Part shown: in pieces, positions 1 through 64,000 of the stretch
Numbering within the stretch: position 1 is the first letter of the stretch
How the letters are laid out: every line of letters starts with the position of its first letter
DNA from: Acorus gramineus
Lineage: Eukaryota; Streptophyta; Magnoliopsida; Acorales; Acoraceae
DNA length: 64,000 nucleotides
Direction of reading: 5' to 3'
Assembly (NCBI GenBank): GCA_030737835.1
Contig: JAUJYN010000013.1
Coordinates: 988,806-1,052,805, forward strand
Notes under the pieces: model-generated
What the model was told of the DNA's origin: nothing
What the model saw: the letters and a program-made list of their open reading frames with translations, nothing else
Databases searched by the model: none
Program-made: the position numbers and the translations under genes

Positions 1-326
1 AAAAAGAAAATTAAATAATTTAGGGATAGATCCCTCCTAGGGACTACTAAGAAACATATCTTTTAAATCTATAGACTTAAACTAAAATATGAAGAAGTGA
101 GGGATCGATCACTGAATCATATAGTTTACCGTGACTAAAAAATAAAAAACCTAAATTTAAAATAACTAACACACACACATCAAACAGTTATAATTTGCAT
201 GCAAACCGTTGGTGCAAAATATTAATTGATGTCAATTTGTCCAAATCTTATACTTTTGATTAAAAAAAGAGTTTGGTCCAACCCTTTCACTCTCTATTTT
301 AGTTGAACGTCGTTTGATATTGGAAG

Positions 327-2300
327 TACATTGACAGGCACATGTGATCATATTGGAAATTTCCAAACTGAAAGTAAGATCTTATCTCTAAATGATGAAT
401 TAGTGAAATTGAAGTGTATTGGATTGGTATTATTAAAGAAAAGTAGATCAAGTAATGCTAGAAAAAGTGCCAAGGGAAGTGGGACTGGCACTCTCGCTGC
501 ACTCATTCCCATTCAATTATAACTTCTCTCTTCATCCATCTAGTACTATTAAAAATAGTATTAGATGGTCCAGTAACAATTCACTAATAAGTGATTCACG
601 ATTAACACAAAAAAAAAATGTTAATTGCATTCAATTCGTTATGTATGGTTTAGCTTTCTAATTAATTCGACTGATGAAAAATTCATTGCTTGTAATTTTT
701 TTAAAATTATCTTCAAGATTTGTTACTAAGGTAAGATCTATATCAATAATTTTAGTGGGGAAAGGTTGCCATCCTCATTTTATACATATTTTTGTATTTT
801 CTAACATAATACAAATAGGATGACAGACCAAGGAGACAATGTATAAGCAATATGTTAAAGTAGAACTCTATTACAGTCAATCTTTTATATCAAATGCAGT
901 CATATATACCTTATTAATTAAACCCCTTCTCATTGAAATTTTTTTACATTTTTTAAATGATATAATTCAGTTCATTTGATTATATGTATTTCACCTTATA
1001 TATGTATATGATATAAAAAAAAACATGCGCATGTGATATGCGTTTAGGAAATGTCAATGGGCTATTGGCAATTTTTTTTTTTACCAATTTTTTTTGAATT
1101 TCGCTCAAACTACCGAATGTGGTAGCCACATTGAGTCTAGATCCAGTTAGGTCTGGTATCATCAGTACTATCAGTATCAAATTGTATTGTTTATGAATTG
1201 AACTAAACAACCTATGAATCAAACTGCACAAAAAGTGAGATTGTACCCAACAATTAACTATGTCATTAGATTCATAGGCAGTGGAATTTCCAATAAGATC
1301 ACATGTACATTGACAGGCACATGTGATCATATTGGATATTTTAATTTTTGTAGATTTTAAAATGCCCACAATAGATGATCATAAAATAAAATTATTTGTT
1401 TTCTATTCTCAAACTGAAAGCCAAATCCTATCTCTAAATGATGATGAATGAGTGAAATTGAAGTGTATTGGAATGGTATTATTAAAGAAAAGTAGATCAA
1501 GTAATTCTAGAAAAAGTGACAAGGGAAGTGCGACTGGGACCTTGCTGCACTCATTCCCATTTAATTATAACTTGTGGCTTAATCCATCAAGTTCTATTAA
1601 AAATAGTATTAGATGGCTTACCAAAAAAAAAAAAGGTATTAGATGGACCAGTAATAATTCACTAAGCAATTCACAATTATCACAAAAAAAAAATGTTAAT
1701 TGCATTTTAATTCGTTATTTATGGTTTAGCTTTCTAATTAATTCGACTGATCAAAATTCTTTGCTCATGATTTTTTTTAAATAATCTTCAAATTTTGTTA
1801 CTAAGGTTAAGTTCCACATCAATAATTTTAGTGGGGAGAAAGGTTGCCATCCTCATTTTATATATATTTTTATATTTTCTAACATAATACAAATAGGATG
1901 ACATACCAGAGAGGCAGTGTATAAGCAACCTGTTAAAGTAGAATTTGACTAGACTCGATCTTTTTCATCAAATGCAGTTATATATACCTTATTGACCCCT
2001 TCTTTTTGAAAAAAATTTACATTTTCTTAAATGATATAATTCAATTAATTGGATATATGTATTTCACCTGTTATAGAAGTGTGTATGTGTATATATATTG
2101 GCAATATTTTTTTACCAAATTTTTAATTTTTCTCAAACTAGCGAATGTGGTACCAGTTCAGTTCCAGTCAGGTCTGGTACCTTCAGTACTATCAGCATTG
2201 AATTATATTGTTTATGAATCGAACTCCACTGCCTATGAATTGAACTGCACAGAAAATGACACTGTACTTTATAATTAACTGTAAAATTTGATTCATAAGA
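327..2300. repeat. Two-copy ~1 kb tandem direct repeat
   Basis: A unit starting at 327 (tacattgacaggcacatgtg) recurs at 1306, and the two copies can be followed side by side to about 1305 and 2300. Shared landmarks include the segment around 400-520 against 1440-1560 and the segment around 840-1010 against 1900-2060. The copies differ by many substitutions and small indels, so the duplication is not recent. Only short open frames occur and none is conserved as protein. I see no TG...CA ends or poly-A tail. Bases 1-326 are AT-rich with nothing recognisable. Confidence 0.75.
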
Positions 2301-2524
2301 TGTACAGTTCGATAATGTTGATATTTACCTCATTAGGTCCGAAACCACCCACCTGATTAAAAAAATCAATAAAACCACTCTATTTATGACACGTTCGGAT
2401 TAGCGGTTGACCTTGACTCAAGGTAGTTTCTGCGCCCCTTCATCCAAAGACCTAACCAATAAAATTATAAAATATAAAAAATCTGTTCCTACATTTCTTC
2501 TTATTCTATCCTCTCATTTCATAC

Positions 2525-2532
2525 TATAAATA
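2525..2532 (+). promoter_or_regulatory. TATA box of PLAC8/PCR gene 1
   Basis: TATAAATA lies 86 bp before the ATG at 2611. The segment from here to the start codon is homologous to the segment upstream of the second PLAC8 gene (TATAAAT at 43108), including the shared ACCCTCCTA stretch, which supports it as a conserved core promoter and leader. Confidence 0.6.
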
Positions 2533-2561
2533 CCAACCCAATTAACCCCACACCCTCCTAT

Positions 2562-2564
<3 letters not shown>

Positions 2565-2595
<31 letters not shown>
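2565..2595 (+). repeat. (TC)n microsatellite in 5' leader
   Basis: An uninterrupted CT/TC run sits 15 bp before the start codon of PLAC8 gene 1, in its predicted 5' UTR. Such pyrimidine runs are common in plant leaders. A second CT run lies at about 2781-2806, just inside intron 1. Confidence 0.8.
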
Positions 2596-2598
<3 letters not shown>

Positions 2599-2610
2599 CA
2601 ACAAATCACA

Positions 2611-2780
2611 ATGGATTCCAAGTCGGTCTACAACAACTACCAACAGCCGCCTATGGCCGCTGCTCCGCCACCCCCGGCGCCGTACGGCTATCCGGTACCC
2701 ATGCACATCCAATCCCAACCACCCGCCGAGTGGTCCACCGGCCTCTGTGGCTGCTTTGAGGATGTCTCCAATTGTTTGTC

Positions 2781-2811
<31 letters not shown>

Positions 2812-4890
2812 GGGTTCTCTGTTTTGAATTTTGATTTCCATGTGTTGGTAACCCAATCTGTAATTCTGAATTCTAATTTTTTTTTTTTTTGGTTTTATTT
2901 CAGGTTGCGTGACTTGTTGGTGTCCCTGCATCACGTTTGGCCAGATCGCGGAGATCGCCGACCGGGGTGCCAGTTGTAAGTCAAGTCTCCTTTGATTTGT
3001 TGTTTCTTAGTTTACGTTTTACAAGCTTTCATTACAAGGCTTTTTTTTTCCATAAGCACACCTGTTGATTTTAAGATTGAAAGATAAATTGACTGAGAAA
3101 AAACAGAGAAATAAAACAGAGAGTGGGAGGTCCGGTTTATGAGCAATTTATATCAATTTCTCGAGTTGCTCAACTTTGCAATATTTTTTGTATTTTAATC
3201 ATGATCAGTGCATGTTCGCATTAACTGTGCCACTGAATTCCAAAGAAAACATAAAATAGTATAATTATTGCTCTGACTCCGGACTTTTCTCTGGCAACAT
3301 GATGGGGGAATTGAGTTAAAATAAACGGTGAAATAATGATAAAATAAATATTTGAAAGACTAGAATAAATAAAAATTTGTATTTGACTTAACTAAGTATA
3401 AAATAGTATAATTATTCTTCATATTTTTGTAATTAAGTTATTTTAAGTTATTTAACTCGTTTGAATATATGGGTCTTATTGTCAAATTAATTGTCATCAC
3501 CTCTATAAATTTGGGACTATAGGTCAAATTATTTTTTCAACTTTTATAAATCTTTATTCACATCTTATCCATAATTTATCAACGGTCAATCAAACAATAA
3601 AAAATTTATTATTATATTTTCTAACAAGAATAATTAAAAAGCACAACCAAACAAAAAATCACTTATTACTTATCAATATTAGAATAATAAAAAACCTTAT
3701 AATAATTTAATTCTCTATCCAAACGGGCTAAGGGCGCTGCTACATAGTCTCTTTTTTTTGTCTCAAATATATCTCATTTTTAAAAGGTATTCCTAAAATG
3801 GGTTTATTCAACTCGAAATGGAACAATATACATTTTTCGTCAAAACATATATCTTATTAGAGGAAGTTTGTTACTTTTAAAAAATTAAAACATGAGCGGA
3901 CTGTCTGTGAAACTGCTTGGGGGCTGTAATTAACATTATCCCTTCTCTAAATATGTTGCAATATTTGATTAAAGAAATTTTTGTAAAGGTTGCTAATTTT
4001 TTTTTTGTCATGTACAGTATATCCCTGGTTGTAGTCCCTTGGTAGTTCCTATGTAGCAAAATAAAAAAGAAGTATGCATCCATATAAAAAAATTATATAT
4101 TTTATCTAACAAAATATATACCTCATTGAAGATATGTAACTGCATGCGGGACATTAAATAAGAGTTAGATGCAATGAAAGGATCAAGTCACAAATCACTC
4201 CATGGATTTGGTGTTTAATTAGAATACGAAACAGGTGTTCGTTTAAATTAAGGAATTGCATAAAATCGCACATCACACATTTTTTTCCCTATGCAAAGCA
4301 TCTTGGTCATTTAATTTATTGAAGCTTTCCATCACTAGAACCACCCAACATGCTATTGATTATATATCTTAACCAAATTGTTTGTGTGTGTTTTTCAACC
4401 TAATTGAAGCTTGTGGAGTGAGTGGGGCACTGTACACACTTATATCACTCTTGACCGGGTGCGGCTGCCTCTACTCGTGCTTCTACCGGTCGAAGATGAG
4501 GGGACAGTATTACCTATCCGAGAGCCCCTGCTGCGACTGCCTTGTCCACTTCTGCTGCGAAGCCTGCGCCCTCTGCCAGGAGTACCGAGAGCTCAAGCAC
4601 CGTGGCTTCGACATGCACATCGGTAACTAATCCAACCCGTCTTCTCTAAATTACCATGATATGGGACGTGATTGTTCACTTTATAAAGAATTGGGGTAAA
4701 TCCTGTGCGGGGACAAGTTCTGTTTTGTATATGGAGGAAAAAATTGGGGTATATTAGACTCTTTGTTTTATTGATGCTTTGGATGCTAATGTTTTCTTAT
4801 TATTTTATGGGAGGTTGGCACCCCAACATGGAAAGGCAGGCGCAGGGAGGGATCACACCGCCAGCTATGCAAGGAGGGATGACACGTTGA
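2611..4890 (+). CDS. PLAC8 family protein, plant cadmium resistance (PCR)/CNR type, 4 exons
   Basis: Exons are 2611-2773, 2904-2975, 4410-4622 and 4814-4890. All introns are GT-AG and the joined frame codes for 174 residues, a normal length for the family. Residues 1-40 are Pro/Ala/Tyr-rich. The core begins at [11 protein letters not shown] (41-51), followed by the cysteine block CCVTCWCPC (55-63) and ITFGQIAEI, the hallmark of PLAC8 (PF04749). Exon 3 holds a hydrophobic, cysteine-rich membrane segment and the conserved [16 protein letters not shown] motif. The short tail ends GGMTR. Family members sit in the plasma membrane and have been linked to cadmium/zinc/calcium transport or organ-size control; which role applies here cannot be read from sequence. 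Intron 2 (1.43 kb) is AT-rich and shares segments with 25757-25965 and 40856-40937. A diverged paralogue lies at 43183-53503. No breaks were found. Confidence 0.9.
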
Positions 4891-5099
4891 AGAAGAAGGT
4901 GTGGGCCGGTGGGGTCTCTCTCTCTTTGTCTCTCTCACTTGTTTGATGAGTTAGGTGATTCTCAGAAAGATGCATGTAAGGATTCTGGTTTAGAGTGGTA
5001 AGGATTCCGGTTTAGAGTGGGATGGCTTTAGCTTAATATGTTGTTATGTTTTTATTTGAGAATGTAATTTTGGGGTATATATAACTTGAAAACATAAAG
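4891..5099 (+). other. Putative 3' UTR of PLAC8 gene 1
   Basis: This follows the stop codon and contains a CT-rich stretch (about 4915-4940), a short duplicated phrase (ggattccggtttagagtgg type, 4980-5020) and AT-rich candidate polyadenylation signals near 5060-5095. It ends where a MITE begins. Confidence 0.4.
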
Positions 5100-5572
5100 C
5101 CCCCGTTTGGGTAACGGGTTAAGCTCGGATATGGGTGGTATAAGGGTGGTAAAAGAATGGATAGGAAAAATGGCTGTTTGTTTGCAGAGTATAACTTTGT
5201 ATTACTAAGCCAGTTTAAACGAGTATAAGAGAGTATAACAATTCTAAGTAACCCCTAAGATAAGCTATACTCAGTTTATCTATTCCCATGGGTCCACATG
5301 TCAAATCAATTTTTTACACTTTATCACATCAAATTACATATCAACACCTCTTATATATCAAAGAGCTCACATGCATGTCAAATCAACTTTTTTACGCTTT
5401 ATTTATATTTTATTCTTTATCAACCAAACAACTCAACATTTATTCTTATGTTTTCCAATGAGAATAATAAAAAACACAACCAAACAGAAAATCTCTTATT
5501 CCTGTAAAATTGTTATTTATACTGGTATAGTTATCTATCCAGAATAACTCAATTCCTCAATCCAAACGGAGG
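5100..5572. mobile_element. MITE with CCCCCGTTTGG-type TIRs
   Basis: The left end (CCCCGTTTGGGTAACGGG) and right end (reverse complement CCTCCGTTTGGATTGAGG) are imperfect inverted repeats, and AAAG flanks both sides. The interior is AT-rich and non-coding. The ends resemble Tourist/Harbinger-like or hAT-like plant MITEs. Related ends recur in this window (about 3730, 7465, 26710, 52775, 55082). It sits just past the 3' end of PLAC8 gene 1. Confidence 0.55.
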
Positions 5573-7464
5573 AAAGGGTGTATGAAAGATTCATTGGGAG
5601 CTTTGTGCTAGAAATTTTCAAATGTAGGTATTCTTAGAATGATGTGATATCTTTAAAATGAACGAAAGTTCAATAAAAGACTTTTTTCAAAATATCTGCG
5701 TTGGAATGATGATGACATTTTTGTTAATTAGTGACTGTGATAAATCGGGATTATGTACAAGCTAAGGAATGGTTTGTTAGCAAGACAGTATGCAAAATAG
5801 CGCTAAAGTGATATAGAAGTGTGTTGATTTGCTGGAATTAGAACTTTTGAAGAAGACGATCAAGGTTAGAATTTGACTTTATGTCCTTAAGACAACTTCG
5901 CCCTGCTCTGCTGCTCACGGTCTGCGATGACTCTTTCAATATACAATGATCACTCTCTATGGTAGCAGCACTTCACACCACAAAGAAAATGAACGCACTG
6001 TGTTTTTCAAACTCTCTCTTAATGGAATGCTATGGAGACTCGAATGCAAACTCTAAGAGGCTGTATGCCTATGCAGTGAAAGATTGAATGATAAAAAATG
6101 CAGAGAATAGGTGATATTTATAGAGGAGAAAGTTAATTGAAGAGGCCCTTCGATGAGTCTTTTCCTCTGTTCAGTTTTCATTGAAATAGAGTCTAAGGCA
6201 CCCTCTCTTCTTCAAACATCCATCCAACGATCTGATCGTAATCATTGATAAAATGACTCATATTGAATCAGAGGTTGCCTCCAATGGACGGCCCAGATTG
6301 CACTTGCGCGGACCCGCGTCCGAAACCCCTCCCCAGCTCCACTTACACACCCAACCCCAAACACCTAGCATGCATAACCTCTTACATATCCATACATGCT
6401 AGAAAATCTAAAAAGAAGAGAAAAAAGCTTACCAAGAAAGGGGGGAGGAAAATGGGGAGATGCGATGGCTCATAAGCGCACCAACGACCACCTCGACCAC
6501 CACCACCACCACCTCCTCCTTTTCCTTTGCTTCTCTTCTTCTTGGCTGAACACACAAAGAGGGGATGCAAGAGGGAAGCATGAAAGAGCTAGAGGAGGTG
6601 AAGAGAAAGAAACAACAACAATACACACACACTAACCCCTTCTTTTGCACTTCCTCTGCTTGATCTTCTCCTTCTTCTCCACCGAATGCACACAAATGAG
6701 AGGGAGAGAGAGAGAGAGAAATAAAGCAAGGATGGAGAGAGGGGTAGTGAGAGTGACAAAAGTCACTTTGGGGGGGGGGGGATGTGTGAACACAAACGAA
6801 AAAGGGGGGGGGGGGGGTGAGGTTAAGCCTAAAGTCACCCACATCCAACCACTTTTTTCACATTATTGGGAAGTGTGAAATGAAGCGCCATAGCACTAGA
6901 AAATATCTCACCAACCAAATCCAGTAACGGTGAAACCCGGATACGATTCAGAACTACATATTTTTTAATAGTTATCAAAATTCGATAAAAATTTAGCTAA
7001 AACTCAAAATTTTAGCAACTCTGATAAAAAAAAAGGTACAGAATGACACAAACATAACACGTCCTCATAGAGTGACTACCAAAAGCAATTTACTATAATG
7101 CAAGAAGCCTATCTAATAAATCATTAATATTTTTTTTTCAACAACTGATATGGGACTATTACTTTTTCTTCTCCAATCACCGACCACTTTCACTATGTTA
7201 TTGGGAGAACTTTGAATCCAATTTTCTCATCACCTAATAATAGTTTTGAGAATGTAAATATACTACGTTCATTTGTTCGGCGAGAGGAATGCAATCCAAT
7301 GAGTTTCCATTAAAAATAATTAGTGGAACCTAAACTCATTTTAACCAAGAAATGGTCAAAACCCAAGTTTTTCCAACATGGTTTACATGGAAATAGATAT
7401 GTCTAAGTTTTGGAGGCATATTCACAAAATCACAGTTCTTAGACGAAAAATATATATTTTATTG
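5573..7464. other. Intergenic DNA without recognisable gene
   Basis: I see no convincing coding frame. About 5870-6260 is of near-average composition and could be an old LTR or UTR remnant. About 6380-6870 is low-complexity, with purine/pyrimidine-biased runs, CAC repeats and two long G-runs near 6771 and 6805. The open frames there are composition artefacts. Confidence 0.5.
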
Positions 7465-7874
7465 AGCCTTGTTTGGGTAATGGAATAAGGGGAAATAGGG
7501 GGAATAGGGGGAATAGGTTTAAAAATCTCTTTGTTTGCAAGGGATAAATGAATATAACAAAGTCAAATAGACAAGAATAAACTGATATTTATTTTGCATA
7601 TCTCTTTGAAATTGTGTTAAATTTTTCAAAATCTATTTCATTTTTTAAGGGAAGTCCACATCATTTTTTACATTTTATAAATTATTATTCCACATCTTAT
7701 CACTTTTTATCCGCTAAATATTCATGGTCAACCAAACAACAAAAAATCAACTATCATGTTTTCTAACAAGAGTATCTAAAAGCACAACCAAATAAAATAT
7801 GATTGATTTATTTCTTATACATATTAAAATAATCATCTTTTTAATTAATTTATGTCGTTACCCAAATGGAGGCT
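7465..7874. mobile_element. MITE related to the 5100 element
   Basis: The left end AGCCTTGTTTGGGTAATGG and right end (reverse complement AGCCTCCATTTGGGTAACG) form imperfect TIRs about 20 bp long around an AT-rich interior of about 370 bp. The interior shares phrases such as aaccaaacaacaaaaa with the MITE at 5100. No clear target duplication was found. Confidence 0.55.
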
Positions 7875-8469
7875 AAAAGTTTGGTTTGGTACCGTAATGT
7901 ATATTCACAAATTATATGAACCAGGTATGGTAAAATTATGGAGAGAGTTAAACCATTTTTTTTATCTAACTTTTAGTCATTGGAATGGGTACCTGGATCT
8001 TAAATATGCTAAACATACAATTTACCGAATTGTTTTTAAAAATTATATATAATTTTTATTTGAATTGAGATTGAATTATATGCAAATGATAGACATATAT
8101 GTAGGTGTCAACCTAGTTAGGATGTACATGTCATGTAGTGATGTGGTTTATCCTCTATTTAATTCATTTTGTCATTTATTTTTTAAAATCCAATAGATGT
8201 AAATATTTTTTTCAATAAATATAACACATTCAATAAATTTCAATATTATACTTTCATTTTTTAATGTTAGTTTACATTCATATACAAATGCACAAAAAAA
8301 AAAAAAAAAAAAAAACTTCTTTAAAATCTTGGCCCGCAGGCCTGCCCACAGGCTTAAAGCCCAAGTCCAACCCGGAAGGCCTATTCAGGCTTGGGCCATT
8401 TGCAGGGCTTGGTTATTTGACATTGGGCCAACCCGGCCTGTTGGCTAGACAGGCCCGTTGTCGATGCTG
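7875..8469. other. Gene-free stretch
   Basis: AT-rich to about 8300, with an A-run at 8288-8312. About 8325-8465 is a GGCC/CCAAGCC-rich segment of short self-complementary phrases, of a type often found in decayed plant transposons. No gene was seen. Confidence 0.4.
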
Positions 8470-9647
8470 AGGGGCCATTTTGTTCAGCGAAATGCTGATT
8501 TTAAGTGATGATTCATAAGTGCAGATTGTATAAGTTCTGATAAGTTTTGATTAGTTTCGAAAAAAAACTGTTTGGTTCAGCGGAAATTATAAGCACTTAT
8601 GCAGATAAGTGTGTTTGGTTTACCACTGAACAGTAAAGCTTATTAGAAGGGTATTTTGATCAATTTAATAAGTGCTGAATGTTATTTGATGTTTGATCCA
8701 TTTAATAACAATACATCACAATTCATGTCCAATTATAGTCCGAGAACAGTCATGTAACAATACATCAAAATTTATAAGTAATCATACATGTGTGCAATTT
8801 CTGTTGATTACTTATAAATTGGTAACATCCAAGGGCAACATCCTAATCTTTTGTCCAATTACAGTCACAAAAAACATCTGAGTTATTATTTGTTGGATAT
8901 TATACTACTTTCCAGAGATTATATCAAACATGAGGGATTTGCAAGCCTACATGACACATTGTTACATAGAATCCAACAACAATCCACCATTTTAATCCTT
9001 ATAGAGTAACTCCTCTGTTCCAGAAATGATGCGTCAGTGAGTGGACCTGAAATCGAGATGCCGTGGAGATCCAAAGAGGAGAGGTTGTCGAGCCAGAGAC
9101 AAGATCGGAGGAAGTCAAAGGGGGGTCTACCGGCAAGAGATGATGTCGGAGGAGGTTGAAGGGAGGTCGACAAGCAAGTGAGGAGGTCGGAGGAGAATAA
9201 ATTGGATGGTCGACGAGTGGGAGAGGCTTCGGTCGAAGGCGGTCGACGAGCAGCAATGGAGGTCGATCCCTAGCAATGGAGGTCGAAGGGGGTCGACGAG
9301 CAACAATGGAGGTCGACGAGCTAAGGAGCACAAGAGAGTTGTCTGAGATTTGCAGTGGCTAGGGTTTTTGGTGTGTTTGAGGAGAGAGAGAGGAGTAATT
9401 TTAGTTTATACTTGTGTAATATGTGGGTTTTCAGAAGGGCATACTTGTCTTTTTACATAAAAGTTCACTTAAGGCGGTTTGAATAAGTAAGGCAATGTGG
9501 ATTGAATTTTAAGGTTGAAATGGACGTTTAAGAGCTTATATTCAGTTTTTTTTTTGCTCCCAACCAAACACACCTAATGCTTAAAAGCACTTATTTTTAA
9601 CTTTCAGCTAAATAAGGTCTAAAGACTGAATGAACCAAGCAACCCCT
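8470..9647. mobile_element. TIR element (AGGGGCC.../...CCCCT), non-autonomous
   Basis: The left end AGGGGCCATTTTGTTCAG and the right end read in reverse (AGGGGTTGCTTGGTTCA) are imperfect inverted repeats. Both continue into AAGTGCTTA-like subterminal phrases. The interior has a GC-richer block at 9050-9335 made of irregular repeats of GGAGGTCGACGAGC-type units. Its minus-strand open frames are repeat artefacts. No transposase was seen. The ends look hAT-like, but I could not find an 8-bp target duplication. Confidence 0.5.
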
Positions 9648-9880
9648 TACTGTCCTATGTGGTTTCCTTTCCTAAGTCAAAGTAATTGATCAATCATCAA
9701 TTAAAGCTCTGAAAAAAAAAAAACTATTTTTTTAGGAACTAGAAGTTTGAATGGATGAAAGTACGACCATTATATCCTACTATTTTTATTTTTTTTAATT
9801 GAAATAGGAGCTTTGATACAATCTCAAATGGATTCATACGGATCCACTACCCAATGAATTTTGTTTTAAAAGTGATCTGT
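9648..9880. other. Short intergenic stretch
   Basis: AT-rich with homopolymer A and T runs; nothing recognised. Confidence 0.4.
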
Positions 9881-10431
9881 TTTTTAACATCAATTCTCCA
9901 AGGTAAAAAAAATGTCACCAGAAAATCATAGTTAATAAAAACCCTTTTTCATGAGGCTTACATTTTTTCCCCAATCAATTATTTCTCATATATACAAGGG
10001 ATAAAAAAGACAATCATTTGCTAATTTACAGGCATAAACAATCAAGAGATCATAAAAAAAAACTAATTTTTCTATTACATTTCTTCAATTTTGAGGGGGC
10101 TTAAATCCACCATTAGAAAATAGGAGATTTGGTAGGGATTTAGTCCTTTTTATTTGTTTAGTATTGAGGGGTCTCCCCTCCCACCGGAACACATAGGTTT
10201 GCCTTTGTTTGTAACTACGCTTGGTGGTCGAAGAAAATTCAAAAGCAACATTTTGGATTAGACTGACTGAGTTTTTTCAGATAATTTATTTTAGAAAAAA
10301 ATATTTAATACCTCAAATTTGATTCATTTTGATTACCAAAACTAATTTAAAACAATGAGAAAATGACATTCAACCCCTCTTAAAAATGAATCTTACAGTA
10401 ATATGTATCAGATTTGATATGTATACATTGT
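9881..10431. repeat. Direct repeat copy A
   Basis: This ~550-bp segment (from ttaacatcaattctccaagg to gtgtatacattg) recurs in the same orientation at 11263-11828, with scattered substitutions and small indels. The copies do not begin TG or end CA, so they are not obvious LTRs. They contain no gene. Confidence 0.7.
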
Positions 10432-10439
10432 TATGTCTA

Positions 10440-10457
10440 GGGGGGGGGGGGGGGGGG
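10440..10457 (+). repeat. Poly-G run
   Basis: Eighteen consecutive G residues immediately after direct repeat copy A. Length may be unreliable in assembly. Confidence 0.8.
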
Positions 10458-10599
10458 TGTTGTTATAAATCTACCCCATACAATGAGAAAACCACCCCAT
10501 TACTAATAAAATTTATGTACTCTGAAACCAAAGGAAAACCACCCTTACTAATTTCATCCCATTTTGAACCAAACCAACCCCTTCTACTGTACACCCCAT

Positions 10600-10965
10600 G
10601 TTCGACAGAACATCTGTCGACATGATCTTCATCCATCGACATTTGAGATGTCAATCTGTAGACACTTATTTTCAGTCACATATTCGACAACACAACTGTG
10701 GACCGGATCATCATCCCTTGACAACTGGAGTGTTGATCCATACAGAACATGACACGTATACTTATTTTCTGTCACATGTTTGACAATACCATTGTCGACA
10801 AGATCTTGATTTGTCAACATCTGGGGGTGTCGATACTTACAAGACATGACACACTTGTTTTCTATAAGATGTTCGACAGTACAAGTGTCGACATCATCTT
10901 CATACATCAACATTTGGGGTGTCGATCCTTACAGAACATCACACACTTATTTTCTATAATTAATT
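10600..10965. repeat. Degenerate ~90-bp tandem repeat, four units
   Basis: Units begin near 10600, 10682, 10778 and 10871 with GTTCGACA-like starts. Each contains a (T)GTCGACA(T)GATCTTCAT-like centre and a CTTATTTTCTATAA-like end. Spacing is 82-96 bp. The GTCGAC palindrome recurs in most units. No protein product is evident, as stops interrupt all frames. Confidence 0.65.
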
Positions 10966-11262
10966 TAATAACAGTATTATTCCTTAGGCTGCTCCACTGT
11001 TAAATATAACACTTAAATCAACAAATTACATTGAATAACAAGTTGTAAAGAGTAGATAATCATCAAATTATATTACTGCACCACCGAACCAATCACCTAA
11101 TACAATTACACATTCCAAAATTTTGTGCATTAGCACATATATTGATGTTCTATATACACACATTGAAAATTTAACATAAAATAGCCAAATACATTGAGGA
11201 TTATATTGTTAATTAGCCAAATACACATTCTAAAATTTTGTGCATCAACACATATTGATCTT

Positions 11263-11828
11263 TCATTTTTTTAACATCAATTCTCCAAGGTAAAAAAAAT
11301 GTCACCAGCAAATCATAGTTAATAAAAACCCTTTTTCATGAGGCTGTTTTTTCCCCAATCAATTATTTCTCATAAATATATATACAAGCGATAAAAAGGA
11401 CAATCATTTGCTAATTAATTATAGGCATAAATAATAAATAGATCATAAAAGAAACTAATTTTTCTATTGCATTTCTTCAATTTTGAGGGGGCTTAAATCC
11501 ACTATCAGAAAATAGGAGATTTGATAGGGATTTCATCTTTTTTTTTTTTTTAAGTTTTGAGGGAACCCCCCTCCCACCGGAACACATAGGTTTGCCCTTG
11601 TTTGCAACTATATGCTTGGTGGTCGAAGAAAATTCAAGAGCAACATTTTGGATTAGAGTGACTGAGTTTTGATTCACATAATTTATTTTAGAAAAAAATA
11701 TTTAATACCTCAAAATTTGATTCATTTTTCTTACCCAAACTAATTTAAAACAATGAGAAAATGACATTCAACCCTCTTAAAAATGAATCTTACAATAATA
11801 TGTATCAAATTTGATGTGTATACATTGT
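11263..11828. repeat. Direct repeat copy B
   Basis: Second copy of the segment at 9881-10431. A smaller duplication of about 60 bp (cattccaaaattttgtgcat type) occurs at about 11105 and 11228 just before it. Confidence 0.7.
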
Positions 11829-12176
11829 GGGTGCTATTAAAATAAAAAATTCTTCTGTTGTCAGTCATGTAGATGCCTAATACATATAAACTCTACAAGG
11901 ATGTAATTGTATGCATTCAATGTATTAATTACGTATTAATATTAATTTTTCATACATTTAGAGAAAAATCAAACAGTGTGTAATATACAAAGTTGACTAT
12001 AGGATCGGCTAAGTATAACATTTTCCGTAGATTATTTGGAGGGCATAATATCTGTGGTCCAATAATTGAACTGGATTAGTCAAGTTGGAATGATGGGTCT
12101 AACCAATCACTGATGGAAGTCCAGGTAGGTGTCAAAATATGAAAAGAAAAAACACCTAAATTGGTAAAAATCAATG

Positions 12177-13190
12177 CATCCGGTCTCTAAAGTGGTAATG
12201 CAGGTTATTTTAACATCAACCTTTGGTTCTTTTGGGCTGAGAGAAATGAGAGGACATTCAGAGGAATTTTCTCAGAAAATGACAGTGCTTGGAAAAATCA
12301 AACGTGGCTGGGTTCCCTCCTTGGCTTGAAAGGCAATGCAAGCATCCGGTCATTAAATTGGTACAGGTTATTTTATCATCAACCTTTTGTTTCTGAGAGA
12401 AATGATAGGATATTCAGAGGAATTAAATCTCTAAAATGACAGTGCTCAGAAAAATCGAACATGCAATAATTGAGAGGCTCTCTCAAGGCTGAAAATTCTC
12501 CAGTGATCACAAAGATATGGTAAACTTAAATATACAAATTGGAGAGCAACAACACAGCTCAATCACAGTGAAGTGGTCAGCTCCTCCCCCCCTGCATTGG
12601 CATAAATTGAACACTGATGGATCACCCAAAGAGCACAGGTGGACTCAGACGCTTGTTACAGGACAACAGTATGAGGGTTACATTGTTGGATTTGCTGGTA
12701 GGTCGGCACTTGAACTGCAGGGAATAGTGCACGGTGTTCGGTTGGTGGTTGACAAGGGTATCAAAAATCTGTGGATTGAAGCGGACTCTACGACTGCTCT
12801 GGTCTGGATGAATGGCAAATGGATGATACCATGGACAGCTCTCCGGCTACTAAGGAAGCTTTAAAATCTTGTTAATAATCTTGATACATCCACACATGTC
12901 CACAGGTCCACAATTGGAGAGGAAATTATGGATCCTTCCCTGCTTCGGCAAGACATCCGAGAAGTTTTGACCAGTAACTCTCACAGGGAATTCATTGTTG
13001 AACATAACAGTTTTTTGGTTATTCAGGTCTACCAGTGCTTTCGACTCTTGTTGGGAAGGTTAATCTGTTGGTGGGGATGCCAATTGACCCCGTAGAGAGA
13101 GATCTTTCTTGCTATAATCCTTGTAGTACCCATATTTTGTACTCTTATATTCAATTTTTACTACAAATTACATTACCAATAAATAAAAAA
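12177..13190 (+). pseudogene. LINE 3' remnant with RNase H-like (RVT_3) domain
   Basis: The plus strand encodes pieces typical of the end of plant RNase H-containing LINEs: WAERNERTFRGI-like text around 12230, then 12517-12864, where LHWHKLNTDGS precedes ELQGIVHGVRLVVDKGI and LWIEADSTTALVWM. These are the DG and E/D regions of an RNase H-like fold (PF13456). Frames are broken, and the middle of the domain (the usual GG(G)-GVIRD region) is altered. A ~160-bp segment is duplicated in tandem (12177-12310 and 12342-12470). The 3' end runs into an AT-rich, A-rich tail near 13180-13190. The rest of the element (endonuclease, RT) is absent. Confidence 0.65.
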
Positions 13191-13239
13191 AATCAAAGAA
13201 GTAAAGTAAACAATCAAACTTGACAACTCTTCTAATAAA

Positions 13240-13244
13240 CCAAT
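13240..13244. other. Target-site duplication (left) of copia 1
   Basis: CCAAT here and at 15356-15360 flank the LTR element exactly. The right copy overlaps the AATTATTA duplication of the adjacent TIR element, which orders the insertions. Confidence 0.85.
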
Positions 13245-13366
13245 TGTCAGATTTAGATAAACAAATAATAATGAGACCTAATTTTATTATAGAGGGACTA
13301 AAGCCCTTTATATGCAAGACCCAATACATGTGTAACACAATAATACAAGACATATGTAATCTAACA
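13245..13366 (-). repeat. 3' LTR of copia 1
   Basis: 122 bp, from TGTCAG to CTAACA on the plus strand. It differs from the 5' LTR by substitutions and lacks a ~19-bp internal duplication seen there (around 15312-15330). Confidence 0.9.
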
Positions 13367-13379
13367 CCCCCGATCAAAC

Positions 13380-14030
13380 TCAAAGTGGATCAAATAACGC
13401 GAGTTTGCGGACAAGAGACTGAAATAGTGGAATGGGATGAGACTTCGTAAAGAAGTCAACAAGCTGCTCAATAAAAGTAATATGCGGAAGCGTAAGTGAA
13501 TGAGCAAGGAAGTGCTGACGTACGAAGTGACAATCAATCTCAATATGTTTGGTCCGCCCATGGAAAACCGGATTGCTAGCAATCTGAATAGCGCTCCGAT
13601 TATCACAATAAAGTAGAGTAGGACTAGAAACATCAACTCCAAGATCGACTAGCAGACGTCTAAGATGAAAAATTTCTTTAGTCATGGTGGCCATGGCTCG
13701 ATATTCAGCTTCTGTGGTGGAAAGAGAAACTACATCTTGTTTCTTGCTGCGCCAGGAAATGAGAGAGTCCCCAAGAAAAATGCAGAAGCCTGTAGTAGAA
13801 CGATGAGTAGTAGGATCGCCTGCCCAGTCAGCATCAGTGTAAGCCCGAAGAACGAGAGATGAAGATGATGACATATAGAGCGATCGAGTGACAGTCCCAC
13901 GCAAATATCTAAGGATCCGCGTGAGGACACCATAGTGAACCGAATGAAGAGCAGAGACGAACTGACTAACAATACTGACGGCATGAGCAATGTCAGGTCT
14001 AGTGATGCAAAGATACACAAGCTGACTCAC
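13380..14030 (-). pseudogene. Copia 1 RNase H domain
   Basis: The minus strand encodes the end of a copia polyprotein. RT-RNase H linker text (RPDIAHAVSIVSQF) is followed by the RNase H core with LRAYTDADWAGD, ISWRSKKQDVVSLSTTEAEY and YCDNRSAIQIASNPVFH, which carry the Asp/Glu/Asp catalytic positions, and the C-terminal HIEIDCHFVR and DFFTKSHP motifs. This part is open to its natural stop close to the 3' LTR. It would remove the RNA strand of RNA:DNA hybrids during reverse transcription. It is disconnected from RT by a frame break at about 14030-14165. Confidence 0.85.
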
Positions 14031-14165
14031 AATCTGTTTGTATCGTGTAGGGTTTGAAAGAAGCTCTCAATCAGTGGAACGGAACTTTACATGAAGCTCA
14101 AGAGGAGTCTCAACTGTGCGAGTGTCGGATATAGCAGCACGATCAAGAATGTCTGCTGTGTACTT

Positions 14166-14640
14166 CTATTGTGAGAGAAGAATCCCCCGCTTATTCTGAG
14201 CAATCTCAAGTCCAAGGAAGTAGCAAAGAATACCAAGATCCTTCATCTGAAATTGACTACTGAGATGTTGCTTCACAATAGTAATACCAGCTGAATCATC
14301 ACCCGTTATGATCATATCATCTACGTACAAAAGTAGAATCACCTCGCCCCTTGAGGACGATCGCACAAATAAAGAGTGGTCCTGATAACTCTCAACAAAA
14401 CTGGCCGCCACAATAACACTGCGAAAGCGTTCAAACCACGCACGGGGTGCCTGTTTAAACCATAAATAGCACGTCGAAGACGACAGACACGCTGAGGAGT
14501 ACGAAGACTAGGAGGTGGCTGCATGTAGACAACTTTCGATAAATCCCCGTTAAGGATTCTTCACATCCATCTGAAAGAGAGGTCAATGAAGAGTGGCTGC
14601 AACGGCAAGAAGAGTACGAACAGTGGTCGTTTGAGCAACA
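14166..14640 (-). pseudogene. Copia 1 reverse transcriptase C-terminal fragment
   Basis: The minus strand reads LLLYVDDMIITGDD, the RT active-site box of Ty1/copia elements, followed by the MKDLG(I)L.YFLGLE motif typical of the thumb region (14166-14411). A second frame at 14339-14524 continues upstream with RRAIYGLN-like text. Frameshifts separate these pieces. Faint VPVAQTTTVRTLL-like text lies near 14580-14640. Upstream RT, integrase, protease and gag are absent. Confidence 0.8.
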
Positions 14641-15214
14641 GGGACGAATGTCTCCTAATAATCAAAACGGGGGTGTTAGATTGAGACAAAAAAATACATT
14701 GATGTGTAGAGGATGAAAAGTACAGCAAAATGAGTACCAAGACTGTAATATTCGGAGTCCGAATGAGCCCTCGAAGAAATAAACAAACATCAAAACAGAT
14801 CCGAGCGAGTTGGCCAAGTTGAACCTCTGAGTCGGCTTGACGCGTGATTCACGCGATTTGATGCCGCAATCTCATGTATGATGGGATTCTCATAATCTTA
14901 CGATGGATTGTTTTTTTTTTTAATCATCAAACACTATCAAATCGGTGTTTCAACATGTCTCGTCTCCAACGACTTCAACACGGCACGGTTCGGCTCAACG
15001 GCTTCGGGACAGGCGACAACGGACTCTATGGGTGCGACGGACGGCAACGCTCAGAAACGGCTCGTAGGGACAACGGTGCGTGATCGACGACACGTCGGGG
15101 ACGACAACACGAATAACGGTGCGACGAAGACAACGACATAACAAACGTCGAATCCCAAAGATGGAGATCCGAAAAGAAAAAAGTATTTGAGATCTCAAAG
15201 GGGCTCTTATACCA

Positions 15215-15355
15215 TGTTAGATTCAGAGAAACAAATAATAATGAAACATAATTTTATTAGAGAGGGACTAAAGTCCTTTATATGCAAGATTGAATACACG
15301 TGTAACACAACAATACATGTGTAATACAATAATACAAGACATATGTAATCTAACA
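15215..15355 (-). repeat. 5' LTR of copia 1
   Basis: 141 bp, TGTTAGATTCAG to ATCTAACA on the plus strand. It abuts the primer-binding site (plus-strand GCTCTTATACCA, 15203-15214). It carries an extra ~19-bp tandem duplication (ACAA(T)ACATGTGTAA type) relative to the 3' LTR. Confidence 0.9.
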
Positions 15356-15357
15356 CC

Positions 15358-15365
15358 AATTATTA
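15358..15365. other. Left target duplication of the TIR element
   Basis: AATTATTA here and at 21359-21366 lie directly outside the GGGGG/CCCCC ends of the 15366-21358 element. Eight matching bases (nine if the bordering C is counted) fit a Mutator-like or hAT insertion. Confidence 0.7.
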
Positions 15366-15723
15366 GGGGGCGGTTAAATAAACCTCAAGATATTCAACCC
15401 ACCCCATTTTTTTGTCCCACCCCATCAAATTTTTTTATTTTGCTAACCCACCCCCTCATATATACATTATTATATACTTGACAATCCCACCCCAACCATT
15501 TTTGAAATCTCTCTCTCTCTCTCTCTCTCTTCTCCCCATCCTCTTCATCTCCCACCCGAGAACATCTTCGCTAAAATCTTCGTCGCCTTCCACGTTTATA
15601 TCGGCGTCAATGTCAGATTTGAGCCTCTTCTGCGTCCACCCCCTTCCGAGCCAACATTAGAGGACACGCCAACGACGGAGGCAATGAAGACCTTCGCATG
15701 CCTCTATTGCTCACGGTGGTTCT

Positions 15724-15838
15724 TGTTAGAATATGAAAAGAATGAATCAAATTGTATTATTAGGGTTTATAGCCAATACTTATAGTACAAAAGGGAAACA
15801 AGGAAAAGACTAATCTACCCTTAACCCTAGCATATATA
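15724..15838 (-). repeat. 3' LTR of copia 2 (end-truncated)
   Basis: Matches the 5' LTR almost base for base from TGTTAGAATATG through CTAGCATATATAC, then passes directly into RNase H coding sequence, so the inner end (ATTTAACA) is lost. Confidence 0.85.
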
Positions 15839-15839
15839 C

Positions 15840-18018
15840 TTATAGCAGATGCCATAGCACGATATTCGGCCTCAGCACTCGAACGAGAAACAATGTCTTG
15901 TTTCTTGGCCTTCCAAGATATAAGAGAGTCCCCAAGAAAGACACATATACCAGTTGTGGATTTTCGATCTGTGACATCTCCTGCCCAATCAGCATCAGTA
16001 TAAGCGCGAAGTTCAAGAGTAGAAGAAGACGGTAACAGCAGAGCACGAGATATAGTGCCACGTAGATAGCGTATAATCCGAAGAACTGCGGCATAATGAA
16101 CAGTACGAGGGGCAGCGACAAACTGACTGACAATATGCACAGCATAGGCAATGTCAGGACGAGTGACAGTGAGATAGACGAGGCTTCCAACAAGCTGTCT
16201 ATAACGAGTAACATCAGAGAGTGGTTCTCCATCGTCAGGCCGGAGCTTAGCATGAAGCTCAATAGGAGTGGGAGAAATGCGATCATCAGTTAGACAGGCA
16301 CGGTCGATCAAGTCAGCAGTATACTTGCGTTGTGAGAGAAGATAACCACGCGGAGCAGAAGCAACTTCCAAGCCTAGAAAATAACGAAGTTTGCCAAGAT
16401 CTTTCATCTCAAATTGACGCTGAAGATGTTGCTTGACCGACTGTATATGAGACGAATCATCGCCGGTGATGATCATGTCATCAACATAAAGCAGCAGGAT
16501 AGTACGATGAGGACCAGAGGTGTGAACAAATAAAGCTGGATCAGAGGAACTCGAAACAAACCCAGCAGCACAGATAGCATCAGTGAATCGAGCGAACCAA
16601 GCACGAGGAGCCTGCTTGAGACCATAGAGAGCGCGGTGAAGATGGCATACATGACCAGATGAATGAGGAAGACCCGGAGGAGGAGTCATATAAACCTCCT
16701 CTGATAAATCACCATGAAGAAAAGCGTTCTTGACATCAAGCTGATAAATGGGCCATTGACGAACAGAAGCAACAGAAATCAAAGTACGAACAGTTGTCAT
16801 CTTTGCTACAGGAGCAAATGTCTCATCATAATCAATACCATGCTGCTGAGTGAAACCACGGGCAACCAAGCGAGCCTTGTGACGCTCAATCGAACCATCA
16901 GAGTTGGTCTTGATCTTATAAACCCACTTACAGCTGATAGGAGTCTTCCCTGGAGGAAGTGGTACAATTTTCCACGTATGAGTGCGTTGTAATGCACTAA
17001 GCTCCTCTGCCATAGCACCTTCCCATTCTGGAATGCCGACAGCCTCACGATATGATTGGGGCTCCCAGTGAGTGGAAACAGCTGAAAGAAAACACTGAAA
17101 ACTAGGAGAAAAAGAATCAGAGGCAACCAAGCTGAGTCGTTGAGGAGGTCGACGAGCGCGAGGCGGATTGCGACGAGGAGCAACTGGTGCGGAAGCAGAA
17201 TCGTCTTCTGGCGAAGCAGCATCAGGAACAGGTGTAGGAGTAGACAGAACCGTCCCACGTGAATCATCCGAAGACGGCAAGGGTGAAGATGGGACTGACG
17301 AGGAAGAGTGGAGAGGTACAGACGGAGTAGATGACTGAGGAGCAAAAGATGAGGATGAGAAATCAGGAATGGAAAAGTCCAAAAATGTGACTTCCTCAAC
17401 CGTGGATGGGGGAAGAGGAACAGGAGGCGAGCGAAGAGCGTAGTATGGATGACTCTCAAAGAATGTGACATGACAAGATGTCCGAAGACGACGAGCAACA
17501 GGATCATAGCATCGATATCCTTTGATCTCATTACTATACCCAAGAAAAACACACATAGTGGAACGAGGAGACAATTTGGTACGCTCAAGAGGAGGAAGTA
17601 GGACAAAACACGTGCATCCAAAAACACGAAGACGAGAATAATCAGGAGGACTATGATAAAGACGCTGAAAGGGGGAGATGCCAGCAGTGATAGACGAAGG
17701 AGTGCGATTGATGAGATACACTTGTAAGAACAGCCTCACCCCAAAACTGAACAGGAACAGAAGCAGAGAGGAGTAAGGACCGGGTCGTTTCGAGGATATG
17801 ACGGTGTTTGCGCTCAGCAACCCCGTTCTGCTGATGAGCATAAGGAGTGGAAAGCTGCGGTAGAGTGCCTTGGGAGGATAAAAAATCACGAAAAGCACGA
17901 GAACAATATTCCCCCCACAATCAGAGCGAAACACCTTGATGCGTTTGGAAAACTGAGTTTCAACCATTGTAGCAAAAGATTTATAGATGGGTAACAACTC
18001 AGAACGACTATGCATCAA
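15840..18018 (-). pseudogene. Copia 2 integrase C-terminus, reverse transcriptase and partial RNase H
   Basis: The minus-strand frame includes integrase text ([16 protein letters not shown], and after two frame changes [14 protein letters not shown]). It continues with the GYSNEIKGYRCYDP region, a Ser/Pro-rich linker, then RT with KWVYKIKTNSDGSIERHKAR, YQLDVKNAFLHGDL and the active-site box YVDDMIITGDD, and RNase H with YTDADWAGD and AEAEYRAMASA. There the coding sequence runs straight into the LTR, so the last catalytic region (normally Y/C-D-N) is absent. Codons 17,725-17,915 are out of frame. Confidence 0.88.
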
Positions 18019-18713
18019 ATATATCCAGGTAAAGCGAGAAAATCATCAATAAAAATAACATAATAACGGTTACCCCCTTTAGAAGGAATAGGGGAGGGAC
18101 CCCAAACATCAGAGTGAACTAGATCAAAAGGAGAAGCAGAAATGTGTTTACTAGTAGGAAATGGAAGAGCCAAGTGTTTTGCCAACTTGCAGCCCACACA
18201 TGGTTGAAGCTCAGTTTTTGAAAAGGAACCTAAAACACCGGTACTTATTAGATAACGAAGTCTTGGAGGAGAGAGATGGCCAAGACGGCGGTGCCATACA
18301 TCAAAGGAGGAAGGAGAAGAAGAAATCAAGCGAGCAGAAGCTGCAGAAGACGAAGGAATATGAAGATGATCCATGTAGTAGAGCCCACCGCGTCTAGAGC
18401 CTGTCCCAATCTGCTTCCCCGTACGACGATCCTGTACAGAACAAGTAGAAGAATCAAAAGTAATGAGACAATCATGATCCGCAATTTTACCAACAGAAAG
18501 CAAATTTAGTGATAGACCAGGAACATGAAAAACATCAGGAAGTTGAAATCGATGAGAAGGATCAGCAAGAGAACCAGAACTCGACACAGACAGAGGAGTC
18601 CCATCTGCCGTACGAATAACAGGAGTGGGAAACATGCGAGTAGGACAACGAATAAAGGATGCCTGAGAAGTCATATGATGGGAAGCCCCAGAGTCAAGAA
18701 TCCATGAGGAGGT
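18015..18713 (-). pseudogene. Copia 2 protease and integrase N-terminus
   Basis: The minus strand carries the aspartic protease box ILDSGASHHM around 18670-18705, a GAG-pre-integrase domain with WHRRLGH (first zinc ligands) and C-X2-C (CVGCKLAKH), and the start of the integrase core (DLVHSDVWGPSP, then YYVIFIDDF). A one-base loss near 18030 ends this frame. Upstream, a frame slip near 18715 separates it from gag, although copia normally has one continuous gag-pol frame. Confidence 0.85.
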
Positions 18714-19846
18714 AGGTTACCTGTCGCCGCAGTAGAAGCAGAAAAGGGAGCAGATGAGTCACTACCAGTCACTGAGCGAAGCATATCTTGAAGCTGTTGT
18801 TGTTGAAGGTGGAGCTGCGCAAGACTCTCAGTGATCTGAGAGGAAGAATATGCCGGCGGATCAGTAAGAAAATCAGAAGCAACGGCAGCTGCAGGTCGAG
18901 GCTGATAGCGACGTGGAGGAACTGTAGGAGGTGCCCGAGGTGCTTGCGCCCGAGGCGCTAGTGCACGTGATGCTGCAGGATCTAGCGGACGAGGTGCTGG
19001 AGGAAGCGCTCCAGGAGCTGAAGTGCGAGGTACATAAACAAGAGGAGCACCATCACGAGCACGCTTACGACATTCAGATTGCACGTGTCCAAATTTATGG
19101 CAATAATAGCAAGTGACCCGAGTGTAGCGATTGTCTTGACGATGTGCAACATTGACAGAACTGTGATCAACGATAGGCGGAGTGACAACAGTGCGAAGAC
19201 GCGTCTCCTCAGCAACTAACTCAAAAAGAACCGTATCAAGAGACGGTTTGGGAGAACGATGAAGAATCTGTGCACGAATAGCCTCGAACTCAGGACGAAG
19301 ACGCATCAAGAATTGGTACAATCGTTGACGATTACGGTACTCACGATAGCGTGTCAGAAAAATACCCTCCATCTGAGGATCCATAGGTGCGAGTTGATCC
19401 CAGTAATCAGATAAAAGAGAATAAAAATCACGAATAGACAGCTCCCCTTGATAAGAAGTAGAAATGGCCTGATGTAGATAGAATTCCTGAGCACCATCGG
19501 TCTGCGTATAGAAATTCTTCAGAAAGTCCCAATATTCCTTGGCTGTAATAAACGGCTTCAAATGTTTACGGATATTTGGAATAACCGAAGAAGCAATATA
19601 AGCTTTCACCCGAGAATCGGCCTCCTTCCATGTCAACAAAGCCTTAGTATATGCCTCAGCTCTGGCCTTGATGGTTGTCTCATCAGAACCCGGTGGAGAT
19701 AGTTCAAGTACAGGAGCTAGATTAGTGCCAGTAACATGACCCAATAGGCGACGATAATCAAGCTGAAGTTCAAGACTAATAGACCAGACATCATAATTGT
19801 TACCATCAAACTTAACATCGATGATCTGAGTGTTATCCGTAGCCAT
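18671..19846 (-). pseudogene. Copia 2 gag
   Basis: I take the ATG at 19846 (MATDNTQ), in the usual position, with YDVWSISLELQL shortly after, as in plant copia gag. The middle matches the UBN2/retrotran_gag region (FYTQTDGAQEFYLHQAISTSYQGEL split over helices). A CCHC zinc knuckle CYYCHKFGHVQSEC lies at about residue 260, followed by an Ala/Pro-rich stretch. Gag would form the cytoplasmic particle and bind RNA. The frame is open up to the slip near 18715. Confidence 0.85.
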
Positions 19847-19859
19847 AATAGGCAAAAAG

Positions 19860-20690
19860 AGAATAACAGAGAAAAATATATGCCTCGGATGATGAAATAT
19901 AGTCACAGATGCGTGCAGAACGAAAAATGGAGCAAAATGAGTACCAATATGACTATATTTGGAGTCCGAATGAACCCGTAGCGGCCGAATAAAGAAAATA
20001 CCGAAAAAGGCGATGACGAGGCGGTAAACGGGTCGCGGATCCGGGTCGGGTCACGGATCCGGGTCGGGCAGCTAGTGCCGGGTCGGGTCGGGCGCTGGAA
20101 CCGGGTCGGGTCGGGCGCTGAAGCCGGGTCGGGTCGGAGCGCTGAAGCCGGGTCAGGTCGGGCAGCTGGAGCTGGAGCTGGGCCGGACGCCCGCGGGCGC
20201 GAGGCACGGGATCTCGGGACAAATTCCCGGGAGATCCGGGATGTTGTCCGGGACCGAATCCGGGACAGATCCCAGGAAATCCGGGCTGATCAATGCGGAT
20301 CCCGCGGATCACGCGATACCGAGACTACGCGCAGGCAGACGCGGACGGTGCGCGGATGGGGCACAGATGGTGTGCGGGCACGACGCAGACGGGGCACGGG
20401 CATGGCGCGGGCAGGGCAGGGTGGCGCTGGACGGCGCGGCAGGGTGGCAAAGCAGCGCGAGGCGGTGCGGCAGGGTGGCACAGCCGCGGCAGGGCTGCGC
20501 GAGAGGGCGGCGCAGCAGCGGCGCAGGGTGGCGCAGCGGCTGCGAGGGGCGGTGCAGCGGCGGCGCGGGGCGGTGCAGCGGCGGCACGACGGCGGCGCAG
20601 CGGCGGCGCGGGGCGGTGCAGCGGCGGCACGACGGTGGCGCAACGGTGGCGCGGGGCGGCGGGACGTCGACGATCAAAGAAAAAAATTGG
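19860..20690 (-). other. GC-rich 5' leader of copia 2
   Basis: Between the primer site and gag lies an unusual leader. 20030-20160 has tandem CCGGGTCGGGTCGGGCGCTG units of about 26 bp. 20340-20660 is very GC-rich, with GCGGCGGCGCGGGGCGGTGCA-type repeats. Long overlapping open frames on both strands there arise from composition and are not genes. The part next to gag (19925-19990) matches the leader of copia 1. Confidence 0.7.
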
Positions 20691-20708
20691 ATTCAAGCTC
20701 TGATACCA
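20691..20708 (-). other. Primer-binding site of copia 2
   Basis: The minus strand reads TGGTATCAGAGCTTGAAT directly after the 5' LTR. The first 12 bases match the complement of the plant initiator methionine tRNA 3' end, the usual copia primer. Confidence 0.92.
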
Positions 20709-20833
20709 TATTAGAATATGAAAAGAATGAATCAATTGTATTATTAGGGTTTGTAGCCAATACTTATAGTACAAAAGGGAAACAAGGAAAAGACTAATCT
20801 ACCCTTAACCCTAGCATATATATACATTTAACA
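20709..20833 (-). repeat. 5' LTR of copia 2
   Basis: 125 bp, among the short LTRs known for copia elements. The inner terminus is TAATA instead of the expected TAACA, a single substitution. Confidence 0.88.
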
Positions 20834-21425
20834 GGTTCTTCACCTCTCAAGCTTTCGACGGCCACCAGAACGCCCACAAAAAGAAGAGAGCCACCGCCCG
20901 ACGCTCTTTCCCTTCGGAGACCTCCGTCATCGCCGCTACCGCATCTCCTCCCTCTACCACCGCCTCCATCATCGCGGATGCTAGCCCCCCTCTACCACGT
21001 CTTTCCCGACTCCTCCGCGCCAATTTGTTGCCGTGGATGAGGGTGGTGCAACACCGCTATCCCATTGGGTACGTATACGATTACGTTCGGGCCGGCGGGG
21101 GAGCCAGTGGAGTCCGGGTCATCGGAGTCCCTTCCGGTCCACGGGGACCTCAACCTCTCCCTCCACTTGTAGAGGGTGGTCTCTCTCCACAACCTTGGAG
21201 TGGATGACGATGGAGGCGTCTGGGTTGCGGTGGTGATAGTTTGTTCGCCGAATACATGGGGTGGGTTGGTTTGCTTCAAAAAAACTCAAAAAAAGATTAT
21301 TTAATAATTTAAGGTGGGGTGGGGGGAGTATCTCCTGCGGTGATAATAAATCCCCCCCAATTATTATTACTTTGCTGTTAGAAAACGAACAAATACAACA
21401 CGTTCAAGTCGATTGAGTTTTATAC

Positions 21426-21598
21426 TTTAGGACGCCCCAGGAATTCTGAGAGGCCAACCATCGAGCCATTGCGGCGGCATCAGAGGGATCAAGCTTCTTT
21501 GAGAGGAGGATTCGTCCGTTTGAAAGGACCAAAGCCTCAAAAGAGATCAAGATGAAGATCAAGAGCTTCGAAGGATTCAAGTTTCCCTTTGATTCCAT
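21426..21598 (-). pseudogene. Orphan first exon of CREG-like secreted protein
   Basis: The minus strand from ATG 21598 reads MESKGN, a hydrophobic signal-like stretch (LLIFILISFEALVLSNG), then DPSDAAAMARWLASQNSWGVL. The last part resembles the start of the mature region of plant CREG/pyridoxamine-oxidase-like FMN-fold proteins. The frame ends in CTAAA followed by a GT donor (21425-21424), which suits an exon boundary. Downstream (lower coordinates) come the TIR element and two copia insertions, and I find no second exon. It may be a gene broken by these insertions or a fragment brought by another element. Family assignment is from recalled similarity. Confidence 0.45.
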
Positions 21599-21709
21599 TT
21601 CTCTTTTGGTCGAAGAAAGAAAAGTGTAGACAACTTTGGAACTTACCTCAATGAAGGAGACTATCCATCCGTCTCCTTTAATTTTATCTTTAGGAAAATG
21701 ATACATGTC

Positions 21710-22040
21710 ATTTGGATAAACATTGGGGTTTATAATTATTTTAAGAATAGATTTTTTTTTTAAGAATTATTTTAAGAGTAGATAAGATATTCTCTTTTTT
21801 TGGTCCCCATTATCCTATTAAACCCACTACCTATCTTTTATGAGAATTTCAACCCCACAACCATATAAATAGTTTTTTTGGTCTCGAGTTCTTAACAATC
21901 CAGCCACCTAGAAAAACTTCTGATTGCTAAAAGTCTATTTAATATTATCATGCTAAAAGATCTTTTCAAGTAAAAAATTTCTTTGTAAAAGTCTTTTCAA
22001 TATTGTCTTTAAATACATGTCAAAATATTTTTTACTATGG
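21710..22040. other. AT-rich spacer
   Basis: AT-rich, with a short repeated phrase (ttttaagaatagat at about 21740-21785). No gene was seen. Confidence 0.4.
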
Positions 22041-23182
22041 GTTTGTTTAGATACTGTGCAAATGAGGGTGGATTTTCATTTACACTGGGTCAAACACAAA
22101 ATCTTGTTTGGTTATGATAATTAAGTATAACAAATAAAATCCTAGGGTTTTCATTTGCTCCATCAAATGGGGCAATCAAAATCCCAACCAACCCCATGTG
22201 TTGTTATGTATAACGGTTTTAATTTCCTCACCTCTAAGTGTATGTACTGTAATTTTACATTTTTACCCTCTAACAAATTTATTAAAATCCATATTATCCA
22301 AAACAAATATTTCATCTTCTAAGATTATAAATATTAATGTCACATAAAAAATTATAAATGTTATTATATTAAAATATACCAAGAAATACTAACTAACTAT
22401 CATAGATATTATTCAACAAAATTGATATTTATAAAATATAAAAAAACCTTGTGGGATTATTTGTTTGTTGAAACCAAATTTTTCTTTTGTTTATATTCTA
22501 TTTATATTAGAACCATTTTTTTTTAACCAAATTGACATATATATAGATTGAAAAAACTAATATATGAAATATTTAAAATTTTTAAATTTATATAACTTAG
22601 AATAATATAATTTGTGGATTACAAATATTAATGTGGCATAAAAAAATTATAAATGTTATTATATTAAATATACCAAGAAATCTTAACTAACTATCATAGA
22701 TATTATCCAACAAAATTGTTATTTATAAAATATAAAAAAACCTTGTGGGATTATTTGTTAGTTGAAATCAGATTTATTTTTGTTTATATTCTATTTATAT
22801 TAGAACTATTTTTTTAACCAAATTGACTTATATATAGATTAAAAAACTAATATATGCAATTTTTAAATTTTTTATTTTTTATATATAATATATTGTTCAT
22901 ATTTGTTCATTTTTCAAAATACAACATATTTGATAATCATTTGAAAAAAAATATTTTATCTATTTATAATATTATTATATTTTAACATAATAAATTGACA
23001 CATATACAAACAATTTCACATATGTGAGACAAACAACTATTAACAAAAACATATGTAAATGATAGCGTAACATGAAAATAGACAAACATGTAAACAGTGT
23101 ACAAATTTTTCTTACACGTGCAATGTAAAATTTAGATGTGCAGAAAAACACGTACAAATAATCACTGCATCCAAACGTGTCC
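22041..23182. mobile_element. AT-rich TIR element with internal tandem duplication
   Basis: The left end GGGTTTGTTTAGATACTGTG and the right end in reverse (GGGACACGTTTGGATGCAGTG) are imperfect inverted repeats. Inside, a ~297-bp unit is duplicated in tandem (from about 22325 and about 22622), sharing landmarks ataccaagaaat and ccttgtgggattatttgtt. There is no coding capacity; a large MITE of hAT-like appearance. Confidence 0.5.
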
Positions 23183-23716
23183 CATATGAAAAATTGTATC
23201 CTTGACAGTCTATTTTTTACTATAAGAAAAATTGTATCCTTGCCATGTTTGTCTCCTTTAGTCGCAGAGACAATTGCATTCTTGGCAGTCTATCGCATCT
23301 TGATTCAGCAGGACTATGGGCTATTTGACACACGCGGAATGGTTTGGTTTTCAAGGACCAACAAATCCATATGGAAAAACTTTGGAAAGACACCATGCAC
23401 TTGTTACAAGACGGAGGTCGTTTTTTGGTCGACGCGAGACTCATCCATGGATTGATCCAACTTGAGGAGAAATATCGTGCAATGAGTTGGGGGGTCTAAT
23501 GTCGGACCCCATTAGCACATCTTGTATTGTTGTGGAGAAACTGCCAAAGCTCAACCCCGCTTGAGTTTCTCGTTTTTGGTTCCTCAATTGGTTTTGTTGT
23601 TCTTTTCTTTTACTTTGTTTCCTTTTCATGCCGCATCTCCTCTCTCCTCTCCCATAATTTCGATTCATTTGTAACTGGTTTTCTAGTATATGAATGAACT
23701 ACCACTTCTAAAAAAA
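23183..23716 (+). mobile_element. LINE 3' end remnant
   Basis: About 23190-23455 holds degraded coding-like text. 23460-23700 resembles the 3' UTR of plant L1-type elements, ending TATATGAATGAACTACCACTTCT followed by an A-run (23709-23716), in plus orientation. No recognisable RT motif remains. Confidence 0.4.
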
Positions 23717-23749
23717 AGTTACTTTTAATTCATGACAACATTTTTAGTA

Positions 23750-23918
23750 CCAATGAAAATTTCATCAGTAATAAAAAAAAATGAAAACCTAATAAAATAT
23801 AAAAACCATTATTTTTACTTATGAAATATAAATTTCATTGGTAAAGATATACAATTATCAATGAAAGTTATTTCGTTAGTAAAAAAAATCATGACTAAAA
23901 ATCATTTTTCTTGTAGTG
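23750..23918. mobile_element. CACTA-type transposon terminus (remnant)
   Basis: Ends TTTTTCTTGTAGTG at 23918, the reverse complement of the conserved CACTACAAGAAAA terminus of plant CACTA (En/Spm) elements. It is preceded by short direct and inverted repeats (AATTTCAT(C/T)(A/G)GTAA type) as expected for subterminal regions. The matching CACTA left end was not found. Confidence 0.6.
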
Positions 23919-25756
23919 TACCTTGTTAGATAGTTATTGAGATATATGGACTATTCAAGAAATTGTCCCAGTATACTGTATGTAAAAACGCTCAAATTCT
24001 TTTTATTATTTTTTGGATCATTTCTATCTAAATTAATTTTTATCTTTGATAAGATGGGTGAAATGTGTATTGAAAAAGTTGTTGCGCATAACATATAAAT
24101 ATATATATTTAGGTTGAACACAAATTTTATTGTATTATCACATGAACATCAAAGAAACCAATAATAGACCATTATCATGCAAGCTTAAAATTAATAATAA
24201 AAGAAAGAAAGAAAGAAATAGAAAAGTGAAAGCGAGCAGCGTCCTCAATGAACAAACCCTCTCATGCACATGGTTGTGGGCTCCTACCACATAAAGATAT
24301 GACTACAATGAGTTTTGTTCTTCAGGTATGTTTGTGCCACATAGAAAGTCAGGAAAAATGAGAGAAAATAAAAACTTTTCTTTTGACCACCCAAAAACCT
24401 ACTGTTTGTGTCAAATAAAAAGAGGGAAAAAATTTCACTCACTTTCTCTTTGTTTTTTGTTTTATTAGGAGAGGAGGGAAAAAATTTTCCTCACTGTAGA
24501 AGAGAGAAAGTGAAGGAAAGTGAAATTTTTTTTGGAATATACATATTTCATGGTATTGAATATTTTTGTTTGTTCTTAATTATTTGTTATTTTATAATAA
24601 ACTAAGAAATTTTTTTATTTATTATATGACATGTTTCGGTTGATCGTCTTTCAAAACTTTATTTGTTTAAAAATATATGACAAGTTAAGTTGTTTTTATA
24701 TTATATTTAATTTAGCACATAAACAACATATTTGTTTTTAGTGTTTTTTGCATGTATACTATCAAAAAATGTGCTATTTAATTTTATACCACTTCAAATA
24801 AACTATTTATTTTTATACCATTGAAATATGTAGAACTTATGCATATTTACCATCTTAGTTAACTTTCATCCAAATTTTCATTAAAATAGTTAAAGTCTTG
24901 GAGAAATGACCAAATTATCCTTTTTTATTTTCATATTTAATCGTACCAAATACAATCTTTATGAAAAAAGTATTAATTTAGCATGAAAATGATAAATTTC
25001 ATTTAAAATCCAAAAACATAAAAATTAATCATGCAAACTATTTATTAGTAAAAACATAATAATTATTGATATTTACATTAGTAAAAATGAAATTAAATTA
25101 TTTTAGGAACAATTAATTATATATATTACAAAATGATAAATTTTTTTAAAAAATAGATCTTGATTGAAAGAAAAGAAAAGAAGGGATAAGGTTGGGAATG
25201 GCTCACGATTGATTTGGGAAGAACATAAAATTAATTAGGTTATTATGTTTAATTATTTACAATAAATATTATCTGTTAAGATTATTTTTGTCATTTTTAC
25301 TTCTTGATTAAGAAACCAACTATAGTTAAGGTTCATTTTGGTTAAAAGTGATAAAAGTGAGGCACATTTTTACATTACAAAAAATTGTAATGGTATAAAA
25401 ATAAATACGATATTTGTGGTGGTATAAAAATAAATAGCATATTTTTTAATGGTATACATGTAAAAAAACCTTTTTATTATCATTTTTCATCATTTTATGT
25501 GATAACACAAATAATGTATTTTATTTTTAATTATTTTCCATCACAAGTATAAAAAAATAGGTTTTATTTTCCGTCATTTTCCATCACAACACAAACAACA
25601 ATTTTTATTTTTTCATCACTTTCTATAATAAACACAAACAACATATAAACCGGTCAAAGAGAATGATTTCGTTTTCTTCAGTTTCTCTTTGACTTAAATT
25701 CCTTCATTTTTCTTCAATTTCTCTTTGTGATTGTACACAAACACACCCTCAGTCAT
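23919..25756. other. Gene-free AT-rich stretch
   Basis: No coding frame of note. A possible TIR element runs from about 24400 (GTTTGTGTCAAATAAAAAGAGG) to about 25750 (...GTACACAAACACACCC), with TTTCTCTTTG-rich subterminal phrases on both sides. This is tentative. Confidence 0.35.
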
Positions 25757-25965
25757 GCTTTTTCTCTAAATATGTTGCTATATATATTTGATTAAATAAA
25801 TATTTTAAAGGCGTTATGCATATCTTGTTGTAGTCCCTTGTGAAGTTCTCATGTAGTGAAGTAAAAAAGTTTTTATTCACATTAAAAAAAAATTACATGT
25901 TTTACCAGACAAAACATGCATCTCTTTGAAGATATGTGATTGCACGCGGGACATTGAATACGGCC
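25757..25965 (+). repeat. Segment homologous to intron 2 of PLAC8 gene 1
   Basis: From ctctaaatatgttgc to gcgggacatt(g)aata this matches 3941-4160 in order, including ttgtagtcccttg and gaagatatgt(g/a)a. It has no exon sequence attached. It may be the remnant of another PLAC8 copy, or a shared old repeat also present in that intron. Confidence 0.6.
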
Positions 25966-25969
25966 AATC

Positions 25970-26090
25970 TGTGTTGCAATAGCATCTCCTTTTTTAATAG
26001 TTGGGCTAGCTGTGCTGCAATAGCGTCTCCTTTTTTAATAGTTGGGCTAGCTGTGCTGCAATAGCATCTCCTTTTTTTATAGTTGGAACA
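25970..26090. repeat. 41-bp tandem repeat, three units
   Basis: Units begin at 25973, 26014 and 26055 (TGCAATAGCATCTCCTTTTTT then ATAGTTGGGCTAGCTGTG). Period 41 bp, nearly identical units, so a recent expansion. Confidence 0.85.
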
Positions 26091-26099
26091 TATAGTTTG

Positions 26100-28090
26100 T
26101 AACATATTATAAACTAAAATCAAAGTGAACGTACCGTGACCCTTTCAAACGAATGGTATGGAAATGAAAGAACAAATAAGATAAGATGATAGCCACTCTT
26201 TCAACATTTTAACGTGACCCATGTTTGTGGGAAGGACACAAGAAATAATTCGCTAATATGAGTGGAAAAAAAATAACTGACATTTTTTTTTTAGTATTCC
26301 TTCCAAAGGGATGGAATGGGATGCTTTGATTCTATAGTAAAATAACTACTGAAACTCCCCTAGGGGGGAGCATTCAGAGAAAACCCTCATATTTCAGAGA
26401 AAACCCAATTCAAAAAATGTATCACAAACTGCAGAGCATAATCTATCACACTTTACCCTACCCAACGTAATCTACAAGAACAAAATGGAGTCTTTATCGA
26501 GAGAGTCTGAGAAAGAGGGGGGAGCATCGGCGTTGGCGGCAGGGAGAATGGGAGGTGACGGCTGCGAATGAAAAGTCTCTCTCACATTAGGAATTTTTTT
26601 TCACTTTCTCTTTTTCTTTTTCACTTTCTCATTTTTTATTTTTTCATTTTTTTTTTAAAAAAGACCAACTATTATAGAAACTCTATCAACAGACTAGGTA
26701 TTCTAAGCCCCCGTTCGGGTAGCGATATAAACTATTCCATAATAGATAACAATTTTAGTAAAGATAAAAAAAGTCATTTTCTGTTTGATAGTGTTATTTA
26801 TTATTCTCTTTGAGAAATATAAATATAAAATTTTTGTTGTTTGATTTATCATGTATAAGTCTGATAGTGGGTCAGACCTAGACCTTGGACATGACTTTAA
26901 AAAGACATAAAATACTTGACCTGAAGGATCTGAGTCCCGACTACCAAAACGGGTCTCATACTCTGGTATAGATCCATCCCAGTCCAGTCCTATGAACCCG
27001 GTTGACCCAATCCAACCCTAAACTATTTTTTTTTAGTTTATGATCCAACCCAACACCCATCACTCAACTGAGAGACCCTAAACTACTAACTACCCAAAAT
27101 CCACTGAATCGAAATGCCTATAGTCCTATCCATGGGTCACATGATTCATTGACAGTATAATATAATGTCAGGTTGCCATTCATTGTAAAGCAACTTCATT
27201 GTAGTCGAAGATTCAGAAATATTTTTCGGCTACTGTTGTATAGATTTGGGATTGTTCCAATGAGGCTGTCTGCATGTTCATAAACGTGAGGATGCTTCGA
27301 GGGAACACATCAGAACTACTCATAGATCTGATCCAACCAAATGGATAATTCCAAAAACATGAGGGAAATCTGGAGAGCACATTCTGATTTAGCAGGGTCC
27401 TGGCTTGTACTTTATTGAACTGACCCAAGATTGGACCAACACCTATTATTTAAATATACAAGATTGGACCAACACCTATTATTCAAAGATTTTAGATCCC
27501 TCAATTAAAAAAAAAAAAGGATGGTATGTTCTTCCTCCTAACACAAGATTTGTTTTATTTGCCTACCACCAACTTCCAGCCACTAATATTTTTTCAACCC
27601 CAACACACCAATGATTTGTAATCCATATTTAAATGGCACTAATATTTCTTCAATCCCAACAATTTGTATACCATATTGAAAAAAAATGATGATGATGAAA
27701 ATTGCAAACACAGAGCCATATCAAAAACGAATACAGCAAAAAAAAAATGAAATCAGCATTTCACCATAACAAGAGAATGGTTGCTTTACCCGAATCTCAC
27801 CTTGTTGAATAGGAAAATTGCAAACGTACCGTCCAATGCCTAAACGGACATAATAAAAGTTCAATTTCAGCATCATCGAATATAATATCAGTACAATCAA
27901 CATAACAGAAAAAGAACAAGGAATAAAGAATTGTCAAATGATGTAAAATTAATGCATCAACATTCACCTTAAGTTATTCTGAGAGGTAACCTGAAGGTTT
28001 CTCTAAAGAAATCAAAACCTAAACAAGCACCACAAAGAACAAATCAACAACAAAACCAGATATCAAAACACAAAACCCTGTTTACAGAAA
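26100..28090. other. Gene-free stretch
   Basis: No gene recognised. About 26707 has a solitary CCCCGTTCGGGTAGCG end similar to the MITE TIRs elsewhere. 26880-27070 is a TA/CC-rich decayed repeat. 27430-27490 contains a short duplicated phrase (agattggaccaacacctattatt, two copies). Confidence 0.4.
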
Positions 28091-28099
28091 GTTAGACGG

Positions 28100-28335
28100 C
28101 GGTGGATCGGAGACGATCGAAGTTGGACGGAGACGGTGATCGAAGTCGGATTGCGACGGCGGCTTGATCGGAGACGATCGAAGTTGGATCGAAGTCGGAT
28201 TGCGACGGCGGCTTGATCGGAGACGATCGAAGTTGGATCGAAGTCGGATTGCGACGGCGGCTTGATCGGAGACGATCGAAGTTGGATCGAAGTCGGATTG
28301 CGACGGCGGCTTGATCGAAGTCGGCTTGCTCGAAG
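28100..28335. repeat. 49-bp tandem repeat, about four units
   Basis: TTGCGACGGCGG recurs at 28151, 28200, 28249 and 28298 (period 49 bp), with GATCGGAGACGATCGAAG between. The long minus-strand open frame (DFDxxxRLRSPS-type text) is simply this repeat and is not a gene. The GCGACGGC motif links it to the CACTA terminus that follows. Confidence 0.85.
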
Positions 28336-28499
28336 TTCGACGGAGACGGTGATCGAAGTCGGTGAGAAGGTGATCGAAGACGGAGACGGTGATCGAAGTC
28401 GACCAAAAATTAGGTTTGCGATCGAAGGTTCGGTTTTTTTTTTTTTAATATATATTTAGAAAGATCGGACGGCTGTGATCAAAAGGTTAAACAATGAAC

Positions 28500-28700
28500 G
28501 GTTAGATCTAAATTTTGTATTTGCGACGGCCGATCTTCCGTCGCAAATAGTGTATTTTAACAGCGGCTTATTTCAGCCGTCGCAAATGTCGAGAAGTATT
28601 TACGACCCAAAAGAATTAGCGTAAAAAATATGGGTATTTGCGACGGTTTTGGCCATCCGTTGCAAAAACAGCGTCGCAAAAAATGGTTTTTCTTGTAGTG
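28500..28700. mobile_element. CACTA-type transposon terminus with GCGACGG subterminal repeats
   Basis: Ends TTTTTCTTGTAGTG at 28700. It is preceded by repeated, partly inverted TTTGCGACGG/CCGTCGCAAA motifs at about 28523, 28540, 28577, 28637 and 28670, typical of transposase-binding subterminal repeats. The 49-bp tandem array upstream probably belongs to the same element. The left terminus was not located and no transposase was seen. Confidence 0.7.
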
Positions 28701-28815
28701 CCTCCACCCAATAAACGAAATCAAACTTTGCACCATTATCAAACAACAGAAACGGATAAATATTTGATTTGAAAAATGAATGCAGCCAAAAGGATCTTTC
28801 AAAAAGAATTGAAAT

Positions 28816-28819
<4 letters not shown>

Positions 28820-28846
<27 letters not shown>
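28820..28846 (+). repeat. Poly-G run of 27
   Basis: Twenty-seven consecutive Gs: a possible G-quadruplex or an assembly-sensitive homopolymer. Confidence 0.8.
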
Positions 28847-28849
28847 CTG

Positions 28850-29723
28850 GTTTTTGTAAACGAGCCGAGTAACTTGGGCTTCTTGGCTTAGGCTGGGTTT
28901 GGTTGCAGCTCCTTTGGGCTCGTTCGATTAGACAAATGAATCGAGCTTAAACAATTTTTAAAGCTCAGTTGTAAACGAGCAGAGCCTGAGCCAAGCCACG
29001 AACCTATACGAGCTCGTTTACCTAAAAGTGTGGAATGTTGTTTATTTTCGAATATGTTTGTTTAGTGATTATTTTCGAATATGGTTATCTATTTTTGACA
29101 TCTTATATATTTTCTGCATGTGTTAATTGCTAAATAAGAATTTTTTTTAGTTAAATATGTCGAGCTTGAGCCTTGATTTGAGCTTACATTCAAGCTCATT
29201 TTATAAATGAGTTGAGCCGAGCTTAAATCGAACTTTTTACGAGTCAAATGAGCAGAACTTGAACACAAAATTAAACTTAGTCTCAAATCGAGTAGAGCCC
29301 GAGCAGAACAGAGCCTAATTTTAAATAAATCAAGCTTGAACATGTAAAAACTCACCTCGCTCAGCTCGTTGGCCACCGCTAATAAATCGAGCTTGAACAT
29401 GTAAAAACACAATGGGACATTAATAATGGGATAATGTGGGTGTAGAGGCGGATGCAGACTGGGCCGGGCCCAGCTTTTACAAATTTTTTTTTTGTTTGTA
29501 TAATAACATTTATTTTATATAATGTATATTTTATATATTTTTAAATAAAAAATCTTTGTTAGAAATTATTTTTAAAATTAAAATTCTGAATTTAATCTTG
29601 TGTCAATATACCATTGTGAAAGTTACATAAAATCTCTTTTTTTATCTCAATTCTAATACTTACATGTTTTGATTTTTTTTAAAATAGATAAAGTATATTA
29701 TTTTACAAAAAATGAATTATATA
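28850..29723. other. Gene-free stretch with GAGCTCG-type repeats
   Basis: 28850-29400 has many cgagc(c/t)gag and gagcttgagc phrases, characteristic of a decayed plant repeat. About 29447-29500 (TGTAGAGGCGGATGCAGACTGGGCC) resembles in reverse the segment at 40515-40555, suggesting an older small element into which the MULE inserted. Confidence 0.4.
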
Positions 29724-29732
29724 CTCCAGAAT
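29724..29732. other. Left 9-bp target duplication of the MULE
   Basis: CTCCAGAAT here and at 40313-40321 match perfectly and directly border the terminal inverted repeats. Nine bases is the Mutator-superfamily signature. Confidence 0.95.
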
Positions 29733-30588
29733 GGGATCGGAACCTCTGTTTCGAAATAACAGAGGACCTCTGTTTCGACCAACCGGTAGGCGACGTGTGG
29801 CAAGTTTATCACGTGCTCTCACGTGATGGATTCTTAACAGAGATCCTGGGAAATACTCCGTCTCCTTCCGTTTGTTTCGACCACGCGTCTCTCCTCCCTC
29901 AGAACAAACCAAAAGCCCTAACCACCGCCCCTCTTTCGAAACCCATAACCACCGCCTTCCGACGCCGTCGCCCTCGCCACCACCGCCTTCCGACCGCCCC
30001 TCTTTCCAAACAGAGGTTCCGGCAAGCAATCACAGACCACCCCTCTTTCGAAACCCATAACCACCGCCTTCCGACGCCGTCGCCCTCGCCACCACCGCCT
30101 TCCGACCGCCCCTCTTTCCAAACAGAGGTTCCGGCAAGCAATCACAGACCGCCCCTCTTTCGAAACCCATAACCACCGCCTTCCGACGCCGTCGCCCTCG
30201 CCACCACCGCCTTCCGACCGCCCCTCTTTCCAAACAGAGGTTCCGGCAAGCAATCACAGACCGCCCCTCTTTCGAAACCCATAACCACCGCCTTCCGACG
30301 CCGTCGCCCTCGCCACCACCGCCTTCCGACCGCCCCTCGTCGAAGCCCCAGTTCATCTTCCTCGGTGGGTTTTGGAGGTCTTCGATCTTCTTTATCAGCT
30401 CTTCCGTGGGTTATATTGGGAGGTACATCTCTGCTTGGAGCCCCACTTGTATTTTTTTTTTTTTTTTTTTTTTTCTGTTGTGGGTTTTCAATTCTTAGTA
30501 ATAAATTGAGATTGAATGCCTACCCTTCACTTGAAAAAAGAAAAAGAAAAAAATTGTGATGCTGATGATGACATGAATTGAATGGGTC
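29733..30588 (+). repeat. Left MULE terminal inverted repeat (856 bp)
   Basis: Matches the right TIR (39577-40312) in reverse orientation from the outer tip to ACATGAATTGAATGGGTC. It differs mainly in the number of 112-bp internal repeat units and in homopolymer lengths (T-run at 30452-30474). It contains a CACGTG-like segment (about 29809-29823) and a candidate leader exon ending in a GT donor at 30421. Confidence 0.92.
29931..30345 (+). repeat. 112-bp tandem repeat in left TIR
   Basis: CTCTTTCGAAACCCATAACC starts at 29931, 30043, 30155 and 30267, exactly 112 bp apart; the fourth unit is partial. The right TIR has one unit fewer. The long open frames in both directions across this array are repeat artefacts. 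Confidence 0.93.
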
Positions 30589-30854
30589 TTATTCTCTTCT
30601 CTTGTGGTCCTTTATATAATTTCTTTTCTTTTGCTTCTTGGGTTTATTGTAATGCTGTTTGTAGTAGCTTTCTTTTTCTGTTTGCCTTTAGTTATCATTT
30701 TCCATTGAAATCTTTAGTGGGTATGTAATTTTTGATAGTTTGGTTCATACGGTTTTTTATGTATGCTCATTTGGATTCATTATTTGAGTTGGTTTGAATC
30801 ATGTACTAATTTTTGGAATGATATGAGATGAATGATATGTTTTATTGTAGGTTC

Positions 30855-31271
30855 ATGGCAAAATTTAAGTATTACGCAGTTGCAATAGGCAGGACCCCAG
30901 GCGTGTATACGAATTGGCCTGAATGCAAAGCACAAATACATGAGTTTCGAGAGCCAATATTCAGGGGCTTTCAAAATCTTGAGGAGGCCAATGAATTTGT
31001 TACCAAGCATGCCGTCCACTCCACTACTGACCATTCCACTCCATTGCTGACCTCTTCAAAGAGAGGAAGTTCAAGCCCAGCACCTACATGCATGATTTCT
31101 CAAACTGATCCACTGCAAAGAGAGGTAGTACAAGCTCAACATCCACATGAATGCCCACCTACATCAGTTGTTTTGCCTATCACTCATATCATACTTGCCA
31201 TGTTCGGTTGTACTATTTTCTTGTTGGTCCTGATTCTCACAATTCTCATCCTCATTTTTTATCACATGTAA
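30855..31271 (+). CDS. MULE accessory gene: RNase H1-type hybrid-binding domain with C-terminal membrane anchor
   Basis: ATG 30855 follows an AG acceptor (30848-30849). A TIR leader exon could splice in from a GT donor at 30421. The 138-residue product has an N-terminal hybrid-binding domain (residues 4-49; the RNase H1 N-terminal/Cauli_VI fold, PF01693). It carries YYAV, GRTPGVY, W-x2-C (NWPECKAQ), F-x2-F and LEEANEFV at the conserved spacing. In RNase H1 this fold binds RNA:DNA hybrids or dsRNA. A Ser/Thr/Pro-rich linker follows (52-105). A ~28-residue hydrophobic segment at the very end (IILAMFGC...LILIF, then YHM) suggests a tail-anchored membrane protein. There is no RNase H catalytic domain. 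The gene takes the position that mudrB has in MuDR. The frame is fully open, unlike the transposase. Role unknown; binding of nucleic-acid intermediates is inference. Confidence 0.75.
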   Translation: MAKFKYYAVAIGRTPGVYTNWPECKAQIHEFREPIFRGFQNLEEANEFVTKHAVHSTTDHSTPLLTSSKRGSSSPAPTCMISQTDPLQREVVQAQHPHECPPTSVVLPITHIILAMFGCTIFLLVLILTILILIFYHM

Positions 31272-33252
31272 TTTTGGTTGGTTTTGATGCCTTGGAGTTG
31301 TAATTTTGATTTGGGACAATAGGTTATGGTTGTGGACATCTGTGTTTGAAGGAATGTGTATGGTTATGAAAGTTTGTATTTGAATTAGTATTTGAATGAA
31401 TGTTTCATTAGTATTCACACGGTCAATGCACAAAGTATTTGAATGAATGAATGATTTGGTTGGTGAATGATGATGGAAAATCTTGATATTGCATAAAAAA
31501 AACATGAGGCTTGTGATTTAATGTCTGTTCCCATGTAAGTCTTTCCTTCATACTGTTTTATTGATGGAAAATCTCTATACTGTTTTATAAGGATTAGATG
31601 TTGGGGAAACACAGTTTTCAGGGTGGTTGGATTAGGTGACGTTTTATTGATGGAATTGTGGCTTATACTTTATACAGCAGATGCATTGACTCAGGTTATT
31701 GATGTATGTTTCTTTGGGAATAGCCATGGAAAAGATATGGATTTTATGGTAGAAGATGTTATTTTTTATTTCAGGGCAACTTGGATTAGGAGTAATTTTT
31801 TTTTTGAGTCATTTTAATGTAGGCAAGCTCAGAATGCTAACTGCTATGTCCAAGTGATTCAAAACTAATTTCCATCAGAATTATAACACAAAATAGAATT
31901 TCAGAATCAATTAATCCTTGCCTTGAAGGATTTGGATACCCCCGATAGCAAACAAAAAAGAAAAAAGAGACTTGGCATTAGATCAGTCATTATTGCATTA
32001 TCCACTGGGAAAAATAATCTATTGAGCACTCAGCAGAATTGCTTCTGAAAATCTTCACTGACACAAAGCACTTTGTGCCATCTCTGGATTTTTTGTAAAG
32101 ACATTACTCGATTAGATAGATAAATAACAACTGCAAAGACATTGGCATTAAAGCTTGTAGGAAACACATTTGATACCTTCATCTTCCAACCCACAGCAAA
32201 TTGAGCAACAGTTTAGGAACAATCAATCAACCCACTATAGATCAATATCCATTGCCATATTTTCTACAAGTCCATAAACCTATTTATCTTCTGTCACTAC
32301 ACAAATTCAGCTAATTATCTCTCCTCCCCCCCCCCCCAAACCAGCCACCCTGTCTGCTAATCACCACAACCATTCGTAATGGAACCATCTGTCTTGCAAC
32401 ATGCCCAGACCACATTATTATATTCTCTGTCAAGTTATCCCCAATTTGAGGGTTGTCTGCTACTTCAGATGCAATGTTTTGAGTCATCCTATTTATCCAT
32501 GCCAACATCGATTAATCCATATCCATCTAATTCAGTCATTTACCATACATTCCATATTGCATCTTGATTACACAACAATCTACCAATCCCACATTGCTAG
32601 ATTTATCACTGAAATTGCAGAGCATATCCTCTTCAACCACTAAGCCTAGATACCACTGAAAACTCACCATTATGCTTTTTTCGTCACATTGGATAAGAAA
32701 TTTCCTTTTCAATAATTGTGAAGGATCATACAGATCCCATATAATTACACTGATGATAATTCATCTGAATGTTCATGTAACAGGCTCCAAGTTAATGTGG
32801 CATCTGGCAAGCATTCCCTCATTAGCAGAAGTACAAAAGTTTAGCAAATACATGAGAAATATTTAGGAGCAGTCGTATGATTTTCACTGTAGGAAAATTT
32901 GAAATCAATTACTGTGTTATTAACGTAGAATAGTAAAAATATTTAGAAAAGTAAAAATATTCATTACAATAGGAAAAAAAAAACATGAAAATCATCCAGC
33001 ATACAACAGGGGTACACTCCATTATAGTGCATCAATGCTGTACAAAGCATAATTGCACTCAATAACCAAAACAAAATTTTCCAAATCAAACTTGACATCA
33101 GCTTTCCACCAGTAACTACAGCAGTTGGCCAACAATGTGACATCTGCGAAACCACGAAATCAAGCCTCCCGAAAACAATGTGACAGCACTACGAGATGGA
33201 ATGAAACTACCGCAACTATAATGGCATGGAATGTAGAGAAACCCCTGCAGGT
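31272..33252. other. Non-coding interior of the MULE
   Basis: AT-rich sequence following the accessory gene, probably including its 3' UTR. No recognisable domains; short open frames only. A C-run lies at 32325-32336. Confidence 0.45.
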
Positions 33253-33520
33253 GACAATGTTATATATGTGTCACTTTTAACCTGCTGGTAACCGTTGGAG
33301 CGTTCTGGCAGTTTTTCGTTTTTTTTCGGTTTTCGATCGGTACCGCTAATTTTTGGACTGTTAGCTATCGTCCTGTGCTAGAGGACTCCGATTGGAAATC
33401 TAACTGTATATTTGGTGTCCTGGTGCCATTTTAGGCCTCTCACGAAAATTTCGTAGAATTCCGGTAACGTTTCTGAAATTTCGCAGTTTCAGGGCGTGTC
33501 TGGGTTTTTAAGTCGCTCGC

Positions 33521-33528
33521 TATATATA
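33521..33528 (+). promoter_or_regulatory. Candidate TATA box of the solo LTR
   Basis: TATATATA inside the LTR, followed at about 30-60 bp by a CT-rich stretch typical of a plant leader. Probable U3/R promoter; transcription would run toward the MULE transposase 3' end. Confidence 0.4.
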
Positions 33529-34969
33529 GGTGGGATCTAATTTCGAAATCACTATTCATCATCCCTACCAATTTCATTTTCTCTCTCCCCTCTCTCTTTT
33601 TCTCACTTTTGAGCCCCCTAGAGCCCTCAAAGCTTAAAACCCAAAGCATAGGAAGTGTAGATCGGGTCCCGATCTACACTCCGGTGCTTTCAAATCTGAA
33701 TTCCGGCGAGTTTTGCCCCTCCGTCCGCCCTCTCTTCTCCTCTGTTTTGGCTTATTTCGGAGGTGGGAGTAGATCCGGGCGTTGGAAGCCCTTTGGGAGA
33801 GGTTTCGGTGCGCGGAGAGCAACCGGACTTCCCTTCCTCCCCTTGGTAAGCCTCTTTTCCCCTCTTTTCTTGTGTAGATGTATGTTAGGAGGGTGGATTT
33901 GAGGTTGGGAGGCGGTCGGCGGCGGTGGGTGGCCGTCGGAGGGCTGTGGGGGGTGGTCGAAGGCCTTGGGGTGGCCGGTGGGTGGTGGTTGAGGTGCTCG
34001 GGCAGGGTGGCTGGTGGTAGCAGCACAGGCAGCAGCACAGGCAGCAGGCGCAGCAGCTGGCAGGGGCGGGCGCGCGGGTGGAGCTGGGCGCTGGCAGGCG
34101 CAGTCGGGCGCGCAGTCACGCGCAGGAGCGTGCGCGCGGGTGCGCGGGTTCGCGCGGAGCGGGCGCGCGGGTGCTGGCGCGAGCGGGGGTGTGCGCGGGA
34201 GTGCTCGCGGGCGCGCGCGGGCTGGGCACCTGGGCACTGTTCCTGGGTGCTGGGCAGGGGGCCTGGGCATGCACCTGGGCGCGGTGCTGGGGACCAGTGC
34301 GCGCGGTGCTGGGGACCAGTGCGCGCGCGTGCTGGGGCGTGCGTGCAGTGCGCGCAGGGGCGCGCTGGGCTGGACGCGCGGTGCGCGCGGGTGCGCGCGA
34401 GCGTGCGCATGCGTACGGCAGTGCGTCGGGGCGCGCGGGCTGAGGCGCGGCGGCGCATCCGAGGGCGGGTGGCCGTGCGGGTGGTAGCCGGAGTGCTCGG
34501 GCTAGCGTGCGTGCGGGTCGTATGCACGTTTGCCCGAGTGTTGGGTATTTATTTGGGTAGTTTGGTATATTTTGGAGTATTTTGAAGTGTTTATGTATTG
34601 TTCTCACCATATTGAATGCCTGTCTTGCAGATCTAGACGGACGGTCGCGCGACGACCCAGATACTTGTGAGTGGGACAATCCAACCCAGTAGAGAGGCGT
34701 CATACGCACTTGGGCGTATACCGACTTCTCCTGGGGCACCGCGGATTATATTAACCTGTAATAATATGTATTGCATGTGAGCATGATTTTAAATACCGAA
34801 TGCATGCTACCCTAGGATTTTATGTTAGGGACTTGCACCCATTGGATAGGTGTGAGAGCCATGCACCATGCCCCCTGTTTTCATGATAGGAAACCTCGGC
34901 CTATGCATGCGTCCTACTAGTTTATTTATTAAATTAAATGCTAGTGTATGTTAATTCGCATGCCTTAGA

Positions 34970-35290
34970 TAATATTATAGGGAGGAGCCTTGCGAGGTCA
35001 ACATTGAGACCCGTGTTAGGGTACTCCGTGTTCCTTGTTTGGTTGTCGGGATGTCCTGTATCGGGACCTCATGCTGCCCTCCCCCAAGGTTTCTAGTCCC
35101 AATAATATTATATGTAATGTTGTATGACTGTTATGAATATTAGCATATTTAGTGAATATTATAGGGGAGGGGCCTTGCGAGGACAGCGGTGAGACCCGGG
35201 CTAGGGTACTCCGTATTTCTTGTTTGGTTGTCGGGGTATCCTATATCGGGAACTCACGCCGCCCTCCCAAGTTTCTTTCCCCCAATGATA
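34970..35290 (+). repeat. Tandem duplication inside the 3.06-kb LTR
   Basis: A ~180-bp unit (attataggg(g)agg(a/g)gccttgcgagg ... tcgggatgtcctgtatcggga ... cccaat(a/g)atatt) occurs twice, near 34972 and 35155. The LTR at 61716 lacks it, which explains part of the length difference. Confidence 0.8.
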
Positions 35291-36318
35291 TTCCGCCCTT
35301 GCTAATTATTGTGCATGTTCCCCGCATCTTGGTTATGCGCCCTGGAGGAACTCTGAAGAGTTCGTGACATTAGAGTTGTAGAGATGTGTTGTCGGCGGAT
35401 CCGAGTGGATCATATGCGTATGGATGGGCTGTTCTGTCCCCCTCGTTGGATCCGGTAGAGACTGCCCCAGCGTTAGAAAGGTCGTCCCTTCCAAGGGTTC
35501 CCATCAGTAGGCGCCTCCTGATTTGGTTTCGGACTGGGCCGAAGTTGTGGGTGAAAACCAAGCGGCCTACGGAGTGGAGGAGAGACTATCGGTGGACCAA
35601 GGGTGACCAACAGCCTAGTCAGTCCCAAAATCCTATGTCACCTTTGGAAAGGTGAGGGTGAGGGTGTAGTGGGTTGTCGATGAGCGACCCGCTGGTTTTG
35701 TTATGGATGATTGTCAGTCCCAATATCCTGAGTCTCCTGTTGAGGGGTAAGGGTGAGGGTATGATCTGGGTTATGGAAATAGTGGTTTAAGATGGATTAT
35801 TGATTATGTTGTTCCTGCCCTTTGGAGGCGGGATGAATAGCTGGATTAATATGTTGTGGTCAATATTGTCTGTGATGCATGGGTTCACCCCTCGCATATG
35901 TTTTTCCCCAGTTGCCACTGAGCCTGAGCTGGAGCCGGAGCAGCAGTTGGAGCTTTCCGAGGGATTCCTTCAGTAGCGGAGCAGCGCCACGTTCCGCGAG
36001 TGCCAGAGGCTATCAGCATCCCGTCTTGGCTGTATGTATTGTATTTCCGTGCTGAGCACGTGTTGTATATATTCAGTTGTATTGGTGTATATTGGCTCTC
36101 ACAGGACATATGATTGAGTATCGAGTCTGTAGTATGTTTATTTACAGATTCAGTCTTTTGCTTCCGCATTTGGTGTATATATCATGTCAGCCCCTTTGTT
36201 GCCTGTGTGTCATTCTAGTTGTTGTGTATGATATATTATTGACCTCCCGTGTAGATTCTGATATTATATATACACTTGCCGCGTCCCGGGGACGGCCGCC
36301 CTGGGGCGTGACAGACAA

Positions 36319-36718
36319 TGTGGTCAAATTCCGATAAGAAAGTAAATAATATACCATGCACCAACCAGAAGCATGCACACATTTGTGTAAGCAAAATGTA
36401 TCACCTGTTATTCCACTCAACTTTCTGTGTGTTGCTTAGCTTAGCATACCCCTTGATATACAGTGAGCTAAACAATCCTGTCACCTCATAGATCTTCACC
36501 GAAATAACAAAAAAATGAATATGTCTTTTTAACGTTTTAGACTGAAAAGTTGAAGCTAAAGAGGAATCTATGAAATTGAACTTAATTGTACATGCGTGCA
36601 TAAGTAGCAAAGACTTCAAAACTTCTTTACTCTGAAGTAGGAAGAAGCAAATGAAGTTATGCAAACAAAAACAAAAATTCTTCACCCTACAATCAGAATT
36701 CCACAATACATAATATAA
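36319..36718. other. Non-coding interior of the MULE
   Basis: AT-rich; a 28-bp direct duplication (atcagaattccacaatacat type) lies at about 36690-36745. It may include the 3' UTR of the transposase. Confidence 0.4.
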
Positions 36719-37148
36719 TCAGAATTCCACAATACATAATATAATCGCAAAATGCAGAACACACACACTATAATGTTTGAGGACAACTCCACTCCACTGA
36801 ATATGGAAATTGATGCAACTCCAAGAGACAAAAGCAGTCCAGACAACCTTGAATTGTGTAAGACTCCAAACTCCATCTAGTACCTGTAATATAAATTTAT
36901 CTATGTTAATTTTTGTGATGAACTCATTAAATGAAATCAAGTATACTAGTGTATTTTAAAAATTAACATTACACATGACAATAAAAAATCTGTGCTCCTC
37001 CTCCATTCTTCAGAAAAATTTGATGCTTCACTCATTTGAGTAGGATAAAAAAGGGATTCCTGTGCCTGCGATAGAATTGATTTAACATCATTGAAGTATA
37101 TATGAAATATAAATTCCACTCCACGACAAAAAAAAAAATGAAATGTAC

Positions 37149-39349
37149 CTGAAGCAATTGAGTCATTGAAGTCATTCCTTGACTGCTATCGTAGTTCCCA
37201 ACTATGGGGGCTCTCATTCCTTGCGCAAATGTTTGAGGGCTCTCAATCGCAATGTGGGACGCATGTTGGGACACACGTTGAGTTTGAGAGCTTTGACCTC
37301 GTGATCCCTTCTCCAACGCGCCGATCCATCTTTTTTGAGGCTTCCCTCCCACAGTCTTCTTTCCTCTTCTTTTAAAGCCTTTAGCAATCTCATTGTTCAG
37401 ATTGCTTTCCACCTCATGTTGCTCATTGTCATCTTGCAAATTTTGAGATGATGTCCGCAAATCTATCTCAACCTCCTCCATTATCTCTTTTGTGCGACGT
37501 TTAAGTAGCTCTGTTGAATGATCTGTTTCAGATGCCTTGGATGCCACTTGAATGAGACCATGACTTAATTGTTGAAATCGTCTTCCCAAATCAGAAATAG
37601 CATCAACTTGTACTGAAGAAGAACACATATCATGCACAACACCGGATTTTGCATATCTTGTCCACCTCTTCAAGATATACTGTTGTGGAAGCTCCTTAAT
37701 ATTTCTGTGATCAAGAACTTTTAGAACATGACAGCACTGGATACCCATAAATTCAAATTTTTTACAGCTACAAGTGACCATCTCATTAGATGAATTATAA
37801 AAAATGGTTCTTTCACTGCCACAATCTCTACGAACTTTGTACTCTATCATATGTCCCACCTCCCGATGAATGTAGATAGAACAATTCAAAAATTTTCCAT
37901 ACTCTGCTTGAAATAACTCAAATATCTCGGGCGTGTAAACCTTTGTGACACATGTCATCATCAAAGCATTAAATGGAATTACCGGTACTGTATTCATCAT
38001 CTTGAAATCAGCACTCAATTCACTTTCACGCCGATCATCCATAACCCTATCAAAATGCTGAAAGAAACGCAATGGATCATGCTTTGAGTTCAGGTAGCGT
38101 CTCAGAAGAGCATTGAAGCTTTCACTACGTTGTGTACTCTTCATATCCGCGCAGAATGTGTCTCTCCCATACACTAGAGCCCATTTCTCCTTCTCAACAA
38201 AAGTTTGTTGAAGCCATTTATTATCTCGAAGATTGTATTTCTCAAGCATGTTATCCCAAGCATATAGAAAATCATCCTCCGTCTCGTACCCATAAATACA
38301 AGCATAGAAGGAACTTCTGAAGCCTTCGATAGAATAAAGATGTCCAAGATGTTTTGTTGCATTTTGGGTCAAGTGCCACAGACATAGCCGATGATGAGTC
38401 TCTGGTAGGACAACTAAAATAGCTTTGGCCATCGCCGCTGATTGATCTGTTAGAATAGTCTTCGGACGTCTCCCTGACATTGCTTGAAGAAAAGTTTCAA
38501 ATAACCAAATAAATGAGTCGGCTGTCTCATCATAAAGCAATGCACCCCAAAAATAATTGTTTGTCTATGATTATTCACTCCAACGAATGGTGCAAATGGC
38601 CTCCCATGATTATTTGTGCGATAGGTCGTGTCGAAACAAATTACATCACCATAATGTGCATAATCGACAATAGACCTAGAATCGGCCCAAAACACATTAG
38701 TTATTTGTTCATCGGCATCAAGTTGCATTGAGTAAAAGAATGATGGATCTTGTTGTTGGTTGTTGAAATACTGAAAAAGAGCACCCGCAATACCATTTTC
38801 CATTCTACTTTCTCTTTTAGTGCGCAAGTAAGACTTCACATCATTTAAGACAAAACCAAGATTCCTTCTGCCTCCAACTTGTCCACTCATCAAATCCATA
38901 ACGGTTTTTGGTGCCAATCCTGACCCATCTATAATATCAACCTGAGCAGCTTGAGCCTTTTCAATTTTTCTGTGAGACCTCAAATTGTGACGCAAAGGGG
39001 TTGTTACAAGATCATGATTGTGGTTTTGTTCAAATTTAGTGACACAATAAGCACCAGAAGACTGATAAATGATAACTATATGTGCCTCACATCCTGTTCT
39101 TGTATCTGGCTGCGGGTGCAAGACTTTTCGCTTATCAACCCCTTTCATCCCTTCTTTAGAACAACAAAATTTTCGCTTTGTCACTATACCATTAGACTTC
39201 GATACGCCACTTCTTCGGATGCTAAATCCAACTGATCTTGCATATGCGTTGTAAAATTGATATGCACTCTCTTCGGAATCGAATGCCATACCAACTTCAG
39301 GCACACCATTATCATTACGTTCATCAATACACTCATTGTCACCTTCCAT
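37149..39349 (-). pseudogene. FAR1/FHY3-type MULE transposase with one frameshift
   Basis: Start ATG is taken at 39349 (MEGDNE), after an AG acceptor at 39368-39369. A FAR1 DNA-binding domain spans about residues 25-115 (FYNAYARSVGFSIRR, Cys63, Cys87, then QNHNHD zinc ligands). The MULE transposase domain (DDE type) starts with FWAD (220-223) and catalytic CFDTTYR (Asp240). After a one-base slip in a C-run at 38544-38547 it continues with LLYDETADSFIWLFE, ILTDQSAAMAKAI (second Asp) and HRLCLWHLTQNA. A SWIM zinc finger follows (CSCKKFEFMGIQCCHVLKV). The main frame ends at MTQLLQ next to a GT donor (37148). A short last exon from 36883 to 36719 is possible. It would bind the TIRs and cut and paste the element; FHY3/FAR1 regulators descend from such proteins. 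Its place inside TIRs shows this is a transposase, not a host gene. Confidence 0.9.
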
Positions 39350-39576
39350 ATTGATATCAACAATCACCTTTTAAGAAAAAGACATAATTAAAAACATAAT
39401 TATATATTGGCATGAAATTAAATAACTCATAAAAAAAATATCAGATTAGATCTAAAAGCCACAAAAATATAAAAATCAAATTACAAAAAATCTATATCAT
39501 CTACAACAAATTAAAATAACTCCACAAAAAATAATCTCTAAATACACACACACAAATATATCATACCAACTTCAGG

Positions 39577-40312
39577 ACCCATTCAATTCATGTCATCATC
39601 AGCATCACAATTTTTTTCTTTTTCTTTTTTCAAGTGAAGGGTAGGCATTCAATCTCAATTTATTACTAAGAATTGAAAACCCACAACAGAAAAAAAAAAT
39701 ATACAAGTGGGGCTCCAAGCAGAGATGTACCTCCCAATATAACCCACGGAAGAGCTGATAAAGAAGATCGAAGACCTCCAAAACCCACAGAGGAAGATGA
39801 ACTGGGGCTTCGACGAGGGGCGGTCGGAAGGCGGTGGTGGCGAGGGCGACGGCGTCGGAAGGCGGTGGTTATGGGTTTCGAAAGAGGGGCGGTCTGTGAT
39901 TGCTTGCCGGAACCTCTGTTTGGAAAGAGGGGCGGTCGGAAGGCGGTGGTGGGGAGGGCGACGGCGTCGGAAGGCGGTGGTTATGGGTTTCGAAAGAGGG
40001 GCGGTCTGTGATTGCTTGCCGGAACCTCTGTTTGGAAAGAGGGGCGGTCGGAAGGCGGTGGTGGCGAGGGGCGACGGCGTCGGAAGGCGGTGGTTATGGG
40101 TTTCGAAAGAGGGGCGGTGGTTAGGGCTTTTGGTTTGTTCTGAGGGAGGAGAGAGATGCGTGGTCGAAACAGACGGAAGGAGACGGAGTATTTCCCAGGA
40201 TCTCTGTTAAGAATCCATCACGTGAGAGACACGTGATAAACTTGCCACACGTCGCCTACCGGTTGGTCGAAACAGAGGTCCTCTGTTTGGTCGAAACAGA
40301 GGTTCCGATCCC
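39577..40312 (-). repeat. Right MULE terminal inverted repeat (736 bp)
   Basis: Inverted partner of 29733-30588. It has three 112-bp units (39820-40120) instead of four, and one small insertion (GAGGGGCGACGG near 40068). The candidate leader exon ends at a GT donor (39730-39729), the same site as in the left TIR, and would feed the transposase gene. Confidence 0.92.
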
Positions 40313-40321
40313 CTCCAGAAT
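40313..40321. other. Right 9-bp target duplication of the MULE
   Basis: CTCCAGAAT, identical to 29724-29732. Confidence 0.95.
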
Positions 40322-40855
40322 TACATGGATTCATTTATAAAAAAAAATTTATAGTATATAACTCGTTAATGTAGGTATTATGATGCTCAAGAAGTATATG
40401 AGTTAAAATTAGATCTGAAAAAGAGATTGCTCATTCAATTATTTTTTTTTAATTATAAAAAAACTCATGGTCTTGTTAAACATGTAAGTAGAAGTTTTAC
40501 TAAAAATGTAATTAGCCCACCCAAAAAAAATTTCCTGGCTCCATCCCTGCGTGGGTGTAAACCAAATCATGGTTATATTTATGTGTAATGAGGCGAATAA
40601 GCATTTTTGGTCATGGCCTTTTTAGGATTAAAAGCCAACAAAAGTTGTTTGTGGTCGGCCATGATTAATTTAATAACCCTTGGCCCATGCGATTTTGATA
40701 ATTATGTGAGTGCTGTTACACTTAGTGTTTTTCTTAGTCCATAACACAGTCCTATATACTACATTAGAAATCCAATAAAATATATATATCATTAGATATT
40801 GTATATACTACATTAAATATATATTTTCTTATACTTATTAAAATTAGGTTCATTA

Positions 40856-40937
40856 AACTCGAAATGGAGCAATGCATACTTTTTATCAAAGCATATACCT
40901 CATTAGATTATGTTTATCATTTTAAAAAGAATGAAAA
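40856..40937 (+). repeat. Second segment homologous to intron 2 of PLAC8 gene 1
   Basis: Matches 3793-3895 (tt(t)attca/aactcgaaatgga(a/g)caat, then catatac/tct(c/t)attaga). It lies about 2.3 kb upstream of PLAC8 gene 2. Confidence 0.5.
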
Positions 40938-43100
40938 TATGCGAGGTCTGAGTTTTGATTGTTGAATGTAACTGAGTTCAACATTTTTCTAATATTATAA
41001 GACCATTAATGTCGCTGTTGTCCTAAGCGAATAATATTTTTTATAGACTCTCAGCGATAAGACTCAGCATCCACAAATTTTATTTTTGTGTATGCTCGTC
41101 TAAGATTTTATATATATATAATGCGGCAAGGAGGCCCTCTATATGTGAAAAAAAGATATACATACATCATCTCAAAGATCGTCATGAAAATGTCATAGCC
41201 TCTTTGTCTGAGGTCACATGCACTTTTATAAAAAAATTTACATTTATAAAATATATATAACTTTAATTTTAAATAAATAAACAAACGTATATGACCCGGA
41301 AGCGATTATCTCTCTCCCTTTAATTATTTGACCGGGGATATTCTTTCATATTGCTAAATGAAGATTAGTGAGGTGTTTGACTAATTGTTGCATCTTTAAT
41401 GTAGTTTGGACATCACGTTCTTTGTTATGAAGTATGCTAAATGTCAAATTCGAAGGCCTTTCATTGAGTTCAATTAACTCAAGAGGACATGAAGAGGATC
41501 AAAGGGGAGACAACAGCTGATTTCATTAGGATAGGAAGATAACGTCTTCAAACAGTTGATGTATCTATTTTAATGACACTTAGAAAATGTATTTATAACC
41601 ATTTTGTGTACATTGAATGCACTTATAGATGATAATGATAGTTCTTACCATTCATTAATATATTGTACGTAATGATGCTGGAAATGTATTTATAACCATT
41701 TTGTGTTTAAAACCTCTTTGTATACATTGAATGTTTTATGCAGGTAACTATTAAATATTTGTAACTATTTGTTTAATTTTTGTATCTGTCACATTATATT
41801 TCTGTATTTCTGTGACTCTGGTTATATGGGGTAGTTCATGTATTATGAAAAGTCAGGGGCAAAAAGAAAAATGAGACAATACTGCAAGGGTAAATAAAAA
41901 ATAAAAAAATATTCAAGAGCATTGGGGCCGTCGGTCCAAGGGCATTTGAACAATTCATCCTTGTTTATATCTTCATCGATGCCTGTAATAATATTGTATA
42001 TAATGGATAAAATGATGAAATCTATCCACTCCTGCTCTCCTCTGTCCACTCCTTCAACGGGATGGTGGGTGGCGTCGGTGATCTAAGCTTTCGAATGTCA
42101 AACATGCAGTTAAGGGGTGACCTGTGAAAGACCATTTGATGCTCAAATCAGATGTTCAAGTAAAAGAGATTAAAGTATGGTTTTGTAAAAAAAGAATTTT
42201 CTCACGTCTCGAGTTCCTCTATCAAGAGAGGAAACTTATTTTGTTGTTGTTAGAGGGAACACGTCGGAAGGATGCCAAAGAGGCCAAGTTTTTTATGGTG
42301 ATTTGATGGGAGAGATATTGTTTGGGTGGCAGGGGGGGGAACATTTGGTGATGATGTAAAAAATTGGATCCGTTGGTGTGGTGGCAATTTTGAACTTTCA
42401 CGTATAGTTTAATTAAGTTCACTATAGATTAGGTCAAAGGAGATGGCATGGAATTATTATTTTTTTAAAAAAGAAATTTAGACTGTATATATAACTTTTC
42501 AAAGAGATTACAAGTCAATCCTGTTAAGAGATGACATTGAATTTATTACTCAACAATTTCATGGATTTACATACATACTTGTATATATATATATGGCGGA
42601 TTTCTCAGGTGTCATGCATTTCACCAATGAAAAAAAGAATCAACAGAGTGGTCAAAAGAATAATGACCTTTTTAATTGTTTAACTTATTATATCATTAAT
42701 TATTTTCCAAACAAATTGAAGAAACAAAAAGTAGTGGGACGCACGGTGCACTAAAATAAATTCCAAAGAAATCACACGTTGATGCTTCACTAATTAGGCC
42801 ATGTGTGACATCTCATTTTGGGGGTGCCTTTAATTTTTAAAGAAGCTAAAAACCCTAAATAGAGGTTACCAAATAAGTCTACTTAATTGAAAGATTTCAA
42901 CAAAAAATGTGCTTTTAAAATTGTGTTTATTCTAACAAAAGTAGCTTCTGTTATCAACAACAAACATGATTCATTGATTAAACAAAAAACAACCCAAATG
43001 ATTACATCATCAAAATACATGTTAGAAAGTCAAAGCTGCTTTTCAATATATGTTTCTAAACGTAGCATAACAGACTACTTCCTTCTTGTGTCATCTCTCA
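40938..43100. other. Gene-free stretch upstream of PLAC8 gene 2
   Basis: AT-rich; no domain recognised. A ~60-bp phrase (gtatttataaccattttgtg...ttgtatacattgaatg type) is repeated at about 41590 and 41685. The last few hundred bases should contain the PLAC8 gene 2 promoter. Confidence 0.4.
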
Positions 43101-43107
43101 GTCTCAC

Positions 43108-43114
43108 TATAAAT
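43108..43114 (+). promoter_or_regulatory. TATA box of PLAC8/PCR gene 2
   Basis: TATAAAT 75 bp before the ATG at 43183. The stretch to the ATG (tcaacccaatca...acaccctccta) aligns with the gene 1 promoter at 2525-2611. Confidence 0.6.
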
Positions 43115-43503
43115 CTCAACCCAATCAAACAACACCCTCCTACAACACACAATCTCCCATAAACCCATCCTACAACCCAACCATGGACGTGCTATCCCAA
43201 ACCAAGTGGTCCACCGGTCTCTTTGCCTGCGATGAAGATGTCCCCAATTGTATGCATATATGTCATCTCTCTCTGTAATGTTTTGCTGACCCAATCAAGT
43301 CATATATTGCATGGGAGGTTCTGAATTTTTTTATTTTTTTATTTCATGCTGCATGACTATTTGGTGTCCTTGCGTCACGTTCGGCCGTATCGCGGAGATC
43401 ATCGACAAGGGTTCCACCTGTAAGTCAAGGCTTTTGATTATGTTGTGCTTTTGTTTCTCTCTCTGTGCATATCTGATGCTTATATATCGAATTGGAACGT
43501 AAG

Positions 43504-43516
43504 AAAACGAAGAATA
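43504..43516. other. Left target duplication of the LINE
   Basis: AAAACGAAGAATA, repeated at 49191-49203 directly after the poly-A tail. Thirteen bases is a normal size for LINE insertion. Confidence 0.92.
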
Positions 43517-43518
43517 GA

Positions 43519-45300
43519 ATGACGCGGCGGGTCGAGCGTGAGGCGAGCGAGGAGGGTTGGAGGGTGCGGTCGAAACGGAGAGAGAGGAAGGAAGGAGCTA
43601 CGGAGGACATGGGTGGGAGAAGGACGAGCGGTGGAACAAGTCGGCCTTTGCGGAGTCAAGGAGGTCGATGCCCTAAGGGCTCTCGTTGCTTCAGATGCCT
43701 AGCCCTGGGACATTGGCATCGGGAATGCCGGGATCCCGTCATGTGCTTGCGGTGCAGGGGGACGGGGCATCGGGCGTTCGCGTGTCCTTTGGACCGTGTC
43801 CCTGGCAACCGGAGACTTACAGCCATGGCAGACAAGGCGCTGGAATTACAATTGGGGGATAGCTTTAATCCTTCGGAGGAGGAGAGATCACTACGGTGCT
43901 GCGTGGTGGCCACGGCCTCAGGGTGGTCACCCCCCTCGGAGGAGATGTCTCGCATGGTAGAACTCAAATGGGGGAAAAAGGACTGGGCAGTGGACAGGGT
44001 ATTGGGAACTGGAAGGGTCTTACTCAAAGTAACGGACCCCCGGCTTCGGGGTCGGATGGTGAGGCAGAGAACCATCCACGGAGAGGGGGGCTCGGTATAC
44101 TTAGCGGCGTGGTCCCCGGAGTTCGGGACTCGTCCTGCAGAAACGTATAGATGGAAGATGAGGCTAGTCGGCTTGCCCCTCCATTGGCAATCGCCTGGTT
44201 GTCTTAGGGAACTCATGGTCGGTTTTGGTAAAATCACCGCATTCGGACGGAGTGGAGTGGACCAGTCGGGGGCGACGTTCGTGGAGTTCTCTCTGGTGGC
44301 GGGGGTGCCCCGGCACTGGCCACGGTCCATGCGGGTAGCTCATGGACGTGAGGCTTTCCTCATTCAAATTGAAGCTCGAAGCGTGCACATGGCGTCGAAG
44401 CGAGCCTGGATAGAGGTCGTCAATGGGACCTCTAGGTCGAGCAGTTGCTCCTCATCGCAGGAGAGGGTGAGAGGCAGGGCAACACAAAGGAGAAGGACGA
44501 TCCCGAGTCACGACTCCAGGACGACTCGGCGCAAGTCACGACGAACGAGGACCAGGTCGCCGAGGAGGGACATGGTACGTTCTGACGGGACTGCCACCTC
44601 AGGGCACGCCGAGGTGTGGAACACGCAAAGCCAGCCGCGCGTCTCGGGCCCCACAATTCGATCAGAGGTCCATCGGGTGGTGTTGGACGAGTCGAGAAGA
44701 CCACCATCCCCTGACACTCAGGGCGTAAAGGGGTGTGTACAGACCCCCGCTAATAACAGGGGGTCGGGTACGCAAGTGCAGGAAACACAAGGGAGGGAAA
44801 GCACGATGGGAGGTGGGCCGGAGGGGGGTCGTAATGGGCCGGGCCTATTGGGCCAGGGAAAAAACTGGGTGTGGATAAGAAGGGACTCGTCGGGCCAAGT
44901 CGAACCAAGGCCCATCTCTTTCGGTTCGTTTGTAAATTCAAACCAGGGAAGCCCACTAATGGCTCCAAACAACTCTCGAGCAGCACTTTCCAATGGTGGT
45001 GTGGGTGCGGAAGCTCCGATTCCCGCGGAGAAGGAAGATGTTCGTCAACATATGCCCCCAGGGACGATCCTAGCTCACGAACGCGCGTTATCTTTGGGTT
45101 TGATGATCCAGGAACAGAGCAACACAAGTGGCTTCGTGAACAGTGTTAGGGGGGAGTTTGGCGCATGCGGACCGTTCGGGCAGGAGGACGACGAAGCGAG
45201 CTCACCGGGCAGGGGAGAGGGTGAGATCACAGGGGAGCAGACAACCCCTTTGCGGTTGGAAGATTCAGATCGGCATCATAGGAGGCAGGTGTCTCCATAG
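43519..45300 (+). CDS. LINE ORF1, zinc-knuckle RNA-binding protein
   Basis: 593 residues from ATG 43519 (MTRRVERE). The basic N-terminus is followed by two adjacent CCHC knuckles ([14 protein letters not shown] and [14 protein letters not shown], residues about 55-90). A globular region follows (about 130-290: [19 protein letters not shown]..., [17 protein letters not shown]), similar to the DUF4283-like domain of plant LINE ORF1. The C-terminal half is long, polar, Arg/Ser-rich and probably disordered. It would coat the LINE RNA in the cytoplasm. The frame is fully open. The stop at 45300 lies 50 bp before the ORF2 ATG. Confidence 0.88.
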
Positions 45301-45350
45301 GACAAACGTCGTTCCGGGTGTTCTACTTCAAGGAGTTACCAGTTTGTTTG

Positions 45351-48300
45351 ATGTTTAGCTGCCTAATTTGGAACATTCGGGGGCTACACGACCCGGCAAA
45401 GAGGAGGGCATTACGGGACATAGTGGCCACACACAGAATTCAGATATGTTGCATTCAAGAAACAAAGATGGAATTGGTGGAGAGTCAGACAATCACAGAG
45501 ATTGGGGCGGGGCTACTCGACGGATGGGGTTTCAAGGGAGCGAGAGGTGCAGCGGGTGGCATATTGATTTGCTGGAACTCGGCGTTATGGAGGGCGGTGG
45601 AGCAGTCGGTGGGAACCTATTCCCTGTCAGTCTTGTTGGAAGACCTACAAACAGGGGGGCGGTGGTGTTGCTCCAGCATCTATGGACCAAATGATGACGT
45701 AGATCGCGCAATACTATGGGGTGAGCTCTCGGCCATTCGATCGCGCTGGTCCGTGCCGGTGGCCTTCATGGGTGACTTTAACGTCATACGGAGGATGGAA
45801 GAAAGAAACCGGGCGGGGTATGCCACACCAGCCATGACTACATTCTCGGACTGGATCGAAGAGGAAGGTCTCATCGATATCCCGATTTCAAATCATGAAT
45901 TCACTTGGAGTAACATGCGCGAGGACCCGTCGTTGGCAAGGCTGGACCGGGTGCTCATTGACGAGGAATGGGAGGAATTGTATCCAGACTGTGGGGTCAG
46001 AGGCCTGCCCAGGGTGACTTCGGATCATGTTCCACTACTCCTCGAATCCTCCACATCCAGAAGACCCCGAGGACCCTTTCGTTTCGAATCTTGGTGGTGC
46101 GAGGTCGAAGGTGTGGAAGGACTAATCCGGCAATCTTGGGAGGCTAGCGCCAGCGGTCTAAGGGGCGCAAGGAGGGTAGCCTTCAAGCTCCGTAGACTCA
46201 AGCGGGTTCTTCGGCAATGGGGTTCGACGGTCCGAGCAGCCAGAGCAGAAAAGAAAGGCGCGTTGCTTCGGGACATCCTACGCCTAGACAGGGAGGAGGA
46301 ACAAGCAACCTTGGTAGAGGATGACCGTGTTGTTCGAAGCAACGCGAAAAGGGAGCTTGCGCTAATCCAAAAAATGGAGGAGATAGAATGGCGCCAAAAA
46401 TCAAAAGCGCTATGGTTGAAAGCGGGAGACAATGACACAAAGTTTTTCCATCAGGCAGCGAGCCAACGTCGAAGGGTAAATCATATCGCGAAAATTTAGA
46501 TTGGAGATAGTGTCTGGGAGGAACCGGAAGACATCCGGAGCAACCTCACGTCTCACTTCAAGCATTCCTTCCGCAAGCGCCGGGGATGGAAGCCGGACTG
46601 GATGGACCCTGGACTGCCGCGTCTTAGTCCCGAGCAGCTTGACATCTTGGAAGCTCCGTTCGGGGAGATTGAGATCTTTCAGGCGATCTCGAAGGCAGAA
46701 GGAGACAAAGCTCCAGGCCCCGATGGATTCAGTTTATCTTTCTTCCAAAGATACTGGTCCATAGTAAAGCATGACGTGGTGGCGATGTGTGATGAATTCT
46801 TCGCAGGCTCGCAGAGTGTGGGCTGTCTCAATGCATCAAACTTCGTTCTTATCCCAAAAAAGGAGGGAGCAACAAGGGTGGAGGACTTTAGACCGATATG
46901 CCTGGTGAATGGGGCCTATATGATCGTGGCGAAGGTCATGGCCAACAGGTTGAAATTGGTTTGCGGAGACCTCATCGAGCCATCCCAAGCGGCGTTTCTT
47001 CCGGGGCGGCTTCTCCAAGAGGGCTTCCTCACAGTACAGGAATTAGTGGCGGATCTTCAGAAAGATAAAAGGCAAGGCTTGGTATTCAAGCTAGACTTTG
47101 CGAAGGCATACGACAGTGTGGACCGGGATTTCTTACTGAAGGTGATGGAGCTGCATGGCTTCCAACCGAGATGGATCCGAATGGTGCGGCAATGTATCGA
47201 CTCGGCGCATGCATCCCTCTTGATAAACGGAGAGGTGTCGGGTTTTTTCCCTCTCAACAGGGGTCTGCGACAGGGAGACCCCCTCTCCCCGATACTTTTC
47301 GTCATCGTTGCGAACGTCTTGAGCCGGCTATGCGAGAAGGCAGCAGGGGCGGGATGGATCTCTGGTTTAGCTAGTTCGCAGGTGGGAAACAGGGTGGCGA
47401 TCCTGCAGTATGCGGACGACACAATTTTACTTAGCGAAGCAAGCGAGCGAAGCGTTCGGGGCTTTCGATTCATCCTTTTTTGCTTCGGTCTCCTATCAGG
47501 GCTCACTCTCAATCTTCGGAAGAGCACAATGCATGGAATACACATCACGACAGAGGAGGAGACTCGTTTGGCCGATTGCATGGGATGCCCACATAGTCCT
47601 TTCCCTACGAGGTACCTGGGCCTACCACTAGTAAAAGGAAGACTTACAAAGGAGCTATGGGATCCCCTTATCGACCGTTTCGAAAGGAGACTGTCGGGCT
47701 GGAAAGGCAAGATGTTGAGTTGGGGTGGGAGATTGACACTCCTTCAAGCGGTCCTGACCAATCTTCCCCTATTCTACCTGTCGGTGTTCAGGCTACCGAT
47801 TGGGGTACTCGAAAGAATCGATCGGATCCGCAGGAGATTCCTTTGGCAGGGAGGAGAGACCGACCGAAAGGCCCCCCATATGGTCGACTGGGAGTCAGTT
47901 TGCAAGCCGAAGCGAGAGGGGGGGTTGGGAGTGCTAAACTTAAGATACATGAACAAAGCCCTCATCACCAGATGGGTGTGGAGATGGCTATCGAGGGCAG
48001 CATCGATCTGGACGCACTTATTCAGGGACAGGTACGGGGGTGCGGGCTTGGGGGATCATCGATGGCCATCCCTAAACGCCAGAGCGAGCCAGATATGCAA
48101 AGGCCTATTTGCGGACCGCATGGAGGTAGTCAACGCCTTCGCATGGAAGATAGGAGACGGTAGATCAGTGCACTTCTGGATGGACCGATGGGCTGGAGAA
48201 GCGCGGCTTAGCGACCTGGTTCCGGATATTTTTAGACTAGCCGCCAAGAAGGAGGGATCCGTCTTTGAGTTCTTTCACGAGGGATCTGGGAGCTGGCAGG

Positions 48301-49007
48301 TTGAGCTGCTTCGAGGACGTTTGAACACTACAGAGACTGACCAATACGCTGTCTTGATGGACCGGATTAGTTCTCTACGGATTCTGGAAGGGAGCTCGGA
48401 TCAGATGCGATGGCAACCCAACGCGGCAGGGACGTTCTCAGTCAAGAGTGCTTATGCATGGTGGAGATTGACAGGAGCTGGGAGTCTTCCTACTTGCCCG
48501 AGATTCACTCAAATCTGGCGGCCAAAAGTCCCTTTGAAAATCAAGGTATTCATGTGGTTCCTCTCTCTCGAACGTCTTCTTACGAGAGCGTATCGAGCTC
48601 GGTGGGCACCAAATGAGTCCACGGCGTGTCCACTTTGTGCGGAGCCGTTGGAAACGGTCCAGCATTTATTCTGCACTTGCCCGGTGTCAAAGGAATTTTG
48701 GGATGAGGTGGGGATGCAGACTGGAGTCTGGACAGCCTTCACGTCGCTAGAAGAGATGTGGACAGTGCAGCCCGGAATGGCAAACTCGACGGACAGCAGA
48801 TTGGAGGCGACGATTGCGCGAACCATCATTCCGGCGGGGGCATGGACTATCTGGCGGACGCGGAATGAGGTCATCTTTCGAGGGGCGAGGATACACAAAG
48901 AGAACATGTGGGACATGTTTAGAGGGTGCATCAGGGACTGGGGACGGTTCATTGCGAAGGCGGAGGAGGTGGCATTCAGAGGCGGGAGGATATGCGTCAC
49001 GACGTAG
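45351..49007 (+). pseudogene. LINE ORF2: AP endonuclease, reverse transcriptase, zf-RVT; one in-frame TAG
   Basis: ATG 45351 ([12 protein letters not shown]) opens a 1,218-codon frame, interrupted once by TAG at 46497-46499; the same frame continues to TAG 49005-49007. The endonuclease (to about residue 235) shows [18 protein letters not shown] and the SDH box. The RT (about 420-700) shows [22 protein letters not shown] and the active site YADD (in QYADDTILL). A zf-RVT domain ([33 protein letters not shown]) lies near the C-terminus. No RNase H domain follows. ORF2 nicks DNA and primes cDNA synthesis at the target. The TAG falls between endonuclease and RT, so only the endonuclease part is expected without read-through. 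A single T-to-A type change could explain it. Confidence 0.92.
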
Positions 49008-49190
49008 CCATGGAGCGAGCCTCCTCAACCTTCCTGGCGGTTAGATGTCTCTTCTAACCTCGGAGAGTGAGGGGGTCCTTTTGTAACGTTTCTTTCTTTA
49101 TGTTTCTATTCGCCCTCCTTTCGGAGTTTGTAATTCGATATCAGAAATGAAATCGGGTAGCAAACATCTACCTTTCTTCAAAAAAAAAAA
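49008..49190 (+). other. LINE 3' UTR and poly-A tail
   Basis: About 170 bp with an AT- and pyrimidine-rich 3' part and an A-run (49179-49190) continuous with the target duplication. Confidence 0.85.
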
Positions 49191-49320
49191 AAAACGAAGA
49201 ATAACTATTTATATAATTTTTAAGCTTTACTTAAATATCATAAATTCATAATATGATTTTTTTATATATTAATCTATTTTTTTTTATTAAATTCACTATT
49301 TTTAACAACTAATTAATGAA

Positions 49321-50203
49321 GGGCACGGCTATCCCCACCGAGGGTTTTTCTTACCCCACCAATCGAAAAAAAAAAATCGGTGTTTTATCTTTTCCCACCG
49401 ATCCGGCCAGGTCGACCAGATTTGGTCGCCACTTCAGGTTTTGAACGACCGGACTTGGTCGCCATTTCAGATTTTGGGCGACCGGACTTGGTCGTCATTT
49501 CAGGTTTAGGACGACCGAACTTGGTCGAACAGGATTTGTAATAAAGTTTATAATTTTTTTCTTGGAAACATAATCCCATGACGTATATCTTCCTTGAATC
49601 CTTCATACCACTTCAAGTCTGAGTTGTAATGTAAGGAGAATCAATTATTATTCTTAAATGTAGAATATAAGAACAATTTTTTTTACATAAGTGACGGACT
49701 AATTTTCAAAAGCCAAATATATAATGTGTTTGGATCAACTGATAGGTTTTTTTTGTTTTCAAACCAAGAGTCATCTTAACTACGAATTCACACGAAGCTT
49801 AAAAATGATATATATTTGTCTAATAAGATATTTTTTTATAAAAAATTGAATTAATTGAAAGTATACCTACTTACATTTTTTTCGGCCCCTTAGCTGTTGT
49901 TTGGATCAAAGAATAAATGTAGAATATAATGGATAAACCCAAAAATTTATTTGTTTACAAAAAATAGGTAGATATAGTTTTAAACCCTGTTCGACCAATT
50001 ACAGTCGCCCAAAGCCTGAAATTGCGACCAATTACTGTCGCCCAAAACCTGAAATGGCGACCAAGTCCGGTCGTCCAAAATCTGAAATGACGACCAATTT
50101 CGGTCGATCTGGATTGGTGGGAACAGCCAAACACCGTTTTTTTTTTTTTTTTTTTTTTTGATTGGTGGGGTAAGAAAAACGATGAGTGGGGATAGACACG
50201 CCC
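49321..50203. mobile_element. Non-autonomous MULE-type element (883 bp) in intron 2 of PLAC8 gene 2
   Basis: Flanked by a perfect 9-bp duplication ATTAATGAA (49312-49320, 50204-50212). The ends GGGCACGGCTATCCCCAC and, in reverse, GGGCGTGTCTATCCCCAC are inverted repeats extending about 230 bp. Each TIR contains repeated GACC(G/A)NACTTGGTCG..ATTTCAG units of about 35 bp. No coding capacity. It lies 118 bp past the LINE. Confidence 0.85.
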
Positions 50204-50893
50204 ATTAATGAATTGTAATTTCAGTGAATAAAGAGTCAACCGGTTTGATCGATGAGTTGATTGATTTTTATTGGTTTTAATTCATGCTGTCGGATTTATA
50301 AGGTAAATCGAAACAGGATTTAAACTTACCCGGGTCTCATTGGATTTTAAAACACTGAGTTCATGTTCACATTACTTATGACACTGAATTAAAAAAAAAA
50401 AAAAAAAAAACCATAAAAGTTAACCAAAATAACTTTTGCTTTCCCCAAAAAGAAGTTTAGTTGTTAATATATTCCTTTTTCAGTTGGAGAGATAGATTGT
50501 TACTATGTTGAAGAGAATCGTGTGCATAAACGAGCTTTGATTTACCCAGCTCCAAAATCGTCCAAAAACTTACATAAATCATATATATTTATTTGAAGGT
50601 TATATCTTATATGTATTTTAAAGATACAAGAAAAAAAATCCATCAAAATGCATATCTTTTTTTTTTTTTTTGAAGGGTAAATGTTTGCTTCCTGATTTCA
50701 TGTCTGAGTTTGAATTACAAATTCAGAATTGGAAGAGAAAAGAGAATCAAAATGCATATACCTAGAAGAAAAACTATATATGACATTTTTGAATGATTAT
50801 TAGGGAGGTTGTATCATTTTTCAAAACTAAGATCAAGTCACAAACCACTCTTGGAACTGATGTTTAGAACAAGAAACAGATAGGTTTTTTTTT

Positions 50894-52070
50894 TGGAAAT
50901 TTTTTAAAATAACTCCTTAAAAAAAAGAATTTCATTTTTGACCCCAAGACCAGTTTATTTGTAAAACTGGCCATGAGAACTGTTTTGACCCGGTCAGCGT
51001 GCCATGTGGACACGTTGATCGGACAACATATTACCACGCGCGTTGACCCGAGTCGCACGCTCGCGTTGGCGGAGCCATGCATGCCCCCCCCCCCCCCCGC
51101 GCGCACGCAACTCAGGTCAACGCGCGCGCAGGGGGTGATTATTATTATTATTTGTTTTAACAAGACTATTTATACTTTTAATTCAATAAATTATTTGTCG
51201 AGGTATAATAAATAGATCCCAATAGGTGTTGAAAAAATTAATAAAATAATCTAATATGTAAACAAGCATGAAAAAATAAGCAAATGATCTAGTCCCAAAT
51301 ACAAATAATACTCATCATAATTTTTTTTCTCTCTTTCAAAATAATATTTGATTAGAGATAATTCAAGAAAGATAAGACCTAACTTTGATTTAAAATTAAG
51401 ATCAAGCTTAAATTTTTTAATTCAAATCAGATTTTAAATTTAAAATTAGATAATATTTCTTGTTAAAATTTTGAATTAACAAGAAAAAATTAAATTTTTT
51501 CTAATTTTAAATATTAAAAATATTATCTAATTTTAAATATTATCTAATTTTAAATTTTAAATCTGATTCGAATTAAAAAATTTAAGTTTGATCTTAATTT
51601 TAAATCAAAGTTAGGTCTTATCTTTCTTAAATTATCTCTAATCAAATATTATTTTGAAAGAGAGAAAAAGTTATGATGAATATTATTTGTATTTGGGACT
51701 AGATCATCTACTTATTTTTTCATGTTTGTTTACATATTAGCTTATTTTATTAATTTTTTCAACACCTAGTGGGATCTATTTATTATATCTCAACAAATAA
51801 TTTATTGAATTAAAAGTGTAAATAGTCTTCTTAAAAAATAAAAATAAAAAATAATCACTCCCCCACCCCCCCCGCGCGCGCGTTGATCCGAGGGGGGGTG
51901 AAACGTCTCCGCCGTGGTAATATGTTGTCCGGTCAGCTCGTCCACGTAGTGTGCTAACCAGGTCAAAACAGTCTCCAATGTCAGTTTTACAAATAAACTG
52001 ATCATTGGGTCAAAAATGAAATTTTTTTTTTTTTTTTTTTTAGTGAAGGGGCTATTTTAAAAATTTTCCC
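50894..52070. mobile_element. Long palindromic (foldback) element, arms ~560 bp
   Basis: The arm at 50894-51455 reappears in reverse complement at about 51520-52070 with few differences, around a ~65-bp centre that is itself partly palindromic (TTCTTGTTAA...TTAACAAGAA). Landmarks: GTCAAAA...CTGGT(C/T)A(G/A) and ACAACATATTACCACG near the ends; TAAGACCTAACTTTGATTTA near the centre. T-runs flank both sides and may be the target duplication. Comparison with gene 1 (4183-4300) shows it is inserted within intron 2. Its transcript would form a very long hairpin. Confidence 0.88.
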
Positions 52071-52103
52071 TTTTTTTCCCATTCAAAGCATCTTGGTCAT
52101 TTA

Positions 52104-52205
52104 TGGCCCGTTTGGGAAGACAAATAGCATTGGACCCAAAATTGGGTTTGTTTGCATGGAATAGAATAATATAGCTAGGCTAGCTATACCAGAATTACTC
52201 TGATA
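52104..52205. mobile_element. Partial MITE before exon 3 of PLAC8 gene 2
   Basis: GGCCCGTTTGGGAAGACAAATAGC starts here, resembling the Tourist/hAT-like MITE ends elsewhere. The right end is not clear, and it stops close to exon 3, where it replaces the acceptor-proximal sequence seen in gene 1. Confidence 0.35.
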
Positions 52206-52774
52206 TAATGTTTCTTGGCAAAAATCCCATCTTGGACATTGTTGAAGCTTGTGGACCAAGTGGGGCTATCTACGCAACGATAACCCTATTAACCGGACAT
52301 GGCTGCCTCTACTCCTGGTTCTACCGCTCTAAGCTGAGGAAACAGTATAACCTGGAACAGAGCCCCTACTTCCCCGACTGCGCCGTCCACTGCTTCTGTG
52401 AATACTGCGCCCTCTGCCAGGAGTACCGTGAGCTCAAGAACCATGGCTTTGACATGGACATCGGTAACTATTCCAACCCAATCTTCGATCTCTAAATTAT
52501 AACATAATAAATTCCAAGGACTCAAGGCCGGAACCGTTACGATCTGCGGTGACGGGGAATCTGGTGTAAGACCACTGCAAATGTTTTGTTTGTTTGTTTT
52601 TTTTTAATTATTTTAATTAATAATAAAATAATAAAGTTTCTTGTTATTGTGATAAAATATGAATGAGGCATGAATAAATATTTATAAAAGATGAAAAAAG
52701 ATAGTTGATTTGACAATTGATTTATAAGAGGTAATGATAGTTGATTTGACAGTGGGACCACATTTTTTTTTTTT

Positions 52775-53206
52775 GCCCATGTTTGGATACATAATAAGAC
52801 TTATTCTGGTGTATACAGTTATTCCAGCATAAATGGGTATAACAATGGAATAAGTGATTTTGTGTTTGGTTATGTTTTAAATTATTTTTGTTGGGAAACG
52901 TAATAATAAAGTTTTTGTTGTTTTAAAAATGTAAATAAAGTATGAATAAATATTTATAAAAGGTGAAAAAAAAATTATAGTTGATTTGATAGGAGATTTA
53001 TAAAAGGTAGTGACAGTTAATTTAACAGTTAACCCACATATTCCTTGTGAGTGTTTAACCTTGAATAACTTTAATTTCAAGGGTTGGCTGAAATCCCTAT
53101 ACCACTTTATATTAGTTTATTCTGACATAGGTTATTCCAAGGTATTCACTACATCTAAACACCAAAAAATTACTTATTATGCATTATTCCGTATCCAAAT
53201 AGGGGC
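52775..53206. mobile_element. MITE in intron 3 of PLAC8 gene 2
   Basis: The left end GCCCATGTTTGGATACATAA and the right end in reverse (GCCCCTATTTGGATACGGAA) are clear inverted repeats around an AT-rich 432-bp element. It accounts for much of the difference between intron 3 here (966 bp) and in gene 1 (191 bp). Confidence 0.7.
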
Positions 53207-53503
53207 TTGAGATGAATAACTTGGAATAACTTAATTCCAAGGGTTGACAGGAATCCATATACCAGTTAATTTGGTATACAGGTTTTCATTTATTCCAGTC
53301 ATCTAAACACACATTTTAAAACTATTCTAACTAATTCCCACTTATTCCGGTCCTATTCTTTGAATTATATATAACATGTGGTCATTGATGCTAAATGTTC
53401 TTAATCTTCATAGTTATATGTTATGGTAGGTTGGCAGGCCAACATGGAAAAGAAGGGGCAGGGAGGGATCGTACCGCCGGCTACGCAAGACATGATGCGT
53501 TGA

Positions 53504-54836
53504 AGAAGATCGTGTTGGTCGATTGAAGGCTCTCTCTATTCGTCTGCCGTCTAACGAGTTGATGAGCGATAATATATGTGTGCTTCACTATGTGATTCTG
53601 CTCTTTCTGTTGGTGCATGTGCGTTTTATTTATTTTCATTTTATAGGTAATGATGGAATATATATAATGTGAAAATTATGAATATGGTACGAAAACCACT
53701 CAGAGCTTTTGTGATTGTTTAATAAAATGTTGTCAATAAGATGATATACATGTTCAATAAAATCTTTTGTACTCGTTTGGAATTGGACATTTTTCTTGCT
53801 TTTTCTGTTTATGGTTTTACTCTTTCATAGTAGTCTTTTCTCTTCTCACCGGCTACTGTTCGGACATTTTTTTTTTTTCATGATTAATAGAAATGTCATT
53901 TGTAATATTACTCAAAAAAAAAATTATACACGTAAGTAGATTTAATAAGAGATTTTGCAATACATTTGCATTGACGTGATGATGATATTATTGTTGGGTT
54001 CCATTATATATGATCGATATACCACTTGATAAAAGTATTTATGGAAGCCATCAAACGTAAACGAGAGAACACATATATAAGATATGAAACACAGATTTAC
54101 ATGATGTGTGTTATTTTTTCATCCTCATAAAAACCTAGCGCTATTTCCCGGACAAAATATGGTGTTGATACCATGCCATAGATTTGTTAACTGCATGCAT
54201 GACAGCAAATTTTATGAATTTTCAATTAATCGAGGTAAAAACTGACCATACAAGTAATGAATATATGCAATGTTGTTATTTTCCTCTAGGCGTTTAGCAG
54301 AAGGAACATAATGATGAGTCGAACACTGGATGCACTGCAGAACATAAGCTGATATGCCCACTCCCCTGGTCCAGCTCTATTAACAGTTCAATTACACCGA
54401 TTTTTTTTTTTAAATATACACTTTTATATATATTGAAATACATACTTTTATACTAAATAAAATATAGATTTAGAGATATATAAGAATACTTCAAAAAAAA
54501 AATTTATTTTATGATAGAACCACATACACTACGATAACGCATTATATATTGCATTATCATAATATGTGGGTCGAGGGTTGCATACAAAATTATAAAATGA
54601 CTGGATGTATCAACGTTCATCACTCACCGTAGAACCTATATATGCAGGAACTGTATAAGCCATGGCGAGAACGTGATCTTGAGGGTCAGTTTTGAGTAAA
54701 TATATATGATTGACTTGGGTAGGGAGGAACGTGACTACAAAAACATGAGAAGGTGTTATGGAGCGGATGAGCCTTACCTCTATGGAGATTTACAATATAA
54801 TGTGTGTTCTCTTTTCATCTCGCAAGCAACATGTGC

Positions 54837-54876
<40 letters not shown>

Positions 54877-55081
54877 TCCGCCTTAACGAGTAATGCTAGG
54901 CCTGCAGTAGAGCGAGGTGGGCTGGATAGCAACCTCTCTTCATGGGCCCCTTAATCGAATTGCTTTATTAGTCGCCGTGAACTTGTGAATAGACCCATCT
55001 CGTGCCTCATTTTTCGTCCGTGTTCCAGTTTACCTATATGCCTTTATTCTTAATTAAGTGACGTGCAGATTTGTTCTTCTA
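53504..55081. other. 3' flank of PLAC8 gene 2 and gene-free DNA
   Basis: 53504 to about 53770 is the probable 3' UTR and terminator region (AATAAAA-like signals near 53720-53760). The remainder is AT-rich without recognisable genes. A (TA)n run lies at about 54842-54872. Confidence 0.45.
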
Positions 55082-56131
55082 CCCCCCGTTTGGGAAGTGG
55101 AATTGTGTTATTCAGCCCTGATAGTTATACGGGGATAAATATTAGTGTTTGGCAGAATAGGCTTATCCGTGTTTGGTTGCATTTTTTGTTATTCTTATTT
55201 ATTCTTATTGGGAAACGTAAAATGTAGATTTTTGGTGTTTGGTTGACCTAGAATAAACTGTGGATAAATGGTTGATAAGGGATGGATAGGGAGTTATTAT
55301 TTTTAAAATGTCAACTTTGCCCCTGAAATATATTTTTATGTTTGGTGTAATTGATGAATATGAATCAGTCCATCATGAGTGTAATTAAATCTGGACGGTC
55401 CATCTTATGTAATATTTTATGGTGGGCCTTTATATATTTTTTACTACTAATCTATGTATTCATTGGTGATTTCAAATGCTTTATGGTGATTCTAATTATC
55501 TTATATCAATTTAATTATATTTACTCAATGACTTGATCATAAATAGAAAATATATATAAATCATAGGTTGTCCATAAAATTGATAGATTTTATTACACAA
55601 GTAACATTGTCAATATTGTTGTTGTACCAAATAACACTAGCATTCTTATATAAGCATTCATTTAATTTAATATTGAAATATAAGTTTATGTTTGGTTAAC
55701 GTTGATAGATATATATCAAGAAAAAACACTTATTTAAATTAAATAAGTACCGTCCATCTTATGTAATATTTTATGGTGGACCTTCAAATATGTTTGTCAA
55801 TTACTCTATGTATGCTTAGTGTTGATTCCATTTGCTTTGTAATGATAGGTTTTTTTGGGTTATGAGTTAATTAAATTTACCCAATCAGTTGATCATAAAT
55901 AGTAATAAATTATCCGCTTATTCTTATCTAATTAACTCATATATATATTATTAACAAATTATATTGCCAATATCAATGTCATTGTTGGTGGGTACCAAAT
56001 AACTCTAGGCATTTTATACATTGCTTCATTCTAATAAATCAAAATAGACTTAATCTCTATATTAATTCTCATGCCTCTCCAACATATCAAGATATCCAAG
56101 AATTATCCGCATCCGTCCAAAAAAAATTAAG

Positions 56132-56361
56132 GTAGCGTTTAGTTGCGCGATTGCGCAGCATTTGCGATTGCAGAAAGCTGATTCTACAATCGTACAACCA
56201 AATAGTTTTGCAATCGTAGTTTTAAACCTAGTGATTGCAGACAAATAGTGTCCAAAAGCTGCGATTTCAGAAAATTGAGAGTAGACAGCTTCCTGCAATC
56301 GCAATTTTAAACTCAGCGATGATAGAAAATCAGTTTTACAATCGCGTTACCAAACACTATC
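56132..56361. mobile_element. MITE of the GTTGCGCGATTG family (copy 1)
   Basis: The left end TAGCGTTTAGTTGCGCGATTG and right end in reverse (ATAGTGTTTGGTAACGCGATTG) are inverted repeats. The interior has GCGATTGCAGA and CAATCGCA(A/G)TTTTAAAC motifs. The same family occurs at 57516-57741. Confidence 0.75.
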
Positions 56362-56631
56362 TAAAAAAAGAGAAAAAAATTAAACAATTCATATCTTATC
56401 CCATGAATTCCAAACAGTTACCCAAAACAGTTCTTAAAAAGTAGATACCTGTATAAAGATTTCAAATGTTTCTCATATCAGCTTCCGCATCTGTATAAAA
56501 TCATGTCCAAGATGATCAACTCATATAACAAAAAGCCCAGAATGTATAATCTGCCCAAAAAAAACTATAGATACACCCCAATCAAACCAACTCCACTTTC
56601 TGCTTGACAATCATCTACCACAACAAGATCA

Positions 56632-57000
56632 TCAAAATCCAGTCAATCCTGAAAAGTGTTTCTCCATCGCCCGATCCCTCTGGTGATGATTTCCACCACC
56701 TCTGCTTCCTCCCCTACCCCGAGAACTCGAACCTCTCCTACCTCCCGCCGCTCCTCCTGCCGCTCCAGCATCGGCAGTGGTGTCCGAATTCTTTTCCATC
56801 AATGCTTTCACGGCCCCAAGCGGCAGGTTTCCTCCCCGTCCCAATCCGTGGATCACCTCTTTCTGGGCTTGGTTGACCAAAGCCGCCTCATTAACATTAG
56901 AAACCGCAGCGGATCCCGAACTTCGATCTACACGATTCCAAGCTCTCAGAAGTTGTCCATGGTGAATCGCCCCTCCAACATAGCTAGGGTTTCGATTTCG
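56632..57000 (-). pseudogene. Unidentified gene fragment inside TIR element
   Basis: This block is GC-richer than its surroundings. On the minus strand it codes for AAVSNVNEAALVNQAQKEV and GNLPLGAVKALMEKNSD, then a Gly/Arg/Ser-rich RGG-like tail (SSSRGRGGSRGGG, then HHQRDRAMEKH). Upstream there is a plant-leader-like AAACCCTAGC before ATG (about 56984), but that frame meets a stop after 11 codons. So the copy is broken, or an intron is missed. The RGG-like tail suggests an RNA-binding protein; I do not recognise the family. It is probably captured, given its position between TIRs. Confidence 0.4.
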
Positions 57001-57515
57001 TTGCAGAGGGAGTCGAGTGAGAGATGAGAACGAAAAGGGGTATTCGAGGATGGTCGGTGGGAGTGAATGGGATGGGATGGTAGCCGGACACGTGTACGGT
57101 GATGAAAAAAAAGCAGAGTGATTTTGGACGGTCACGATGAGATTTGTTTTTTCAGTGTATTTTTGATGGTCCAGATTTAATCAGAGTGACCAGGCATATT
57201 GATCAGATGGTCCACCTTAAATAAGGGTGTACCATTGGGGTGTGTTAAAGTAAGAGAGATAATATTTTTTGTAATGATGGTGAGGGGTATTTTTATTCTC
57301 AGGAATAGATAAGCCCTGATAAGCTATTCTCACATTTTAGTAGAATTGTTATCAGGCCTTATGCTAGTTTATCCAAGCATAGCTATCAGGGTTTATCCGC
57401 TCCAAACAAACAGCGAATAAGGACTATTCTGCTGTTATTCTCCCTTATTCTCTGTTTATGTTAGTTGGCAAACGGGGGGCACAATATATATGTTTTATTA
57501 AAAGAGACATATAAG

Positions 57516-57741
57516 GTGTGTTTGGTTGCGCGATTACAAAACTGATTCTGTAGGAATCTGGGTTTTCAAATTGATTCTGCAAGAAGCTCATTTTCTCAGC
57601 TTTTTTAAATCGCAGCTTTTGGGCACTATTTGTCTGAAATCTGTGTGTATGAAGCTGCTACAGTAATATTGTTTTGTTGCACGATTGCAAACGCAGCTTT
57701 CTATAATTACAAACACTGCGCAATCGCGCAACCAAACGCAC
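57516..57741. mobile_element. MITE of the GTTGCGCGATTG family (copy 2)
   Basis: GTGTGTTTGGTTGCGCGATT at the left and, in reverse, GTGCGTTTGGTTGCGCGATT at the right. It lies 35 bp beyond the TIR element at 55082-57480. Better TIR match than copy 1. Confidence 0.8.
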
Positions 57742-57889
57742 TCATAGTTTTCTTAAAAGGTCATATAGAATTCATTCAGTTATACATACAAGAACGATGC
57801 AAAAGACTATATAATATCGCACTATTCTTTAGAAATTGATCTAATAAATATAGAAACTTTCCCAACTAATGGTAAACTTTAATTATTAA

Positions 57890-58935
57890 ATGAATATTTT
57901 AGCCCTCACAGAGGTTGATTTATTGCGAGACCCATGGTTAATGCCGGTGCCGTTTTCTAGGCTTTCGATCTGTGTTAACATGGATAATGTGGTCCTGGAC
58001 TTCAAATTGTTGGATGCCATCCGCCATGCTTATTGGTCTCAACTGGACCTTTCCTGGATCTTTCCCCCATTCTGGGTTGAGAGCATTATGCAATCCGATA
58101 CCAGAAAGGAACTCTGGAGATCACGAGTAGCGTTGGGAGTCGACCCAACGATAAAGCCTCCTATTCGGGACATGTATCAGCTTCTTCTCCCCTCGTCACC
58201 TGCCCTTCCTACTCAGTTGTGGAAACATATTTGGAGATTACCGTTATTTCCTCACTTTAAAATGTTTCTCTAACAGTTGGAATGGGATTGATTGCCGACG
58301 CAAGCTCTCCTCAATGATATGGGTTGTTTCATTGATAGGTCATGTGCTTTATGTACAGGACAGCCTGAAACTTCTTATAATCTCTTCCTAGAATGTTCAT
58401 TTGCAGCAGATGGGTGGGGTTATATTCCCAGGCACCTACGACCTCCTGTTCAAGTTTTCCATGCTTCTAGTTGGTCAAAGATATTGCAAGCTGTGATTCT
58501 CCACGGGCGGCCACCTCGTACTCTCTGATCACTCTTTTTGTTGCGATACAGTGGAATATTTGGAGGGCCTGCAATCTCTTTATCTTCCAACATCAATGGT
58601 GTCATCCAAGGTGGGTTGCAAGCTGGGCATTGTCTCAAGCTTCTGAATGCGTTCACCATCTCAGCAAGGAGGAATCTCCCCCACACGCCTTTCCTCTCCG
58701 GTCACAACTGCCTGTGCTACACTTGTCCAACAACTCTCTGGATCAAGTATTTATGTTTGTTGATGGTAGTGTTGGTCTACAGGCCAAACGGGAGGGGCCA
58801 CCCCACTTTGGATGGAGTCAGAGGCTATCTTTTTTGGTATTCAGAGTGCTATTTCGTCAGGTAATTCAATCTGTGGTGACCTGTACTGATTCTCAGCGGA
58901 TGGTCCGGCCTCTATCCTTGGGGTGGGACAAAAGG
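57890..58935 (+). pseudogene. LINE remnant: zf-RVT and RNase H regions
   Basis: The plus strand encodes broken LINE ORF2 C-terminal text. It starts with ...LPTQLWKHIWRLPLFPHFKMFL (a zf-RVT entry) and, after a stop and frame change, CALCTGQPETSYNLFLECSFAADGW (C-X2-C...H-like knuckle region), WNIWRACNLFIFQ and FVDGSVG (start of an RNase H-like domain). RT and endonuclease are missing. It resembles the remnant at 12177-13190 in type (RNase H-containing LINE) and differs from the L1-type LINE at 43517. Confidence 0.65.
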
Positions 58936-58936
58936 A

Positions 58937-61710
58937 CCGTTAAAACTATGTCACTTTTTAACGGTCAAATATTGTGTTTTTATTTATATTAAAAGTTTGG
59001 GCTCTCAATTTCAAAATTTGACTGCATATTTGTGGTTCTGGTATTCGCTTTGGCTTACATGAAAATTTTCGTCGCATTCTGACGTTGATTTTTTAAAATT
59101 ATGCAGTTCCGATTAGTATTCGGATTTAATTTTGTTAATATTCAAGATGAAACAGTTTAAATCTGATTTTTACCATGAGATATTCAGTTTTGAATTAGCT
59201 TTCATACAAAAGTGAAATTAGATCATCTGGATTTATGTAGCAAAAGTTATGTGTATTTTTTCAATTATACCATGAGGATGAGAAAAGCCTGATAACAACC
59301 ATGTTTGATATTTAGCTCACATTTTGGAATAACTGGAAGGGTTATTGGATCTTGGCATAAACACGAAATTTGTAGATAATCTTCTTGACTTTTCAATGAA
59401 TTTTGAATTGTACAATTCGAAGCTAGATTGTGGAAATGATGGCTGTTCTAATGAATCATGTCTAGAATTTTTTAGTCAGGGATAGCTTGATCATTTCACC
59501 CCCACTAAATCGTTGATGTATTTAGGGCAACAAAGGGGTTTTTGTTGGCAATTTAGGGGTCCAGCAAGGAAAAGGAGAGCCAAAGAGAAGAGAAAATCTG
59601 ATGGAGAGGAAGAGAAGAAGAGGAAGAGTAGATGTGTGTGAGCCTATATGTTTAGCGTGGTCTCTCTCTCTCTCTTTCAAACTCTCTTCTAATTTTTTCC
59701 CCTCTTGTGATCTGTCCGGCCAGCAAAGAAGAGAAGTAGTGTTGGAAGAGAAGGTTGTGTGTGTTTGTGCTTTTGAAACCCCCAATCACCTCTCCTCCTC
59801 CAAGAGGTACTCTCTTTCCCCTTTTCTTTTATGCCTTGTATGTATTTGTGCTTATGTTTGTGTGGGTGTGTGCTATTGAATGTGGGTGCTGTTGGGAGAG
59901 AGTTGTTATGTAATTGCTATTGCACATGAGGTGTTTGTGTTTATGCATGAATGGTGGTGGTTTTATATTATAGTAAGGCAGATTTATGTCTTCTTAAGAT
60001 CTTTGTGAAACTAGTACCTGGAGGCATATTATAAGGATTGAATCATCATGTGATACGATCTCCCATGTGTCTAGATGCTATATATGAAATTTTATGTCAT
60101 TTTATTATCTGTGTTATAAGTTATAACCTGATTTGGATGGACTGCCCAGATTCGCGTGGGAATTGACCAGTTTCTGAAAATGTTTTATTTTGAGCATGTA
60201 GAGGCTAAATTAGATTATGATGTCTTCACGGATTATGATCCCAACATGTCACAAAACGTGTATGATGTATTTAGGAATTTGTAGATGAGTATTTGGTTTT
60301 GTGGAGACCAAAGTTTAGGGCTAGTTGCAGTAGATGTACCAGTTTTGCATAATATCTGAGTCAATGAGTTATTTATGCATGTTGTAGGCAATATTAAGAG
60401 TTGATGTTTTCATAAAGTAGCCTTATATATGTGTCAAGAAACTTCATATTTGATTTGAACACCATTGGTTGTGGTGGCATTTTGTTCATATGATTGTTTT
60501 GCTGTGGGTGTGCGTCGCGCGCTACCCGCCCCACCCTGCACAGTGTCCTGTGCCAGGGATCATGTTTACGATTCATTTATTAATTTGTGTTTGTCGCATT
60601 ATTTATCTGTATTTTGTTGTGTCTTACGGATCTTGTGGACCGAACGGCGATGATCCAAGTACTTGTGAGTGGTTCGATCCACCCCTTTTGAGATGCATCT
60701 GATGCATGTAGTCCTACATCGCACATCCATGGAGCTGTATAGCTATACTCAATGTTGATTCCTGAATTGTATTGCTATATTAGATCCAACTATGCTAGAA
60801 ACTTGCATGCTAGGTTTATATGTGAATTGAATTATGTGTAGGATCCTATACTTGTTAGTATTATTTGTGGTATCTTATATATCATGAAGTATAGAGTATG
60901 GCATGCCATAGGCAGTCTTTTTGTGGTATTAACTTATGTTAGCAAATATTTAACGTGGTTCATCTTAGTTGCATCCATATAAATATTCTATGCTTAACCC
61001 TTGTTAGGGTATTTATATTAGCTTACTAGTAAGCATATGTTGAGATGTCATATGACGTGTATATGTAAGTAAAAGATGATAAGCGATTAACACTAAGCAT
61101 TTGGTGCATACTTTATCGGATCTTGTTGTGGATTTGAGTGAGTGGTTCGACCACCTCACTTATTCAATAAAACATGCATATTTTGGGTAATTCCTATGTA
61201 ATCTGAATGCACGTTAGTGATGAGCATATAAATGCATATTGTATTTTAACCTTTTCATAGGAAAATTAATCAATTGTTTTACTAGTAATCCAATATTCAC
61301 ATGGCATGACCTTACGTTAATAAGTTACATAATGTTTATCTTATACTGTTGTGTATGTCTCTAAATAACCTGTTCCTTCTGAGAATGTAGTTAAGACTCA
61401 TTCAATTATGAAATTCTTGTTTGTTTGATGTTTTGCCTTTACCTTGACCTTTAGATGGGTCTTATTTGCCTCTACTTGATATTGGATGAGTCATTATGTT
61501 AAAGTATAGTGATGAAGTTTGTTTGTGTTAGGAAATGTGATTTTCTTTTATTTCCTTAAAATATTCTATGAGGAGTGGTGAGCTTATTTATCTCATAAGT
61601 TACTTAGCATTGTCATTAATTGATTACCCGCTTGTTAGGGAATCCAATTCCATATGCTTGTACTTATTGATGCTAATGAATGGGTCTCACTATTATCTTA
61701 TGCATATAGT
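58937..61710 (+). mobile_element. Decayed LTR related to the two solo LTRs
   Basis: Sequence after about 58940 (actatgtcactttttaacgg, then cacatgaaaattttcg(t)cgca and gcagttccgattagtattcgg) follows the same order as the first 250 bp of the LTRs at 33258 and 61716. A later block near 60620-60690 (accgaacggcgatgatccaagtacttgtgagtgg) matches their gacggacggtcgcgcgacgacccagatacttgtgagtgg. Ends and duplications are not recognisable, so it is older. 61716-63756 is inserted at or near its end. No genes. Confidence 0.55.
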
Positions 61711-61715
61711 GGAAT

Positions 61716-63756
61716 TGTTATATATGTGTCACTTTTAGCCTTCCGGGCACCTTTGGGACATTTCTGGCAGTTTTTTAACTTTTTCTTTTTTCGATCGGAA
61801 CCGCTAAAATTTTGGACTTTTAGCTATCATCATGAGCTTGAGAACTCCGATTGAAAATCTAACTGCACATTATGTGTCCTGGTGCCGTTTCAAACCACTC
61901 ACGAAAATTTCATCGAACTTCGGTAACGTTTCAGAATTTGGCAGTTCCGAATCGTATCCGGGGTTTTGACTGAATGGGAATGTCAAAGGGGGACTTGACC
62001 AAGTCAAAGAAGACTTTGACCAAGTCAAGTTTGACCATTGACTTGGTCAAATTCTTTTGTTTTTTTTGTGTGGTTAGGTTGACTCAAAGTCAAGCCACCA
62101 AAGTGAAATTGTTCCAAGTGTGTGAGTGTGTGTGTGTGAGTGGTGTGCACTAGTCTTGGGCGCCCGCCAGCGTGCCCGTCTGCGGGCGCCAGGACACGTA
62201 ATGTGCAGTTAGATTTTTAATCGGACGTGCGCGCGTACGCGCAGACGCGTGGGCATGCGCGCGGGCGCGCAGTTCGCTCGGGCGCGTGCGGGCGTGCGCA
62301 TTCGTGCATGCGCGTGCGGGGGCCATGTGTATGGCTGCCCGAGGGTTCAGGAGGGTGTCGGGGCACTCAGACTCGCGTGCGTACGCGCGTGCTCGCATGC
62401 GTGCGGGTCCGTATGCATGCTTGTCCGAGTGTTGGGTATTTCTAGTAAATTTCTTATGTATTTGTGTAGTTTACTCACCATATTAAATGCCATGTCTTGC
62501 AGATCTTGACGGACGGTCACGCAATGACCCAGGTTTTGGTGAGTGGGTTAATCCAACCCAGTAGGGAGGCGTTCGATGCACGTAGGCGTGCATTGCCCTC
62601 CCCTGGGGCACCATAATAGTGTATTAACTTGTAATAAATGTAAAACTATGCAATGCATGATTAATATGTTGTATCCATGCCACCTTAGACTTTGTATGCT
62701 AGGGATATGCACCCTTATATCATGTATAGCGGCCTATGCATGCCTAGACACCATGCCCCGAACTATGCATGTTCCCATCTAGTTTAATCTAATTAAATCA
62801 AAATGTGAGCATATAGTTACAAGCATGCCTTAGAGAATATTATAACCTTGTTGTTATAATATATGTCTCCCCGCATCTTAGTTATGCGCCCTGGAGGAAT
62901 TCTTGAGAATTCATGACATTATTAGCGTTACAAATCGGTGTCGATGGATCCAAGAGGATCGTATCCGTGTGAGTAGGCTGTCTTCTCCTTTTGGTTGGAT
63001 CCGATGTAGGAACTCCCCGGCGTTAGCTGACCTGACAGAGGGCTCCCGTCCATAGGTACCTCCGATGCGTCGGACTGTACTGATAGTGGGAGTATACCAG
63101 GTGGAGGCTACGGAGTGTGGGAGAGGCTACCGGGTGGACTAGGGGTGGAGAGTGGTCTAGTATGCCCCAAGAGGCCCATGTCACCCCCCGAAAAGGGTGA
63201 GGGTGAGGGGGGAGGTGGGTTGGCGATGAAACGACCCACTAGAATGTGTAGTTGCTATCGTGTTAGGGGCTATAAATTATATAAGGTTAATATGAATTGT
63301 GATGTATAAGTTGTGCTATTCACTGAGCGTGTGGCTCACCCCTCACATAATTTTTTTCTTCAGTTATATCTGAGTCGGATCTGAAGGAGGAGCTCCCCGA
63401 GGCACATCAGCAGTAGCGGAGCAGCGTCACGTTCTGCGAGTGAGAGGCCATCAGCATCCCCTTCTTGATTGTATGTATTGTTATCCGTGCTTGGGCACAC
63501 GTTTGTATTTTGATGTCGTTGTGTATATTGGCTCTCACAGGACAATTGATTATGTATCGGGTCTGTAATATGTCTTTGAATTTCAGATTCAGTTATTTAA
63601 GCTTCTGCTATTTGTATATATATATTATGTCAGCTACCTTATTGTCTGTGTTGTCATTTTTTATGTTGTTTAGAGTATTTTATTGATCTCCTGTATAGAC
63701 TGCTGATATTATATATATTTGCCACGTATCGGGGACGGCCGCCCTGGGGCGTGACA
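61716..63756 (+). mobile_element. Solo LTR (2.04 kb), same family as 33258-36313
   Basis: Starts TGTTATATATGTGTCAC and ends GGGGCGTGACA. Flanked by GGAAT at 61711-61715 and 63757-63761. It shares a GC-rich block (62160-62420) and long 3' portions with the 3.06-kb LTR. No internal region or partner LTR, hence a solo LTR. Confidence 0.88.
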
Positions 63757-63761
63757 GGAAT

Positions 63762-64000
63762 CATGTGATTGATTTAGGAAATCTGTAGTTAATTCTCGAA
63801 TGCTAGGTTCTTTGTATTTTCTTTTGAGATGGAATTTCTCCATTGTTATATTGTGCACATATTAGACTAATCAAGCCTATCTATAATAGGTGACTGAATG
63901 ACCTTTTGTTGGTCATGCTTTATTATTTTTGTGTCTAAGAAAAGTAGTCAACTGCATGCCCTGCATCCATGTGATGCACTTGTATGGGATTTTAAGAGAA
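63762..64000. other. Window end, nothing recognised
   Basis: AT-rich; possibly the continuation of the sequence interrupted by the solo LTR. Confidence 0.4.

Follow-up and report, generated by a model that had tools for sequence, protein, structure and literature searches.

Why would a DNA transposon carry the nucleic acid-binding domain of RNase H1 without the nuclease? The question is raised by a short gene in a 64,000-nt stretch of the Acorus gramineus genome (C43:988806-1052805 of a 398.6 Mb assembly), here called the window. The gene lies within a MULE of 10,580 bp, at 29733-40312, which has identical 9-bp duplications, CTCCAGAAT, at its two ends. An initial annotation of the sequence had called these ends proven, and the long terminal inverted repeats (TIRs) and the perfect duplication bear this out. 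The outermost of the left TIR blocks listed is 82% complementary and extends into the flank. The parts of the element are as follows:

29724-29732, no strand: left 9-bp target-site duplication, the same as at 40313-40321
29733-30588, plus strand: left TIR, with blocks 97-100% complementary to the right arm
33258-36313, no strand: solo-LTR-like insertion (TG...CA) with a 5-bp duplication, GACAA, recognized from the sequence and from a sister copy
37032-39349, minus strand: FAR1/MULE/SWIM transposase gene, in two overlapping frames with a frameshift near 38,545
39576-40312, minus strand: right TIR, recognized from arm pairing and the duplications
40313-40321, no strand: right 9-bp target-site duplication, the same as the left

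The transposase domains PF10551, PF03101 and PF04434 all scored over the cut-off, split across the two frames, and the small gene on the plus strand is convergent with the transposase gene on the minus strand. The solo-LTR-like insertion is missing from the sister copy L033, where the sequences matching window 33167-33260 and 36314-39709 are contiguous. Tandem GC-rich repeats of ≈112 bp occur in both TIRs (29924-30338 and 39815-40118), apparently in unequal copy number. Elsewhere in the window, ORFs inspected by eye indicated a Copia-type retrotransposon on the minus strand (13380-19846) and a LINE-like element (43519-49007).

The small gene, at 30855-31271 on the plus strand, is stop-free and encodes a protein of 138 residues in which the motifs GRTPGVY, NWPEC and EEANEFV were all found. 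The initial annotation had read these as marks of an RNase H1-type hybrid-binding domain (HBD), and the profile search, in which a missing match would have counted against that reading, gave strong support: PF01693, the RNase H1 N-terminal domain, matched residues 5-48 of the 138 over the full model (1-44 of 44) with an E-value of 3.6e-19 and 69.1 bits, against a cut-off of 21. With phmmer, the protein matched the human (3bsu, 1.7e-6) and yeast (1qhk, 3e-6) RNase H1 HBDs among PDB sequences. No Pfam match to an RNase H catalytic domain was present in the protein, again as annotated. A chance open reading frame is ruled out by the PF01693 match and the existence of 24 genomic copies. The terminal membrane segment that had been proposed corresponds to a hydrophobic C-terminus with a Kyte-Doolittle 19-residue (KD19) maximum of 3.08 from residue 117, after which only 3 residues remain. 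All five proteins of this type that were scored gave KD19 maxima of 2.8-3.5 with 3 to 9 residues beyond, and all five had KD19 values above 1.6 solely at the C-terminus, that is, a single hydrophobic segment. We consider this segment to be a predicted tail anchor. The features of the gene are:

30423-30850, plus strand: presumed 5'-UTR intron, with donor and acceptor inferred from sequence
30855-31271, plus strand: accessory gene for the 138-residue HBD/linker/tail-anchor protein, from the ORF, PF01693, the copies and the alignment
30867-30998, plus strand: RNase H1 hybrid-binding domain (residues 5-48), from PF01693 and phmmer
31041-31049, plus strand: Pro-Leu-Leu in the linker (residues 63-65), invariant in 17 of 17 aligned proteins
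31176-31262, plus strand: C-terminal hydrophobic segment, predicted tail anchor (about residues 108-136), from the KD19 maximum

The presumed donor, GGGAG/GTACATC (the slash marks the junction), lies inside the left TIR, and the presumed acceptor, TTTATTGTAG/GTTCATG, adjoins the start codon. A longer in-frame ORF of 147 residues starts at 30828 and crosses this acceptor. Because the donor-like sequence is copied in the TIRs at both ends of the element, the TIR may provide a promoter and 5' exon for both genes.

Whether the gene belongs to the element or was picked up once by a single copy can be read from its distribution. A genome search with the HBD protein gave at least 135 matches, corresponding to 122 distinct loci among the matches listed after 13 of the 135 rows were dropped from the linkage tables as second pieces of listed genes; a PF01693 profile search gave at least 141 matches. 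Twenty-four loci, including the window, were ≥92% identical to the window protein, and 18 of these were open across the full 138 codons. A parallel search for the MULE transposase, in which 131 of 1078 candidates were scored, yielded 121 listed loci (20 of 141 rows were second pieces and were dropped from the linkage table). Twenty-two of the 24 close HBD copies were located within 20 kb of a MULE transposase, in every case (22/22) convergent with it. Seen from the transposase, an HBD match lay within 20 kb of 21 of the 24 listed loci at ≥90% identity, and of just 7 of the 53 at 80-89%; L053, a sister MULE with a transposase 87% identical, has no HBD. The 80-89% lineages thus appear to have amplified mostly without the gene. 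The two remaining close MULE copies are among the 47 of 122 HBD loci that were unlinked to any listed transposase.

Nineteen MULE elements, the window and 18 fetched loci, were read closely. TIR arms were present on both sides in 18 and a transposase in 17. Eight had perfect 9-bp duplications (that of L034 is a run of C), two had one mismatch, L041 and L045 had none, and in seven the ends were unpaired. In two elements the transposase match did not cover the whole length: L044 is a deletion derivative of 3.2 kb whose duplication is perfect, and L040 retains only a C-terminal transposase fragment. In L042, the transposase (795 codons) and HBD (138 codons) frames are both open between TIRs with a perfect duplication; both frames are also open in L041. 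The copies are mosaic, with gene segments mostly 95-99% alike and TIRs and intergenic parts that differ or have been exchanged. In L036, L039, L041 and L046-L050, the genes are nearly identical and the TIRs and intergenic DNA are not, as would be expected if TIRs had been swapped within the family. A one-off Pack-MULE capture is ruled out by the co-occurrence with the transposase in 22 of 24 copies. Homologues confined to single-copy loci without linkage to MULE TIRs, one of the results that the initial annotation had named as fatal to its proposal, are not what we found: they are multicopy and linked to both TIRs and transposase. We conclude that this TIR-MULE family regularly carries the HBD gene as its second gene.

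More distant relatives of the HBD protein led to a different type of transposon. L052, representing a set of loci termed group B, contains an HBD gene with a C-terminal transmembrane (TM) segment, a DDE_Tnp_4 (PF13359) transposase gene and a Myb/SANT (PF12776) gene, and on this domain content is a PIF/Harbinger element. In L051 (group C), the HBD-TM gene adjoins a Myb/SANT gene (PF12776) on the same strand; no transposase is seen there, the fetched stretch beginning too late to include one. A search with the group B transposase, in which 150 of 407 candidates were scored, gave 142 distinct Harbinger loci after 8 of the 150 were dropped as second pieces. Among the 122 HBD loci, 45 were within 16 kb of a listed Harbinger transposase, with 1.4 expected by chance, and 38 were within 5.4 kb. 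Seven links, including that of the MULE copy at C32:24132, span 10-16 kb and may be nested or accidental. The proportion of listed Harbinger transposases with an HBD match within 16 kb depended on their identity to the query: 14/17 at ≥88%, 5/27 at 66-87%, 1/20 at 44-65%, 0/52 at 35-43% and 24/26 at 32-34%.

The 24 linked transposases in the last class constitute group C, with transposase matches at E-values of about 1e-20, and in 21 of the 24 pairs the two genes are on the same strand, 1.34-1.56 kb apart from start to start. When the group C region was used as a DNA query, 20 other dispersed copies were found among 40 candidates scored, with homology running from the HBD start to the same sharp end near L051:3626, where the sequence reads ...CCACTTCCCAAACGGGGGG/TTA. 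A 21-base pattern made from this end marks the end of the element adjoining the HBD gene; it occurred at 133 sites, with none in a reversed control, and no clear partner end was seen by eye among the sites listed. About 40 HBD loci of group C are ≥78% identical to L051, outnumbering the 24 close MULE copies. A group C Harbinger piece also lies in the window itself, at 55081-56038, 95% identical to L051 (query 1165-2128) and with the end CCCCCCGTTTGGGAAGTGGAATT.

Group D comprises L065, L028 and L064, each with an HBD gene. The Myb/SANT gene of L065 is 54% identical to that of L052, and no transposase was found in L065. At another group D locus, C5:19436806-19441513, the HBD gene (19436806, plus strand) is followed by a transposase (19439043, minus strand), 72% identical to the group B query, and a Myb gene (19441127, minus strand). 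L028 and L065 have the end GGCTAYGTTTGGAATGG in common, and the sequence outside it differs. The Harbinger ends read comprise one for group C, one for group D and none for group B. Three loci (C2:31579269, C5:8692392 and C95:214959) make up a further HBD group, with open frames of about 150 codons, PF01693 over the cut-off, 25-29% identity to the window protein and no listed transposase nearby.

HBD-linker-tail-anchor proteins therefore occur in at least three PIF/Harbinger lineages. The initial proposal of a transposon accessory gene for a tail-anchored HBD protein is supported for the MULE family, and proved too narrow in confining the design to MULEs: within this single plant genome, the gene recurs as an accessory gene of one MULE family and of three or more PIF/Harbinger lineages. 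We regard the identity of the gene and its linkage to transposons as close to certain.

To compare the four groups, 17 HBD proteins were aligned; the rows for L054, L055 and L057 (group B) end a few codons early. Domain order does not differ between the four groups, and each has a hydrophobic segment at the C-terminus. Invariant columns are M1, Y7, A10, G12, R13, Y18, W21, C24, Q27, F31, G38 and F48 and, outside the HBD, P63, L64 and L65 in the linker and P108, L123 and L131 in the tail. The Pro-Leu-Leu stands out from the rest of the linker, which is not conserved; in groups A, B and D, an acidic residue is located five positions ahead of the first Leu. The Pro-Leu-Leu resembles a motif for docking or sorting. 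In a tree of the 17 proteins, which is unrooted and carries a long-branch warning, the MULE proteins and group D were placed opposite groups B and C with support of 96/98, and the MULE group itself had support of 72/88. The pairwise identity of the MULE protein was 49% to group D, 32% to group B and 29% to group C, and the acceptor context at the start codon, TGTAG/GTTCATG, is common to the MULE and group D genes. MULE and PIF/Harbinger transposases belong to separate superfamilies, so at least one of the two must have received the HBD gene, whether from the other or from an outside source. Since the MULE protein most resembles that of one Harbinger lineage, the gene was either exchanged between superfamilies or separately acquired. 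It has thus moved from one DNA-transposon superfamily to another or joined them on repeated occasions, and the transfer may have gone in either direction.

As to an ultimate source, the genome contains 18 RNase_H (PF00075) matches, none of them within 50 kb of a PF01693 match when the two lists were compared by eye. No canonical RNase H1 donor was thus seen among RNase H genes of the PF00075 type, as distinct from the RVT_3 type. A scan of IMG/VR with the HBD protein gave three pattern matches and no relatives; with the alignment, it gave 16 pattern matches and one relative, the viral contig L066, with a 38% match in the HBD.

The gene could be a passenger, taken from the host more than once and amplified with the elements, in which case any selection would reflect only the function it had in the host before capture. 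This was addressed by the pattern of substitutions. In the MULE family, 19 copies were compared after leaving out the 5 of 24 with indels; mean dN was 0.0080 and mean dS 0.0339, a ratio of 0.24 (P 6e-4). The unique changes comprised 15 synonymous, 13 non-synonymous and one stop, on 94 synonymous and 320 non-synonymous sites, and were distributed as 7 synonymous and 5 non-synonymous in the HBD, 5 and 7 plus the stop in the linker, and 3 and 1 in the tail. Mean divergence (p) was 0.014 in the coding sequence, 0.019 in the 130 nt downstream and 0.097 in the 125 nt upstream; only the nearer flank was used for the comparison, as flank distances are otherwise inflated by the mosaic TIRs. Group B (5 copies) gave a dN/dS of 0.31, with 40 synonymous and 63 non-synonymous changes (P 8.5e-5). 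The ratio for group C (7 copies; 6 synonymous and 11 non-synonymous changes) was 0.57, not significantly below 1 (P 0.23). Between the window and L026, dN was 0.167 and dS 0.401; between the window and L064 of group D, 0.345 and 1.309. L064 and L028, both of group D, differ by 6 non-synonymous changes and 1 synonymous. Selection is thus clear in two groups, the MULE family and group B, unproven in group C and not visible between the two recent group D copies. A neutral dN/dS had been named in the initial annotation as evidence against its proposal; such a result did not occur in the MULE family or group B, and in group C the ratio could not be told from neutral.

We consider the passenger explanation improbable. 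The copies of the MULE family and group B in which constraint was found are recent amplifications, 18 of the 24 MULE copies are fully open, position and orientation are kept in dispersed copies, and no canonical host RNase H1 donor was seen near a PF01693 match. It does draw some support from groups C and D, where constraint was not clear, from the absence of the gene from most listed sister elements, and from precedent: MULEs are described as frequent captors of genes (PMC9168764, PMC13317346), and a PF01693 gene has been reported as captured in a fungal Helitron (PMC4289320).

What, then, might the protein bind? RNase H1 HBDs bind RNA:DNA hybrids. Two residues of the human enzyme that touch the DNA backbone, Tyr29 and Lys60, belong to a set of four reported to be required for hybrid binding (PMC7657459). 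We set the human numbering on the phmmer alignment from the residues named in that account (PMC7657459). Tyr29 aligns with Y7, kept in 17/17 proteins, and Lys60 with G38, a glycine in 17/17. This change counts against RNase-H1-like hybrid binding by the HBD protein, which may be lost or changed; it would also allow a protein-docking role for the domain, and human RNase H1 is reported to bind the protein P32 via its HBD (PMC3750045).

Such docking is the core of another explanation, that the protein is a transposition helper and has no part in countering silencing. Like MURB, the product of the second gene of MuDR, it would aid insertion, nuclear entry or the production of transposase. It might, for instance, dock the transposase or the corresponding mRNA at the ER or nuclear envelope, with the HBD serving as a protein-protein or mRNA-binding module. 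The equivalent of Lys60 is lost, yet Tyr7, Trp21 and Gly12-Arg13 are kept in all 17 proteins; this pattern, the P32 precedent (PMC3750045) and the invariant Pro-Leu-Leu, as expected of a docking motif, all fit. So does the layout of two convergent genes adjoining the TIRs, as in MuDR, whose MURB is described as needed for insertion in maize (PMC9168764). Relatives of the HBD protein, however, accompany unrelated transposases, which makes a contact specific to one transposase unlikely, and the listed sister MULEs and Harbingers amplified without the gene. We consider a helper role the strongest of the alternatives, and still an unlikely one.

The remaining alternative is an R-loop or nuclear-envelope factor: a tail anchor in the nuclear envelope and the HBD would together tether R-loop-forming element DNA at the nuclear periphery, favouring transcription or post-excision repair. 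The PF01693 match to a hybrid-binding domain, the GC-rich TIRs with their tandem repeats and the short, hydrophobic tail are consistent with this. The glycine in place of the required lysine counts against it, and we rate it the least probable of the explanations considered.

Our preferred explanation, held with rather less than even confidence as a whole, is that the gene is a tail-anchored HBD accessory gene whose product binds element RNA at a membrane and counters silencing. The TIR would act as promoter and provide a spliced 5' leader for the gene, and the protein would be inserted post-translationally into the ER or nuclear envelope. Tail-anchored proteins expose their N-terminal domain to the cytosol or nucleoplasm, and the HBD would accordingly face one of these compartments. 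There it would bind element dsRNA or RNA:DNA hybrids; the long inverted repeats and the convergent genes make element dsRNA plausible. Held at the membrane, the protein would help the element by keeping its RNA from the membrane-associated small-RNA machinery of the plant. In Arabidopsis, miRNAs and siRNAs are reported to have distinct distributions between the ER and the cytosol, and phased siRNAs to be made on membrane-bound polysomes (PMC5207768). We put the chances that the protein acts on nucleic acid at a membrane at about even; that its action is anti-silencing in particular is a more tentative suggestion. The initial annotation had likewise proposed that the protein could bind R-loops, dsRNA or siRNA precursors, with a possible role against silencing. 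We nevertheless prefer an anti-silencing role to that of a transposition helper, which we place before a passenger gene and, last, an R-loop factor.

How does the gene compare with known systems? The initial annotation describes mudrB as unrelated in sequence, we expect no sequence relation to VANC or ULP1, and we know of no tail anchor in the caulimovirus P6/TAV protein. The likeness to MuDR is one of arrangement: a TIR-MULE with two genes, mudrA and mudrB, in opposite directions, one of them the transposase (PMC9168764). Like mudrB, the HBD gene is a second gene convergent with the transposase, in all 22 linked close copies, whereas the transposase here is of the FAR1/SWIM type. The Abermu MULEs have an extra ORF, ORFR, antisense to the transposase, with a Ka/Ks of 0.39-0.56 and absent from one-ORF relatives; the comparison is by description only, and the description of ORFR given there mentions neither a ribonuclease nor a membrane (PMC9168764). 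Other accessory genes of MULEs are VANC, the anti-silencing gene of VANDAL elements, and the ULP1 domains of MULEs of the Kaonashi type (PMC13317346), ULP1 regions being patchy in grapevine MULE and CACTA families (PMC2528002). The module here differs in consisting of an HBD and a tail anchor and in being found in MULE and PIF/Harbinger elements; the closest earlier case of a module common to more than one superfamily is ULP1 in MULEs and CACTA elements.

Among proteins with PF01693, human and yeast RNase H1 share the N-terminal HBD, and the HBD protein differs from them in having no catalytic domain, a glycine for Lys60 and an added tail anchor. P6/TAV (viroplasmin, the source of the Pfam name) is likewise a use of PF01693 by a selfish element, in a larger multifunctional protein (PMC7102451). 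The gene capE of the Pleurotus Helitron HELPO1.3 is a PF01693 gene on a DNA transposon, in one long fungal copy where it is termed captured; its description makes no mention of a link to MULEs or Harbingers (PMC4289320). Searches of the open-licence PMC literature listed no tail-anchored HBD gene in MULEs or Harbingers, in agreement with the impression in the initial annotation that such a MULE gene was undescribed.

In the literature that we encountered, the accessory genes MURB, ORFR, VANC and ULP1 belong to MULEs, and ULP1 also to CACTA elements. Genes with the RNase H1 N-terminal domain (IPR011320) are reported to be over-represented in the adlay annotation (PMC7247446), and some such over-represented genes of plant annotations may be transposon genes. 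A broader proposal, which we consider doubtful at this stage, is that unrelated plant DNA transposon superfamilies trade a common tail-anchored HBD gene that would be a silencing suppressor, acting at the ER or nuclear envelope on dsRNA or hybrids; it would be a counterpart of viral suppressors and, unlike VANC, would not rely on recognition of the DNA of any one element. If true, the HBD module common to MULEs and PIF/Harbingers would be a part of general use, for counter-defence or as a helper, that selfish elements swap, and the HBD protein offers a concrete, testable candidate for studying how DNA transposons contend with RNA-based silencing at membranes.

Follow-up and report, generated by a model that had tools for sequence, protein, structure and literature searches.

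A MULE insertion and its RHBD gene

The window (the whole 64-kb stretch of Acorus gramineus DNA analysed here) contains a complete MULE insertion of 10.6 kb at 29733–40312, with a terminal GGGATCGGAACCTCTG at each end and a perfect 9-bp target-site duplication, CTCCAGAAT, on both sides. Its TIRs are ~740 to 860 bp long (as read from the inverted-repeat arms) and contain internal tandem units; the long TIRs and 9-bp duplications reported in the initial annotation are thus borne out. A gene for an RNase H1-type hybrid-binding domain (RHBD) runs inward from the left on the plus strand and faces a transposase gene that runs inward from the right on the minus strand:

29724..29732, no strand: target-site duplication CTCCAGAAT, left copy (sequence)
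29733..30588, plus strand: left long TIR with tandem units inside and a leader exon predicted within it (inverted-repeat arms, ends)
30423..30850, plus strand: predicted leader intron of the RHBD gene, with a GTACAT donor in the TIR and a TTGTAG acceptor (sequence)
30855..31271, plus strand: RHBD gene, a putative accessory gene of 138 codons (open frame, Pfam, structure model, hydropathy)
37032..38540, minus strand: C-terminal transposase frame, MULE and SWIM domains (open frame, Pfam)
38450..39367, minus strand: N-terminal transposase frame, FAR1 and MULE domains (open frame, Pfam)
39368..39730, minus strand: predicted transposase leader intron, its donor being the left one mirrored in the right TIR (sequence)
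39576..40312, minus strand: right long TIR (inverted-repeat arms, ends)
40313..40321, no strand: target-site duplication CTCCAGAAT, right copy (sequence)

The FAR1, MULE and SWIM domains of the transposase (Pfam) fit the FAR1-bearing (Jittery-like) type of MULE. Being split into two overlapping frames, the gene looks frameshifted in this copy; a single long frame of 795, 780 and 809 codons (stop to stop) occurs at L009, L015 and L018, respectively. The rest of the window gave no match to MULE or Harbinger transposases at E 1e-4. A donor-like GGGAG/GTACAT lies in both TIRs (at 30423 and, mirrored, at 39730) and a TTGTAG acceptor lies 4 nt upstream of the RHBD gene ATG; because the same donor occurs in both TIRs and an acceptor precedes the ATG, the two genes are predicted to be transcribed convergently from the TIRs, each with a TIR-borne leader exon. 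The donor (with at most two mismatches) was found on one or both sides of 4 of the 13 other MULE-type copies scanned (L009, L010, L011 and L014), a count that is low partly owing to cut stretches.

Several minor features of the region were also recorded. The TIRs contain ~112-bp tandem units (29900–30340 and 39800–40110), which are more numerous in the left TIR. Within the MULE, long overlapping open frames rich in Ala, Arg, Gly and Pro codons occupy both strands at 33634–34739, and a similar stretch is present at L025 (2455–3492). Upstream of the MULE lies a run of ~27 G (28820–28846).

The RHBD gene is open for 138 codons plus a stop, as originally described. Its product matches PF01693 at residues 5–48 with 69.1 bits (E 3.6e-19; cut-off 21), confirming the proposed hybrid-binding domain, and at E 0.001 no further Pfam family was found in the 138 residues, the RNase H catalytic domain being absent as the initial annotation had held. 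The protein consists of the RHBD (residues 5–52), a linker with the motif P-L-L (63–65) and a predicted tail anchor (107–137). The predicted fold of the RHBD is beta-beta-alpha-beta-alpha, and the model superposes on 3bsu with 0.6 Å over 48 residues; VIA-align matched two entries, both RNase H1 domains, and returned no entry for the linker or the tail. The RNase H1 hybrid-binding domain (PF01693; 3bsu, 1qhk and 6vrd) is accordingly the closest known domain; compared with RNase H1, the Acorus product lacks the catalytic domain, has a C-terminal hydrophobic tail and is encoded by a transposon. An endogenous caulimovirus was considered as the source of the gene and rejected, PF01693 standing alone in the product and the linkage being to DNA transposases.

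The terminal membrane segment noted initially also held up, as a prediction: mean hydropathy over 21 residues reaches 3.05 at residues 112–132, followed by LIFYHM, and the tail is modelled as a single helix spanning 107–137 (pLDDT block means of 60 at residues 101–110, then 91, 97 and 96). This single C-terminal hydrophobic segment is predicted to be a tail anchor that inserts into a membrane. A comparable peak near the C-terminus (best 21-residue mean of 2.9 to 3.7) was present in 13 of 15 copies, the other two (L020 and L028) being broken before the tail, and in all six additional intact copies, whose highest 21-residue mean outside this region was 0.57 or below.

Copies in MULE and PIF/Harbinger elements

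A search of the 398.6-Mb assembly for PF01693, in which 150 of 152 first-look candidates were scored, gave at least 136 matches. The match was stop-free in 115 of the 136, and 78 of these (a host-like locus among them) also had a frame of 130 codons or longer; 18 matches have in common with the window element its 149-codon stop-to-stop frame. We examined the surroundings of 31 of the 136 matches, a non-random set made up of the window, 20 matches taken from the top and across frame lengths, and 10 odd matches. A MULE transposase adjoined the gene in 13 (the window, L009–L015, L018–L021 and L033) and PIF/Harbinger DDE sequence in 12 (L017, L023–L028, L035–L037, L039 and L041), the DDE being merely fragmentary in L035 (24 residues, with a Myb piece as well) and L041 (37 residues). 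Three more were deleted relatives: L016 has only the Harbinger Myb gene and is missing the middle part present in its relative L017, and L034 and L040 have a MULE-type end pair around the gene, with non-matching flanks and no transposase. Neither transposase type was found within the stretch examined for L022 and L038, and the remaining locus, L032, is host RNase H1-like, with an RHBD split by an intron and a weak RVT_3 match (E 0.022, below cut-off). With 25 of the 31 examined copies adjoining a DNA transposase or its remnant, the gene does not look like the one-off capture at a host locus that the initial annotation had set against its own proposal. A host gene caught by chance was likewise rejected as the main reading, given the number of matches, the repeated transposase linkage and the constraint described below.

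Both ends were found for eight MULE-type copies, five of which (the window, L009, L014, L019 and L021) have five different perfect 9-bp duplications, and the gene therefore moves with the element; the flanks of L015, L034 and L040 do not match. Among the 30 transposon-type copies, the frame is intact from RHBD to tail in 19, all with the C-terminal hydropathy peak, and broken in 11. In the Acorus tatarinowii genome paper, Mutator is given as 5.01% of the assembly.

For the PIF/Harbinger relatives, Pfam identified DDE_Tnp_4 (PF13359) in L017, L023 and L027 and Myb_DNA-bind_3 (PF12776) in L016 and L027; the remaining loci were assigned by tblastn to genes of the L016, L017, L023 or L027 type. 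We introduce the group labels M for the MULE copies and A–D for the Harbinger copies. DDE and Myb genes are present by Pfam in groups A and C; in group B, the DDE gene was identified by Pfam and the Myb-like gene by similarity, and in group D the DDE gene by similarity. Two of the three Harbinger copies that were extended could be bounded (L017 at 4019–10823 and L026 at 3280–12737, using the added stretches L031 and L029), both flanked by TAA duplications; for L023, extension revealed no far end. These Acorus copies thus share their genes with known PIF/Harbinger elements (DDE_Tnp_4 plus Myb_DNA-bind_3), with TAA duplications in the two complete copies, and differ by a third gene, that for the RHBD. 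It faces the DDE gene in L017 and L026, as in the MULE layout, and in group C (L027) the RHBD exon lies downstream of the DDE gene on the same strand.

RHBD, linker and tail are present together in the MULE and in all four Harbinger groups. The proposal that the gene encodes a MULE accessory factor is supported in part, by the HMM match, the many copies and the constraint, and proved too narrow, since PIF/Harbinger elements carry relatives too. Because the gene is kept with two unrelated transposases, their different ends and different duplication lengths, its work is more likely to concern the host than the transposase. The same association tells against a cofactor of transposition proper that protects or bridges transposition intermediates, as does the predicted membrane tail, which fits poorly with a nuclear transpososome. 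Such a role would suit the convergent two-gene layout, which resembles that of mudrA and mudrB, themselves two convergent genes. It would also have a parallel in mudrB, apparently required for integration (PMC6446971). We regard it as very improbable.

Among public proteins, the query has a match in A. calamus with 88% identity across 68% of its length, and a gene model from A. gramineus matches too. Within the limited sensitivity of the protein searches, RHBD and tail occurred together in one protein only, P0004 (A. calamus); the tail is absent from the other Acorus gene models P0002, P0005–P0007 and P0011, and P0008–P0010 and P0012 are RHBD proteins of other kinds, two of which resemble RNase H1. 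P0011, a public A. gramineus gene model, fuses DDE-derived sequence with an RHBD, its two DDE-derived pieces sharing 89 to 91% and 76 to 79% identity with L027 and L039. The A. calamus gene model P0003 has the same tail-anchor sequence on an N-terminus without RHBD.

Descent of the gene and selection on its parts

The full-length RHBD protein tree separates the MULE and Harbinger A proteins from those of groups B, C and D (SH-aLRT 99.6, bootstrap 99). The DDE of group A is 71% identical to that of B and 33 to 39% identical to that of C; the RHBD protein of group A is 44% identical to the MULE protein and 33% to that of B. In a tree of the RHBD only, with outgroups, M and A were again joined with moderate support (90.4/81), and the supports for placing the group C and host domains were only ~40 to 57, so the RHBD of group C may have a separate origin. 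As the MULE gene groups with that of Harbinger A though their transposases are unrelated, the gene has likely passed between superfamilies. The simplest history that the sequences suggest would be vertical descent in Harbinger elements with one passage from an A-like Harbinger to a MULE; passage from MULE to Harbinger would be less economical. At the nucleotide level, the MULE gene and the Harbinger A gene cease to be homologous close to the splice acceptor on one side and the stop codon on the other, but with a synonymous divergence of ~1.2 flank homology could have faded, and the flanks therefore give no direction of transfer.

Between groups, selection on the gene is not neutral (dN/dS below 1), as opposed to the neutral evolution that the initial annotation had named as the contrary outcome. 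In the comparison of MULE with group A, RHBD and tail are constrained and the linker is not measurably so: dN/dS was 0.18, 0.19 and 0.70 for RHBD, tail and linker, respectively, between the window and L016, and 0.21, 0.14 and 1.15 between L022 and L016. Within group B (L023 and L025), the linker was constrained too (RHBD 0.29, tail 0.10, linker 0.39). The linker P-L-L (31041–31049 of the window; P-V-L in L037) is kept in all groups despite the fast evolution around it. At short range, tail constraint was absent between the window and L019 (1.30) and between the window and L022 (0.87), each over few sites, which counts against the accessory reading at that range; L023 and L024 gave 0.88 overall, with few changes. 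Constraint on the transposases was equal or stronger (0.14 to 0.40 in MULE, 0.08 in Harbinger B).

These values bear on whether the genes are cargo, that is, gene fragments captured in the manner of Pack-MULEs and useless to the element. Gene capture is frequent in MULEs (PMC6446971), 11 of the 30 transposon-type copies are broken, and two copies that both lack an intact transposase (L019 and L022) evolve near neutrality relative to each other (0.96). Passenger status is hard to square with the constraint between groups or with the retention of both RHBD and tail in five groups and two superfamilies, and the RHBD of the host RNase H1-like locus is split by an intron; we consider it improbable.

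As a separate observation, synonymous divergence of the window from L019 and L021 is higher for the RHBD gene (~0.38) than for the transposase (~0.13 to 0.24), an excess with p 0.003 for L019 when transposase sites are approximated, as if the accessory gene had been exchanged between MULE subfamilies.

Known relatives and a possible role at membranes

Second genes in MULEs are already known (for example, mudrB, VANB/VANC and the plant mobile domain ORFs, the last often antisense to the transposase; PMC6446971). The table in that review has no RHBD or RNase H entry and lists the Jittery dicot/monocot sub-group, which bears FAR1 like the window MULE, with one ORF. The sub-group as published has TIRs of 39–292 bp or none and a duplication of 8 bp or not indicated (PMC6446971), and with its long TIRs and 9-bp duplication the window MULE differs in both sizes. 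A PF01693 gene inside a DNA transposon has a precedent in capE of a Pleurotus ostreatus Helitron (PMC4289320), which is described from one enlarged fungal copy in a paper whose text does not contain the word 'transmembrane'. In the literature searched, no paper was found to describe an RHBD gene carried by a MULE or a Harbinger element, and neither this type of second gene nor its sharing between superfamilies was encountered.

What such a domain might bind differs among its relatives. In Drosophila, the conserved domain of RNase H1 is a tight binder of hybrids and shows no dsRNA binding when the catalytic domain is absent; for the yeast domain, tighter binding to dsRNA than to hybrid is stated (PMC7657459), so both dsRNA and hybrid are possible targets here. 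Caulimovirus P6 has the PF01693 motif in common with the Acorus protein and likewise belongs to a selfish genetic element; it differs in having further domains and forming inclusion bodies, the Acorus protein packing RHBD, linker and tail into 138 residues. The P6 motif reportedly binds duplex RNA, according to the title of one P6 study. P6 suppresses silencing, and this activity was mapped to residues 80–110 (PMC5670102), which provides no evidence for its RHBD-type motif. ANKLE2, an animal protein of the ER and nuclear membrane, resembles the Acorus product in combining a membrane anchor with an RNase H1-type domain; its related domain binds neither hybrid nor dsDNA (PMC13179284), so that the fold alone is no proof of binding. 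Human ANKLE2 is unlike the Acorus product in its N-terminal anchor, its LEM and ankyrin domains, its lack of hybrid binding and its being a host gene.

A membrane-tethered sink for duplex RNA is suggested by the combination of a duplex-binding fold with a membrane tail in an element that has long TIRs and convergent genes. We tentatively favour the reading that this is a transposon accessory gene, shared by MULE and PIF/Harbinger elements, whose RHBD and predicted anchor act against host silencing and not in the chemistry of transposition, its product being best described as a protein that binds the element's RNA duplexes while tethered to a membrane. A TIR promoter would drive the RHBD protein, and its tail would insert into the membrane of the ER or the outer membrane of the nucleus, leaving the RHBD exposed to the cytosol. 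There the RHBD could bind duplex RNA (or RNA:DNA hybrid) arising from the long TIRs and the convergent transcripts, and bound RNA would be held at the membrane, the site where plant 21/22-nt TE siRNAs gather on polysomes. RNA so held would be withheld from the dicer and RDR machinery, and post-transcriptional silencing and the subsequent DNA methylation might be delayed. Against this anti-silencing reading stand the variable residue and Gly at the positions of human Lys59 and Lys60 (see below), the non-binding ANKLE2 domain, the mapping of P6 suppression and the 11 broken frames.

More doubtful is a joint, wider claim, that the gene is a transferable anti-silencing module (an ER-anchored duplex-RNA sink that moved from PIF/Harbinger to MULE and was kept for disarming the siRNA pathway independently of sequence), which would make it the transposon counterpart of viral silencing suppressors. 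Transposon-borne anti-silencing genes have rarely been described, the anti-silencing protein VANC being the plant case named in PMC6446971. A single protein retained in two DNA-transposon superfamilies with no relation to each other would allow functions aimed at the host to be told apart from those aimed at the transposase. Should the RHBD bind dsRNA or hybrids at the ER, a direct and virus-like fight of transposons against small-RNA silencing becomes testable; if true, this would also give a use to nuclease-free RNase H1-type domains in caulimoviruses, a fungal Helitron and Acorus transposons.

The predicted anchor and the hybrid-binding-type fold could also serve as a tether at the inner nuclear membrane, where the protein would hold R-loops or the element's nuclear RNA or DNA and favour expression or transposition with no suppression of silencing. 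ANKLE2, which sits in a membrane and carries both a LEM domain and a related RNase H1-type domain (PMC13179284), offers a partial parallel, and independence of the transposase type would fit equally well. That parallel domain lacks hybrid binding, however, and the low net charge across the first 52 residues (0 to +6) does not favour strong DNA binding; we think this nuclear role unlikely.

The residues of the domain itself bear on a further alternative, in which the RHBD binds no nucleic acid and acts as a protein–protein adaptor that recruits a host protein to the membrane (for example, for the expression or traffic of transposon proteins). In alignment A3 (12 rows), Tyr7, Trp21 and Phe31 do not vary, and 11 rows have F or Y at position 36 (L037 has H); we take these four positions to be the duplex-contacting face of the RHBD. 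Human RNase H1 has Lys at both positions 59 and 60, which presumably contribute to duplex contact. In the Acorus proteins the Lys59 equivalent varies (R/K/M/A/V), and the Lys60 equivalent is Gly in all 12 rows of A3 and Ser in L039. The Gly at that position, the ANKLE2 precedent and the P-L-L (P-V-L in L037), which looks like a docking motif conserved in a fast linker, would suit an adaptor. We nevertheless judge an adaptor rather unlikely, for the presumed duplex-contacting aromatic positions are retained and the host RNase H1-like locus L032 likewise has Lys-Gly at the positions of human Lys59 and Lys60.
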